From assembly GCF_018873765.1 (NCBI RefSeq), contig NC_057922.1, positions 10,739,563 through 10,803,562 on the forward strand: a stretch of 64,000 nucleotides of DNA, written 5' to 3'. Each line of letters opens with the position of its first letter. Position 1 is the first letter of the stretch. This DNA comes from Telopea speciosissima. Lineage: Eukaryota > Streptophyta > Magnoliopsida > Proteales > Proteaceae. Shown piece after piece: positions 1-64,000 of this stretch. The notes below the pieces were generated by a model that worked only from the letters and a program-made list of their open reading frames with translations, made no database searches and was not told the origin of the DNA. The position numbers and the translations under genes are program-made.

Positions 1-59
1 AGGATAGGAGTTGGAGATCGACAGTTGGGATTGAAGAAGAGAGAGAAGGATTGCCATCG

Positions 60-212
60 ATGGTTTCGTTGTGGTCACCGTCTCTGATTATGTATCTCGG
101 CGGTGGTTCTCTGCCGTTGATTGCTGCAAGTTCCTGTACGGGCTTTCCAAGTTGCGGTTCTTGGTCAGAGCCAAGACTTGAGGCCATGTTGCCTCTCAAC
201 TTCAGTAAATGA
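60..212 (+). other. short open frame at left edge, unassigned
   Basis: An ATG at 60 opens a 50-codon frame ending in TGA at 210-212; the frame is also open back to the window edge, so it could be the tail of a gene lying to the left. I recognise no family. Low confidence that it is coding. Confidence 0.12.
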
Positions 213-735
213 TCATGACCACTGCATGCGGAGAATTTATAGCCTTTCTTATTTCCAATTTTGGCATCTTTCCCTGTTCCTACCTTTCCGGGAGGGCACG
301 AGGGCAACCAGACACATGGGGCGGGATGGGGCCGGGCAGGGCCGTCATTTTGGGATGCCCATCCCCATGTATCTGGACAGAAAATATAAGCGGATCAAGG
401 AAATCAGGCAATTTAAATTTAAATTGACTTTGACTCCATTTATTTCTATGGGTACTGGACCATGATTGTCTACGGTACGCTGTCCATAACGGCCTGGGCG
501 GCCAGAGTGCCAGACACATCGCCCTGTGCATTGTCTGCCTTATTCCTGTTACAGTGCCTTGTCCGAGCCAAGGGTAAGACGGACATTGCATATGACAATG
601 TGTCTGACCACACAAGCCTTTACGGGCACGCCGTAGAGGATCTGAATTGGTGAAGACTTGAGGACATGTTGAGAACTTGATCAAATTGAATAAATGATCA
701 TTGACGGAGACATGTGAAGAATTTATGGACTTTCA
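170..735. repeat. insertion flanked by a diverged ~75 bp direct repeat
   Basis: The stretch at about 170-245 (AAGACTTGAGG..ATGTTG.. TAAATGATCAT..GAATTTAT) recurs at about 652-735. The roughly 400 bp between carries a short inverted pair, CCAGACACATGGGG at about 309 and its near reverse complement CCCCATGTATCTGG at about 362. This looks like an old insertion or local duplication; no coding signal was seen. Confidence 0.4.
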
Positions 736-3700
736 AATGTTTTATGGAAGAGCCATCGATAGTGATGGATGAATTAGTGATCTGATAAGTCTTACCATTG
801 CTCGAATTTCATATGATACTATTTGTTAGGGATTTGGATAGAATTCATCTTTAAAACTAGACGTCAAGGAGAAAAGTGTCCAAGTACTTATAAACCCTCC
901 ACATAACCCAACATACTTGACCTGATATGTGATACAAATATGTGGCCTATGTACATAACCATCCATGAAACCTGCTCCAAAAATTTTTTATTGTTAATCT
1001 TCTATAATCAATACATTAAGGTTATAATAAAGCTTTCTTCTTATCTATAATGACGAATAGATGTACTGTATCAATTTTTTTGAGTTGGGGACTTTGGAGT
1101 TTGCAATCGATCTACATTTGTTTATGTGAAATGATTTCTTGAACCTACTACCTATCACTTAGGAAAGAACTCTAGTAGGGGTCTATTATCGGCCACTTGG
1201 TAGGAATGGAGGATGGAGCCCAAATTTTCCCGCAGATAGTATTTAAAAGTGCAAGATAACGTTAATTGGTTGTGTAGCCCTTGCATCACTGTGAGAGTCA
1301 TGAGAGTGCACACCGAAGCATTAGTTTGGATTGACCAGTATCAATATCGGCTTCGACTCATACAATTCGACCAATCCAATACAATACCTCATTCCATATT
1401 CATCAATGGTCATGCCTATCTCGCAATATTTTGGTTTATAAATGGGTCCAGTCCCTCTCTCTTTTGATCAATTTCTTGGTTTGATTCCATTGCTAGCCTG
1501 ACAGAAACAACTATCAGGCTGGCTCACAGTCCTATTTGAAGGGTGTAGTTTGGATTAAGGGTATCAATCGATTGGGCCTAATCCGTCTCCTCCAATTTAA
1601 GATTCTATATTGTTACCGACCATTTAGGTAATTGGGCCTCGTAGCTCAGGGCATAGACATACTTTTATGTTGTCATCGGTTACCAGTCCATAATCGGATT
1701 AACGATAATAGGGTTTTAAATGGATTAATTGGTTAATCGGGCTCTAAATGAGCCATATCTGGTTATAATCGAATCATAAACAGGGTAGGTTAACGATTAC
1801 GGTAGGCCACGGGCCAAAGTTCCAACCCCACCCTCACAGTCCTACTAAGGTCAGGGTTATTTTTCCATTCAATACATTCAAAAGAAGAAACTTGTTTTCA
1901 GTGGTGATGAGAAATATATAACTGGATCAAAGCGGATGGTTAATAGTACCTGAAACCATTGGGATTTTTCAGCCTGTAGGGCGGCCCTGGCTGAGCCCGG
2001 CCCGGTCCAACCGATCTTATAAATAATGTATATAAATAAATTGGAGAAAAATTCTCAGAGGGGGAGTGTACCGCCCATGTCCAAGCTCACACACATATGG
2101 AGCGAAATGACTCCTATGAAAGGTGGAAATCCAGCTCCCATGATACCAACATGCGTGCTCTAATTGGCCCCCTTACGCTCAGGGCCGTGCTCCCCCACAA
2201 AGAAGCTGACCCAAATAAATTATAAATATATATACATACACCGACCACATTTTATTTTTTTAATCTATCCACAGCACTCGCACTTTTCATGGGTATATTT
2301 ATTTATTTTTATTTATTATAACAAGGTTAACACTTCTTCTTTTAATAATGATTGTTGTTGGTGTAGTTTCATTTTCTCTCCTTTTTAAATGTATATAGGA
2401 ACACAAACGGCAAAATAGAGGGGCAACTAGGGTCAATCAGGGCCAGCCCGGCCCTGAAATGGAAAAAATTAGGGACTAACGGGATCAACCAGAGCTAACC
2501 CAACCCAATTCCAGATAAATAAGGGTTGAAGTAGGTTGGGTAAGCCCGACAAGGCTAGGCCTGGGCTGAGTTAAAAGAACTTAGGGTTGGGCTGCGGTTT
2601 AAAAAAAAAAAACCCGATTCACTGACACCCCCTGGCCTATATATAGACTTGAGAACATTGTCATGTTGTACAAGGTCAAACCTGAATAAAACCCCATGAA
2701 CTGAGACCAGATCTGAGCTTCTAAATCTTTTCTTCTTAGCTTCTCATCACTTGGATCCTCACTATCCATCATGATAGACACCTTTTTCCTTTTACAGGAC
2801 TCCTCTTCCATTTTTGGAAGACTCAACTCTCTTGGAAAACTTCATATTCTTGAAGACTTCATTTGCTTGGAAAACTTCAACCACTTAGAAGACCTAAACT
2901 CTTGTAAGGAATTCACCTTTTCCAGTCCCTTGGAAGATTTCATCCACCTCGAAATATTCTTACCTTTTACCTCTTTCACTCTCTCTACTTTGTTGTCTCT
3001 CCATTTTCTCCATTAGAACATCTTAATGGACAATCCAATCGAACCATTGATTAGTCTAGATAAAAGACACTAAACCCAATATGGATATACTGAGAAAATA
3101 AGTAGCAAACCACGTCAATCAATTTCCATGTAAACTAAAAAGAATGAAGGACCCATATTCCCAATTTCCCATGTGAAACGAAAGAAATGATGAGACAATG
3201 ACCAAGAAAGACTCCATGAGACAAAACATGGAAGAAGGATTCCTCTGTCTCCATACAAAGGGTTTTAATTAAAATCGATTGCAATTTAACACTTGATACT
3301 CACGAATTTTACAATATTCACCAACTTTCACATGCAAAAGTGTGTAAAGAATGGCTTAAACAAATACATAGGTTGATTACAATACATATAAATCTCATTT
3401 TCATGGTTTGTGCAGACCTGTTACCCTTCATAGTCTATAGACTCTGTACTCATTTCCTAGCACATGATAGATTAGATGAGGTCGAATTTGATGCGATATA
3501 GACGCACCATCCCCATAAAATGCAATATTATTGATGCACCGCATGATGCTTCTACACGTGCTCTTATTGATCCCTGCTCACGCGTTAGGGCCATAGGGCT
3601 TCTTCAAGGTTGGAATAATTCTTTATTCTAAGCAATCTTTTTCCAAGAAGCTAACATCGATCTTTAACCCATCTAATTTGACCTTATAAGTAACAAATAA

Positions 3701-4860
3701 TAAAAGAAAGCACGACCAGTACTACTCCAGCAAGCCAGGTGACCTTTGAAATAAAGACAAAATAAAAATCTTAATGAATAAGTTAAAAATTACATCCAGG
3801 TCAAAGGTTTCAAATTTTCTTTGTTTGCAATAGATTAAAAATAAATAAATAAATAAAAAACCCGGTTTCTAATGGGATAATTATGTTTATGGTCAGAGAC
3901 ATGGTTATCAATTGTTGATTGGAAGTAACCCTCTTTACTCTTTAGGCATTTTGGGCTATATCATTTCAGATTCAAAAGATAGAAAAAAAAAAAACCCCAC
4001 TTTTCTTGTAATGGGATAATTTATCGGAGAAGGCTTAGCGGCACATTTCAATCACAAGGCTGAAAATAGGAGGATAATGGGATTTTTTCAAAGGAAGACG
4101 AGAGAGAGAGATGGAACATCCCTTAACAGTAAAAATAGTCAATTGAAGCAGCTTCACCTAATTTTCAAATAGCATAAATTAGTCAGTATTTGAGAACCAA
4201 AACTACACCCTAACTCACTTACCTGCTTTGATTGAACACTTTCTAAACCAGTTGGACGGTTTCTATTTGATTGCTTCAACCAATTATCCTATTTAAAACA
4301 TTTATATGAATCTTTCTTTCTTTTATAGACTTGAAAAGTCGCACGTTTAACAAAATATTAAGGATTAAATTTTCCTTCTCCCATGGAGAACGGTTCACCC
4401 ACCATCCTAGGGTTCACAAACACCTATAGGGTTTTAATATATTTCCAATATGCCCTCCTGATACCCCCCCTCCCACCTCACTCTTTTTGAGTTTTGATCT
4501 ATTTGTATTCAAGTTCAGACAAACAAACATCTTTAAGCCATCTTGTTGGCTTTTGATTGATAGTAGTAAACGAAAGCACCTAAAGCATTTACGATACAAT
4601 TCAAAGATTTAAAAATAATAAAGGGACCGAATTTTCTGTTTTTAATTGAATGATACAAACAAAATATAATAATAATAATAATAATATCGGGATAAATACA
4701 CATTAAAGTAACTAAAAAAATTCTTGTGATGCCATGAAATAGCCATCTTTAAGTCATATAGCTTTATTACCGGGAAAAAAAAAAAATCATAGCTTTGTGT
4801 GTATATTGTGTGTGGCACCTAATTTGACTTGGTCATATGTCAATTAATTTTTAGTTAAAT
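736..4860. other. gene-free stretch with repeat debris
   Basis: I see no gene here. It holds GGCCCGG-rich dispersed repeat fragments near 1963-2014 and 2430-2560, an AT-rich tract, simple A-runs and a (TAA)n run near 4670-4685. Open frames at 2599-2826 (-) and 2771-3016 (+) have neither a recognisable domain nor flanking splice logic. Confidence 0.5.
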
Positions 4861-4867
4861 TTAGTGA

Positions 4868-5040
4868 TAATGTTATTTGCACTAGGGGCACACAATGCGC
4901 CCAGACACATGGGGGTGGGTGAAATTAATATCGATTTTCCACCCCCTGAATGTCTGAAATCCTGCTCATGTCCCAACTCATGTATCTGGGCGCAGCCTAC
5001 GCCCATATGCGCTCTCGAGCAAAGAACATCGCCCCATATA
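4868..5040. repeat. small palindromic dispersed repeat
   Basis: GCGCCCAGACACATG near 4894 faces CATGTATCTGGGCGC near 4980, a near-perfect inverted pair about 95 bp apart. Related words (CCAGACACATG, CATGTATCTGG) occur at 309-375, and loosely related GTGGGAC/AGAGAACC-type repeats lie near 2044-2200, 5446-5580, 7150-7320 and 47990-48090. Probably a MITE-like family. Confidence 0.4.
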
Positions 5041-6850
5041 ATATAGCTCATGTCAAAATAATGATGAAACTTATTTGATAGCCAACTTTGTTTGAAGAAT
5101 CTTATAAAAAAAAAACTAATTTGAAAAATAGGTATCATTTATTAAGAAAATAGAATCACATACATGGTAGGCAATACAATTGAGATGAGAGGTAGCTCTT
5201 ATCCATCCAATGGTTGGATGAAAAACGCATCAATGCCATGTGCCAAAAATAGACAACGTAGATTAAAAAGCTTTTCACCTTTTTTAAATATAGTTTACAA
5301 GTGTGTGACGCATTGAGAGAAAGAGTTTGCAGTCCAATTTGCCTAACCCGTTTGAACATGTCCATTCCAATTCATGTTGATGATCTAACTTATTCTTGAA
5401 CAGACTACTTTTAGGTTTGTACCCATTCAATATTATTTTATGGGAAAGAGTTCTCTATGGGGGAGTATGGTCCTTGCACACGTGCTAGGGCCAATGGAAG
5501 CACATGGAGGCATCAACAAGACATTTCTCCCCCTCCCCCTCCCCCTCGTTCATGTTTGGGCTAAGACTCCCCCACAAAAAACTTTCTTCTTTATTTTATT
5601 TAAGGTTAAAAGTTCTCTAGTCGTTGTGCACCATCTAACTAACTTGGTCTACATATATCTAGTTATTTTATTTAAGGTGAAAGATTCCCTATTCTGCATG
5701 CACCATATAATTTTCTTGGTTTTCATATTTAGTTGTGCGGTTGTGCCACATGGAAGGGTGACAGCTCAAATTAATCATTGGCCCTCCTACCTTCATCCAT
5801 CCATCCTCTTGGTAATAATGCACATTTTTTTTTATACTTTTATTTTGTTACGTGGCAAACTCTTTTTTGGGTTTAAACTTGACATGTGAGAAAGAGACCT
5901 TAGGGTCTACATGTTCACCAAATTTTGCCTCATTTAATTTGCTACATGACAAGAATTGATTGCAAACTAGGGATGATTAGATGGTCTACGTAGACCTAAA
6001 AACCCCCCACCCTTTATTTAATGGTCCTCATGGATTCACTATGCATAGTGAAATGTAACACTTCACTATTTACTATATGGCCCCACTCATATATTGCCAT
6101 GTGGGAAGAGAGTGAAGCTTAGCACTTCGTTGGCATTGTGAAACGTAATATATCATTAGACATAGCGAAATGAAGTTTTTAATTACAAGGTAACATTTCA
6201 CAGTTTGCATAGATCAAGTAACATCTAGTTATGCAACATACACGAGAAAAAAGTCTCTACTTGGTGGTGCTTCCTATGCCCTCTCACATGGCACCATGAG
6301 ATGACACTTTTGCCCCCTGGGTAGATACCCATGCGTACTCACCCTTGGCACAGACGCTTGTGTAAAGATCATGCGACCAAGTAGAGATCTCTTGCTCGAC
6401 ATAAGATATATATTGTCAACAAGTAGGTGAACTAAGAAATTGTAATCTTACCTTTATTTTATGCAGCTTCCTTAATGGGCACACTTAATTTTTCAATGTG
6501 GAAGAGACAAAGAGAGATGTGGAAAATCTCACTAGATATCTATAAATGATTTGAAAAATCGTGTGTTAAATTTCATGCTTAAATTATCTACACGTTTAAG
6601 GTGCCACATGATAGATGAAGGTACCTATTAAAGAGATCCTTTCTTTAATGTCTATGTAGAAAAACCAAGCCCTAAAATATAAATTTCAAAATATTATAAA
6701 CCAATGTGCGATGACATTGACTTTTGTTAAATTTTTAAGACATTACCAAGTATAATACATGGATTTTTGGCAAACGTGTTTTTATTAGAATATATAAACG
6801 TAAAATCTAAGGCAAAATTATTAAGAAACAATGAAAATATTATAATCAAA
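5041..6850. other. gene-free stretch
   Basis: No supported gene. The 149-codon frame at 5440-5889 is hydrophobic and low in complexity, lies among repeat words seen elsewhere in the window, and shows no domain. Confidence 0.4.
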
Positions 6851-7080
6851 CTTAAGAAAGGTGTCGATCCAGGGCTTGCCCTGGTGGTTCGCTACTCCCT
6901 TGGGAGAACTACATCAGGCACTTGATCGGTGGTTCAAGTCTCCCTTAGCAACACCTAGTCCACATTTAATTGCTTTCCAAGAAGTGGAGCCTTTGGGTAC
7001 CATATTTGACCCCTTGTGGGTCCCCTCATTGCCTCCTAGTGGGGTCCTGTTGAGGTCCAAAAAAAAACCTTAAGAAAGGT
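6851..7080 (+). mobile_element. tRNA-derived SINE with target-site duplication
   Basis: The body at about 6863-7068 starts with a tRNA-like head: an A-box-like CCCTGGTGGTTCG near 6880 and a B-box-like GGTTCAAGTCTC near 6931. It ends in an A-run. It is bracketed by the 12 bp direct repeat CTTAAGAAAGGT at 6851-6862 and 7069-7080. RNA polymerase III promoter boxes, an A-tail and a target-site duplication together fit a SINE retroposed by LINE machinery. Confidence 0.8.
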
Positions 7081-7570
7081 CTGCTCAGAATCTTTAAATA
7101 ATTACACTTCAAGAAGACCCTAAGTATTGCAATAAATAGTTCATACTTTAATTAATAGGACAAAAATTCTCTGCGTGGGACGCAAGGGTCACACCCACAC
7201 ACAGTAGGGAGCGGAATGACTGCCCTGCCTCCCATGAATGTCAGAAATTCTGCCACCCAATATGTTAGTGCACTCTCTCTCATTGGCTGGCACATACATA
7301 GAGAACCGCTTCTCGAACGTCTCTAATTAATATTAGGGCAGCCCGGGAGGATTTGTCGAAATGGGGTTTTTTATGTTATTAGGGACTGAATGGTAAAATC
7401 ATATGGTATTAAGTATGGATGCAAGAATCACACGATCAGGTAGCGTTCTTTTTCTGTTAATATTTAGTGAAAAAATATCTATTATTATTATTATTTTTTA
7501 GAATAAAAAATACCAAAAAAAGAAAAAAAACGTGGCGCAAGCACCGTCCTCGTCTCCTCGTTCCTCTTAA

Positions 7571-8852
7571 TATATAGAAAGGGCAATTACTATCACTACC
7601 CTACACTTAGCCAATATTTACTAAAACTATCCTACCTTAAACTTCTTTTCTAAAACTACCCTGCTTTTAAACTTTTACATCTCCTTCTACCCTCATGTTT
7701 TTAAATACCCAGATTACCCTTTCTTTTCACCTAGTAACTTGCTAATCTATTTAACCTACCATTCATCTTCTACTTTTTACTATTTTTATCCTTAAAATAG
7801 TAAAAAATGAAGCATCCACCCACTTCTTCTCTCCCGTTATTTACGCCATTCAGTTTTTTTTGTTGTTTTTTCTTCAATTTTTTATTTAATTAATTTTTTA
7901 TTCAACATTTCATCCTCATCGTTCTTCAAACAGATCATAGTTCTAAGTATCGGTATCGTGTCGCCCGTATCGAACAATATACCAGTTTTGTTAGTCACTG
8001 ATACTGATACCATATCGATAGCATGGTACTGACAAGGGGTAAAATGGTCAGAGAACTCATTTTTTAAGAAAATTCAAGGGTAAATTTGCCCGATCCAGGC
8101 AGATACCATATCAGTATCATATCGGTTTTGTAGGTTACCGATACCCGTTCCAATACTGTGCACTAAAACCATGGAAGACTCTCATAAAAAATAGTAAAAA
8201 GTAAATTGAATAAAAAGAGGAAGAGAGAGAAGAAGTGGGGTGTTTTGAAGAGAGTCCATCTGTTCCATGGTTTGAGTGCACGGAATTGGAACGGGTATCG
8301 GTAACCTACAAAATCAATACGGTATTGACCTGGATCAGCTGTATCAAGCAAAATTACCCCTGAATCTCCTTTAAAATGAATTTTTTTTTACTATTTTACC
8401 CCTTTTTTGTACTGTGCTACCGATACGGTATCGACATGGTATCGATGGCTAGCAAAATCGATACGTATCACCGGATACGGGTGATACGATACCAATACTT
8501 AGAACCATGATCTGTTCGAAGAAGAACGAAAAGGATGAAATGTTGAATAAAAAATTAATTAAATAGAAAAATTAAAGAAAAAAAACCAAATGGAGTAAAA
8601 AATAGAAGAGAGAAGAATCGAATGGGTGCTTTCATTTTTTACTATTTTAATGACAAAAATAGTAAAAAGTAGAAGATGAATAGTAGGTTAAATAAATTAG
8701 CAGGTTACTAGGTGAAAAGGAAGGGCAATCTGGGTATTTAAAAATATGAGGGTAGAAGGAGATGTAAAAGTTTAAAAACAGGGTAGTTTTAGAAAAGAAG
8801 TTTAAGGTAGGATAGTTTTAGTAAATATAGGCTAAGTGTACTATATAGAAAG
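7571..8852. mobile_element. 1.26 kb foldback (long inverted repeat) element
   Basis: The body 7582-8841 is a giant imperfect palindrome. TACACTTAGCCAATATTTAC at 7600-7619 pairs with GTAAATATAGGCTAAGTGTA at 8821-8840, and the arms can be followed inward to about 8180 and 8245, leaving a loop of about 65 bp. The 11 bp TATATAGAAAG flanks both sides (7571-7581, 8842-8852), which fits a Mutator-like or foldback target-site duplication. The left arm has about 20 extra bases (GGCAATTACTATCACTACCC) missing on the right. No transposase is seen; the frame at 8163-8351 (-) spans the loop and is not supported. Confidence 0.8.
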
Positions 8853-9580
8853 AAAATATAGATTAGAATATTTTAAGGTATTAATTAGGCCTCGTCAGCA
8901 CTGTTTCGATTTCCACAGGTTTATTGCAGATTTGAACTTTGAAAAGTCAACCTTATAATAGATTTTGATTCTTGACCACCCGATTGAATCTTCAAAGTTG
9001 TCATACTTTTCCTCCACTACCATACACCATAGTGATCCACTTTTGCATGTAAGCACGTAACAAACTTTGGAATTTCGTACATCACAAGGAAACTGAAGAT
9101 CTCTTGATTTCATGCTCTGTTGCTCATCTTATAAAAATCATTTCATAAGATGGGGTCCATGTTGCATAGATCGGACGGCTAGGATCAATCTTAAGACCAT
9201 TTCACACACACATTGAGTGGTCGTGATCACAGAAGCACATAAACAAAACTATTTTATGAAGCATGGATTCACAGTTGTGATAGAGAGAGATCTTAAACTC
9301 CGATTTGAAAATCCAAAAAATACAGTTTGTTAGTAAAAGACTCAGAAATTTAATTCTGGTCTTTGGGGTTCTTCGATGATCACAAGGCAGCCACTCGTGG
9401 ATTCTTCGAGGTTATTTAAGCCCTTCTCAGCATTATCTCCAGGAGTCGGGCTCTTGTTCTTCTAAACTCTTCTTCTGGCAGTTACCAAAAGCTTCACTTC
9501 TTATTGAAACAAATCTGCAATCTTTCTGTAATTTGATTCTGTGGGTAATTCAATTTTTCTCACAGAGATAGAAAGAAGAG

Positions 9581-12022
9581 ATGGGTACTACATATTCGAT
9601 GCTTACTCAATATGATATCGAAGAAGTTCAGGAATACTGCAACAATTTATGTAAGAACCTCTTAAATCTTTCTTCTTTCTGGACTTTATCTATATTGGGT
9701 TCTTAATTAATTGATGTTTTATTTTGGGAACTCAATTGGGTTGTTCTGTTTTGTGTGCCAAATTCAGTTTCTCAGCAAGAAATAGTGTCTCTGTACGAGA
9801 GGTTCTGTCAACTCGACCGGAATTCTAAGGGTTTCATTTCTGCTGACGAGATTTTATCTGTGCCTGAGTTCTCCCTGAATCCTCTTTCTCAGGTAGATAT
9901 CTAATATTGTTTTCAGCTCCTGTTCTGTATATTTGATGTTGAATAAATTGCCATTTGATGATCAGATTTGGGTAATTAATTTTGTTAATAATAATTGCAG
10001 AGACTGCTTAAGATGGTGGACGGTTTGAATTTCAAGGATTTTGTTGCCTTCCTATCAGCTTTCAGTTCTAAAGCAAGCATTCGACAGAAAATTGAACGTA
10101 GGTTGCTTCTCCATAATGTCGAATTTCTGCAATACGATTTGTGATTTTACATTGCAATGAAATTCTGTAATCACTTCTTTCATTCCTTGAGTTTCAGTTT
10201 TTATATAGAAGATTATATTTCCTTCCCAAACTTCAGGCCATTGATTTATGTTAACATATACTTATTGTGTAATTGCCTCAGTCATCTTCAAAATATATGA
10301 TCTTGATGGAAATGGGAAGGTGACCTACCATGATGTGTTAGAGGTGTTCCGGGATTTGACTGGTTCGTTCATGTCGGAGGAGCAAAGAGAGGTATCTTCA
10401 TTATTAACTTTTCATTGACAAAGTAATACAGAAATCATCAAGTAGCCCTTTATATTGATCAATGTATGTTGCTCAATTTGAAAATGTTTTGAGAAAGCTA
10501 TGGATACAGGGCATGTCTTTTTAATCTATGCACTGTATTAACCAAAGATCAAGAATAGTTTTTCTATGGGGGTTTAAGTCCTTTAAATGGAGAACCGTAA
10601 GTGGGACCCTTAAACAAGTGATACTGGAAAGAAAAATCCCTTAAACAAGTGAACTGGAAAGAAGAATAAGGGAACATACCAAGCCATAAGTGTTTCATGA
10701 CATTATTTATCTCAGGTTAGGCAGTTAAAATTATGAACTTGCTGAGGTTCTATATGGATTTGTTTAGAGCTTCTAAACTCAAGCACATGAATGTCAAAGA
10801 TCTGAACTTAAAAAGGGTCATTGTAATTCAATTAGATGGTTAAAAGGTGATGTTCTTGCATTTGCTATTTATACATGAAGCTATCAAGTAGGTTAAATAT
10901 TTGTCTCCTTTGTTTTCAGATTTTTGTGTCGTAAGAATTATAAATTCTTGAATCATATACCTCTTGTAAATAAGTCGGTCTGTGTTTTTATTTGTTTCTT
11001 ACATGTATATATGATTTCTTATTTCTCTGTTCTGTTTCTTATTTTTTCAGGAAGTTTTGAGGCATTTATTGGAGGAAGCTGGTTACGCAAAGACTTCTTC
11101 TTTATTGCTGGATGACTTCATTAAGGTATCTACCTTTCATTTTCTTTTTCTTTTTTTCCTGCCAACTTTCTCTTTGGATTGGTTGTCCTTATTGAATACT
11201 TCAATTTTATAGTAGTACAAAGCACAAGTTCAATTTCAGGTTGATTGCGCATTTGACAAAGTTTTTTCAAGATAACTGCAAGAATTTAAAATATACCAAG
11301 ACTAAGAAGTACCATTCCAATCATTTATACTCCATTCTCTTCTTCCCCTCCCTTCCCCTTCTCTTTTCCCTTAACAAGAAATCAAGAATGCCAGGAAACA
11401 AAATTCTAATGATCATAATCTTGAATGACGATATTCATTCAGCTCAAACACTTGGCAAACTCCAGAAATGCAGGGACCATCCTCAAGAACATCAGATAAA
11501 TCTCATCCTCGAAAGGTTTTTCTGTTATTTTGCTCATGAGGATTATGTTGAGTAACAGTGAAGCTGTGACTTGTAATGTTACTTGCATTTAATGTACACA
11601 CCGCATGCGTATCACACAATGTTGCAGCCATTTCAGTGGTCCCTCCCACCCATCTCAGTTCCCATTGGCCTTTTGCTTTTCTGTTCTGTGAACTTCATGT
11701 GGATGGTCCGCCATATTAATTCCCTTACCATCTAAATAATGGCATGGGAAAGCACTAAAAATCATCATCAGATTGACAGTATATTCCAGCTTTCCATTGA
11801 TACCATTGATAATGTATTCTTTTCTGGAATCATGTTTTCTTCTTTTTCTCAAACATTAACAATGTATAAGTTAGCCTCAGATTTAATTGAATTCATTCCC
11901 TGTATATTCAAGTCCTTATTCGATCTTTTTAATTTGATACTCATTATTGTTGCTTTACATTCTTTTTTCAGATTCTTGACTATCCTGGTCTGAAGATGGA
12001 GGTTGAAGTCCCTATCGACTAA
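9581..12022 (+). CDS. calcineurin B-like EF-hand protein (6 exons)
   Basis: Exons 9581-9650, 9768-9892, 10001-10097, 10282-10391, 11051-11125 and 11972-12022, all with GT-AG introns and consistent phase, give 175 residues. The product resembles the calcineurin-B/CHP-type plant EF-hand proteins (Arabidopsis At3g18430-like; recalled, not searched). It reads MGTTYS at the N terminus, an N-myristoylation consensus (Gly2, Ser6). EF loop 1 (residues 40-51) and EF loop 3 (104-115, DLDGNGK core) keep the calcium ligands; loop 3 ends in Asp rather than Glu. The second and fourth EF positions (about 72-82 and 145-158) are degenerate. A calcium sensor or adaptor that can dock on membranes is likely; the partner cannot be inferred. 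The stop is followed by an AT-rich 3' region. Confidence 0.93.
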
Positions 12023-12971
12023 ATCAACTCAGAGAAGCTCTTCACTAAATCAACATTTTGCTCGTTATCGTTACCATGTCAGCCTGACTTCTTTCTATGG
12101 CTAGCTTCCTTGACCCACCACCCAACCTTGAACCGATGAGCTAACCAAGAGAGGAGACTCCATGGCACCCTTGTAACATGGCTTGAAGTCGAGCGGAAGA
12201 AACAACTGTCTATAATGTCCTCTTTCTTTCATTCTTCCCCTGAAAAATAGTGAATAAGAGCAGTTCATGTATTACAGGGAAATTAAAAATTCAGAATCTT
12301 TGTAAATTTTCCACATTATATCTATGTGGCTTACTTCTGCTTCTGTTATATGTATTTATCTATGAAACCAAATTCTTAATGGAATGTGTATGTTTGTAAG
12401 CCGATTGCACTCGTCGAGATCAAAGACCATGATTTACAATGTTATGGAAAACACTACACCTTGCACATCAATCCCTCTATGATCTTGTATCAATCCTTTG
12501 GCCTGTTATGAAGTCAATGGTCTGGAACCATAAGGCTTTATAAATTGGACAGCCATGACCAGCTGATAAGGTTGGATTTGGATCATAACATCCTAAGGTA
12601 ATTCTTTAGGAAACTTTTGGTTTCTTTTTCATTTCTGTTTTTTGTGGATGTTAACTGTAAACACTAGAATGTGATGTTTGCTGGATCATCCTAAGGCTGT
12701 GTTTGGTATGCATTCTATGTTGATTTTGCTTTCTCAAGTGAAAGAATTCAGAGATAAGAAAAAAAAAAAAAAAGGATCTTTCGGTAATTAAATCGAAAGA
12801 TTGGGCTATTAAGAGTTCGGGAAAAACCATATTAGCACCAAACGTCACAGTCTCGGAGTCTCCCAAACAGAAATGGAGCCAAAATTTGTTCGTTTCTTCT
12901 TCAGTTCTTGGCACTCGTATCAACAACCGCCATAGTATTTTGTTGTCTCTTCTTGCGTGTGTGTTTGCTTA
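12023..12971. other. 3' region of EF-hand gene and intergenic
   Basis: No gene. The EF-hand gene presumably polyadenylates within the first few hundred bases. The last 150 bases before 12972 are pyrimidine-rich and are likely the leader of the next gene. The frame at 12651-12926 (-) is an A/T-tract shadow. Confidence 0.45.
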
Positions 12972-15782
12972 ATGGACAAGCAAAGAAGAGAAACTCCCTT
13001 CAAGAAGCCTTCTTCTTCTTCTTCACATATGGTAACTCTGTCGAGTAAGTAACCACCACTCATTTTCATTGTCTTCAACAACTTTAAGTTCATCTTTTTG
13101 AGTGTTCTAAGGTTACTAATGGTTTACTTCCCGCTACGAGTAGTTTCCCTTTTAAGGAACTAAACTACTATTTATTTCTTGGTTGCATTTCCCTGAACTT
13201 TTGGATTTCTTTTCTTAGTTCATATGGGTTTCTATGTGCTTTTCCCCTCTTCTTTTCTCCTTGTTGATGATTGAACCTTAATATTTAGGATATATTGGAG
13301 GCAAGAATCTTCCTTCTTAGAATATTTGAAGGGATTCTGTATGAGAAGGAAATGAACTTCGCTGCTTCTGATTTGCAACTACTAAAAGTATAAACAGAAG
13401 ATTTCTAGATTTTTAATTCTGGATTGAATACTATAGGACCCACCAAAGCACATTTAAGAAAAACTGGAGCGATGGAGAATTTTGACACTGAAGTCAATGA
13501 TTCAGCTCATGAGTTAAATGTGATGAGAGAAGAGGGAAGAGGAGTCTATAGGAGGAGCATCGATGATGGTGATGCAGGGGAAGGGGTGGGCAGTGGTTTC
13601 AACGCTATTGATTCGTCTCCAGTTTTTCTGTTTGGCAATCTTCTAAATGATTTAAGCTTATGTGAGAAAGAAATGGAAGGAGATTTCGGAGTTTCAAATC
13701 CAATACAATCGGGTGACATAGTGGAGGTGGGATGTTCAAAAAGTGTGGCTCATGGAGATTTCACTAACAGTAAATCACAGTTGCGTCACAGTAAGGTCAA
13801 GCAACTTCAGAGGAGACTGCAAATTCTTGAAGAAGATACTGAAGCTACGAAGAATGAATTCTTTGCCTGTGTAGATGAATGCAACCAGCTGTTGAATGAG
13901 GTAACCCAGAAGTTCTATACTGTACACCAATACCTAAGAAGTCCAATGATAGGAGAGGAGTGTGTTGAGGGAGCACTGATCCTTGGCACTGATAAGGTAT
14001 GGATTGTGTTCTGCTGCTTCTTTAGATTTCTCTTTCCTGTATTACTTTTGCAGCCTAAAAATTCCTTTTAGCCCTTGGTCACAGAATTAATCTGCTCTTG
14101 GTCTTTATAGGAATTAAAAGGTGCTATCTTTCAAAGGTTGCTTTGGAATTCTTTATAACACATGGCCATTTGTGAAATTTTCTAATTTTAGTTTTCATTT
14201 TTTGTCTTAATATGCTGACCAGTGAATTCATTCATTCATCCATGGAGATCCTAATTTCCCCTTGGTAACCAGAATGTGGTGATTGGCAGATTTTCCTACA
14301 TTTGATATCCTGGTGCAAATTATTTGGATGCAATTAGTTGTCATTTACCAAGTTATAAAATGTTCTTTATCAAACAAAAAGACAATATCTAGTAATTCTT
14401 CTTGGTTGGTAACAAAATATTGCATCCTCTGAGCAAACAAGAACTTAAATTTTGGGTTCTTGGTGAACAATGTACGAACATGAAAGGAACTTACAACACA
14501 TCTTGTGAGCAAACATGAGCTTAAATTTTGGGCTTTTGGAAAATAATGTACAAACATGAAAGGCACTTGACAACGCATCTTATGAGGAAACAGGGGCTTA
14601 AAATTTTGGGTTCTTGGAGAAAAATTTATGAACATGAAAGGAACTTAACCTTCCACAATCTGAAGGATCTTGAAGATTATAGAACAGCAAAGCAATTGAA
14701 GAACAATTGCAATTTAAACCTAAGTGTTGCACAATTAGAGGTGTGTAACCTCCACCTGCTTCAGAAGCAGGTAGTGCTAGCATTCCAATGTAAAGCCTGC
14801 ATTCAGAGGGGAAAAAATAAATCTGAAAACCTCTCTTCAAGGATGATCTCTTCTCTCAAGATTTTACTCCCGCACCCCCAAAAAAAAAAAAAACTCCTCT
14901 CAAAAGAACTTACAACACATCTTGTGAGCAAACATGAGCTTAAATTTTGGGCTTTTGGAAAATAATGTACAAACATGAAAGGCACTTGACAACGCATCTT
15001 GTGAGGAAACAGGGGCTTAAAATTTTGGGTTCTTGGAGAAAAATTTATGAACATGAAAGGAACTTAACCTTCCACAATCTGAAGGATCTTGAAGATTATA
15101 GAACAGCAAAGCAATTGAAGAACAATTGCAATTTAAACCTAAGTGTTGCACAATTAGAGGTGTGTAACCTCCACCTGCTTCAGAAGCAGGTAGTGCTAGC
15201 ATTCCAATGTAAAGCCTGCATTCAGAGGGGAAAAAATAAATCTGAAAACCTCTCTTCAAGGATGATCTCTTCTCTCAAGATTTTACTCCCCCCACCCCCA
15301 AAAAAAAAAAAAAACTCCTCTCAAAAGAATTTCCATTTGTCATCACCGTAGCAGGTCAGTTTCTCTTGCCATGCCTTCATTAGGAGTATGATGATGATGC
15401 TGCATGATTACACCTCATCTACCTGATTCATATGTTAAGTTTAGAAATATTTTCTAAAGTAGCATTGGACTTCCTATTGCATGTTACAAATGAACTCTTA
15501 AATCTCATCTCAGTACTTGCCTCTTCCCTTAGTTTTCTGTTGCATGCACGATCAGATTTCCATTTCTTCTATAATATTTCCTCAACTTTAAAGTTATTAA
15601 CCCAGATTGATTTTTACCATTGGCCATGTTATGTGTATTAACAGGGCAAAACCATGAGGACTGGTCTGCTACAAGTTCTATATCAAGAGCCAAATCCATC
15701 TCTTGTTACTAGAATTCATAAAGCAGATATCTTCACTTTGCAGGGCCCTCCAGGAGGCATGCAGAAATTGTTAAATCAGTGA
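12972..15782 (+). CDS. unrecognised coiled-coil protein (at least 3 exons)
   Basis: Exons 12972-13044, 13437-13996 and 15645-15782 join in phase (junction codon AGA, then phase 0) to give 256 residues ending at TGA. I do not recognise the family. The N terminus is a basic and Ser-rich leader (PSSSSSH), followed by an acidic disordered stretch. A heptad-like coiled coil (KVKQLQRRLQILEED onward) lies near residues 140-185, and a short conserved-looking tail begins GKTMRTGLLQVLYQEPNPSL. Intron 2 contains two nearly identical 419 bp blocks, each with a phase-0 candidate exon (14666-14770 and 15085-15189, 105 nt) followed by a GT donor. Including one or both would add 35 or 70 residues and extend the coiled coil. 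Exon choice is therefore unsettled. Confidence 0.65.
14400..14640 (+). repeat. three ~80 bp units inside intron 2
   Basis: A unit containing AACTTAAATTTTGGG, TTCTTGGTGAACAATG and GAACATGAAAGGAAC recurs about every 80 bases (near 14443, 14518 and 14594). The 419 bp tandem blocks that follow include the last two units, so a small array predates the larger duplication. Confidence 0.6.
14487..15330 (+). repeat. 419 bp tandem duplication with candidate duplicated exon
   Basis: Copy 1 is about 14487-14905 and copy 2 about 14906-15324. They differ at only a few bases (for example TTATGAGG/TTGTGAGG), in the C/A tract near the end (CGCACCCCC/CCCCACCCCC) and in A-run length, so the duplication is recent. 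Each carries a 105 nt phase-0 open stretch (14666-14770; 15085-15189) ending CAGAAGCAG before a GT donor; its translation (AKQLKNN..LNLSVAQLEV..LLQKQ) is coiled-coil-like. The exact acceptor is uncertain: TCTGAAG directly upstream is weak, and AAACAG about 80 nt upstream also works in phase. Confidence 0.85.
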
Positions 15783-16066
15783 GATATTAGCATTGAAGAA
15801 ACTTATGGAGGACTGGACAGCTTGTGTCAATTATTTCAGAGTTCAATTGAACCACAAGAACATTGTTTCAAGTTTCTCTTTCAAGCCATATTTCCTACAG
15901 ATTTGGACTACATTAGCCAAAAATGATGTTTTGTATATGCTCTCTTTTGTTTCATTGAAGGTATGCTTGAATTAGACTATTGGAATACACTATATAAATA
16001 AAGGGAATTGATCAGCTAACAATTGGCCTACATTTGGTTTGCAATCTCTTACAACCTTTTGTAAGT

Positions 16067-16264
16067 CTTAGTGAAAGGAAATTTATCACCTCCGGTTTGC
16101 TGACCGGCCCAGTTCCCCAGTTCCTCTAATAGGGGGATGGTGGGCCCCACCCGGGCAGGGTGTTTGGGCATGGGTAGAGAGGTCATTTCAGCCCTCCTTT
16201 GTTAGAGGAACTGGGGAACTGGGCCGGTCAGCAAACTGGAGGTGATAAAGATCCCTTAGTGAAA
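16067..16264. mobile_element. Mutator-like MITE with ~47 bp inverted repeats
   Basis: The body 16077-16254 has arms TTTATCACCTCC..CCAGTTCCTCTAA that match their reverse complement at the other end over about 47 bases with one clear mismatch. About 75 bp of GC-rich sequence lies between. The 10 bp CTTAGTGAAA flanks both sides (16067-16076, 16255-16264). TIR length and a 9-10 bp duplication fit a Mutator-type MITE. Confidence 0.85.
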
Positions 16265-16834
16265 CAAATGTTCCTTCTACATCTAATTATCTCCCCCCCC
16301 CCCCCCCAAACAAAAAAAAAAAAAGAGAAAAAATGTTGCGTCTGCATAAAACTTAAACATTCATCCTCCCACAGCCTATGGTGATTAAGAAATTCTTTAA
16401 TCTTACTAACATATTCTGAATATTGAAGGAAACTGTTCAGAAAAACAATCCATTGAATTGAATCTTTCGCTGAATTTTTTTTATTTGTTTTCTTTTCCTT
16501 TTTTGGGGGGGGGGGGGAAGGGGAGCGGAGGAAGTGAGGGGATGTTGTAAGGAAAAAAAGGCCGGCTCGCAAGGTTTGTATCTGAAGGTGAAAGCTGCCT
16601 AACTTCAACAAGATCCCCGCACGCAAAAGTTTTTCTTGGTTTAACCCCAAGGCAGAAGTTGGGCAAGCATAAAATTGAGATGCTGACAAAACATACTGGA
16701 TTTTCATGATATTATTATCATGTGGCTAAGTTCTAGCCGAACTGGATTTTTCCATGTAGAACATCAGAATCAATATCTTTGAAAGCAGTCCAAAGCTGAA
16801 AATAAGAATAGATAAATCCAAAGCAAAAAGAGCA

Positions 16835-17090
16835 TACCGAGTGCACTAGGTTTTTGCCACTGTGAGGTCTGGGAAGGGTCATAATGTATGCAATCACCTT
16901 ACCCTCTTTTTTGCTGAGAGGCTCTTTGCCAACTCAAACCTACCACTAGTTCGCAATGGAACAATCCATTGCCATTCCATATGATACTATTCATCAATTA
17001 GTGATGTTTTCTTGATAAAACTGCCCAGTGATAGACCTCTTATTTGAGGAGTTGATGTTTTGCCAACTGAGCTGACCCCTTGGGGGTAGA
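16835..17090 (-). mobile_element. SINE on minus strand
   Basis: Read on the minus strand, the head is tRNA-like (GGGGTCAGCTCAGTTGGC, A box) near 17090-17065. The tail, ending CACTCGGTATGCTC, contains CATTATGACCCTTCCCAGACC and CAGTGGCAAAAACC. The same tail recurs at about 22575-22700. This composition resembles the Au-type plant SINE tail (recalled, not searched). It lies just upstream of the transporter gene. Confidence 0.6.
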
Positions 17091-17555
17091 TGATTGATAT
17101 TTCGTGAACTACACATGGCAATTTTCTGCTGGGCATGCTGTTAGGCTGTCCAACACGTATCTTCCTCTCTCCTCTACCCTTTTGGAAAAGACCCCCTTGC
17201 CCTTTATGTACGGCATTATGATTGATGTATGCTGTTAACCTACTGCTCTCCCTATTCTATTTTGGGGTGAGGGTTTCTCTGTTTATTGATTGGTTTCTCA
17301 TCAGCATTCGGTAGCCATTGTTGCTCTCCACCTGGCTCAAATGATTCCAATCGAAAGGTGTTTACAAGGGCATCCGAAACCTGTTCTATACAAAATATTC
17401 CAATTGAATGGGAACCACACCAGAGTACAAACTCACGTGTCTCGCTCTGCTCCTCTAGGACACTTAACGAGTTTCCACAACTCGGTATCCAATGTCCTCA
17501 AAATATTTCAGGCAAAACCGAACTTCTTGTCCACTCAGCTCCGAAAAAGGAAAAA

Positions 17556-20500
17556 ATGGCCAACTTCTCTCTTCGAACAGAGAACTACTGGTGTACTCTC
17601 CCTCACCATACGAAGTTCCAAAGTCCCATCATTAACACTTCTCTGAAACTGCCGCAGTTACATCTTCTGCCTTCAAAGCGAGGCTTCAAATTCACAGTTT
17701 CTTGTAGTATCAAGGAACAGAGAGATGTTGCAGAGAACGAAAGGATCGGAGTTGTTGGTGGTCTACGTCCAGTTGGAGAATCAGCTGAGAAGGTTGCCTC
17801 TTTGGTTTCTGAGGATCAAAACAGTACTGTTGGTAGTTCTGGAGGGGAAAGTTTTTACTGGAGATGGCCTCCGTGGAAAGACCTTCCTCTACGGTATAAG
17901 CTCATTGGCACTACGTCCTTGGCTTTTGTTATTTGTAACATGGATAAGGTACTGTTTATAGTTACCCTCTAGCGAAATTCGAAATTTTGCAAACTACTCT
18001 ATGCTCATAACTATTAATTTTATGGTCGTCGTGTTTCAATTCCTGTTATCCTCATGTTCTTCTTCATCTTTAATGAATAATCGTTTAGGTGAATTTGAGT
18101 ATCGCCATTATTCCAATGTCGCACCAGTTTGGGTGGAACTCGTCAATGGCTGGATTGGTGCAATCTTCTTTCTTTTGGGGTTATGCTCTAAGTCAATTGC
18201 CTGGTGGATGGTGTGCTAAGATATTTGGTGGAAGGTAAGTTTCTGATTGGCCTATCCTTATGTTTGCTCTTAATTTATTGGGTACTCAATGTTTCAATTT
18301 TTGAAGAAAATAAAAATTTATTCACCCAGAAAACAAAGATTATTGGGTAAATGATGATGCTTCGAAGGTTACACAATCTAAACCTGGCTTAGGTGGTTTC
18401 CTACTTAGTTGAAGTTCTGAGTAGAATGCGAAAAAGGTTCGGAGTTAAGGCCTACTTTGGAAAGCCTAACCGAACAGTAATTGTTTTGGTTAAAAACTGT
18501 TAAAGTGTAACCGAGTTTGGGTTTTATCCATCTTGATTTACATTTCAATTTCACACGCTGAAACCTAACTATCATTTTATTGGGGTCAATCAACAACTAA
18601 GTAGAGGGCTACCTGCTTCATGATTGTCACGTACCCTCTTTTTCATGCAGGCAAGTTCTTGAGATTGGAGTCTTCTCTTGGTCTTTGGCGACAATGCTTG
18701 TTCCTTCCGTAGCAGGATTTATGCCTGGACTTGTCTTGTCAAGGATTTTGGTATGTTGGTTTGCATCCAAGTCATTCATGTCGGAATATTTCTATGTAGG
18801 TTCTGATGTGGTTGTATGCTGGGTACTTTTTAGTAGTATATCTTCCCTTGCATGCATGAAGATTTGACACGTTCTGATCCTTGTATGATTTTCATGTACT
18901 TTGTATCTGTCTTTTTGCTTGTGTTTATGTTGCTTTTGCATGGTCTATGCTATATAAGGATCTGTGCTAACATTTACTTTCTTTTGAGAAGTCCAGGTTG
19001 GAATTGGAGAAGGTGTTTCTCCTTCAGCTGCAACTGACCTCATAGCCAGGTAAAGAAACGAGGATAACAGAATGGAGTTATGGGAACATTTTAATTTTTT
19101 GAATTATTTCAGGTTTAGCTTTTGCAAAACCCAGGTTGTAAGTTTTTTTGGTGTTTCCTCTGTTTCTCTCTTCTTCCAAGGTGATTTGAGCATTTTCAAT
19201 GTTGTTGATAACTATTTAACTGATTTCCAACTCTAAATGGTGATGAAGAAAACATCACTTTTATGAATGGAGCTCTTACAGTCTCGTCTTCTCTCCCCTT
19301 TCTTGTCCTCTTTAGGAACTCATTTCCTTTATGTGTGTGCTAGTGCAAACTTCGCCTTTGGGTATTTTCCTGGTTTAATGCTTCACAGCTCAGAAAATTC
19401 TTTAATCCTTAATTTCTGAGTGTTGATTGCAGTAAATTTTTTTTTGCTACAGCTTCTTGCTTCTTCTTGTAGTTCCACTGTTCTTGTTTCTTAAGCTTCT
19501 TTATTTTCATCAGGACTACTGTTTCTGGTCCCTTTTCCCCCTTGTAATTGATATAAAAAAATTATTTAAATTGAATAAATAGAAGTCACCTTGCAAGAGA
19601 GGCAAGAACCCCACAAAGTCAGAAAAAAGCAGATGAAAATAACGGTCTCGAATCAACTGAACTCACTAAGCCTTATCTCAACTACTAGGGGTTTGCCACA
19701 TGAATCTTCTCCTACCAATACACTCAATTTAATGCAATGCTGCGACTTTGGAAAAATAGTGGCGATGCTAAGGTGATCATTGAATAGATTATAAAGAAAT
19801 CGATGGTTCAAATCCATGTGCAAGCATCTCTTTTGTTAAAAATCTACACCAGATATAAGGTTTTTGACTTTCACCTGGTTATTATGTGATCTTACTGGTC
19901 ATGCTTTTGCCTTTTGATATTACATGCTGGGGGTAATGTTTTGTGTTATAGGGAGGCGATTATATATACCTTTTCTGTTCCCTTGACTTGACTGGTGCTT
20001 CATTTATGCAGGACAATTCCATTAGAAGAGAGATCACGTGCAGTAGCATTTGTTTTTGGTGGTTTGAGCGTAGGAAGTGTTTTAGGGTGAGTTTCTTACA
20101 AATATGATGGTGGAGGTGGTGCATGATGACACTTTTTTTGTCTTTTTGTACTGCATGGATGTCACCACTTGTACTTGATCCAAAATGTCCATGGTAAATG
20201 TATGAGAATGTTGGTGCTTCATACTGTTCACTACATGATTTTGTCTATAATGAAATCTGCTAACAAGGAAAGCAAGTGTAAGGGAATTATTTATGTATAG
20301 CATCCAAGTTACTATTGGTGCCATTTTTTGGCTAGTGAGTGTACTCATTTTTTTTTACTTCCCTATAATATGATCAAATGGGGGTGTCCATTCTGTGATC
20401 GGCTTCCTTAAATTAATCAACCAATATTTATAAGCTCTTTAAATCCGTTCATGGATTGCCTTCAAGAAGTTATTTCAATCACCATAGTGCTCATGAATTG

Positions 20501-23500
20501 GCCCTTAATTTTATTCCTCCTTGTAGTGGGCAGTATACTTTTTCTTTGTTTTAATCTGACACATTGATTGGAGTGAATACACAACAATTTTATTGAACGC
20601 TGAAAACTGCATTGATGGCCAGACCCAAGGAATCCTTTGGATGTTCATGAAAATTGAGCTAATATGAACTATTAATGGTTGCCTTGACTTTATAATCACT
20701 TCGGATGCTTGGTTTGCCATGAAAGTGTTTTAATCATGCAACTTGATAGCACATTATTTTGGTTGGAAGGTACAGTTGGCATATTTGTGGATTGGAAAAT
20801 TTTCTGGAGTGCAAGTAGTTCATGTATAACTTGGTATGATCATTGAAGAATCTGCCAAATGATTCCTGTCTATATTGAAGTTTAATGTTACATACTGCTA
20901 AATTACATTTCTGATAGGGTTACTTGACTGGAGTTTGTATTTCCATGAATTAAAAATTTTGAATTCTTATATATTTATATAATAAATAAATAAATTAAAA
21001 AAAAAAAGCAATACTACTATTTTCTGACTTTTGAAGGTTATTAAATGTTCTTCTCCCTTTTAAAGCATGTATTTAGCATTGATGCGCTTTCGAGTTCTCT
21101 CATGTGCCCATTAGGTAAACCTTTCTTGACTGACCAGGAGGACATCAAGAGTTTATTTACAAGCAAATATTTGCTTGATGGTGTTGATGAAAGATTTGAA
21201 TGAGATAATGCTTTAACAGGAGATACGGCCCTGAATAGACAGAAATTATTGAAACGGTTTCCTGTAGCCAACTGCTAATATTTTGCATGGGGCTGTTGAC
21301 TGATGATGAACTTGGCTTGATAGAGGTTTTTGTTTCTGAGACTTGTTGCTTTTGTATCAAGGCATTTGCACTTTTCCCCTTCCTTTCAAGTACCTGTTTC
21401 TCTTGATATATATTACTTATTAATAACCTCACAGTGAGGAAGTAACCCTCACCTTACCCTTTTTTTTTTTTCTTCTATTAGTTGTTTCCTTGATTCAATA
21501 TGGCTGTTGTCAAGAGCTGCACACCACAACAAATTCTAAAACTGAAGTCCCCCCCTCATTGCTCTCTTTAAAACCATATCCTCTATAAACTCTTTCATAA
21601 CTTCTACAATCTCTTCCAACATGTCCATTTAAATCTCCCCTATAATAATCTTTTCTCCTTCACTAATTCCTTAAACTAATCTATCCATGTGTTTCCAAAA
21701 TTGTTTCTTTATATTTTCATCCAATCTGACCCCATTAAGTTGGGATAAGACTGAGTTTGTTGTTGTTTTGGTAAGAACTAATTATACTGATTACTTCTTT
21801 TTTCTAAAACTAGTTTGATGGATATTATCCTATCACCAATTCTATTAACATCCACAACATCATTTTTTAAATCCTTATCTACTATTATTCCCACGCCACT
21901 TCTATTATATTAATTCCTAGTATACCAAAGTTTATAGTCATCTAATTCCTTAGCTTTTTTATCCTTCCATCTAGTCTCTTGTATATAAGTTATGTTAATT
22001 CCTCTTCTTCTCAGTATATCTAACAATTCTAAACTCTTTCCCATTAAAGTTCCTATGTTCCAAGATGCATAGTTGTCACGGTGACCAGGCGACCCTAGAC
22101 ATTGGAGGGAAAAAAATAAATCAAGGCGACACCAACAAGGCACCTAGGCGTCACCTATGCGAGTCCGCGACCAAGGCACCCTTCCAGCAAAGGATGCCTG
22201 GAGGCCTTGACAACAATGCCAAGATGCTAATCTAATCCTACGCTTTTGTACTAGCCTCCTTTACCCGCACTTGTCCGTGGTGTGAGAATCCTTGTCACTG
22301 CAACTGAGTGCCGAAGCGGTGCAGTGCTTACAGGGGATGCCCTAGCTAACCCTTGCTCACAATTCACGACACCCGGGTCATAGTGCAGCGTGTCGCTTCC
22401 GGGAGTACCCCCTAGCATAAGGTCGAAAATATAAAGTTCTAAGATCCATGTAAAAGGGTTTAGCTAATGTTTTTATAGTGCCAGCTGCCGACCTGTCTCA
22501 TGGGTAAGTATCTATTAGGGACAAGCTTTAAACTTTTTTCCTTTAGCATCACACTTGACACTGGCCAAAATTTAAATAAAAGGCGTACCCAGTGCACGAG
22601 GCTACCGTCACTGCGGGGTCTGGGGAGGGTCATAATGTACGCAGCCTTACCCCTACTTTCGCAAAGAGGGGTAGGGCTAATGTTTTTATAGTACCCCTGC
22701 TGGCCAAAATTTAAATGAAATCCTTAAATTTTGAACTTCTCTCATATAATGATAATAACTTGGTCTTTTTTCAAACTTAAAAAAATCTCATTGTAGCTGC
22801 AGTCTTGAAAGATCGTTGAAATTTAAAAAAATTAAGAAGTGAGCATCCGGCCAGGACTAATAAGATGAACAAGAAACGGAAGTGGCATAGAGTAAAAATG
22901 CTAACAAATTTGAAAAGTCTATAGAACATAACATAAATATACAACAGGGTGAGGAGATATTGAGAAGTCTGGAAATGGGCAGTCCTATTTTTCTTTTTCC
23001 CTACCAACAATGATACTTTTATAAATAAAGAATAGAAGAATGCAGTCCTACTTATTGCATCGTTATCGACTTCAGAGAGATGAGTCTAGTTGTATTCTAA
23101 TCAGTGTAATTTAAATTGATAAGATACTTTCTTTGACATTTTTGGTAGGTAAGTCAATAAAACATGTTAAGAAAAGGTTGATCCAATTAAATTGGAAGAC
23201 AATTTCCTAGTTTGAGAAATACTTTGATGTTAATACAATCACTATCTTATTTGATTTGTATGGTCTAGTAAGTGTTGTATAAACATGGTGTTTGAAGTAT
23301 TAAAGCTTAAATTCTGAAATTTGTCTTTCAAGCTGTCATATTGAACTCAGGTGCTCAATGGAAATGGCCTGCTAAGAATATGACAAGATTAATTCGTTGA
23401 TCTCAAGACATTGTTATGTTCACTGTACTGCTGCTGAGTTTTCCTCTCTATTTTGAGTGCATAGTCCCAGACGTTTTCAATGTATTTGTTTCCTACAAGA

Positions 23501-26500
23501 GGAAAGTTGTGCTTATGTGTGTATGGATTTAATAAGATGATATTTTCCTCTTATGCTGATTTTTTGACACTTCAATTCTTGTAGGCTTCTCTTGGCTCCT
23601 CCTCTTATCCAAAATTTTGGCTGGGAATCTGTCTTTTACATATTTGGCATTTTGGGGTTACTTTGGTGAGTATTATTTCCATATAGTGCTTCTACCTGAT
23701 GTTCTAGTATAGTCTGAGTCGCGATTATTCAAGCAGGAGGGATCCTTGCATCTGTAGAATTAAAAAGAGAAAATTAAGCGGTTTATGTGGAAAGCAGTGA
23801 ACATTTTTGAAGTGTTGGAATTTAAATAGAATGAGTTTTAATTCATGTTGTTTCCAAACAATCATGAAGGTGTTTGGGATTTCAGTTTGTTAAAGAAGGG
23901 CAATCTTCATTTACTGGTCAAAACATATCACGTAAGTAACTGCTTCCTTATAGTTTTTCTGTTCTACTGTTGTAGCATTAGTGCTTTATCTCAGTCATTT
24001 GTGAGTGATTTCTGCTTAATCAGAAGGGGCCACATGAATAGTTTTGAACAGCGTTCAGTCACTGAATCTGCCATTGGAAATGCTAGTTTGAAATTCTCTG
24101 ACTTTGTTAAATAAAACAAAGACTATTGCAGATACTATACTAGTAGTCACCTTACTATTGAGAAACACAATAAAATTGATATAGGATGGCTAGCAATTGC
24201 TCCACTCGAGAATTTGTAATTTTCTTGACGTATTTCTTTTTCTTCTTTCCCTCCCCATAGTTCATGCCTTAAATGATTTTCTTGCAATTCTATTTATCTT
24301 TAGTAACTTCTGCAGAGCTTATTATTATTAAAAAACAATATACATGCAGATTCTTATGGTAATGTTAATCTGTTTATGGCATGATTATTGACAGAAATTC
24401 ATGGTTTGTTAGTTTAGGTTTTATCGGTGTACTTCTATTTCAAGATCCTTGTCCTCCTTGCAATAATTGATTCAGTTCATGGAACATGACTTGTATGTTT
24501 GGCAGGAAACTTCACAAGTATTGCTAGTTTTCCTTCTAACTGGGGGACAAAACCATGGAATGCATCCTTGAAAGAGTTGAGTGTCTCACTAAAGGTACAC
24601 CACAATTTTCTGTACTCTTCTTGAAAAAAAAAAAAAACTGGTCATGATTGTTTATGATCTAGTGTGTTAGAAATGTATGATGAAATTTCTTACTGGATAA
24701 CAGATACTTTGATTCCTTAAAATCCTTGAGGAAGCGATTGTTCACCCGAGAAGATGGGTCTAGGTAAGAGATCCAGTGTGGAAGACGGTTCCGTTGTACC
24801 TGAATAACATAATTATTTTATTTAATGGGTCATGATTCATGTAATAAAACTTGTTTTGGCAAACATGGGTAGCTCCATTCAATAGAGGATCCCACATCTA
24901 TATCACTAATCAAATTTCAGCTAAAAAAAAAAAAGGGTTGGGGAAGCATAGTTGTCACAGCGTCTAGGCAACCCAAGGCGTTGAAAGGGGCCTGGATGCA
25001 AGGCAACACCAACAAGGCGACCAAGGGTCCAAGGCGCCCACCTAGACGACCAAGATGCTCGGATGCCTTGACAGCTATGACGAGAAGTGCCTTAAAAGTG
25101 ATTTCAAAGTTGCACAATATTGCAGATATGCCATTAGATTCCATCAGTGAAATGGCATCCTTGTAACTTTATGAAACTTTAGCCCGCTCTTTGACAACTT
25201 TCAGTGATTGTTTTAGGTTGGCATTTGGTATTTGAGATGGGTGCAAGGTCCTCTACCAGAAGGACCCTCTTGCACCAACCTCAGTGTGTCATATGTGAGG
25301 GAAGAAAAAAAGGGTGACCTTGTGACTTGAGGCTTCCACAAAGTTTTGTGACATATAGTTTTCCTCTTAATTTCGACATATTCGAAAAAATTAGAGTTCT
25401 AATGTTGCAAAACTTCTTGTGAATTGTAATATTAAAACAAAATTTAATATTCTTGATCTTGTTTAAAGGTTGAAAAAAATTCGGAAAAAAAAAGAGTCAT
25501 TTCTCACCTAATTCCTGTATCACCTCTTTTGTAACATACTTAAGGAATTCATGTAAACTAACTTTAGAAATGTTGTGGAAAATGGAAATATGAATCTGAT
25601 TGTTTTGACTGGGTTTCTCTTTCTAAAAGGAACACATTATGTCATGCATTAAGTTGAACAATTCTCTTAATAGCCTGGTGCATATACTGTGTTTTCTGAG
25701 ATGTGTGGCTTTGCAGACACATCATTATACCCCAAACCCACATTATGGTTTTATTAACCTTCTGGATTTCTTTAATAGAGTGCTAAAATAGTGATTTTAG
25801 TTTCCTTTAATACTCTCAATTGTTTGGATAGCCAAAAGGAAAGGTGGATGACAGTTGTAATGAAGTGGTAAGATGTATTGTTTCAAGTTAAGGCACTAAT
25901 TGGAAGTTTGGGGTCCAAACAATCATTGGAACATATTCTTTTCCACAAAATTTGTAACACTTAAATTTGACCACCGATGTCAATGATAGTTCAACCATCC
26001 TGGTTCTCCAGTTCGACCATATGGGTCAGACAAGCCATTGGGAAATCAATGGTTTACTTGAAAAACAGGTTTGATGGCTGAACAACCCACTTTAAGGACC
26101 AGGTGTTGGGTCAATTGCTTTGACTGGCCAGGCCAGGTCATGGAACATGCTAGAGATGTATGAATATCACTGTTACATGGGTTTTGGGTGTGGTTCTGTC
26201 TTTTGGAGTTGGTTCCCTCTTACTGATAAATTTTTGGATATGGATGGATCTGCCTACTATGTTTTTTGGTAAATTCATACGGCACAAATTTTTTTTATAT
26301 ATATAAATCATACCTACCAATCGTATACAATTTCTAGGAAATTATTCTAGATGCACTTGATATTTATGTCCGAAATGAGAACAAATATATAAAAAGAAAA
26401 GTGTGCAATTGTAAAATGTTATCGTGTACTCAAAATTGTAGTGTTCAGGTAAAAAGAGCTTGGAACTTGCTTAACCTGCATGTGGCAGATATGGTACTGA

Positions 26501-27997
26501 CTTGCCAAGCATGGAAAGGCTGCCAGTCTTGCCACCCACCCCTTCCCCTCTGAATACTCTCAAACTAGAATTTTTTGTAGAACACAAGAGTTTCCCATGC
26601 TGTCAAGAATTTATCTTCCGACCCCCCCCCCCAAGTTTTTGTGTATATAGTGTTTTATGGTAACCTCAATTGTCAAACTGGCTTATTATTTGCAGGATGT
26701 TCCTTGGAAGGAATTTTTCCAAAGCCGTGCTGTATGGGCGATGATATATGTTCATTTTTGTGGGAGTTGGGGCCACTATACTTGTCTTTCCTGGCTTCCT
26801 ACTTATTTCAGGTATCTCTATATTATTAGCTATTTCTTACCATACAGTATTTAGTATAAGAAGTCTGTGTCCCGTTTGCTGGTGCAGAATTTCTCAAACC
26901 AGGCAGCAAACTCCCAATAAAAAGATTAAGGGGAAAGCAATATATTTAAAATTAGTAAATGCTTTAAATGGGAAAAGATTGGGAAACAATAAAGTAGTAT
27001 ATCTAGCTCAAAATAAGGCAAAAAGACATTGAAAAGAAAAGAATAGAGAATTTTAAATAATTAAACACGCTAAATTTATAACCATGGGGGCAGGACTTGC
27101 AATAGAAGAGACAGAGATTAGAAAGCCAGTATCAGAGAGCAAGTGAGCAAAAAGTATCAGAACATGGGATTTTTGGGGAAGGGAGAGCAATGCTTTACAA
27201 AAGGGGTGTCTCCCATATATCATTAGAAAACATGCTCAAATCATTACCTGTTTTATAGCTCTTTCATTGTTTCTTCTTTGGCTGTTTGCTCTTCATCTCT
27301 GCTGTTCATCATGGAGAACCCTTGTGGGTGTAAGCATCGTCTCCCACCTTTAAGGATCAAAGAAAGACCCTCAACTCCTATCCTTTATGGATGAGGAGAA
27401 AGAGGACGATCAATCTCCCCTTTCAAGATGACGTCTCTTGGGAATTTTTTCTATTATCTTTTTTACTCTGCATATTCTCCCCCATCTTTCTCTCTTTCCC
27501 TTCTGTGGATGGTTGCTGTGGCGGATCAGCTGGAGAAGGAGAGAAAAAAAAACCAAACATAATATCTAGGGAAATATTGAAAATATGAAAAAGAAGGTAC
27601 CCCAAACATAACATTTATGAGACAGGAGGTACCTTAAAATAATATTTATGAAACCTGAGGTACCCCAAATATAATAAATCAAACGTGATGTACCCCAAAC
27701 ATAGTTTCTCTAAACATTAGGTACCCCAGGTGTAATTTACCTAAAATAAAAATAATCAACTCTGAAGTACAGAAATAGACCTGTAGCTTTTAGTCTTCAT
27801 CTTGTACTATGGTCTATGGACGCCCAATTAGATTCTTTAAAGAGTTTCAGGGGGGTAAAATGTGTAAATGTTTTAGTTTTGAAATCCCTAATTTATGTAA
27901 TCAGCACTTCTGGTTCTCTCTTTTATTAGGGGACTGGGCATGTCTCTTTTGTGTGTCTTGTCTGTCTCATAAAGTGATGGTCATCTGACATCCATTA

Positions 27998-28034
<37 letters not shown>

Positions 28035-31000
28035 AAAGAAGGATGTAAGTTGAATTTATTAAGTCCACCAAAAATTTAAGTTATTCATTCCCAACTTTTG
28101 TGCATTAATATCAGCAGTAAATAGCTGAAAACTGTTCCTCAAATGGTGCTATCTTGTTCAATCAAAGTTGTCTGGATTGCTAGTTGTTCAAATATTTATG
28201 TATGGTTATTGGCGGTATAATCAGAACTTCTTAGTTCAACCTTTGGAACTCTTCTTACTAATGCATGTTTGAACACTTGACTGATCTTTTACTTGCAACA
28301 CTTGGAATCTTTCGTTGATGTATTTTCCAGTGTCCTTGTTTTTTATTTAAGTTTCAATTGACATTCTGCAGTGAGGAGCTGGATCTAAATTTGACGGAAG
28401 CTGCAGGAGTAAGCCTTTGATATATCTTTTTTTTTTTTTTTTTTTTTTTGACATCTTGGTTCCTTGTAGCTTTTGGGTGAAGAATAAAATAATGCTTTAT
28501 GCTCTTAGATACATATGAGGTGAAGCACGAGATGATCTTGTAATAGATCTGAGGAGTTGACATAATCTAGAAACAATCCAATCAGCAAAGAAGCGTGAGA
28601 TAGTTATTCATTAAATTCCGAGTTATGCTGGATTAATGGTATTTTATGTACCTGGCTTTATTATAATTTATGAAATGTTACTTTGAGCAACACCTCACTT
28701 TGTCTGAATGTTCAACTTTTATCCAAATGGAATGCTGGAGATTTTGTGGACAACATAGCAATTATGGTGTTGATATGAATTAGTAGTTCATAGAATTTCA
28801 AAATACAGATCTTCTAGGAAGCAGAACTGTTGTAGGCCAGAAAAGGTTTTGATATAGATCTAAAACAAAATACATTGGATTTGGTATACAACCTTGCGAT
28901 CTAGGATTTGAAGGGAATTAGAGCAAGGATGTCGTATAAGGACAGCAGTGGATTATAGTGTAATTAAAGAAAACATCAAAAGTAGTAGAAGAAGAAGAAG
29001 ATAAACCTTAGGAAGTGACACCTTGGATAATCCTAAAATAGACACCCAGAGGTGAAATCATGGTTAGAATTTGAAAGCATCCCAGACTCATACCCCCACT
29101 GGTTATTGTACCATAACTTTCCCAAGAATTCAACTGAGAAATTGCAAAATCTTGGTCTCTGTGGAAGCATGACTAAATAACCTCCCTAATGAAACCAAAA
29201 TCTATCAAAACAAGCAGGTTTTGTGATGCGGATCATAGGGAGGAGAGTTGGAGGATATTCTAGAAGATCTAGAGGAGATTTGAGTGGGGAATATTCTGTT
29301 AAAGATATTCCAGATACTATGAGAAATTTTGGGTTTCACTTTGTGGCTTCTTACTTTTTAGATATGCTACCATCTAGCCATAGTTTCTATTTTGTAATGT
29401 TCTCGATAGTTTCTATCTTGAAGGAAGACTTAAGTTGTAAGGGATCCTCCTACCATCATAGTTGTCACGGCGGCATGGCAGTCCAAGGCGGTGGAGGCCT
29501 GTCTAAGCGCTTAGGCGGTAGAGCGGCTCTCTACCGCCTAAGCGGAGCTTACGCGGTAAAGGCGGTCTAGTGTTAGTTTTCCCCCTCCCCCCCCCCCCCC
29601 CCAAACACTCAATACATGATGCATCATAGTATCATTCCTTCTTTTTTCTTCGTAATTTAATATTTATTCATCCAAAAAAAAAAAGTCATCAAAATGAAAA
29701 ATCATACATGACACATAAAAATTCAGAATAATCAAACATCATAAATTAATTAAGAAACTAAAAGACATAGCACAAAATCACAAATGACTAATCAACATTC
29801 TCTTATTTAGTATAGATAGAGAAGAAGCATAGATAGAAGTTACCAAGCAAAAACAAAAAAAAACAGAGAAGAAGTTACCGTTACAGACTACACTAGTACA
29901 CTCTACAGAGAAGAAGCATAGAACTATAGAAGTTAACAAGCAAAAAAAAAAAGAGAAGATCAGAAGAAGTTACCGTTACAGAGTGAGAGTACAGAGTCTA
30001 CAGACTACAGAGAAGAAGCATAGGGAGTAGAAGACTTACCTTGCCGGAAAGGTAGGAGGAAGAGGAAGCTGACTTGCTGTTGCCGGAACTGGAACTCTGG
30101 AAGAGTCGAGTTGCTGTTGGGGGGAAGCAGTAGCAGTCGTTAAAATTTAAAAAAAAAAAAAAGGGGGGAGGGGGAACAGAGTTACAGAGAAGTAGAAGAA
30201 GAAGACTAGGTAGGGAGTACCGGAGTAGGGACTTACCTTGCTGGAAGACGGGAAGATTCGAGTTGCTGTTGCTGCCTTGCCGGAACTGGAAGAGACGAAG
30301 AGTTGCAGACTTGGAGTTGCGCAGAGGGAAGAGACGAAGAGTCGAGGATTTTCGTTTCACTTTTTAGGGATTTGACAATTTCACCTTTTACTTTTTAGGG
30401 ATTAGATTTTTAAGTTTTTAGTTTTAAAGCTAATTTATCCCATGTAGCAGTGTACATTAGAATCCTTATACACAAACCAATAGAAATCAAACAAAAAGAA
30501 TAAAAGAAAGAGCATGACAAAAAAAAAAAAACCATTAGTCATCAATGGCGGTCGACTTGACCATATGGCGTACCAAGGCGTCGCTTTAACTGCCTTGGCG
30601 ACGCCTAGATGGTCAGAGCGAACGCCATTCATGACTCATAGTAAGCGTAGTCCCACTCAGTGCTCATAATTCTGCCAGGACGCCAAGGCGGTGCCTAGGC
30701 GACGCCTTGTTAACTATGCCTACCATATTAGAGGTTTCTTATTTTGTTGGTTTCTATGAAGTTATAAGAAAAGGAGAAAGGGTTTAAACTCTCTAACGAT
30801 TGAAAAAAGTGAGTTTTGGCTTCAGCCTTGGTGGTGCAGTGGTGATGCTGTCCTTTGGACTATGGTGATGCAATTCTAGCCCTCTTGGTGATGTTTCCAA
30901 GAGCCTGAGATGGTGCTTCCAATAAGACCCTACTATGGTGATTAAGTAGGTTGGGTATGATGGTGATTCCATTCCGGCAGCCAGGTGTTGAACCTTGGTC

Positions 31001-34000
31001 ATATCCTTTCTTGTTTCTTCTTTCATATGTTAAAAAAATAAATAAATAAAAGAATTGAATAAAATTTCAGTTGTCGATTTATGTTTGTCCCATATTGCTA
31101 TCTTGTTGTGATTGATCTCTCACTGGTTCTTCCTTGGCTCGAGATTGATTCTGCATTATTTGGTCTCAGAGCCATGGAGGGATCACAGATGCAGGCGACA
31201 GTTGTTGAGTTATACTTTTGACTGAAGGTTGATCGTGCGGATCTGATTCCTCAACTTTTCAAAACTCGAGGATGAGTTCTTCCAAGCCAAGAAGAATTTA
31301 TGCAGATCATAGGGAGGAGATTTGGAGGATATTCTAGAAGATGTAGAGGAGATTTGAGTGGGGGAATATTCTGTTAAGGATATTCACTTTGTGGCTTCTT
31401 ACTTTCTATTTTGTAATGTTGGATAGATATGCTACAATCCAGCTGTAGTTTCTATTTTGTAATGTTCTAGACACAGTTTTCTAGGCAACGCCTAGGCGTC
31501 CAGGTGCCTTGGTCGCCTAGTAGGTGTCGTCTTGATTTTGGACCCTCTCCAACGCCTTGGGTCGCCTAGATGCCGTGACAACTATGGTTCTAGATAGTTT
31601 CTATCTGGAAGGAAGACTTAAGTTGTAAGGGATCTTCCTACCATGCTAGAGGTTTCCTGTTCTGTTGGTTTCTATGAAGTTATAAATAAAGGAGTAGGGG
31701 CTTAGACCCTCTAACAATTGAAAAAAAAGTGAGTTTTGGCTTCAGCCTTTTTGGTACAGTGGTGATGTTGTCCTTTTGGACTGTGGTGATGCAGTTCTAG
31801 GCCTCTTGGTGGTGATTCCAATCAGACCCTACTGTAGTAATTCAGCAGGTTGGGCATGGTGGTGATTCCATTTCCACATGCTAGATGGTGAAACCTTAGT
31901 CATATCTTTCTTGTTTCTTCTTTTATATGTAAAAAAGATAATAGAAATAGAGTTATACAAAAAATTCTTTATCTATTTATGTTTGTCCCGTATTACGATC
32001 TTGTTGTGATTGATGTCCCACTGGTTCTTCCCTAGTTCAAGATCAATTATGCATTATTTTGACTTGTCAAAATTAAGGTTTGAAGAAAAGTTAAGGGATT
32101 ACTAATGACCCCCCCTGAAATGTCTAAGTTGAAAAGTCAAACTTCTGCTGAAATTAATGGGTGATGCAACTAAACTAGAATAAGACTTCCAAAATACCCT
32201 TCACCCCAAAATTCTGAAAACCAATGAAACCAAACTAGAAATATATGTGACCACTTCAGTGATATTGGTGAAGCCTGATCTCAGTTTAATCCAGAAGTAC
32301 TGTTGATTCTTCCCCAATAATGGCACGAGACGCTATATATAGAGGTTTATACTGGGGGGCAGTTTTGTACTTTTGGGGATTAGGGTTTCTCTATATTGTA
32401 CTGCGGGAGACGCTATATATAGGGGTTATCTTGTAATGAGGTAGTAGTGAGGGTTTTGTAATTTCTTCATCAAAATAGTGAAGCTCAGGTTATCGCTTGG
32501 CCGTGGACATAGCCTATCTTGGGTGAAACACGTAGATCTGTGTTCTCTGTCTGTGTGTGTGTGTGGGTTATCTCGTAATGGCGTAGTAGTGAGGGTTTTG
32601 TAATTTCTTTATCAAAATAGTGAAGCTCTGGTTATCGCTCGGCCGTGGATGTAGCCCATCCTTGTGTGTGTGTGTGAACATTCATAGTGGTCGTCTGGCT
32701 ATTTTTTATTGTCAGCTCGGGTGTGTGAGAAAAGACAAATGAAGATGGCTGTTATAACATAACATACCAAGGATTTGATTAGGCAATATAAAACTCATAC
32801 CCCAGATGTAGGGTTGCATTTTAGTGATCTGCCAATCTGTGCAAATGAGTGGTGCAACCATAAAAACTTGGTGGAAGTTTGAAGCCCTTCTTCTTTGACA
32901 TTCTCAGGATGAATACTTTCTCAGTTTCTCTTCATTCTTGTTTGTAGTTGGCTACACCCTAGAGATTGATAGGTCAAGCTATGTACTTGATTTTGAAAAC
33001 ACCATCTACCTTCATAACACTTTAGAACAGCTTCCTTCGTACCATAGACAACTTCAAATCTCTAGTTAACATCTTCACTAAGATAACTGTTGTTTTAAAG
33101 ATCGGCATGGGATCCTCTAATCAGTATTGGTATTGGACAGGACCCATTCTCGGTCCTAGTGGATTGGCCAATCAAGTGGTATTGTAATTATTTGGTCAGT
33201 GGATCCACCAATCCTTGTTCTGAGTGTCTGATCCAGATCAGAATTGGTGAGGGACAATCTGTTCTCATGGCACAAATCTTTAAATTCTTTAATACCACAT
33301 AACTGTTTGCCCCAAGAATAATCTTGTACTTAGCAACATCAACATATTTTTCATTGTTTAAGTCAAGTTACAAATTGCTGTTTTGAAATTATATGACATT
33401 CTTAAGCTGGAATTTCCTTAACGTCCGAACAAGTCAACCAGTATTGTTATTTCTATCACAATGATTATCAATAACAACTTGCACCTTCTTTTCTGGTGAC
33501 TGATGTAAAAACTATTTGGAATTCATGTGTGCCCTTCGACCTTTTGCAGGTATATGCAGTAGAACTAGGACAAATTTCCATAGTTTCTGTAATGAGATGG
33601 AACCAGAGAAAACTGGAACTGCCATAATTTTTTGTTCATTTTTTTTTTTCTCTTCTTTTTCCCGGTTTTCTCCTCAAAACCGGTAAAAAAAAGGGGGATA
33701 AAACCAGAACGAGTGTCTTTTCATTTGACCCTCCAGTCCAGTTTTTAAAACTATGCTAATTTCTTCTCCTCGACTCCCTGTTTGATGGATTCATATTTAG
33801 CATCTCTTAAGTGTTGCTACATTAGATACCCAATAATCTAGAAGTGCAGAACCTACAACATTGTGAAAAAAATTATGATGGAACCATGCTTCTGTACTAA
33901 ATTTGACATAGGATAGCTAATGTTCTGTTATGGACTTAAACCAAAATATATTGGATGTGGCTGAGCTTTTGTGGTCATGACATTGCAATGAAGGGTTATC

Positions 34001-37000
34001 TTCTGCTTAAAATGTTTTCCTTCAATGTTGTCAGTAGTAATTTCATTGGCAATCAATTTCAATTTCTTTAATACATCTTAGTTTAAAGATTTTGTGAACT
34101 CTACTTAATGATCTTTTGAAATTCTCACTGCAGGTTTCTGTCCTTCCCCCACTGGCTTCAATTCTTGTGAGTGGTGTTGCAGCCCAGTTTGCAGACAACT
34201 TAATTGCCAGTGGCGTTGAAACCACAATGGTATGGACAGCATGCACAGGAGTCCTAAAATTGTTTTCCTACTTTCATATGAAAAGATCATGCAACTATTA
34301 TTTTCTCGTTAGTTCCTGAACCCTAACATGTAGTCTTTAGGTTCTATGTCTATAAGATCCTCACCCATGGCTTATCATTACTGAACACTTCAACCTGTAT
34401 CTATTTTCTGTAGCCACATTGAATCTATGAAATCAACCTTACTATGAGTTGAGAGGGAGAGAGAAGATTTTGGCTTGTCAAGATGACAGAGGCCACCCCT
34501 TTATTTATATTGTAGGATTATTACAAATATGGAAGATATACTCAGCACAATTAACATGTGCATAATGAATCTAGACACTCTAGTGTACTTAGTTACATTA
34601 CACACTTCAACAAGGGATCTAAAGAGAACCGGACCGGACCAGACCGGGTCAATCCCAAATCATTCAACACTATGCAAGGCCAGTTAGAAGCCCATACAAA
34701 ATATTTTCCTTCATTTTGGACCAACTTTGAATGTTAAGATGAGTCAAAATAACTAATGATAAAGAACGACATTTTAAATAATATGTTAAGGAAAAAGAGC
34801 AAAGTACATCACAAAAGCCAAAGTGGCAGGCCTGGGGCGACCCCAATCAAAGGATAAAAAACATCTATCAAAAAGGATGATACATCTAAAGCCGGGGAAG
34901 GGAAAAACAACTAACCAAAAGGATGATACATTAAAAAAGGAGAAAGGGGGGGGTAGTTGAAACTCAAAGGTAGATCGAATCTGGTAAGAGAAGAGTATAC
35001 AGAAGAAGAAGAAGAAGGAGAGAAGAGATGAGAAGAAGAGAAGAGAATGGGAGAATCGATTGTGTGTGTTGAGAGTGATTCTCAACACACATATTAGCTT
35101 CATTCATTAAGTCTTCCAAATTACACAAGCCTCCCTAGGGAGGTAAGGAGAAATAAGACAATAAAGTAAAAATACAACTTAGTCATGTCTTATAACTAGA
35201 CAATGACAGAACTACCCCTATACAAGATATTCTAACAACTCTAACACTCCCCCTCATGGAGAATAAATGTCATACATTCCACTTACAATAGAGTACTAAA
35301 TAGACTAGAAGAGAGACCCTTGGTGAAGATATCGCTACTTGATCACTTGTTTTCACAAAGGGAGTACAAATGCACCCTTAATCCAACTCCTCTTTGATGA
35401 AGTGACGATCGACCTCAATATGCTTGGTTCGATCATGTTGAACCGGATTATGGGCAATGCTTATGCGCTTTGTTGTCACAATAAAGTCTCATTGGCCCTT
35501 CGTTTAAAGCTCAAATCGTGAAGAAGTCGTTTTAGCCATATAAGCTCACATACTCCATGGGCCATGGCCCTAAACTCGGCCTCAAGACTAGATCGAGCAA
35601 CAACTGGTTGTTTCTTGCTCCTCCAGGTAACTAGATTACCACCCAAGAAGGTACAATACCCAGTAGATCTCTGTCGAGACTGAACCAGCCCAATCGCATC
35701 GTGTAGCCTTCAACTGTAAATGGTCATGCCTGGCAAATAAAGGCCCTTTCTGGACAGGATTTCAAGTATTTGATGATGCGATATCGCATCCAGGATGTCC
35801 ACCCCGGGAGCATGCATGAACCGACTCACCACTCCAACGCATAAGAGATGTCGGTCGAGTTAGGGAGAGATAGATTAGTTTCCCAACTAACCTCCGGTAC
35901 TTGCTTGCATCTATAAGAGAAGAACCACATTCATCACCAAGTTTATGATTCGGATCAATGGGGGAAGTAGTGGTTTGCACCCCATCATCCCTGTCTCTTT
36001 CGAAGATCCAAGACAAATTTCCTTTGGCAAATGTTGATCCCTTTCCTTGATCTAGATACCTCAATACCCAAGAAGTATTTTAAGATTCCAAGGTCTTTGA
36101 TCTCAAACTGTTTAGCGAGATAAGACTTCAATCTATCTATCTCAAGAACATCATTCCCAGTCACCACAATGTCATCAACATAGACAATGAGCTGTAGAAT
36201 CGTACCATTACCTCTCCCGATAAACAAGGTGTGGTCAGCTTGACTGGGAATACCCATTCTTCAGAATGGCTTGTCTAAATCTCTCAAACCAGGCCTTAGG
36301 AAACGCTTTAGGCCATAAAGAGCTTTCTTCAACAAACACACTTTCCCTTCGGTGAGGACACTTAAAACCAAGTGGAGGCTGCATGTACACAACTTCTGCT
36401 AAATCTCCATGAAGAAATGCATTCTTCACATCTAATTGGTACATAGGCCAATCTTTATTGGCTGCTCAAAGAAGAACCCTGATGGAGTTATGCTTGGCTA
36501 CAGGGGCAAAAGTCTCTGGTAGTCAATGCCATACACGACTATACCTTTAGCAACCAGCCGAGCTTTGTACCTTTCCACTGTACCATCGGATCTATACTTG
36601 ATTGTATAAACCCATCTACATCCAATCGAGTTCTCCCCTTGGGAAGATCAACAAGTGTCCAAGTATTGTTCTTCTCTAGAGCCACCATTTCGTCATTGCT
36701 TGCATCCATTTTGGATTGGATAAGGCCTCTGTGACATTTTTGGGAATAGAAGAAGACTCAAGAGCAGTGGAAAAGCAACACTGTAGGAGAAATGGAGTTA
36801 TAGGAAACAAATGGGCTATGGGATTAGTACGAGGTTCTCTTCCCCTTTCTAATAGCAATGGGAAGATCTAATTCGAAGGAGAGGAATTACCGATGAAGAG
36901 GATGAGGCGAGGATGTGGATCCAAAGAGGGGTTTTGGCAGGTCGCTTGTACCATGGTTGCTTCCTTTTTCCTTCAACAAGCATTCACCTCTTGTGAATAC

Positions 37001-40000
37001 ACCATCTTCTTTAAATCTTATCCCCTTGTATTCCTTTTGTCGCTAGCATCACCATCACCAATACCATCAACATCGCATCATCCACAACATCCACTTCTTT
37101 ATACTTTCCAATATCAAATAGAAATGGGGAAGTAGAGGTAGGTAAAGGAGATAGGAAGGGAATGACATCCGCATTCTTCATGCTAATACTCTCCCCCGAA
37201 TGGAATGGCGAGGGAAGAAGAAAAAAAGGAATAGACTCAAAGAAGGTGACATCTTTGGAGAGAAATCGCCTTCGGGAAGAAGGATGGTAGCACTTATACC
37301 CTTTAGTGGAATCGAGTAGCCTAAGAAGATGCACTTGAGAGCTTTGGGATCAAGCTTGGTGCGGGCTGATTTGTTGACATGTACATAACAAACACAACCA
37401 AAGAGCGCGTGGAGACAAGGAAAAAGCGAGGATTGAGGAGAAAGAAGAGCGAGGGGATTTGGAGCCAAGGAGTGGACTTGGCATCCGGTTAATAAGAAAG
37501 GCAGCGGTAAGAAGGGCATCGGACGGAAGGTCTTAGGCAGCGTGCATACCAAAGAGAAGGCCCCTAGTGATTTCCGCAAATGGCGGTTTTTGCGTTCACC
37601 ACCCCATTTTCTTTGTGGGGTGTCAACACAAGCGATTGATGGATGATGCCCTTATCGAGAAAGAATTGTTGGAGCCCCCATACATGTACTCACCCCCTTA
37701 TCGGATCTAACAATTTTGATGTGAGTACCAAACTGAGATCGATAAAGTGATAAAACTCCTTAAAAGCATCACAAACATCACTCTTTTGTTTTAACAAAAT
37801 AGTCCAAGTAGACCGAGAATAGTCATCCACAAATGAAACAAAATAACGAAAACCCGATAAGGAAGTAGTAGGAGAAGGCCCCCAAACATCAAGTATGAAC
37901 AAGGGAAAAAGGTGCGGAGATCTATTACCACGATAAGGATAAGATGTGCGACAATGTTTAGCAAAAATACAAGATTCACACTGAAAAACATAAGATGCGG
38001 GAAAGGAAGTAAACAAGTGGGGTAAGTGTCTCCTCATAACAACAAAAGAGGGATGACCCAAACGTTGATGCCAAAGCATAAGAGACTCAAAGTACTCCGG
38101 TCGTGCCGACCACAAACATAAGCTGGCGAGAGATTGAGCGGTGGCGTGGCTCAAGAAGATAGAGTCCTCCTTTCTCGGCCCCACGCCAATAACCCTCTTT
38201 GTCTCCAAATCCCGAAAGACACAATAAGAAGGAAAGAAAGTGACACAACAATGTAAGGATTTGGTTAGGTGACTCATGATAATAGGTTAGTAGCAAAGTC
38301 GGGAACATGAAGGACGGACTCAAGGGAAATAGAAGGAGTAACCCGCACATTACCCTTACCAGAGACAGAGGAGAAAGGAACCATCAAGAACCCTTACCTT
38401 GTCCGGCGAGAACAAATGGAATAGGAATCATAGAACGGGACATACCGGTCATGTGATCGGAAGCTCGAGTCAATGATCCAAGTGGATGCGTAGGGGTAGC
38501 GAGATGAGACTGCAGAGTGAGGCGAAGTAGTCAACCCTCCGAGCTAGAACCGATGGTGACCCTCCAAGGTGAGACATCAACCGACGTAGGGCTGCAATAT
38601 CATCCCGTGAGAGGGAATCGGGAGCGGTGCGGTCCAGTGGCTCGGACTCGGATGTCACGAGAATGAGCCTTAGCTCCCCCTCGCTTGCCTCCACGGGCAT
38701 GAGATGAACTACCACGCATACCAGGGGCTGTCCATGAAGATCCCAAGACCGGTCCTTGGTATGTCCAAGCTTGCCACAATGGTCACATTTGTATCTCTCA
38801 CGGCCTTTCCCCACTTTTCCGGTCTTTTTGGGAAGCTGGAAACAAGAGCAGAACCTCTCTATTGATGGTACAATATCCATAGTGGTCCTCCGGGTTTCCT
38901 CACTTTGCAAATAACACACATCATCCAGAGATGGAAATGGAGACCTCCCTAAGATTTCTTTGCGAAGGGGCTCATATTCGAGTTAAGACCACCAAGCAAA
39001 ATAAGGATCCTTTCCTTTTCTTGGCTCCTGTAGACTTTTGCCTGATCCTCGCATTGGACAAGCGGAGATTGGTATAATGATCATACTCCTCCCACAAGCT
39101 AATAACGAGTTGTAGTACTCGGATATACTCCTATCACCCTGTTTCATATGAATGATTTTTGGAGAATTTGATACACTTTCGTGGAATCTCCAACTCTATC
39201 AAAAATTCTGGATACACCATCCCAAATATCTTTAGCAGTCTCCTTACTCATAAATCTCCGACCTATCTCAGGTTTCATGGAAAAAATCAGCCAAGTCATG
39301 ACAGTGGAGTTTTCAGTCTCCCACTTGAGATAACTGCATCGATGTAGCGGGAGCCGTGATAGACCCGAATGTACCCCAACTTCCCCTACTACGTAGAGAC
39401 AACTTCACGGAGCAGGACCAATCCAAATAGTTGGTATTGTCCAACTTCACAAGCGAGATCGGGTGTTGGGGTTATCAAAGGAAACCATGGTTGGGAAACC
39501 ACCACTTGGGCTGCCGGATGTAATTGGTCCACGACCTCGAATCTTGTCCGACACAGTGGACATAATAGGCAAATACTTCAACAATCAATATAAATTGTTT
39601 TGCGCAAGTGGGAGTATACTCAACCCAAAACAAGGAGACAGACCAATACAAAATATGGTCCCAAATCAACCAAACCACAAGGCTGAGGCCAAGCCTAAAA
39701 AACAGCAAGCATATGAAGAGCAAAAACTTGTATAACTCAAACCAAATTCTGCTAGTAGCCAAGAACCTTTAGTCCATAATACCCAATAAGTGTATCAAGA
39801 TGTAATACTATCACATTCAGCCATCCAATACAGCAGACCTCGGAGAAGACAAAAAACAGAGCAGCCGATACCTGTGTTAGCAGTAGAAAAAAACAGTAGC
39901 AGTCCTCGACCCTCCACCTTCAAGGGCAGGCTCTTAGGGCTTCAAAAAGCACTCCCATACGACACAAATGGGACAAGTTCCAAGGTCACCAGCTGCCAAA

Positions 40001-43000
40001 GGCAGAATCGAAACGAGACACTCCTAGGCTGGCGGAAAACAGAGCCTGGTTTCAAGTCTTCAAAAACATCTAGCAGCAAGGCAGCATTTCTTTTTCAACA
40101 ACCAAGAGCTTTGGGGTCTGAAACAACACCCTAGGCGATGCAACTCCAATAGGTCTCATGCCAAGATGTGGAGAAGAGAAGGAGAACCAAGAAGAAGCTT
40201 CACAAGCTGGCGGTAACTTGCGATCTTCCTCCATTGCTTCAAGGCACCTTCACAGCTCGAAACTCTCTCCAACTTAGGAATACCACTCCCAAGACTGTAA
40301 GGAGTATAGGTTTCACATATACAGCCTCAATGGAACCCCTTTACATTTATAGGGTTCCAAAGAGAGGAGAAGATGAGGACGAGCTCAGCCGACTCTCAAA
40401 CCAGAGATGTTGGCTTTGATACCAAGTTGAAACTCAAAGGTAGATCGAATCTGGTAAGAGAAGAGTATACAAGAAGAAGAAGAAGAAGGAGAGAAGAGAT
40501 GAGAAGAAGAGAAGAGAATGGGAGAATCGATTGTGTGTGTTGAGAGTGATTCTCAACACACATATTAGCTTCATTCATTAAGTCTTCCAAATTACACAAG
40601 CCTCCCTAGGGAGGTAAGGAGAAATAAGACAATAAAGTAAAAATACAACTTAGTCATGTCTTATAACTAGACAATGACAGAACTACCCCTATACAAGATA
40701 TTCTAACAACTCTAACAGGGGTGGGGAGTGGGAAGAAACAGAATAGAAAAGGATGATACATCAAGAATCCGGGGATGGGGAGGAAATAAAAGAGAGGTTC
40801 CTAATCTACTATTAGTAAGATTCCATCAACACAGGACTAGGACTCTGATCAAGTCCACCACACAAGAATCGTGGGAAAAACTGAAAATGTTGGGACAGAG
40901 GAGCTTCCTGCTGTTTCCCTGAGTGCCAGCCATCCTGGCTGGTCTGAAGGGCTTGCCTCTCTCCTCCTGCTTTCCCTGGTGGGATGCCGTCATCCCCTAG
41001 GGTCTCTTCCTCTCCTTCACCTGCCCACCCATCTTCCTCTCCTTCAACCTCCCATGCTGCTCCACCTCCTCCCCGGTGGAGTGCTCTATTCAGTCCTGCC
41101 CCTGCTTCTTCGATTGAAAGTCTTCCTCTGCAATTCATTGCTCCCTCCATTGTTGGTTCCTCTAAAGTAGCTCTCTGTCCTCCAGGCTTCCTTGAAGATG
41201 AAGCAAAAATCTGGGAGAATTCTGTGGTAGGGCACTTTCTTGGTTCAAGACCCCCCTTCCATATTGTCAAACTCTCCCTCTTTAAACACTGAAGAGCCAA
41301 TATTTTTCTTCTGGACAATGGGTTCTTTATCTTCAAATTCTCTGATGAGCTTGAGAAGGTTCGCGCTCTTGAAGGTGGCCCTTGTAAGTTGGGAAGACAC
41401 CCATCTCTCTCCGTCAATGGCACCGCCAACTCCTACTCCGGCGAGTAGATCTATCCACCATCCCACTCTAGATTTCCTTACCAGGACTCCCTCTCCACTA
41501 TTGAGTACGAATCATGGTGTGAAAAGATTGAAAACAATAAAAAGGCTCAGACTTAGTGCGAAGAAGAAACACCCAAGTCACGGGTACAGTTGTCAATGAA
41601 AGTAATAAACCATCTAAACCCACCCCGAGCAACAGTCCTGGATGGAACCTATAAGTCAGAGTGTGTCATAGAAAATGGAACACTACTTTTATTATCACTG
41701 GGAAAATAAGAGGATCTAGTTTGCTTTGCAAGTTCACAAATATCATGATTAAACTAGTCCAGATTACAGTGTTCAACTAAAGAAGGCAACAAACAACTTA
41801 AAATGTAAAAAGAGGGGTGACCGAGGCGACGGTGCCATTGATACAGTTGACTAAGAGCACTATCTTCCCGAGAGATATGTGTTGAAACTGGAGACGGAGC
41901 AGTAGTGAGACCTGGATCCAAGTGGTAAAGGTCATCCCGTACTCTGCCATATCCAATTGTTTCTCCCGTCATTAGATCCTGGAAAACACAATGGGTAGAA
42001 TAGAAGTTAACACAGCAATTCAGATCAACGGTTAGTCTGTAAATAGAAGTAAATTTGCACAGAGGTTGGGGACATGCAAAACAGAGGACAAAGAGATAGT
42101 AGGAGTACAAGAGATAGAATCTTTACTAGAAATGGAAGAGAGGGAAACATCGGCTGTCTGGACCTTGTCCTCACCCGAACAAGGGTCATAAGTGTGGAAC
42201 AAGTCTGAGGAACTAGTCATATGATCAGAGGCTCCAGAATCAAGGAGCCAAGCCAGAGTGGGAAGAAGCAAGAAATATACCTGATTGGGAAAGATGGGAG
42301 GCAGGTGCAGTGGAAGATGCCATGGTAGGGTTTGTAGTACCAAGTTTAGTCATCATACTCTGGAGAACAACCAACTGTGTTTCAGCTCAAATAGAGTTTG
42401 CCTATTGGCAAGTTAAAGCTTTGAAAATCTTGGGACTACAAGAGGGTGCATGGACATTAATTTGGGTCTGAAATTTGACATGTGGCTAACCAATAATATA
42501 TATAACTATTCCAATGTCAGTTGGCCAAAACCAACTGCCCACGTGGCCCAAAATGGTGGACCGTCTTGAAAAGATTATTAGGACGGACCTTCTAAATGAA
42601 TTTTTGCCTAATGATAAAATAATAAAAAATTGATATGAAGGAAGTTGGGTTTGCTCTTTACACTAATGTTAGTTCTTTTTATTTGAAAAATTACCCTAAT
42701 ATTAAATTTTGCATGAATTAGAAATGCCAAACAAAAAAATACTTTCAATGCCATCTCTTCTTGATTACTCCCCCATCTCTGTCTAATATTACAATATATA
42801 CAAATTCACCAATAACTGAAAGATCAAATCTCTTTTGTTTGATTTTTCTGTTTGTTACCGACTTACTGTAGCAAATATTTAGTATACCTGGTTTGCTTTT
42901 AATTTCAGTTCTTACCAGTTCTAATTTTCTTATTTTTACCCATGTAGGTGCGAAAAATTTGCCAAACAATTGCCTTTTTGTCTCCTGCAGTTTGCATGAC

Positions 43001-43744
43001 TCTTTCCTCTTTGAATCTAGGGTTGCCACACTGGGAAATTGTGGTGCTTCTGACAGGTGGCTTAGCCCTCTCAAGCTTTGCCTTATCAGGTAATGACCAT
43101 TTCAACCATGATTCTATACTAATAGAGAAGTAGTTGAAGTTGCAAATCATTTGATCTTCTTACAATTAGAGGTTTTTACTTATGTCTACTCCTTGTTTCA
43201 TGACAGGACTTTATTGTACACATCAGGATATATCTCCCGAGTATGCTAGTGTACTTTTAGTAAGTAACATTTCATTTTTTCGTACTCCTATTTTGAGCTT
43301 TTCTATTATGGGCATCTTATGCAGGGCTTCAATATTTTGCATAGAGTTAATTAATGTGGTGCTACTCTCCTCAAATCTTACTTCAGTTATAGCAAGGATC
43401 ACGTCTCTTTAACTTTGCCTTCGTTCTTTTTTGCCCGGCGTAGGGTATTACCAACACGGTTGGGGCAGTACCTGGAATTGTTGGTGTTGCTCTCACAGGC
43501 TATCTTCTTGATTCAACCCATTCATGGAGTGTAAGTCATCTAACAAGCACGGTTTTTGATTCATTACATCTTTGTTTACCAGTAATATCCTACGAGTTTT
43601 GTCGAGATAATTCTATGATTTTTCTGTTTTAACATTATGTAGATATCATTATTTGCTCCATCAATCTTCTTCTACTTAACGGGTACGGCAGTATGGTTAA
43701 AGTTTGCAAGTAGTAAGCCTCAAAGCTTTTCCAAAAGAAATTGA
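17556..43744 (+). CDS. PHT4;5: plastid anion/phosphate transporter, PHT4;5 (ANTR6)-type MFS protein
   Basis: Fifteen exons: 17556-17948, 18089-18234, 18651-18750, 18997-19049, 20012-20086, 23585-23665, 23870-23931, 24506-24594, 26696-26811, 28372-28408, 34134-34229, 42948-43089, 43207-43259, 43444-43530, 43643-43744. All phases close and the product is 543 residues, near the PHT4 family size. The start is the first in-frame ATG after the upstream in-frame stop at 17268-17270. Residues 1-105 are Ser/Thr-rich and basic, as in a chloroplast transit peptide. The MFS core starts near RYKLIGTTSLAFVICNMDK (about 113-131). It shows the loop motif GGW..KIFGGR (about 170-180), then GIGEGVSPSAATDL, and the later CGSWGHYTCLSWLPTYF and YCTHQDISPEYAS blocks typical of PHT4;5/ANTR6. 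Expected role: Na+- or H+-coupled phosphate or anion transport at a plastid membrane. One oddity: the TEAA(W)VS position after exon 10 reads TEAAGVS. Introns 10 and 11 (5.7 and 8.7 kb) are full of transposons. Confidence 0.93.
20087..21500. other. intron 5 of the transporter gene, 5' part
   Basis: No exon or recognisable element. Open frames on the minus strand at 20082-20348, 20511-20720 and 21041-21432 show no domain. Confidence 0.4.
21530..22470 (-). mobile_element. degenerate RTE-type LINE endonuclease fragment
   Basis: On the minus strand this encodes pieces of an RTE-clade apurinic endonuclease: SWNIGTL near the start, then TYIQETRWKDKKAKELDDY, GVGIIVDKDLKNDVVDV and GEDLNGHVG, in order from 22230 down to 21600. 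Frame breaks and stops show it is dead. It is interrupted by a 151 bp hAT MITE (22068-22218) and by an oppositely oriented RTE 3' tail (about 21731-21785, CCCATTAAGTTGGGATAAG then GTTGTTGTT). Confidence 0.75.
22060..22226. mobile_element. hAT-like MITE, CATAGTTGTCA family
   Basis: The body 22068-22218 begins CATAGTTGTCACGGTG and ends GGCCTTGACAACAATG, which are inverted repeats. The exact 8 bp duplication CCAAGATG lies at 22060-22067 and 22219-22226. Removing the element and one duplication restores the RTE endonuclease reading IRLASWNIGTL. Confidence 0.9.
22495..22705 (-). repeat. SINE tail-like repeat
   Basis: Contains TACCCAGTGCACGAGG, CACTGCGGGGTCTGGGGAGG and GTCATAATGTACGCAGCC, the same ordered words as the SINE at 16835-16935. 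ATGTTTTTATAGT occurs on both sides (about 22467 and 22679), perhaps a duplicated flank. Confidence 0.5.
24939..25087. mobile_element. hAT-like MITE, CATAGTTGTCA family
   Basis: The body 24947-25079 starts CATAGTTGTCACAGCG and ends GCCTTGACAGCTATG. Flanking octamers TGGGGAAG and ACGAGAAG agree at 5 of 8 positions, a decayed duplication. It lies in intron 8 of the transporter gene. Confidence 0.7.
25088..26695. other. intron 8 remainder
   Basis: No exon. It contains vague repeat words near 25975-26120 (GTTCGACC, AACAGGTTTGATGGC) that look like an old transposon, and a short C-run at 26620-26632 before the exon 9 acceptor. Confidence 0.4.
27595..27735 (+). repeat. short tandem repeat of GGTACCCCAAA(C/T)AT
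   Basis: The word AGGTACCCCAAACATAA, with variants, recurs about every 30 bases (near 27594, 27632, 27659, 27690 and 27720) inside intron 9. No coding signal. Confidence 0.6.
27736..28371. other. intron 9 remainder with (TA)n
   Basis: Holds a dinucleotide (TA)n microsatellite at about 28001-28031 and otherwise unremarkable AT-rich intron. Confidence 0.6.
29449..30726. mobile_element. 1.26 kb hAT-like element in the 5' LTR
   Basis: The body 29457-30718 begins CATAGTTGTCACGGCG and ends GACGCCTTGTTAACTATG (inverted). The exact 8 bp duplication CCTACCAT lies at 29449-29456 and 30719-30726. The 3' LTR of the host element has the empty site, a single CCTACCAT at about 31638. The interior is low in complexity: a C-run at 29590-29603 and AGAAGAAGCATAG-type repeats at 29810-30030. 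No transposase is recognisable, so the element is non-autonomous. Confidence 0.9.
31464..31594. mobile_element. 115 bp hAT-like MITE in the 3' LTR
   Basis: The body 31472-31586 begins CACAGTTTTCTAGGC and ends GCCGTGACAACTATG. The exact 8 bp GTTCTAGA lies at 31464-31471 and 31587-31594. The 5' LTR shows the empty site near 29398 (GTTCTCGATAGTTTC). Confidence 0.88.
32426..32690 (+). repeat. LTR-derived 142 bp tandem repeat
   Basis: TTATCTTGTAATGAGGTAG at 32426 and TTATCTCGTAATGGCGTAG at 32568 start two units. Both contain GTAGTGAGGGTTTTGTAATT, ATAGTGAAGCTC and GGCCGTGGA..TAGCC. A GACGCTATATATAG word also occurs twice just upstream (32330, 32410). The wording resembles the end of a plant copia LTR. 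It lies in intron 10. Confidence 0.65.
32700..34133. other. intron 10 remainder
   Basis: No exon. Around 33090-33250 there is a degenerate repeat of GATCGG/TATTGG words. Otherwise unremarkable. Confidence 0.4.
34955..35246 (-). repeat. copia 3' LTR (left copy)
   Basis: A 292 bp LTR. In element orientation it begins TGTTAGAG and ends TTTCAACT. The terminus is TG..CT rather than TG..CA, a call supported by the exact GGGGT flank and the directly adjacent primer-binding site on the other copy. Confidence 0.88.
36100..36480 (-). pseudogene. copia reverse transcriptase domain, frameshifted
   Basis: Minus-strand reading gives LDVKNAFLHGDL and the catalytic YVDD (36171-36182), the polymerase core of copia. 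It is split between two frames near 36240, so the enzyme is broken here. Confidence 0.85.
37690..38277 (-). pseudogene. copia GAG-pre-integrase and integrase domain fragment
   Basis: A 195-codon frame carries WHQRLGHPS (pre-integrase), a C..C zinc pair and DVWGPSP with FVDDYSR, the core of a copia integrase. Frames on either side are shifted, so it is only part of the polyprotein. Confidence 0.88.
38480..39480 (-). pseudogene. copia gag (UBN2-type) with damaged zinc knuckle
   Basis: Gag-like words are scattered over shifted frames (LDNTNYLDWS, LWEEYDHY). The CCHC knuckle CDHCGKLGHTKDR ends in Ser-Trp where the last Cys is expected. Inactive copy. Confidence 0.75.
40425..40717 (-). repeat. 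copia 5' LTR (right copy)
   Basis: A 293 bp LTR, identical to the left LTR except for one extra A in the GAAGAA tract near 40472. This indicates a recent insertion. Confidence 0.88.
40870..41400 (+). pseudogene. L1-type LINE ORF1 (DUF4283) fragment
   Basis: The plus strand reads a Pro/Ser-rich stretch, then DEAKIWENSVVGHFLGSRPP and, after a frame break, LLDNGFFIFKFSDELEKV..LEGGP. This is the DUF4283 pattern of plant L1 ORF1 proteins. It is broken by stops and shifts. Confidence 0.72.
41520..42345 (-). pseudogene. second copia fragment: protease and integrase start
   Basis: The minus strand carries an aspartic protease DSGASDHMT (D codon near 42241), then a pre-integrase WHRRLGHPS near 41830, then FITFIDNCTRD near 41600 with stops. 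No LTRs were found around it, so it is an older remnant beside the younger copia element. Confidence 0.82.
42346..42947. other. end of intron 11
   Basis: AT-rich intron without recognised elements, ending at the CATGTAG acceptor before exon 12. Confidence 0.5.
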
Positions 43745-45117
43745 TTCTGTTCGCTTCTCGTGGACTTAAAACTACCATAAAAAATGACATTGAAGTTGGA
43801 GTGTTCTTCATTCTATTGCATTGGTGTCCCGAGTTCTTCAATGGAGCTGCAGAGGTTGACATCATTCACCTGTGACAATTGTTCTATGACCACATGGAGA
43901 AAAGCATATGTATATAATATGTACATTAGATCCTGTTGGATGATTGGAGTAGGTAGGAAAAGCCCAAATTTACCACTGTAATTGATTTGAAATGTTTGAA
44001 ATTTCAAGAACACATTGTTGTAAGGATTTTAGTTCTTGTAAATTTATCCAGGGTAAGAATTTTCTACTGTAGTGATGTCTTTGGGATAGTTAGTGATACT
44101 CTTTCCCTTGTTTTTAACCAGCTGTCTCAGTTAGTAAAGACCTTAGCCTGTAACTGCCAGGTTTAGATTGAATCCTGCCTCATCAAGTACACTCCTCCAC
44201 TAAGCACCAACCCCTCTCCCTCTGTGGCACTGGTAGAGTAAATCAATTACACCAGAGACCGTATTGATTTGGGTGATCCATATGCGTATCAGATATATTA
44301 TATTAACTCTCTTTACTGTACTCACTCTTAATGCTATTATTATTAAGAAGAGAAATGAGAGTATGAAGTAGTGTTTCATGCTGTTCTAAATGCATTTCAA
44401 GTAAATCCTTTCATTGCTCCTGTTTACAAGCAAAGCCCTTTACCCTCTGCTGTGAAACAGTGGCTGATGCGAGTCCCTACAGAGGTTGGTGATGCCTCAA
44501 TTGGATGTGGGATATGGGGCCACTTATGTGTTGATCCAGTTTGTTCTTGTCAACCGTTTACCAGATATTTGTTTTCTGAAATTCATGTCAAAAACCATAT
44601 TTAGGGTGGGGGCTGGAGAATCACTTTAAATCTATAAATTTTTTAAGAGCAGAAGACTTCATAAATGACTCCATTAGTCCATTAAAATGTGCAGTCTGAG
44701 ATTTTTTATTTTCTCCACATCATCTTTTCCAATTATTATTATCTTTTCATTTGAACACCTATAATCCTTGAGTGTTCTTTTTTTTTTTAACAGAAAATAT
44801 ATTAATCTAAGAAGACAAAACTTATTTTCTTAAAATACTGTACAAAATTTTGATAAACAACTTTCACTATAAATTCCTGGATATTGTTTTCCCAAAAAAA
44901 AGGCATCTTAGTCAAATAAAATTGCTACCCATAACTTTTTTCTTGTTTGATAAAGATTAATAGTTCCATTTGGTCCGACTACCTACAAGCCAAGAACATG
45001 AATATTAGGAAGGTGAGCAAATACAATTGAGAAAGGAGCAACTTGTATTGGCCCTGATGAATTTACACTTATAGGTTCCAAAGTAGGGAGATAAAAATTA
45101 CAAGAATATATATTATT
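43745..45117. other. 3' region of transporter gene and intergenic
   Basis: Likely 3' UTR in the first few hundred bases. The frame 44371-44604 has no recognisable domain. A T/A-rich tract lies near 44760-44930. Nothing else supported. Confidence 0.4.
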
Positions 45118-45407
45118 AATGGGATTAACAGTGTTAAATGGTGTTAAATTGTCCGGTTTCAGTTAAATTATTTAATTAAACCGTCTCAATTTTGAAATCA
45201 TAATCAAATGGTTCGATTTCGATAAATGGTTTCTGTTTGTTTTTTGGCACATTTATGTACATTTAAGAGTGTTAAATGGTCTATTTCGGTTTAAACCGTT
45301 CAAGTAAACGGTCTCAATTTTAAAATCATAACTGAACCATTTATTAAACGTTTCGGATCAGTTTCGGTAAACGAATTTGATTTGATTTTGACACCCTTAG
45401 TTGGGAT
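45118..45407. mobile_element. hAT-like MITE, GGTGTCAAA family
   Basis: The body 45126-45399 ends TTTTGACACCCTTA and starts with a decayed TAACAGTGTTAAATGG. Flanks AATGGGAT and GTTGGGAT agree at 6 of 8. The interior is rich in AAACGGT/ACCGTTT words. It is the same family as 46745-47023 and 60942-61841. Confidence 0.65.
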
Positions 45408-45654
45408 TGGACTGTGAGGCTTACATATCTATGAGGTTAGCATTTTCATATGAATTTTGTGAACCAGATCTTCCAATCAAACTCCCAATTCTTGCCTTAT
45501 AATTACTCAAATTCCCAATTTCAGTCATCTCTGTGTATATGCACCCCCAACTCTTTTAGTCAATAGATTTTGACTTCTTAACTTTGCTACTCGAAAACTC
45601 TATTTGGACTGAAACTTAACACTTACGTTGGAAAGTGGTGGGTGCCTTGAGATT

Positions 45655-45832
45655 TACTTTTATCACCTGTGGTTCCCCTGTCCGGTACGGTTCCCTAATG
45701 CCTTTAATAAAAGGGGATAGAACTCACCCGAGCAATGTGTTCGGTCAAGGGGTAGAATGGTCATTTCAACTCTCCCTATGAGAGGAACCACACAATCGTA
45801 CCGGTCAACGAACCTCAGGGGATAAAGGTCCC
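45655..45832. mobile_element. Mutator-like MITE related to the one at 16077-16254
   Basis: The left arm TTTTATCACCTGTGGTTCC faces CCTCAGGGGATAAAGG at the right end, with GTCCGGTACGGTTCC against GGAACCACACAATCGTACCGG inside. Layout and length (about 175 bp) match the 16 kb MITE. No clear target duplication. The paralogous segment near 48775 lacks it. Confidence 0.65.
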
Positions 45833-46153
45833 ATCTAATCTACCACGTACCAAAAATTTTTAGGCCATCGTGACGAACTCAGTAATTTTTGGCCCAATTA
45901 AGAATTATTTTAAAGTAGTTTCACTAGTCCAGTTGTCCAAGCTAAACTGTGGCAGTTCAGAGCCCAATTAATAAATGTTTTTCCATAATTTGACTTGTTT
46001 GGTTGTCCTATTAGTAATGTTTAGCTATGAAATAAATGCTATCTAAATTTGTACTAGTAAGAGAACAATATAAATCAAAGAACTTCTTACATTTTCATGC
46101 AAGAGAAAGAAAAATTGAAAAGGTCATCCATTGATGAGGAGAGATTATCTGAA

Positions 46154-46626
46154 ATGGAAGCCACCTTTTAAGACCTTCTTCTCTGCAATACTCCTCTTAC
46201 TCCTACTTGCAAAGGGTGAGTTTTCTCCTTTGATGTCTTTAATTGGGTTCCTTATTTTGATTCTTTGTTTTATCTTGGTAGATTTTGTTTAATTTTTGTG
46301 TTTTTAAAAAAAAACAATTAAAATTACAGGTTCTATCCAGTGTTCATTGGATGACATCAAAGTTTCTCAATCTGAAGAAACAGGAGAAATAGTACAAGGG
46401 CTCTGTGTATGTGAGTAATAGGTGCATATGTCAACAGTCCAATCTGTACCTCAACTGCCCAGACTTCTAGACAGTGGAGAAGGTTGACCCTAAGATCTTA
46501 AGGGTAGATGGGAACATTTGCTTATTTAACAATGGTCAGCCATTTCATGGCTCAATCTATTTCACTTATGCCTGGGATACCCCTTCTTTCTTTGGTCCAA
46601 GGAGCTCTAATATTACATGTCCCTGA
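46154..46626 (+). pseudogene. TPD1-like pseudogene
   Basis: A degenerate copy of the gene at 53543-54034. Exon-1 remnant 46154-46215 has a stop at its sixth codon and is 2 nt shorter than the intact exon. Exon-2 remnant 46330-46626 reads GSIQCSLDDIKVSQSEETGE, then meets TAA, and lost the region between the tripeptide PEY and the second Cys cluster. Later parts of the family pattern (YAWDTP, NITCP) survive in shifted frames. It shares flanks with the copy at 50.4-50.9 kb. Confidence 0.85.
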
Positions 46627-46736
46627 GAAGGAAGATTGACTATGGAGTTGGAAATGGAAATGCTTCAGTAGTATGTTCTTGTGGTGTTCTTATTTTCATT
46701 AAATAAAAACTGAAGATTGATGACAGTAGTTATTAT

Positions 46737-47031
46737 ATACTTTATAAAGGTGTTAAACGGTCCGGTTCGGTTTAAATCATTTAATTAAACGATCTTATTT
46801 TTTAAATCATTTGTTAATCAATTTTACGGTTTTGGTTTTAAATGGTTTGGTTCGATTTCGGTAAACGATTTCTGTTTGATTTTGACACATATATATGTAC
46901 ATTTTAGGGTGTTAAACGGTTTATTCGATTTAAACCGTTTAATTTAAAGGCCTCAATTTTGAAATCATAACTAAACAATTTATTAAACGGTTTCACGGTT
47001 TCGGTTTGATTTTGACACCCTTAATACCTTA
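46737..47031. mobile_element. hAT-like MITE, GGTGTCAAA family
   Basis: The body 46745-47023 starts TAAAGGTGTTAAACGG and ends TTTGACACCCTTA. Flanks ATACTTTA (46737-46744) and ATACCTTA (47024-47031) agree at 7 of 8. It sits directly 3' of the TPD1-like pseudogene. Confidence 0.75.
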
Positions 47032-47194
47032 TATGGTGCTGGTAATCCTTATAAATTTTAAAAAAAAAAAACCGTTAACACGTGGAGGTGTTTAATTCCT
47101 GAAATGTTCATAATGCTTATCCATACATTCTTAGTTGATTTTGTATTTATTTCTTTTCTTTTTGTTTGTTGTTGTTGTTCTTTTCGTTTTGTTC

Positions 47195-47372
47195 TATGGG
47201 CTATGAATGTAATTGCAGATGCCTTGGCAAGGAAGGCCATGTCTATCATGTATATGACAGATTAGCCAATCTCTATTCTGTGACTTGACAATCTTTGTTT
47301 GTCTGAAGCCACCGGCTGTACATATGGTTCTCATCAGTAAATCATCGTCATACCAAAAAAAAAGAAAAAAGG
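47195..47372 (+). mobile_element. L1-type LINE 3' end remnant
   Basis: Reads MNVIADALARKA, the C-terminal end of a plant L1 RNase H domain, then stops and a roughly 100 bp 3' tail ending in an A-rich run (47356-47371). A 5'-truncated LINE copy. Confidence 0.65.
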
Positions 47373-48650
47373 TATAACTAAAAAATGAAATTTTAATTTT
47401 TGGGAAAAAGAAAGCTACTTGATCTCATGGACTACACTCAAACATATGAGTGTGCATATTTACTGCTAAGTACCTCTTGAAATAAAAAATTTCATCTGTG
47501 TTAATTAATGCCTATTGCATGCTCTCATTGGCCTCCACTCAGGGACAAGAGCTACATGACCAAGCAACAATCCCTTGCCTTTATTATTATTTTTTTTTAA
47601 TAAGAAAACGTGTAAGATGGTAGATGGGTGTTGTAACACTAAAGAATTGAAATAAATAAATAATATATATATATATATATTGACTTGGCAATTGAGTCAA
47701 GATATGTGAGAACAAAGGGATGACGTTCGATCCCGAAGAAGGCCTAAAGTCTTAATGACAAAGAATCACTATCTAGATTATGGTCTACATTTGCTCTTCT
47801 ATTGGGAGAAGATTCTGTTTCATTTGAATGGGATCCACAATGAAGTAGCTTCTATTGTCTACTATAATTCCTTATTGTCATATCAAGTTAAAGTATGTGA
47901 AATATAAAGAAAAAGGCAAGAGATCCTTGCTTAGTCGTATAGCCCCTGCACCAACATGGGGGCCAATGAGAACGTGTGCAAAGGCATAAACAAAGATAAA
48001 AATTTTTATTTCGAGAGGGGTTGGGCGCTAATTCCCTTTGCTCCTATGTTTGGGCGCAAGAGCCACATGACTAAGCAATATTCTTTTTTCCTAAGGCTCC
48101 GTTTGTTTTGACGTAAAATTTTATTTACATGACAAATTTTACATGTTGAAATTTTTTCTAATTATAATGTCAAAAGGGTTAGTTCTCTTTATAAACTACT
48201 CTTATTCCATTTTCCATGTGGGTTTTTTCATTGAGTACAGAAGAAGACTTCCTCACTTGAAGTGCACAAGTCTATTTGCATGTTCTAGTCTGAAATGCCT
48301 GAGGTTTTACTATTTCCAGCTAAAAGGGCTACAGAATAATTCTAGCAACCGTGGTCCTAAAACCAGCACCGGTGAACTGAAAGCCAGAACCATTCCTTTT
48401 TTGTTTGGTTTTATCAATTTTTTGAATTCTATTTTTCATTATTTTTTCAGAATTTAGATTTGGTCAGTCAAAACCAGGTTGAACTAGAACCATATAAATT
48501 TTTCCTATACACCTTTCTATGATCCCATCTGAATCATGATTTGAGGAATCGGTAATGGCAGGGGCCAATATTGATTCTTGATCGATTCCATATCAATGGA
48601 TCGGTATGGATCAAGGGAAAAATGATAAAATAAAAAATAAAAAACAGGTT
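47373..48650. other. gene-free stretch
   Basis: No gene supported. A (TA)n run lies at about 47663-47681. The frame at 48143-48457 has no domain. Near 48540-48610 there is a GATCGATTCC/GGATCGGTATGG repeat word also seen near 7950 and 61850. Confidence 0.4.
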
Positions 48651-48897
48651 TTTAAATGAACCCAGAAGTCATCTGTGTGTGCGTATGCACCCAACTCTCA
48701 CTTTTCAACATTTAAATGGTGAAATAGGATTCATGTAGCTGAAACATAACATAAGTTGGGGAATGGGTACCTTGAGATTTACCTTTGACATTTACCCATC
48801 ATGACAAACTGGTTAACTTAGCCCAATTAAGGATTATTTTTAAATAGTTTGACTTGTCAAGTTGTCCATCTAAATTGTTTAAGGTTAGAGCCCAATT

Positions 48898-50359
48898 AAG
48901 AATTGTTTTTCCAATACCTCCATTTTCAACCCAAAAGTAGCAATGAAAAAAGGAACTTGGACTTGGAACAGTATTGCTTCGGTGCTGCTTGACCTCAAAA
49001 AACTGGTGTGGAGGAGAGTTGGGAACGGTAGGACAACTCACTGTTGGTTCGACCCTTGGGTACCAACAATACCGGGCCGTTGTATTCCATCATGTTTTCA
49101 CAACCAATCCTTCAGCCTGGTAAAGGATCTAACTCTTAATTATAGGTGGAACTGTGATACCCTTGCACGATTTTTACCAAATCATCTGAATGTTGAAATT
49201 TCAAAGTTAAGCCTCTCTGAGTCTGAGGACCAATGGAGATGCTCCCTAACAAAAGATGGCAGCTTCTCTACCCGAAATACTGCCAACCTTTTAAATCCAC
49301 TGAGGCAATTCAAGCCCCTTGAATCCAAATGGTGGCGCTTCTTCTGGAAATTAAATATTCATCCGAAGTTTAAATTGTTTTTTTGGCGAGTATTGCATGC
49401 AAGTTTACCTGTCAAGAATACTCTCTCAAAGTGGACATTGATCGAGCCTACATGTGTTTTCTGTGGTGCTCATGACGAATCCCACTGGCATCTCTTTCTA
49501 TCTTGTGAATGGACTAAACGTATCTGGGCCTGCGGACCCCTCGGACTCAGAACTGAGCACCTAAGAAGTTCTTGTTTGGCACACCTTTGTGCCACAATCC
49601 TCCAATCCAAGACTTTTGATAATCCGACTGCCAGATGGTTTTTTTCAGTGTTTATTATTACCTGCTACTTCATTTGGAATGTAAGAAATAAAGTTATTCA
49701 TATGGTGGAGGTACCCAATCCCATCATTGTACTCAAACTTGTTACCAAATGGATTCATGATCTCCAGTTAAAACCTCCACTTATGCACAACCCCCCTCTT
49801 GACAATAGTATGCGTATAGATCATGAATTTGACGCAACTAACAGCAATCATACAATGAACTTACCTATTTTGTGTTGTGCAGGTCTCTCTGAACCAAATG
49901 TAGGCCTAGTAGGATGGGCTTACTGCATTTTGCTAGACAACCAGAATGTTCTAACATCTTCAGGGTTTGCACCTTCAACTGATGACATGCAGGCTGAACT
50001 AACTGGAATCTTACAGGGATGGACACATGCTACAAAAGATGGACTCCAACTAAAGGAGATTTGGATCACTAACCACAGCCTCTATGACGTTTTGAATGCT
50101 ACAACCAAGCAAAACTTACCTATTCCATGGCATCTTATACCAAACTTTTTTGAACTAGCAGAAAAAACATCAAACTTTATAAATGTACAGTTTAAACCTA
50201 AGAATAACATATAGACTAGTAGACTACGTTCCCTTGCCTCTTTCTTTATAACTAACAGGACTGTAATGCCCCCTTTCCTATATGATGTAAATATGTTTTT
50301 CTCTATCTAATAGTAATATAAAAATGCTTCCCATCAAAAAAAAAAAAAGAATTGTTTTT
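48898..50359 (+). mobile_element. 5'-truncated L1-type LINE with 13 bp target duplication
   Basis: The body 48911-50346 ends in an A-run (50336-50348). AAGAATTGTTTTT flanks at 48898-48910 and 50347-50359. The reading frame is open from the very first base of the body, so truncation fell inside ORF2. The paralogous segment near 45965 has the unoccupied site. Confidence 0.9.
48943..50214 (+). CDS. L1 LINE ORF2 C-terminal part: zf-RVT plus RNase H (transposon protein)
   Basis: A 423-codon uninterrupted frame. Residues about 128-195 form the reverse-transcriptase zinc-binding domain (WWRFFWKLNIHPKFKLFFWR; C171, C174, H181, C188). Residues about 330-415 resemble the LINE RNase H (VGWAYCILLD, AELTGILQGW, IWITNHS). 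The first ATG is internal; the frame continues to the truncation point at 48911, so this is the tail of ORF2 and not a host gene. The polymerase and endonuclease parts are absent. The open frame indicates a young insertion. Confidence 0.9.
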   Translation: MKKGTWTWNSIASVLLDLKKLVWRRVGNGRTTHCWFDPWVPTIPGRCIPSCFHNQSFSLVKDLTLNYRWNCDTLARFLPNHLNVEISKLSLSESEDQWRCSLTKDGSFSTRNTANLLNPLRQFKPLESKWWRFFWKLNIHPKFKLFFWRVLHASLPVKNTLSKWTLIEPTCVFCGAHDESHWHLFLSCEWTKRIWACGPLGLRTEHLRSSCLAHLCATILQSKTFDNPTARWFFSVFIITCYFIWNVRNKVIHMVEVPNPIIVLKLVTKWIHDLQLKPPLMHNPPLDNSMRIDHEFDATNSNHTMNLPILCCAGLSEPNVGLVGWAYCILLDNQNVLTSSGFAPSTDDMQAELTGILQGWTHATKDGLQLKEIWITNHSLYDVLNATTKQNLPIPWHLIPNFFELAEKTSNFINVQFKPKNNI

Positions 50360-50413
50360 ACATAGTTTGACTTATTTAGTTGTCCTATTAATAATGTTTC
50401 AAATGTTTAGCTG

Positions 50414-50643
50414 TGAAATAAAGAACGAAATTTTATTGCTACACTTGTAGCAGGAATGTTCATGCTACAAGGCTAGCAGTCAGGGAAATAGGATCTTACA
50501 GGGTATTTTAGAAAATACGAAAACCTAGGAGGGTATTTATAAACCCAAAGGAGAAGTGAATTATTCTATTTCCTTGGCTACTAGCCTTGTAGCAGGAACA
50601 TCCCTACTACAAGTGTAGAAGCGAAATTTTGTCCTGAAATAAA
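50414..50643. mobile_element. Mutator-like MITE
   Basis: The body 50423-50634 has long inverted arms: GAACGAAATTTTATTGCTAC..CTTGTAGCAGG against TACTACAAGTGTAGAAGC..AAATTTTGTCC. The exact 9 bp duplication TGAAATAAA lies at 50414-50422 and 50635-50643. The paralogous site near 46030 has a single TGAAATAAA, the empty site. Confidence 0.9.
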
Positions 50644-50760
50644 TGCTATCTAAATTTGTACTAGTAAGAGCACAATATAAATCAAAGAACTTCTTACATT
50701 TTCATGCAAGAGAAAGAAAAATTGAAAAGGTCATCCATTGGTGAGGAGAGATTATCTGAA

Positions 50761-50824
50761 ATGGAAGCCACCTTCAAGGCCTTCTTCTCTGCAATACTCC
50801 TTCTCTTACTTCTACTTGCAAAGG
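50761..50824 (+). other. orphan or alternative first exon of TPD1-like gene
   Basis: ATG at 50761 opens a 64 nt stretch encoding MEATFKAFF..AK, a signal peptide with a long Leu core, ending AAAGG before GTGAGT. Length (64 nt) and phase equal exon 1 of the intact gene (53543-53606). No exon 2 follows within the duplicated segment, which runs instead into the minisatellite. It could be a dead duplicate or an alternative first exon splicing to 53685. Confidence 0.6.
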
Positions 50825-50888
50825 GTGAGTTTTCTCCTTTGATATCTTTAATTGGGTTTCTTATTTTAATTCTTTGTTTTATCTTGTA

Positions 50889-53440
50889 TTTGTCTTGTAT
50901 AGAAACCATATCATATATTGGTTCATGATCAATCTTTACTTTCCTAGTTATGTAAAGAAGTTATCTTTTATTAAGAAACTATATATTGGATTTGTCTTGT
51001 ATAGAAACCATATCACCTATTGGTACATGGTCAATCTTTATTTTTCATAGTTATGTAGAGAGGTAAGAAACTATATATTGGATTTGCCTCGTATAGAAAC
51101 CATATCACATATCGGTTCATGATCAATCTTTACTTTCCTAGTTATGTAGAAAGGTTCTTTTTTATTAGGAAACTATATATTGGATTTGTTGTTGGACAAG
51201 TGTGTGTCCATCAAACCCGGTTCGATCCGGTTCAACCCGGTTCACCTTTGTATTGAACATTTATACATTTTAGTTTAATATTGTCACATGCGATATAAAT
51301 TTTTTGAGCATTATGCGTCCGTAAGTTATACTTAAAATGGTAGTCACGACTAGGGTTTGGGCTGGGCACCCTTATCATATGGTCGTCGCATTGGGTATGC
51401 CTAGACATGTGATGTCAGGGTACGAATGCGAGTGCTCACATGTTTGATGTGTGCATTGGCGAAGAATCTACTTTGTCGATTCCCTCATGTATTCGCGGAT
51501 GTAGGAAGGGATAGACATGTGTCACCGACCCTGCATCGGGGAACCCCGTCCACGCAAAGTGTGATCGTATTCTTTGGTTCATCAATGACCGAGACTCAAG
51601 CGAGTCAAAGCCGGTGTTCGGGAATGCGTGAACACTTTGTGAGTGAAGGAGTTATCCAACACGGTCACCACTCGCTCGATTGGGGAACACCAAGATAGAG
51701 ACTGTCGTGCATGGTCGGATCGGAATCGGATCCGATGCACGTTTTGGAAATGGTTTTGCAAAATTTATTTTACATAAAATGATACATTATTTATAGTTAT
51801 TTCAAATAAAGTGTTTTATCGAGTTTTGCGGGACCCAATCGGATGCACAGACGCTCTTATATGGACATGTACTATGGATTGGGGTTTGGCAAGTACATGT
51901 GTACATGCCCTAGATTCCATAATGATGGTGTTGATTAGTGGGGGGTTGTATATGATAAATTGTTATCATATAGGGAGTTATTTGGAATTTGTTAATTTAA
52001 TTGGCTCTTTATTTAATTAATGGATTTGGTGCTAATTATAATTATCCATTAATAATTAAATAAAGAATCTAATTAATACTTTCCTATTAGATTCTCGCTT
52101 CTTCACCTGTAGCACTTTGAGTTTAAACAGAATCGCAGACGAGAGAGAGAGAGTCGGACTCTCACTAAGGCTCTATTAAATCTATCTAGGATTTAATTAA
52201 ACCCTATTATTATAAATAGGGGACCAAAAATACGCAGAAAAAAAAGTTCTCCACGTTTTTGGAGCAGACACTCTCTCTCCTACGTTTTTGGTTTCTCTCT
52301 CTCCCTCTTGTGATCTCTCTTCTTCTTCTTGCTTCTCTCACTGTGTTTGAGAGTTAGGGTTTGTGAAACCCTAGATCTGGCTTGAGGAGTTTGAGGGCAT
52401 CCGGGATTGGCGTGTAGAACCTTGGTAGCACCATTGGAGGTTCGGATCGTTTGTTTGGAGCGCTCATTGGAGGAAGAACCACTATCTATTGGAGGAGCAA
52501 CACTTGAGGCTCACCAGGTTAGCAGTTCTTTATTAATTCCTTCTGTTCATTGATTATTAATATTTATGGGATGCGAAAGAAACTCGAATCGATTATTTTT
52601 CGCTGCGCATTCGAGTATGGGATGGATCCCTCTTGCCATGTGATGGACTAGAGACGAGTTTCTCCGTCCCTATTGTGATAATTAATTTTATGGAATGCAA
52701 TAGGGAAGGAGAAACCCTAATAGGGATGCACCAGGGTTCCCATGGGCGACCATGGGAAACACTAAAATTAAAATGGGGCACCCATGGGACACCATGGCTG
52801 ATTGCACCCAAGCGCAAAACCCTAAAGATAAATATCTTGGTCTCTCTAGGGATCCATGGTTTGACCCCGGACCGTTGTTTGGCAACATTTGTGTTGTATA
52901 GAAACCATATCACCTATTGGTACATGATCAAACTTTATTTTCCTAGTTATGTAGAGAGGTAGGAAACTATATATTGGATTTGCCTCGTATAGAAACTATA
53001 TCACGTATCGATTCATGATCAATCTTTACTTTCCTAGTTATGTAGAGAGGTTCCTTTTTATTAGGAAACTATATATTGGATTTGTCTTGTATAGAAACCA
53101 TATCACCTATTGGTACATGGTCAATCTTTATTTTTCATAGTTATGTAGAAAGGTAGGCAACTATATATTGGATTTGCCTCGTATAGAAACTATATCATGT
53201 ATCGATACATGGTCAATCTTTACTTTTCTAATAATGTAGAGAGGAGGAAACTATATATTGGATTTGTCTCAAATAGAAACCATATCACATATCGATTCAT
53301 GGTAAATCTTTACTTTCCTAATTATGTATTGAGGTTCTAGGAAACTATATATATATTGGATCTGTCTTGTATAGAAACCATATCAACAATCTCTACATTC
53401 CTAGTTATGTAGAGATTGATTTTCCGTCGATTTCACATGT
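50889..53440 (+). repeat. ~95 bp minisatellite split by a solo LTR
   Basis: About nine units start TAGAAACCATATCA (or TAGAAACTATATCA), at about 50901, 51002, 51096, 52899, 52989, 53095, 53185, 53275 and 53371. Each contains CATGGTCAATCTTTA..TTATGTAGAGAGG and AACTATATATTGGATTTG. The array lies between the orphan exon 1 and the intact TPD1-like gene. Confidence 0.85.
51185..52892. mobile_element. 1.7 kb solo LTR inside the minisatellite
   Basis: 51190-52887 begins TGTTGGACAAG and ends TTTGGCAACA, with TTTGT duplicated at 51185-51189 and 52888-52892. No primer-binding site, gag, pol or second LTR is seen, so it is a solo LTR left by recombination. TATAAATAGGGG near 52210, followed by CT-rich sequence, looks like its promoter on the + strand. 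Frames inside (51426-51698, 52633-52962) show no domain. Confidence 0.85.
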
Positions 53441-53542
53441 GATATAGTTTCTATAAATCTTCAACCAAACAAGCTAGACAAAGTAATTCTTCAGAAAGTA
53501 AGACCCTTCAAAGCCCACAGGTTGTCAGAAATTCTCTGGAAT

Positions 53543-54034
53543 ATGGCAGCCCCTGCTGCTCTCAGAACATTATTCTGTGCAACTCTTATTCTCCTTCTTG
53601 CAAAGGGTGGGTTTTCTTCTCTTTTTTGACTTCAATGATATATTTTTGTCAATTCTTATACTAAAATTAGGTTTTGAATTGCAGGTTCTGTCCAGTGTAC
53701 TTTGGATGATATTGATATTTCACAAGATGAAACAGGAAAACAGGTGGAAGGGAAACCAGAGTACAAGGTAACTGTGAATAACGAATGCGAATGTACACAT
53801 TGGAATCTGACACTTTCATGCCCAGGATTTAATACAGTGGAGAAGGTTGACCCTTTGATCTTACGCCCAAATGGTAGTGGCTCTTGCCTCCTCAAGAATG
53901 GTACAGCTTTTTATGGTTTTGCCTCGCTCAGTTTCACTTATGCATGGGAGACTCCCACCTCTTTTACTCCAGAATCGTCTAATAATACATGTCCAGGAAC
54001 GAATAGGTTTGGTTTTAGAGATGGGCATTATTAG
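53543..54034 (+). CDS. TPD1-like secreted cysteine-rich protein (2 exons)
   Basis: Exons 53543-53606 and 53685-54034, phase 1, give 137 residues. Residues 1-22 are a signal peptide (hydrophobic core LFCATLILLLA). The mature part has the TAPETUM DETERMINANT1 family pattern: C26, then DIDISQDETG, PEYKVTV, NNECEC (C56, C58), LSCPGF (C67), C89, SFTYAWETP, and C124. That is six cysteines in the family order. TPD1 proteins are apoplastic ligands for the EMS1-type receptor kinase in anther tapetum specification; TPD1-like paralogs are less defined, so the role here is inferred only to family level. An AATAAA polyadenylation signal lies at 54078-54083, 44 nt after the stop. It is the only intact member of a local family with a pseudogene and an orphan exon upstream. 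Confidence 0.9.
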
Positions 54035-54329
54035 TGTTACTAGAGATCGAGATCATCTCATGATGTGAAACCACTGAAATAAAACAAAGACATTTGATTT
54101 ACAATTCTTTGAATATTGATTGATGTTGGATTCATGGTCTTCTGCAATTAGGGATATGTTATCCCTTAGGTTGGTAGCCAAATAAATGGGTATTTTGGAT
54201 GAGATTTTTTTATTTCATGGGGACAGAGTGATAATTTTACGCTCTAGGCATACGACATGGTGGTGTTCTTGTTCCGTTAATAATTATTAGAACCCACTAT
54301 ATATATAACCTTATTATTCTTTAAAAAGT

Positions 54330-54790
54330 GGACCATCAATTGCATTATCACAATAAATCTTCAATGGTTTTGAGATGTTATCTCCCACTTGAAGACCTAA
54401 AATGAAATTCCTCATCAACATAGCTTAAGATGTGGCATCATAGCAAACCACAAATTTTTATTTTCATGGTTGTGGTTGCACCGACTAGTAGAAAAATTCC
54501 CAAACTTACCACGCAACGAAATGTTGATCCCCTTTTTCTTATATGCAACGAGAGAGATAACTTGAAGTTAAGTTTCTGTTATCAAGGAATCCTATAAAAT
54601 CTATATTTGAAAACCCGATCATCTCAAAGTGGCTAGTCTGCCTATATGTGAGCATATGATCCTTGGTACCCGACAAGTTCCTCAAAATCTTCTTGATACC
54701 CTTCCATTAATGCTCAATTCCAAAGATCACTTTGGTATCTATCAAACATACCAACAGCAAAGAGATATCTAGATGAGTGCAATTACAAGC
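54330..54790 (-). pseudogene. copia RNase H fragment
   Basis: On the minus strand: ILRNLSGTKDHML near 54700, FEMIGFSNIDFIGF near 54610, then CYDATS and FILGLQVGDNISKPLKIYCD near 54410-54350. This is the RNase H end of a copia polyprotein, with stops. No LTRs located. Confidence 0.75.
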
Positions 54791-55610
54791 ATTAATTAAG
54801 CTAACCACAACAACATCATATGAAATATTCTTCAACATAATACACTCAAAAGGACACAAAAACTTTTTAATTTTTCTCCATTAACAATAATGCTGATCTT
54901 GGAGAACAAACTTTCATTTAAAAATATTTTCAACACCTTCTCTATGTATTTTTTTTATTATTTTTTATTTTGAGGTTATTAAAATTATTCGCTTTTTGTC
55001 AGTTTCAATTTGTAGATAATTGAAAAAATGAAATCGAATCAATTGACACCCTTAATTTTGAATGATCAAAATACATTGTTAAAGTTGAAATTACATGAGA
55101 TATTCTAATTGGGTTAAAATTTATTAAGATAATAAATGATGATGCAGTCAACACATCCACAAATTTTGAGTGTCAATGGATATACCATGTGGCAAACATT
55201 TGGGCCAAAATGAGAAGCTTCTCAAGATAGGCCATCTTGGATATCTTTGTCATTTCAATAATTATTTTTTGCTAAACAATCTCAAAAAAATTCCAAAGCA
55301 TTACTAATAGAGAAAATGAAGTGCATGAAGCCAGTGAAAAAAGAAAGAAACATGACAAGGCAAGCTCTGGGCTGCTCGTTGAAGCTAGTTTAATGTCACC
55401 CTCATGATTTTAAAAGGCCTCGTGAAGGAGTGGAGACTCCAATCCTTATATGGATCGCAGTCTCCTTCACTCATCAATGTGGGACTATCTTAGTCGCCCT
55501 TGAGGCTAGGTTTTAACTACAACACTAGCGCAGCTCATAACAATAATGACATTGTGTCATGGATGTGTATGTGCTAGATTGGGTTCTGAATTTGCAGATT
55601 TAGGAACCCT
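54791..55610. other. intergenic stretch
   Basis: No gene. Near 55395-55545 is a fragment reading TTTTAAAAGGCCTCGTG and CAATGTGGGACTA, typical of LTR remnants. Confidence 0.4.
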
Positions 55611-55617
55611 ACATCGT

Positions 55618-55644
55618 TGGGCCTATTGGGCTTGAGCTTGGGCT
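55618..55644 (+). promoter_or_regulatory. three site II (TGGGCY) elements
   Basis: TGGGCC at 55618-55623, TGGGCT at 55627-55632 and TGGGCT at 55639-55644, about 220 bases upstream of the CDC26 ATG. TGGGCY clusters are TCP-factor sites in promoters of genes active in dividing cells, which suits an anaphase-promoting-complex subunit. Confidence 0.6.
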
Positions 55645-55863
55645 CGGAAGAGTGGTTTTCGTGGAATACTTATTATCAAAAAGAGGAAACCAGGTAAGGC
55701 AGTGTTCTCGTTCATTCATCTTCATTGGAGTAAGGGTAACGGATCAAGTGTTCGAGTCTCAGTCACCAAACCCCATAGGTGGTGTGACTGTGATTGCTGA
55801 GTGCTTAAGCAATAACCACCACACCACCCAAATCCAAAACCAAAATTGAAGTCGCCAAGTGAG

Positions 55864-56058
55864 ATGCTGAGAAGAAAACCAAGCAAGATCGAGGTCAAGA
55901 TCGAAGATAAAGAAGAACTTGAAGAAGCCCGCAAGCGATCGGCCCCCAACTCCATCACCTCCACAGCCACCACTACCGCCGCCGCCGCTCTCCTCGATCA
56001 CCTAGACCGCAACAAAGACCCCAACACCAAAGCCCACCGTATCGGCCTCTCTAACTAA
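55864..56058 (+). CDS. CDC26: anaphase-promoting complex subunit CDC26 (upstream cistron)
   Basis: A single-exon frame of 64 residues. It starts MLRRKPSKIEVKIED and continues KEELEEARK. This is the conserved N-terminal CDC26 segment that threads into the APC6/CDC16 TPR superhelix and stabilises the APC/C ubiquitin ligase. An Ala/Thr-rich middle and a HRIGL tail follow. The start is the first ATG after the site II promoter; none occurs between 55621 and 55863. The stop lies 61 nt before the TTM3 ATG. In Arabidopsis CDC26 and TTM3 are made from one bicistronic mRNA (established knowledge), and the same order and tight spacing are seen here. Confidence 0.93.
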   Translation: MLRRKPSKIEVKIEDKEELEEARKRSAPNSITSTATTTAAAALLDHLDRNKDPNTKAHRIGLSN

Positions 56059-56119
56059 CCCTTTTTTTGTTTTTTCCCAAACCCTTCAACCACCAGGTAG
56101 CACTCGGTAGATCAGATAG

Positions 56120-56725
56120 ATGGAAGTAGAGGTGAAGCTACGCCTCCCTGACTCTGCCTCTCACCAGAAGCTTTCCGACCTCCTTAAACCCTTCCACATC
56201 ATCACCCACCTCCAAGAGAACGTCTTCTTCGACGGTGCCGCCGCTGAGCTCTCATCCAAGCGCGCTGTCCTCCGTATCCGCTTCTACAACAGCGATTCCC
56301 GTTGCGTCGTCTCTCTCAAAGCTAAAGCCGTTCTCGTTGATGGCATCAGCCGTGTTGAAGAGGACGAGGAAGATATCGATCCCTCCATTGGTCGTGCTTG
56401 TGTTGCCGAGCCATGGCGGCTTGGTTCTGTTGATTCTTCGAGGATCTTGAGGAGGGTCAAGGAGGAATTCCAACTCGCTAATAACAATTTCGTGTGTTTG
56501 GGTGGGTTTAGGAATGTTAGGTCGGTGTATGATTGGAAAGGATTGAAGTTGGAATTGGATGAGACCCAGTACGATTTTGGAACGTGTTATGAGATTGAGT
56601 GCGAGAGCGATGATCCTGAAAACGTCAAGAAGTTGCTTGAAGGGTTCTTGACTGATAATGGGATAAGCTATTCTTATTCGGAGGTCTCCAAGTTTGCCAT
56701 TTTCCGATCGGGAAAGCTGCCATAG
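56120..56725 (+). CDS. TTM3: triphosphate tunnel metalloenzyme 3, CYTH domain (downstream cistron)
   Basis: An intronless frame of 201 residues, the usual size. The N terminus is MEVEVKLRL, the ExExK signature (E2, E4, K6) of CYTH enzymes that bind metal and triphosphate in a beta-barrel tunnel. Other tunnel residues fit: LRIRF (R52, R54), SLKAK (K67, K69), the acidic run 80-87, LELDETQYDFG (145-154) and YEIE (157-160). Plant TTM3 hydrolyses inorganic tripolyphosphate and is cytosolic. The ATG at 56120 is the first one after the CDC26 start in any frame, so it could be reached by leaky scanning or reinitiation. Deduced from motifs; high confidence for family. Confidence 0.95.
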   Translation: MEVEVKLRLPDSASHQKLSDLLKPFHIITHLQENVFFDGAAAELSSKRAVLRIRFYNSDSRCVVSLKAKAVLVDGISRVEEDEEDIDPSIGRACVAEPWRLGSVDSSRILRRVKEEFQLANNNFVCLGGFRNVRSVYDWKGLKLELDETQYDFGTCYEIECESDDPENVKKLLEGFLTDNGISYSYSEVSKFAIFRSGKLP

Positions 56726-57050
56726 AAAGTAAAGCAATGGTACATTGTTGAATTCGAATTGGTTTTCTTATGATTCTTGTTTGATTAGGGTATTTCCAAA
56801 AAAAAAAACCTGCTTTTCCCAAAGTGCTGATGAATTGTTTGTTCCGTTGTTCGTATACTTATCAAAGAGGGGAAAATTTGTTGTTCACTTGTTGGAATTT
56901 ACACTTGTTCGTCAATAATTACTTTAGTCTTGATATGTTATGTGCTTGTTCCAATTTGAGAGCTCACCTGAGGAGCTTAATTCCAACTCTATTCAGGAAC
57001 CTTCTTTTCAAGTTGTTGGAAAAATGTTGAGGATCTTGAGGTGGTTTTAC

Positions 57051-57681
57051 TATAGTTGTCAAAGCGTCACCCAGCATTTAGGTGGGTTTCCAAGGGCATG
57101 GCGGTCCCCCACCTTATTCTAACTTAACAAGGCAGGCGCCTTGGGAACTCCTTGGTGTCGCTTAGGACTCTTTAGGACACGGTCATTTTTTTTATTTTTA
57201 TTTTTTACATTCCCCCCCCCCCCCCCTCCCCTCTAAATAATGTATGTTTCTAATATTTTTATTGGCTTGTGTGAAAGTTTGTGTGTAGGTGAGAAGCATG
57301 GGATCATTTAGTACCCAAAAAATTAAGAAAGAAATCAAACTTCACTAGGTCACTTCTCTTGTTTAGTTACGTTTTTCCTTCTAAATAATGTTGTTTCTAA
57401 CATAATGTTATTGTTGTAATTTTGTAATGCTGTAATGATGTTGCTACATAATAAATATAGTAGAAAATTAGTGCATAGATTCAATCTGTATTGTTGTTGC
57501 TGTAATGCTGTAAGCAGGAGTATACTATTGTTATATTAGATATAATAACATATAATCGATACATAAAAAAAATGCTACAGCGCCTAGGGTGTCTAGGAGA
57601 AGCCTAGGCGGGCGCCTTATTCCCTAAGTGCTTAGGTGGCCATCCAACGCCTTGGGTCACCCAAGCGCCTTGATAACTATG
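57051..57681. mobile_element. hAT-like element, CATAGTTGTCA family
   Basis: Starts TATAGTTGTCAAAGCG and ends GCGCCTTGATAACTATG. The interior has a C-run near 57213-57227 and TGTTGTTGCTGTAATGC words, echoing the C-run in the 29.5-30.7 kb copy. The target duplication is not clear. It lies in the 3' region of TTM3. Confidence 0.7.
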
Positions 57682-57699
57682 TGTTTCTACTTTTGTACC

Positions 57700-58925
57700 T
57701 TTTTGGGGTACTAAGAATTAGTTCATTTCAAAGTGAAAAGGTTTTAATGTCGGATTTGTCTGAATGACACCTCCATAGGTGAAGTTTGGTCATGCTTTAT
57801 TTACGCTTCATTTATTCAGCGTAGTATTTCAAGATAGAGGTAGAAATGATCATTTGACGCAAAAAAAACCAATACACCATTTACTACTGTCTCAAATCTA
57901 CAGAAAAAACCTTTCCAGTCTCAGATTTGCAACCATTATCTCTGTAAAAAGGTCCTATCAATGCGTACTAAGAAGCATTCCACACTGGAAAGCCTTGGGC
58001 AATTATCCGACAATTTGATTGTCATCTTCATCTATTTCATCATGCCTTTCAAGCTCTTTCCCTCGAGATCCCAATCAATCTGACAGAATATTAGGGGCCA
58101 CCGGCAAGGTTGGAGCAATTTTTAGGTCAGTGGTAGTGGTTTTTATGAGCCTTCAGAAAAACCATAAGAATGTAGTGGAGGGTGAAAAGTGATTGAGATG
58201 ATATCATCGGAGTCTTGGTGGCAATGGTGTTGACCATTTTCTTTCTCAAGTAAAACTATTAGAAGATAATTAGAGGAGAATGAGGGAAATGATAACCTCA
58301 GTTTGTTTGGATCGTTAATTAGTTGCAGAGATCCAGTCAATAACGCGATATTAACCTGATATTTCCATCATTCTAAGTGTTCTAATCTCTGTTGCGGTCA
58401 TCCCTGTTGCCGTTACTCTCGCAGACATTGAGAGGTGAGTTGAGGAGAGAGATGGATGAAAGAAGAGTTGAGATGAAGAGGAATTGCAGAGAAAAAAAAT
58501 GCACCATCGAGGAAAGGGTCCACACATCTGTGGAAGAGATAACGGGGATAATGGAATTACTATGTTAACCCTCTTAAGCAATTACTGTACACTAGAATGA
58601 AGGGTAAAAAGAAGATACAATGAAAACTAATTTAAGACCTCGCAAGTTGTCAACAAGAAAAATCCTTCGATTTATCTCTGCAAAAAAGAGTAAATATTGT
58701 AACATCAATGTAGCACCCTTTTGCAGGCTATTTAGTTCATCTCTGTTACCACAGTGAAAGTTCAGGAAGTTTAGAATGATCTGAAATACCACAAATTTGG
58801 TATGCTCAGAATGAGACCCCTACTGTAGCATACATAGCATCTGTTGAAGACAGGATGAAGAAATATGTCCCTATACTTATGAAAGCACCCCATGAGGAGG
58901 ATAGATGTGTCCCAATAAAACTCAA
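57700..58925. other. gene-free stretch
   Basis: No supported gene. The frames 57779-58018 (+), 58143-58340 (-) and 58351-58581 (-) show no domains. Confidence 0.4.
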
Positions 58926-58929
58926 AAGT

Positions 58930-59290
58930 AAAATCCTATAAGAACTGTAAGACTAACAATATTGTATGAAGCTAAATGTTTGGTAACAACACAAACATAA
59001 TAAATGTAGCTGAGATGGATGAGTGGAAAAACTAGCAGAGACAAAATGAGAAATGAAAAAATTTGGGATTTATTAGGAGTGGCTCCAATAGAGGTTGAAA
59101 GAGAGAAATTTTATGTGGCATGGGAATTTGCAATGGAGGTTTTGAGTGCACTGGTAAGAGGACTTGATATAATGCAAGATTGGAGGAGTTAAAAGACCAC
59201 AAGTGTGGGTTAAACAAAGTTGAATGGTGAAATAGGATTCATTTAGCTGATCCCATTTAGTTGGGAAAATGATTAGTTGAGTCGAGTTAT
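58930..59290 (+). pseudogene. RTE-type LINE 3' end fragment
   Basis: Plus-strand words LYEAKCL near 58965, MSGKTSRDKMRNEKIWDLLG near 59018 and LNGEIGFI near 59220 follow the C-terminal order of RTE reverse transcriptase ORFs. CCCATTTAGTTGGGA is the usual RTE 3' terminus. Broken by stops and shifts. Confidence 0.72.
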
Positions 59291-60933
59291 ACTTACAAAA
59301 GCACTATCTGCCCTTCAGTTTTTTAATTCTGACTTGTTCCTATGCATTCTGCTCTAATTTTGTGACTTTAGTTCATTGTAAAGTATCATGAAATTAGGAC
59401 ATGTTTGAAGACAAAGGCCCACCTCCAATGATTTCCAGCGAACATAGTGTTTAAAGACTGATTAATTACCAAACCATCATGGTACATGCTTCCAATTTTA
59501 CCCAGTGCAACCCAATTGACCAGTCAATAATATCTGCAGAAAATAAAAGAAATTTAATGTAATGAAAGAAAAAAAAAAAAAACCAAAGGTGTCTTTAGAG
59601 ATGGTACAGAGGGTGGGTAGTATTTAGTTTTTGACGAGGCTGATGGTGTGATTCTCTTCACTCATGCTGAGCTCCTTGCTTTTAGCCAGGGGCTGAGATT
59701 CAAGTTATCATCAAGAGGCTGAGTTGAGTAATAGAGATCATGGTGATTGGTGCATATCACCAATCCGAAATCATAGGTGCTTGCAAAATAAAATTTGAAG
59801 GTATGGTCTCTCACTGTTTGTCTATCCCTGCAGCATTACAAGGAGGAAATGCATATTACATATTCAATAATTTGGTCAATATATGTGATTATGATCCCAC
59901 CACTAGTTTTTCTACAAGTTACTGTAACATTTTCTGATTTATGCAATTTTCTACATGATTAGCATTCACCATGATCAATAAATTTCCTCTTCTGTCTCCC
60001 TCCCCCAAAGAGAAAAAAATGTAGTTTTGCTTTGAGATAAAAATAATTTCAACTGCCAATTATGTTTGATCAGTTTGGATCGAAGGATGTATGTAAATTG
60101 ACTCGGCTTTTTACATTTCATTGGTTGATTCGATGTTTATCAGATACTGTGAAGAAAGCTTCCCTTTTGATTACGTTGCATTTTTATCTTCCCTCAAACG
60201 AGATCAATTAACCTCTTCCTAAAGTTCGAGTTAGATTCTTTCTATCATTTATTATTTTGACATAAACTTACAACCTTCTTCTTACCCTCTTTTGGCAGGG
60301 TCTGTTATTCATTCTGCTGGATTATTGTGGATTCCTGTTAGCGTGGAACTGATAAGTTTTATTGGTGATGAGATGTGATAGCCAATAAGTTTAATAAATT
60401 GTGATCTTTCTTGTGCTGGCAATTCAATACACACAAATTTCTTTATGTTTTCCGCTTCCTAGCGGCTCTGTGTTGACCGTCAAAACATGTCTTCAATTCT
60501 ACAGTTGCTATTTTATTGATTTCAATTATTTTTAAGATGGTGCTGATCATCCTTTTGGCATGGGGTTACTTACGTTGGTTTAATTGGATGGGAAAATATA
60601 ATAGCTGGAGGTGGAGGTGTCTTTTCTTTCTTGACCATGTTTTCCTTTAGTCATGGTCAAAGGAGATCGATGCCTTCGGATGGTGTCCATAGGGTATAGA
60701 GGAACAGTGGGGGTTATTATCGATCATTTGTAAATATGAGGCAGATGTTAACACCATTGAACTTTGTAAGAGAGAAGAGGGAGGGTGGAAGTTGTTTTGA
60801 GTTATGCAATCTAACAGGCCTAACAAGCAAGCACCGTTTGCACCTCCCCACTGAGGGATGAAGGCCATAGGGATGAATGTGAAAGTCCAGAAGAGAACAT
60901 GGTTCAAGGAATCAATATCGAATTGGTCGATTC
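59291..60933. other. gene-free stretch
   Basis: Nothing firm. A weak LINE RNase H-like phrase (HAELLAFSQGLRF) occurs near 59665-59705. The frame at 60647-60907 (-) has no domain. Confidence 0.35.
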
Positions 60934-61849
60934 GTATTAGTTAGGGGTGTCAAACGGTCGGTTTGGTTTGGTTTTGGTCGGGCTGAATTGGTTTCGGTCT
61001 TAGAATGGTTAGACCAAAACCAAACTGTTAAGAAATTTTGGTTTTTGGTCGGTTTTGGTTTTGATCCGGCGCCGTTTCAGTTTATTTCGATTTTTCAATA
61101 TCGGGTTATTACCGGTTTAGATTGGTTTGTTTTTGGGTTTGAGGCACAATGAAATATTGAATTCATAGTGAGGAAAGATTCGATAAAAACACCTTAATTC
61201 ACCTTCTCCAAGTCAAAACAAGTATGCAACCATAAACAAGAAAATTGATTTAATATGTTCCTGTTGTAATTCAAATAAAAAAAAAATAAATTATATAGGG
61301 AAGAATGGAAGATATATTCAAATCAATGGATAATTATTGTTACAAATAATATAATTATTTATCATTAATTGTAAGGGGAAGATAATTAAAATTGAAATCA
61401 AAGAATAGTCATGGAGAAGATAATTAATATTAAAATCACAGAATGAACCTACTTTCAAATCATTTATTTGGCAACCAACTAATTTTGCATAGTAAACAAG
61501 GAAATTAATGGAAGAAGCATTGTTAAAATGAAATTTCTTTTTTTCATAACCTGTTGATTTGTAACAATTCCCCTTACAACTAGAAATTTGTTCACTAACT
61601 CAATGATTTTTCTTTATCAATTCATCTATTCATAACCTTGTACTCAATGATTTTTTTTATTGTTTTCATTCGGTTCGGGTTTCGGTTAGCTATCGGTTGG
61701 TCCGGTGCGGTCTGATTTTCAGTCGATCCCATCATACCCCAATCCAAAACCAATCCAATAAGGATCGGTTCGATTCGATCCAGGTTTTTTTGATTGGTTT
61801 CGATCAATCTTAACGGTTCGGCCTAGGTTTTGACACCCTTAGTATTAGT
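60934..61849. mobile_element. 900 bp hAT-like element, GGTGTCAAA family
   Basis: The body 60942-61841 begins TAGGGGTGTCAAACGG and ends GGTTTTGACACCCTTA. The exact 8 bp GTATTAGT is duplicated at 60934-60941 and 61842-61849. Subterminal GGTTTCGGT/ACCGAAAC words repeat. No transposase frame; non-autonomous. Confidence 0.88.
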
Positions 61850-62660
61850 ATCAGTAGAGACTGATATCAACTCCTGAGTGATACAATACCATCCAGGGAT
61901 ATTGACCAAGGGTAAAAAAGTAAATAAATTTGATTTTTATTAATTTAAGGGTAAAAACTGTTCGATCCGGATTGGTATTGTATCGGTACCGGCTGAGATT
62001 GCTATTTATCTGGATCGATATCAGTTGAGACTGAAAACAATCTTGATCCCGGTACCGCTTGCTAAAACCTTGAAAAAGAGAGGAGGTGCTGAACAAAGAC
62101 TCCAGCTGGCCTCCAAGTCACAATGTGTTTTAATTCCTGGTTATCAATAGCCAAATATTTCTCTTTTGTATTTTGGGTTGAAGTTCACAAGTCATTGATA
62201 AATGCATTGTAGATTTGTAGGTTTTTGAGTGTGCTAGTATAGAAGGAGAATTTGATTCAGATCGAAGGAGCTATAAAAAGGGTCTAGGATAAACCCTAAA
62301 TAATTCTAAGAGAAATGATGAGAAAAGATATGCATTCCTTAGGACCAATAATAATATAGCTCTGAATTGAACTGATTACAGAAAATCAGTCCACATAGAT
62401 GATCCCATTTTGTTGGGAAAATGCTGAATTATTATTATTGAAATTTATTAGCCAAAAATTAGTAATGCTTATCAGATTCTCTCTTTCTCTCTCTCTCTAA
62501 AAAAAAATAATGTTTTAAAGACGGGGTAAGATGCTAGTGAGTTTGTAACCTCCATTAATGGTCCATGCCAACAGCTCTTCTCAATCCCTTGAAATGACAA
62601 AACGTTTAGTGATTAATGGTTCTAAAATCTCTCTATTAGAGCTGAGAATAAGGTTTCAAA
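61850..62660. other. repeat words and gene-free sequence
   Basis: 61850-62075 holds GATATCAGT/GGTACCGG words related to those at 7950-8160 and 33090-33250. An RTE 3' terminus word (CCCATTTTGTTGGGA) lies near 62403. No gene. Confidence 0.4.
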
Positions 62661-63076
62661 TACGCAAAAATTCCAATTAGACAAGACTATCTCTCTCTCT
62701 CTCTCTCTGTCTGTGTGGCTGTTTTGACCAATCAACAATCGTCATCATCTCCTTTCTTCTTCACTAATATTGGAGTGTACAGTTCTGGTATTTTGAGTTT
62801 TATGAGCTGTTCTTAGTTAACTCGAGAAATGACAAATATACCCTTCCTTAACACGTTTTTCTGTTAGTAAATTGTAATTTCTGTCTGCCACACTTTCATG
62901 TGTCTCTATCTCTCGTTGTCAAATCAAGGGGGCAAATATGTCTTTTCATGTGAGAAAAAAAAAGATAGACTCATGGGAGTATTGGTGTAAGCCACACTTT
63001 CGAACAGAGATCTTTTTCTGTAATTATAACTATATACTCTCCCGCTGTCCCTTAATCTCAAACAATAATAACTAAG

Positions 63077-63113
<37 letters not shown>

Positions 63114-63360
63114 GCCATCCATTTCCACGGCATTTCATTGTCTCGCTTCCCCTCCAACTTCTTTTGTTTTATATAGTTTCCCCTGTGACGCAGTTCTATA
63201 AATTTTTTCTTGCTTTTCGGAGAGAAACCACGAACCCTTATGCTCTTAACAATTTCCCATCCATTTCTTCTTTTCTTTAACATCAGTAACAATCTCCTGG
63301 CGAGACATTATTCGTTCCAAGACTCAACTGTGTGATTTCCTTCCTTCTAAGCTTTCTGCC
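62661..63360. promoter_or_regulatory. CT-rich promoter/leader-like region
   Basis: (CT)n tracts at about 62690-62708 and 63079-63108, and long pyrimidine stretches after 63110, are typical of plant core promoters and 5' leaders. With the repeat array that follows, this suggests a gene starting near or beyond the right edge on the + strand. The gene body itself is not in the window. Confidence 0.35.
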
Positions 63361-64000
63361 CATTTCTCAATATGGCTTTTGGTTTCTCTCCGTAGTTTTT
63401 TTTTTTTTTTTTTCAAGTTTTACGAGCATAAGGGTTCCTGTTTTTTTTCCTTCCTTCTCAGCCTCTCTCAACTCTTCAACATGGCTTGTGCTTTCTTCCG
63501 CTAAATTTCTAGCTTTAAGCCAAGCCCAACTGCTCCTTTCTCAGGCTCTCACCACCTCCTTCCTCTTCAACATGGCTTGTGCTTTCTTCCGCTAAATTTC
63601 TAGCTTTAAGCGTAAGAGGATTGATTTATCCCTTTCTTCCTTCTGATCAGGCTCTCACCTCTTTCCTCTTCAACATGGCTTGTGGTTTTTTCCGCTAAAT
63701 TTCTAGTTTTAGGCGCTAAGGGATCCTATTTTTCCTCCATCTCAAGCCCTTAGCTCGTTACTCTTAAATATGGCTTTTGGTTTATTCCGCTAAATCTTTA
63801 GCTTTAGGCACTATGAGATCCTGTTTTTCTTCCTTCGCAGGCTCTTAGCTCGCTCCTCTTCAATATGGCTTTTGGTTTATCCCGCTAAATTTCTAGCTTT
63901 ATGCACTAAGGGATCTTGTTTGTCTTCCTTCTCCAGGCTCTCAGCTCGTTCCTCTTCAATATCATGGCTTTTGGTCTATTGAGCTAATTTTTTTGCTTTA
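63350..64000 (+). repeat. ~91-109 bp tandem repeat, each unit with a 7-codon ORF
   Basis: Seven units. Each holds a pyrimidine tract with an AG, a CTCTTCAA(C/T)-like word, then ATGGCTT.. and a stop 24 nt later. The ATGs are at 63372, 63481, 63572, 63675, 63770, 63865 and 63964. Translations are MAFGFSP, MACAFFR, MACAFFR, MACGFFR, MAFGLFR, MAFGLSR and MAFGLLS, each ending in a stop codon. The array runs off the right edge. Confidence 0.8.

Follow-up and report, generated by a model that had tools for sequence, protein, structure and literature searches.

A probable bicistronic CDC26-TTM3 locus in Telopea speciosissima, with an intact duplicate and a relic elsewhere in the genome

The CDC26-TTM3 pair was listed in 2012 as a putative dicistronic CPuORF (HG30, At2g11890) (PMC3426882), and the demonstration in 2019 that it is a functional bicistron in Arabidopsis is recounted in PMC11291117, PMC9768141, PMC7943633, PMC6973038 and PMC11062462. 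The bicistronic mRNA, its two products and conservation of the arrangement in plants and green algae are described in print (PMC11291117, PMC9768141, PMC7943633, PMC6973038, PMC3426882, PMC11062462). As related in PMC11291117, NMD limits the Arabidopsis CDC26-TTM3 mRNA, and translation of TTM3 raises CDC26 output, pulling the mRNA into polysomes. The same source includes CDC26-TTM3 in a Chlamydomonas bicistronic set and backs leaky scanning with mutational tests in the alga Auxenochlorella, made on other loci and on a synthetic one (PMC11291117). The TTM3 phosphatase is described as seemingly dispensable in Arabidopsis under favourable conditions, and its lasting linkage to an APC/C subunit that is essential is a puzzle.

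Here we describe a CDC26-TTM3 locus within a 64,000-nt stretch of the Telopea speciosissima genome (contig NC_057922.1; hereafter the window), whose features are collected in Table 1. A listing of ATG ORFs over 54000-60000 of the window placed CDC26, running from its ATG at 55864 to a TAA ending at 56058, ahead of TTM3 on the same strand with a separation of 61 nt. These coordinates confirm the one-direction, two-cistron layout proposed in an earlier note on this DNA, and the gene identities given there also hold, on Pfam and solved-structure matches for both ORFs. The first ORF matched Pfam family ANAPC_CDC26 (PF10471, E = 8.7e-06, 27 bits, cut-off 24.5) and begins with the segment MLRRKP. 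Four solved CDC26 sequences matched its N-terminal 24-25 residues (E from 0.0016 to 0.015), among them 3hym_A over residues 1-24 (E = 0.0016); a fifth structure match (E = 0.68) is an unrelated fusion. The second ORF matched the CYTH domain (PF01928, E = 6.4e-21) and four solved chains, named TTM3, TTM3-like, CYTH-like phosphatase or adenylate cyclase. These included 5a5y_A (E = 1.5e-69), a solved TTM3 of Arabidopsis origin, and the top match 6yp4_A (E = 7.8e-76), a chain called adenylate cyclase by its depositors. At2g11890 is likewise labelled adenylate cyclase in a table of PMC3426882. A scan of viral contigs with TTM3 and CDC26 found no relative.

Table 1. Features of the CDC26-TTM3 locus, in window coordinates
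Feature	Positions	Strand	Evidence
Three TGGGCY motifs (55618, 55627, 55639), likely promoter element cluster	55618..55644	+	Motif map; relic alignment on contig C2
Candidate ATG-free leader	55646..55863	+	0 ATG against 3.33 expected, P = 0.0088
Splice-donor-like ACCAG/GTAAGG	55694..55699	+	Rank 2 of 3391 GTs on the window + strand
CDC26 (APC/C subunit), first cistron, 64 aa	55864..56058	+	Pfam PF10471 and solved chain 3hym_A
Acceptor-like stretch: two CTAAC, T tract, CAG/G ending 56096	56051..56096	+	Rank 821 of 3826 AGs
Gap, 61 nt, T-rich tract	56059..56119	+	Length and sequence unlike the duplicate's (41 nt)
TTM3 (CYTH/triphosphate tunnel metalloenzyme), second cistron, 201 aa	56120..56725	+	Pfam PF01928; 5a5y_A and 6yp4_A

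The 822.9-Mb assembly was searched with the DNA of window positions 55500-56800, which found three places: itself, a locus on contig C2 (L002, 81% match) and a 138-nt piece on contig C1 (L003). A search with the TTM3 protein found two, the window and C2, each open over 201 aa. The C2 locus consists of a 60-aa CDC26 beginning MIRRKP, a 41-nt gap and a 201-aa TTM3 that is 87% identical to that of the window; order, strand and short gap are kept, and no ATG lies between its two starts. For TTM3, dN/dS between the loci was 0.114 at a dS of 0.524 (201 codons), and for CDC26 it was 0.164 at a dS of 0.643 (60 aligned codons), each value being one pairwise comparison; these ratios indicate that both peptides have been retained by selection. 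The piece on C1 (G000:C1:30303316-30303453) is a degenerate TTM3 N-terminal fragment, 73% matching over 138 nt, and an open frame resembling a retrotransposon reverse transcriptase was seen by eye near it.

C2 block and window are collinear, with matches in the same order at 9.2-15.6, 55.8-57.1 and 58.7-59.9 kb of the window; BLAST returned 54 DNA matches between the two, dispersed repeats included. Window position 48.2 kb also matches C2 in order, but at two places, and may be a repeat. Flanking frames at 9.6-11.2 kb gave a pooled dS of 0.48 (216 codons, five chosen matches), other single flank matches ranging from 0.04 to 0.86 with wrong frames among them. Since the block is collinear and the flanks are of similar dS, the locus pair most likely arose by segmental or whole-genome duplication, and the linkage of the two ORFs would have persisted in each locus thereafter. 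Within the collinear part of the window, 14483-15201 holds a direct duplication of 300 nt (99% identical, spacing 419). Both of its copies match a single C2 stretch (62612660-62612989), and the direct duplication therefore probably postdates that of the block.

Similarity between the two loci, as found by BLAST, begins 7 nt upstream of the CDC26 ATG. No significant similarity was found between their leaders (local score 18 against a shuffle mean of 18.6, P = 0.68; under other scores, 39 against a mean of 25.5 and a maximum of 45) or between their promoter regions (41 against a shuffle mean of 36.9 and a maximum of 60). In the 3′ flanks the alignment is clear, scoring 129 where shuffles reached at most 34. 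The gaps differ, the T-rich tract of the 61-nt window gap being missing from the 41-nt gap of the duplicate, which is C-rich instead. The 3′ flank of the window TTM3 also holds, at 57640-57681, a repeat ending 'gccttgataactatg' that is inverted relative to 24947-24988 (I11); the latter belongs to a family that recurs at 22064 and 29453 and, inverted, near 31547 (D17, I2, I7, I8).

Contig C2 further carries a relic (G000:C2:62625391-62625454, L008:8392-8455) 11.8 kb upstream of its intact copy, at a position collinear with the window locus. It matches window 55834-55901 (79%, E = 8e-8, BLAST) and comprises the end of a window-type leader and the first CDC26 codons, with ATA in place of the start ATG. 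A wider alignment of the relic scored 95, the best of 200 shuffles reaching 66, and window 55300-55690, the promoter region, scored 75 on C2 against a maximum of 62 in 200 shuffles. The leader alone did not align significantly with the relic (40 against a shuffle maximum of 43), and a search downstream of it for remaining CDC26 or TTM3 found none (56 against a shuffle maximum of 77). The intact C2 copy has apparently become separated from the ancestral promoter, and the intervening 11.8 kb include an open frame that by eye resembles a LINE-type reverse transcriptase. An older tandem duplication is a possible source of the relic but not a needed one, the dS of CDC26 and TTM3 (0.52-0.64) lying near the pooled 0.48 of the collinear flanks. 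Upstream of its lost start the relic holds 9 ATGs within 471 nt (4 in the last 220), against none in the window leader. Release from constraint would look like this, though sites cannot be paired on so weak a leader alignment and the relic stretch is the longer of the two.

The TGGGCY cluster that had been reported upstream of CDC26 is present, and the upstream region that bears it has left a relic in the C2 block that can still be recognised. We take TGGGCY to be a site II/TCP-type element. Two further motifs lie upstream at 55201 and 55368, and counts over the window as a whole are 23 (+ strand) and 16 (- strand). An Rfam search over 50-60 kb of the window brought no family to its gathering score, and ARAGORN found no tRNA in the window. 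When the leader DNA was searched for as a suspected dispersed repeat only itself was matched in the genome, by a search of low sensitivity, which skips very common words and did not list the C2 relic found by BLAST. Repeats are found elsewhere in the window. Eight imperfect ones of 90-100 nt form two clusters at 50867-53398 (families D1, D2), and 7587-8855 holds an inverted repeat of 225 nt, 92% complementary and 819 nt apart, with more inverted repeats within (I1, I3, I4), which is MITE-like or a hairpin locus. A domain scan of 7 of the 13 long frames of the window identified transposon remnants at 48889-50211 (+), where an open frame of 441 aa carries a zf-RVT domain, and at 37181-38286 (-), where SH3_retrovirus and gag_pre-integrs domains occur in two open frames.

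Around the locus, ATGs occur at 55569, 55864, 56120 and 56340. This map bears out the earlier observation that no ATG lies in 55621-55863 and that none, in any frame, falls between the starts of CDC26 and TTM3; the ATG-free run before CDC26 is in fact longer than had been noted, extending over 55572-55863. Dinucleotide shuffles of 55621-55863 contained 3.82 ATGs on average where the leader has none (P = 0.0067). For 55867-56119, between the start codons, only 0.60 were expected (P = 0.50), and permuting codon order likewise gave 0.60 (P = 0.49). Over 55621-56119 as a whole there is one ATG, the CDC26 start, against 4.85 in shuffles (P = 0.018), a signal that comes from the leader and not from the inter-start region. 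The leader is therefore moderately ATG-depleted, whereas the inter-start stretch is no poorer in ATGs than its composition gives. Spacings of at least 240 nt between successive ATGs are not rare within the window, with 14 cases on the + strand, two of which are those described here, and 18 on the - strand.

The absence of ATG within CDC26 is moreover a property of its peptide. In each of four synonymous-codon nulls, with 20,000 draws apiece, the mean number of ATGs was 0.0 (P(0) = 1.0). Apart from its initial Met the peptide contains neither Met nor Cys nor Trp, and no Asn, Asp, His or Tyr followed by Val, Ala, Asp, Glu or Gly, and therefore an ATG cannot be written in any frame whatever the choice of codons; the peptide of the duplicate is equally unable to encode one. 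Shuffling of residues yielded such an ATG-proof peptide in 1.7% of cases for the window CDC26 and 7.0% for the duplicate, and in TTM3 none of the 136 stretches of 64 aa tested in each copy is ATG-proof. This feature may reflect selection for scanning or chance composition, two related copies being too few to decide. Being forced by the peptide, the absence of ATG within CDC26 is not independent evidence for scanning. Of the ATG-free layout that the earlier note had called the one expected for leaky scanning or reinitiation, the leader part is depleted beyond chance and the inter-start part is not. Leader depletion is not specific to bicistrons either, because the leaders of algal single-ORF genes are ATG-poor too, with reported medians of 0.47 and 0 observed/expected (PMC11291117). 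A comparison of ATG depletion across genomes had also been proposed; run on the duplicate alone, it found the inter-start stretch ATG-free but not the leader, where an ATG 61 nt before the CDC26 start opens an overlapping out-of-frame ORF. Either transcription of the duplicate begins downstream of this ATG, or its leader breaks the ATG-free rule.

Taken together, we regard the window locus, with a probability of about 0.7, as a plant CDC26-TTM3 bicistronic locus (CPuORF homology group 30) with one promoter, one mRNA and leaky scanning to TTM3. In this best explanation we infer the promoter position, the single mRNA and the leaky scanning. A single promoter around or just upstream of 55618-55645 would drive one capped mRNA, on which the majority of scanning ribosomes would begin translation at the first AUG, producing CDC26. 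Some would bypass that AUG, whose context (by eye, G at -3 with C at +4) is non-optimal, meet no further AUG for 253 nt and then initiate at the AUG of TTM3, whose context by eye is T at -3 with G at +4. The duplicate reads G at -3 and A at +4 for CDC26 and C at -3 and G at +4 for TTM3, also by eye, so that a purine at -3 for CDC26 and a pyrimidine for TTM3 are common to both copies; a pattern of weak ORF1 and strong ORF2 starts is not apparent. That two ORFs have been kept ATG-free between their starts despite differing leaders and gaps favours scanning over an IRES, and an IRES borne by the gap was set aside as unlikely because the gap sequence is not conserved between the copies.

Among the alternatives, the one that survives best, although we consider it unlikely, is alternative splicing in which the donor at 55694 joins the gap acceptor at 56096, removing CDC26 and making TTM3 an ordinary first ORF. 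Under approximate splice-site weights, this donor ranks second of 3391 GTs, and the gap region offers two CTAAC, a T tract and CAG/G. However, the gap acceptor ranks 821 of 3826. Within L002:1150-1750 of the duplicate no donor would rank above 97 of 3391, and the AG preceding the TTM3 start there would come 1499 of 3826. As the duplicate has no equal donor in that interval, a splice mechanism is unlikely to be common to both copies and would be specific to the window copy. The strong donor at 55694 suggests splicing within or out of the leader, and it may serve a leader intron instead, an alternative acceptor inside the leader at 55762 ranking 804 of 3826. Somewhat less probable is reinitiation, by which ribosomes finish CDC26, resume scanning past its stop and restart at TTM3. 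Short gaps of 61 and 41 nt with no ATG intervening would suit it, but a first ORF of 64 codons is long for it, and for other gene pairs in algae ORF2 output is described as responding to ORF1 start strength in the opposite direction to the one it predicts (PMC11291117). Of the "leaky scanning or reinitiation" suggested for this layout, the layout is compatible with the former, and the latter is the less likely of the two. More doubtful still is a divergence between the two loci in how the two proteins are balanced, the window copy having kept the ancestral promoter and leader and being able to splice from 55694 to the gap for a TTM3-only mRNA, and the C2 copy, its promoter lost, having gained a new short leader and a strict two-protein mRNA.

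Least probable of all is a separate TTM3 promoter, with an internal transcription start within CDC26 or the pyrimidine-rich gap: plant start-site Y patches are pyrimidine-rich and the gap tract resembles them, but the T tract is not conserved, the shorter gap of the duplicate being C-rich. The bicistronic mRNA reported in Arabidopsis also speaks against it (PMC11291117, PMC9768141, PMC7943633, PMC6973038). The earlier argument that there is no room for a second promoter is nevertheless unsupported, because promoters may sit within coding sequence.

The locus can be set beside the systems already described. The link to Arabidopsis AtCDC26-AtTTM3 (At2g11890, CPuORF HG30) holds: a CDC26 peptide lies upstream of TTM3 in both, the first ORF is of nearly equal length (64 aa here and 65 aa as given in PMC11291117), and the window TTM3 is strongly similar to the solved TTM3 5a5y. 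In contrast to the Arabidopsis locus, there are here two intact loci and a relic in one genome, and leader and gap sequences differ between the two copies. The leaky-scanning bicistrons described for green algae (Chlamydomonas, Auxenochlorella; PMC11291117) are alike in their short ORF1, few ATGs before ORF2 and short inter-ORF region. However, the trend to weak ORF1 and stronger ORF2 contexts reported for them (PMC11291117) is not evident here at -3, and the purine on ORF1 and pyrimidine on ORF2 in both copies speak against carrying the algal model over unaltered. Ordinary inhibitory uORFs also place the first AUG upstream of the main ORF, but the upstream ORF here encodes a conserved APC/C subunit. 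Leaders that do not align and gaps that differ, beside an order, closeness and lack of intervening ATG that are kept, hint at which features are constrained, and the two copies lend themselves, as a natural pair, to tests of leaky scanning in a flowering plant. Within the open-access literature searched, the retained locus pair and its relic may be unreported. The CDC26-TTM3 arrangement itself is already known; what is new here is a duplicate that keeps both ORFs at low dN/dS.
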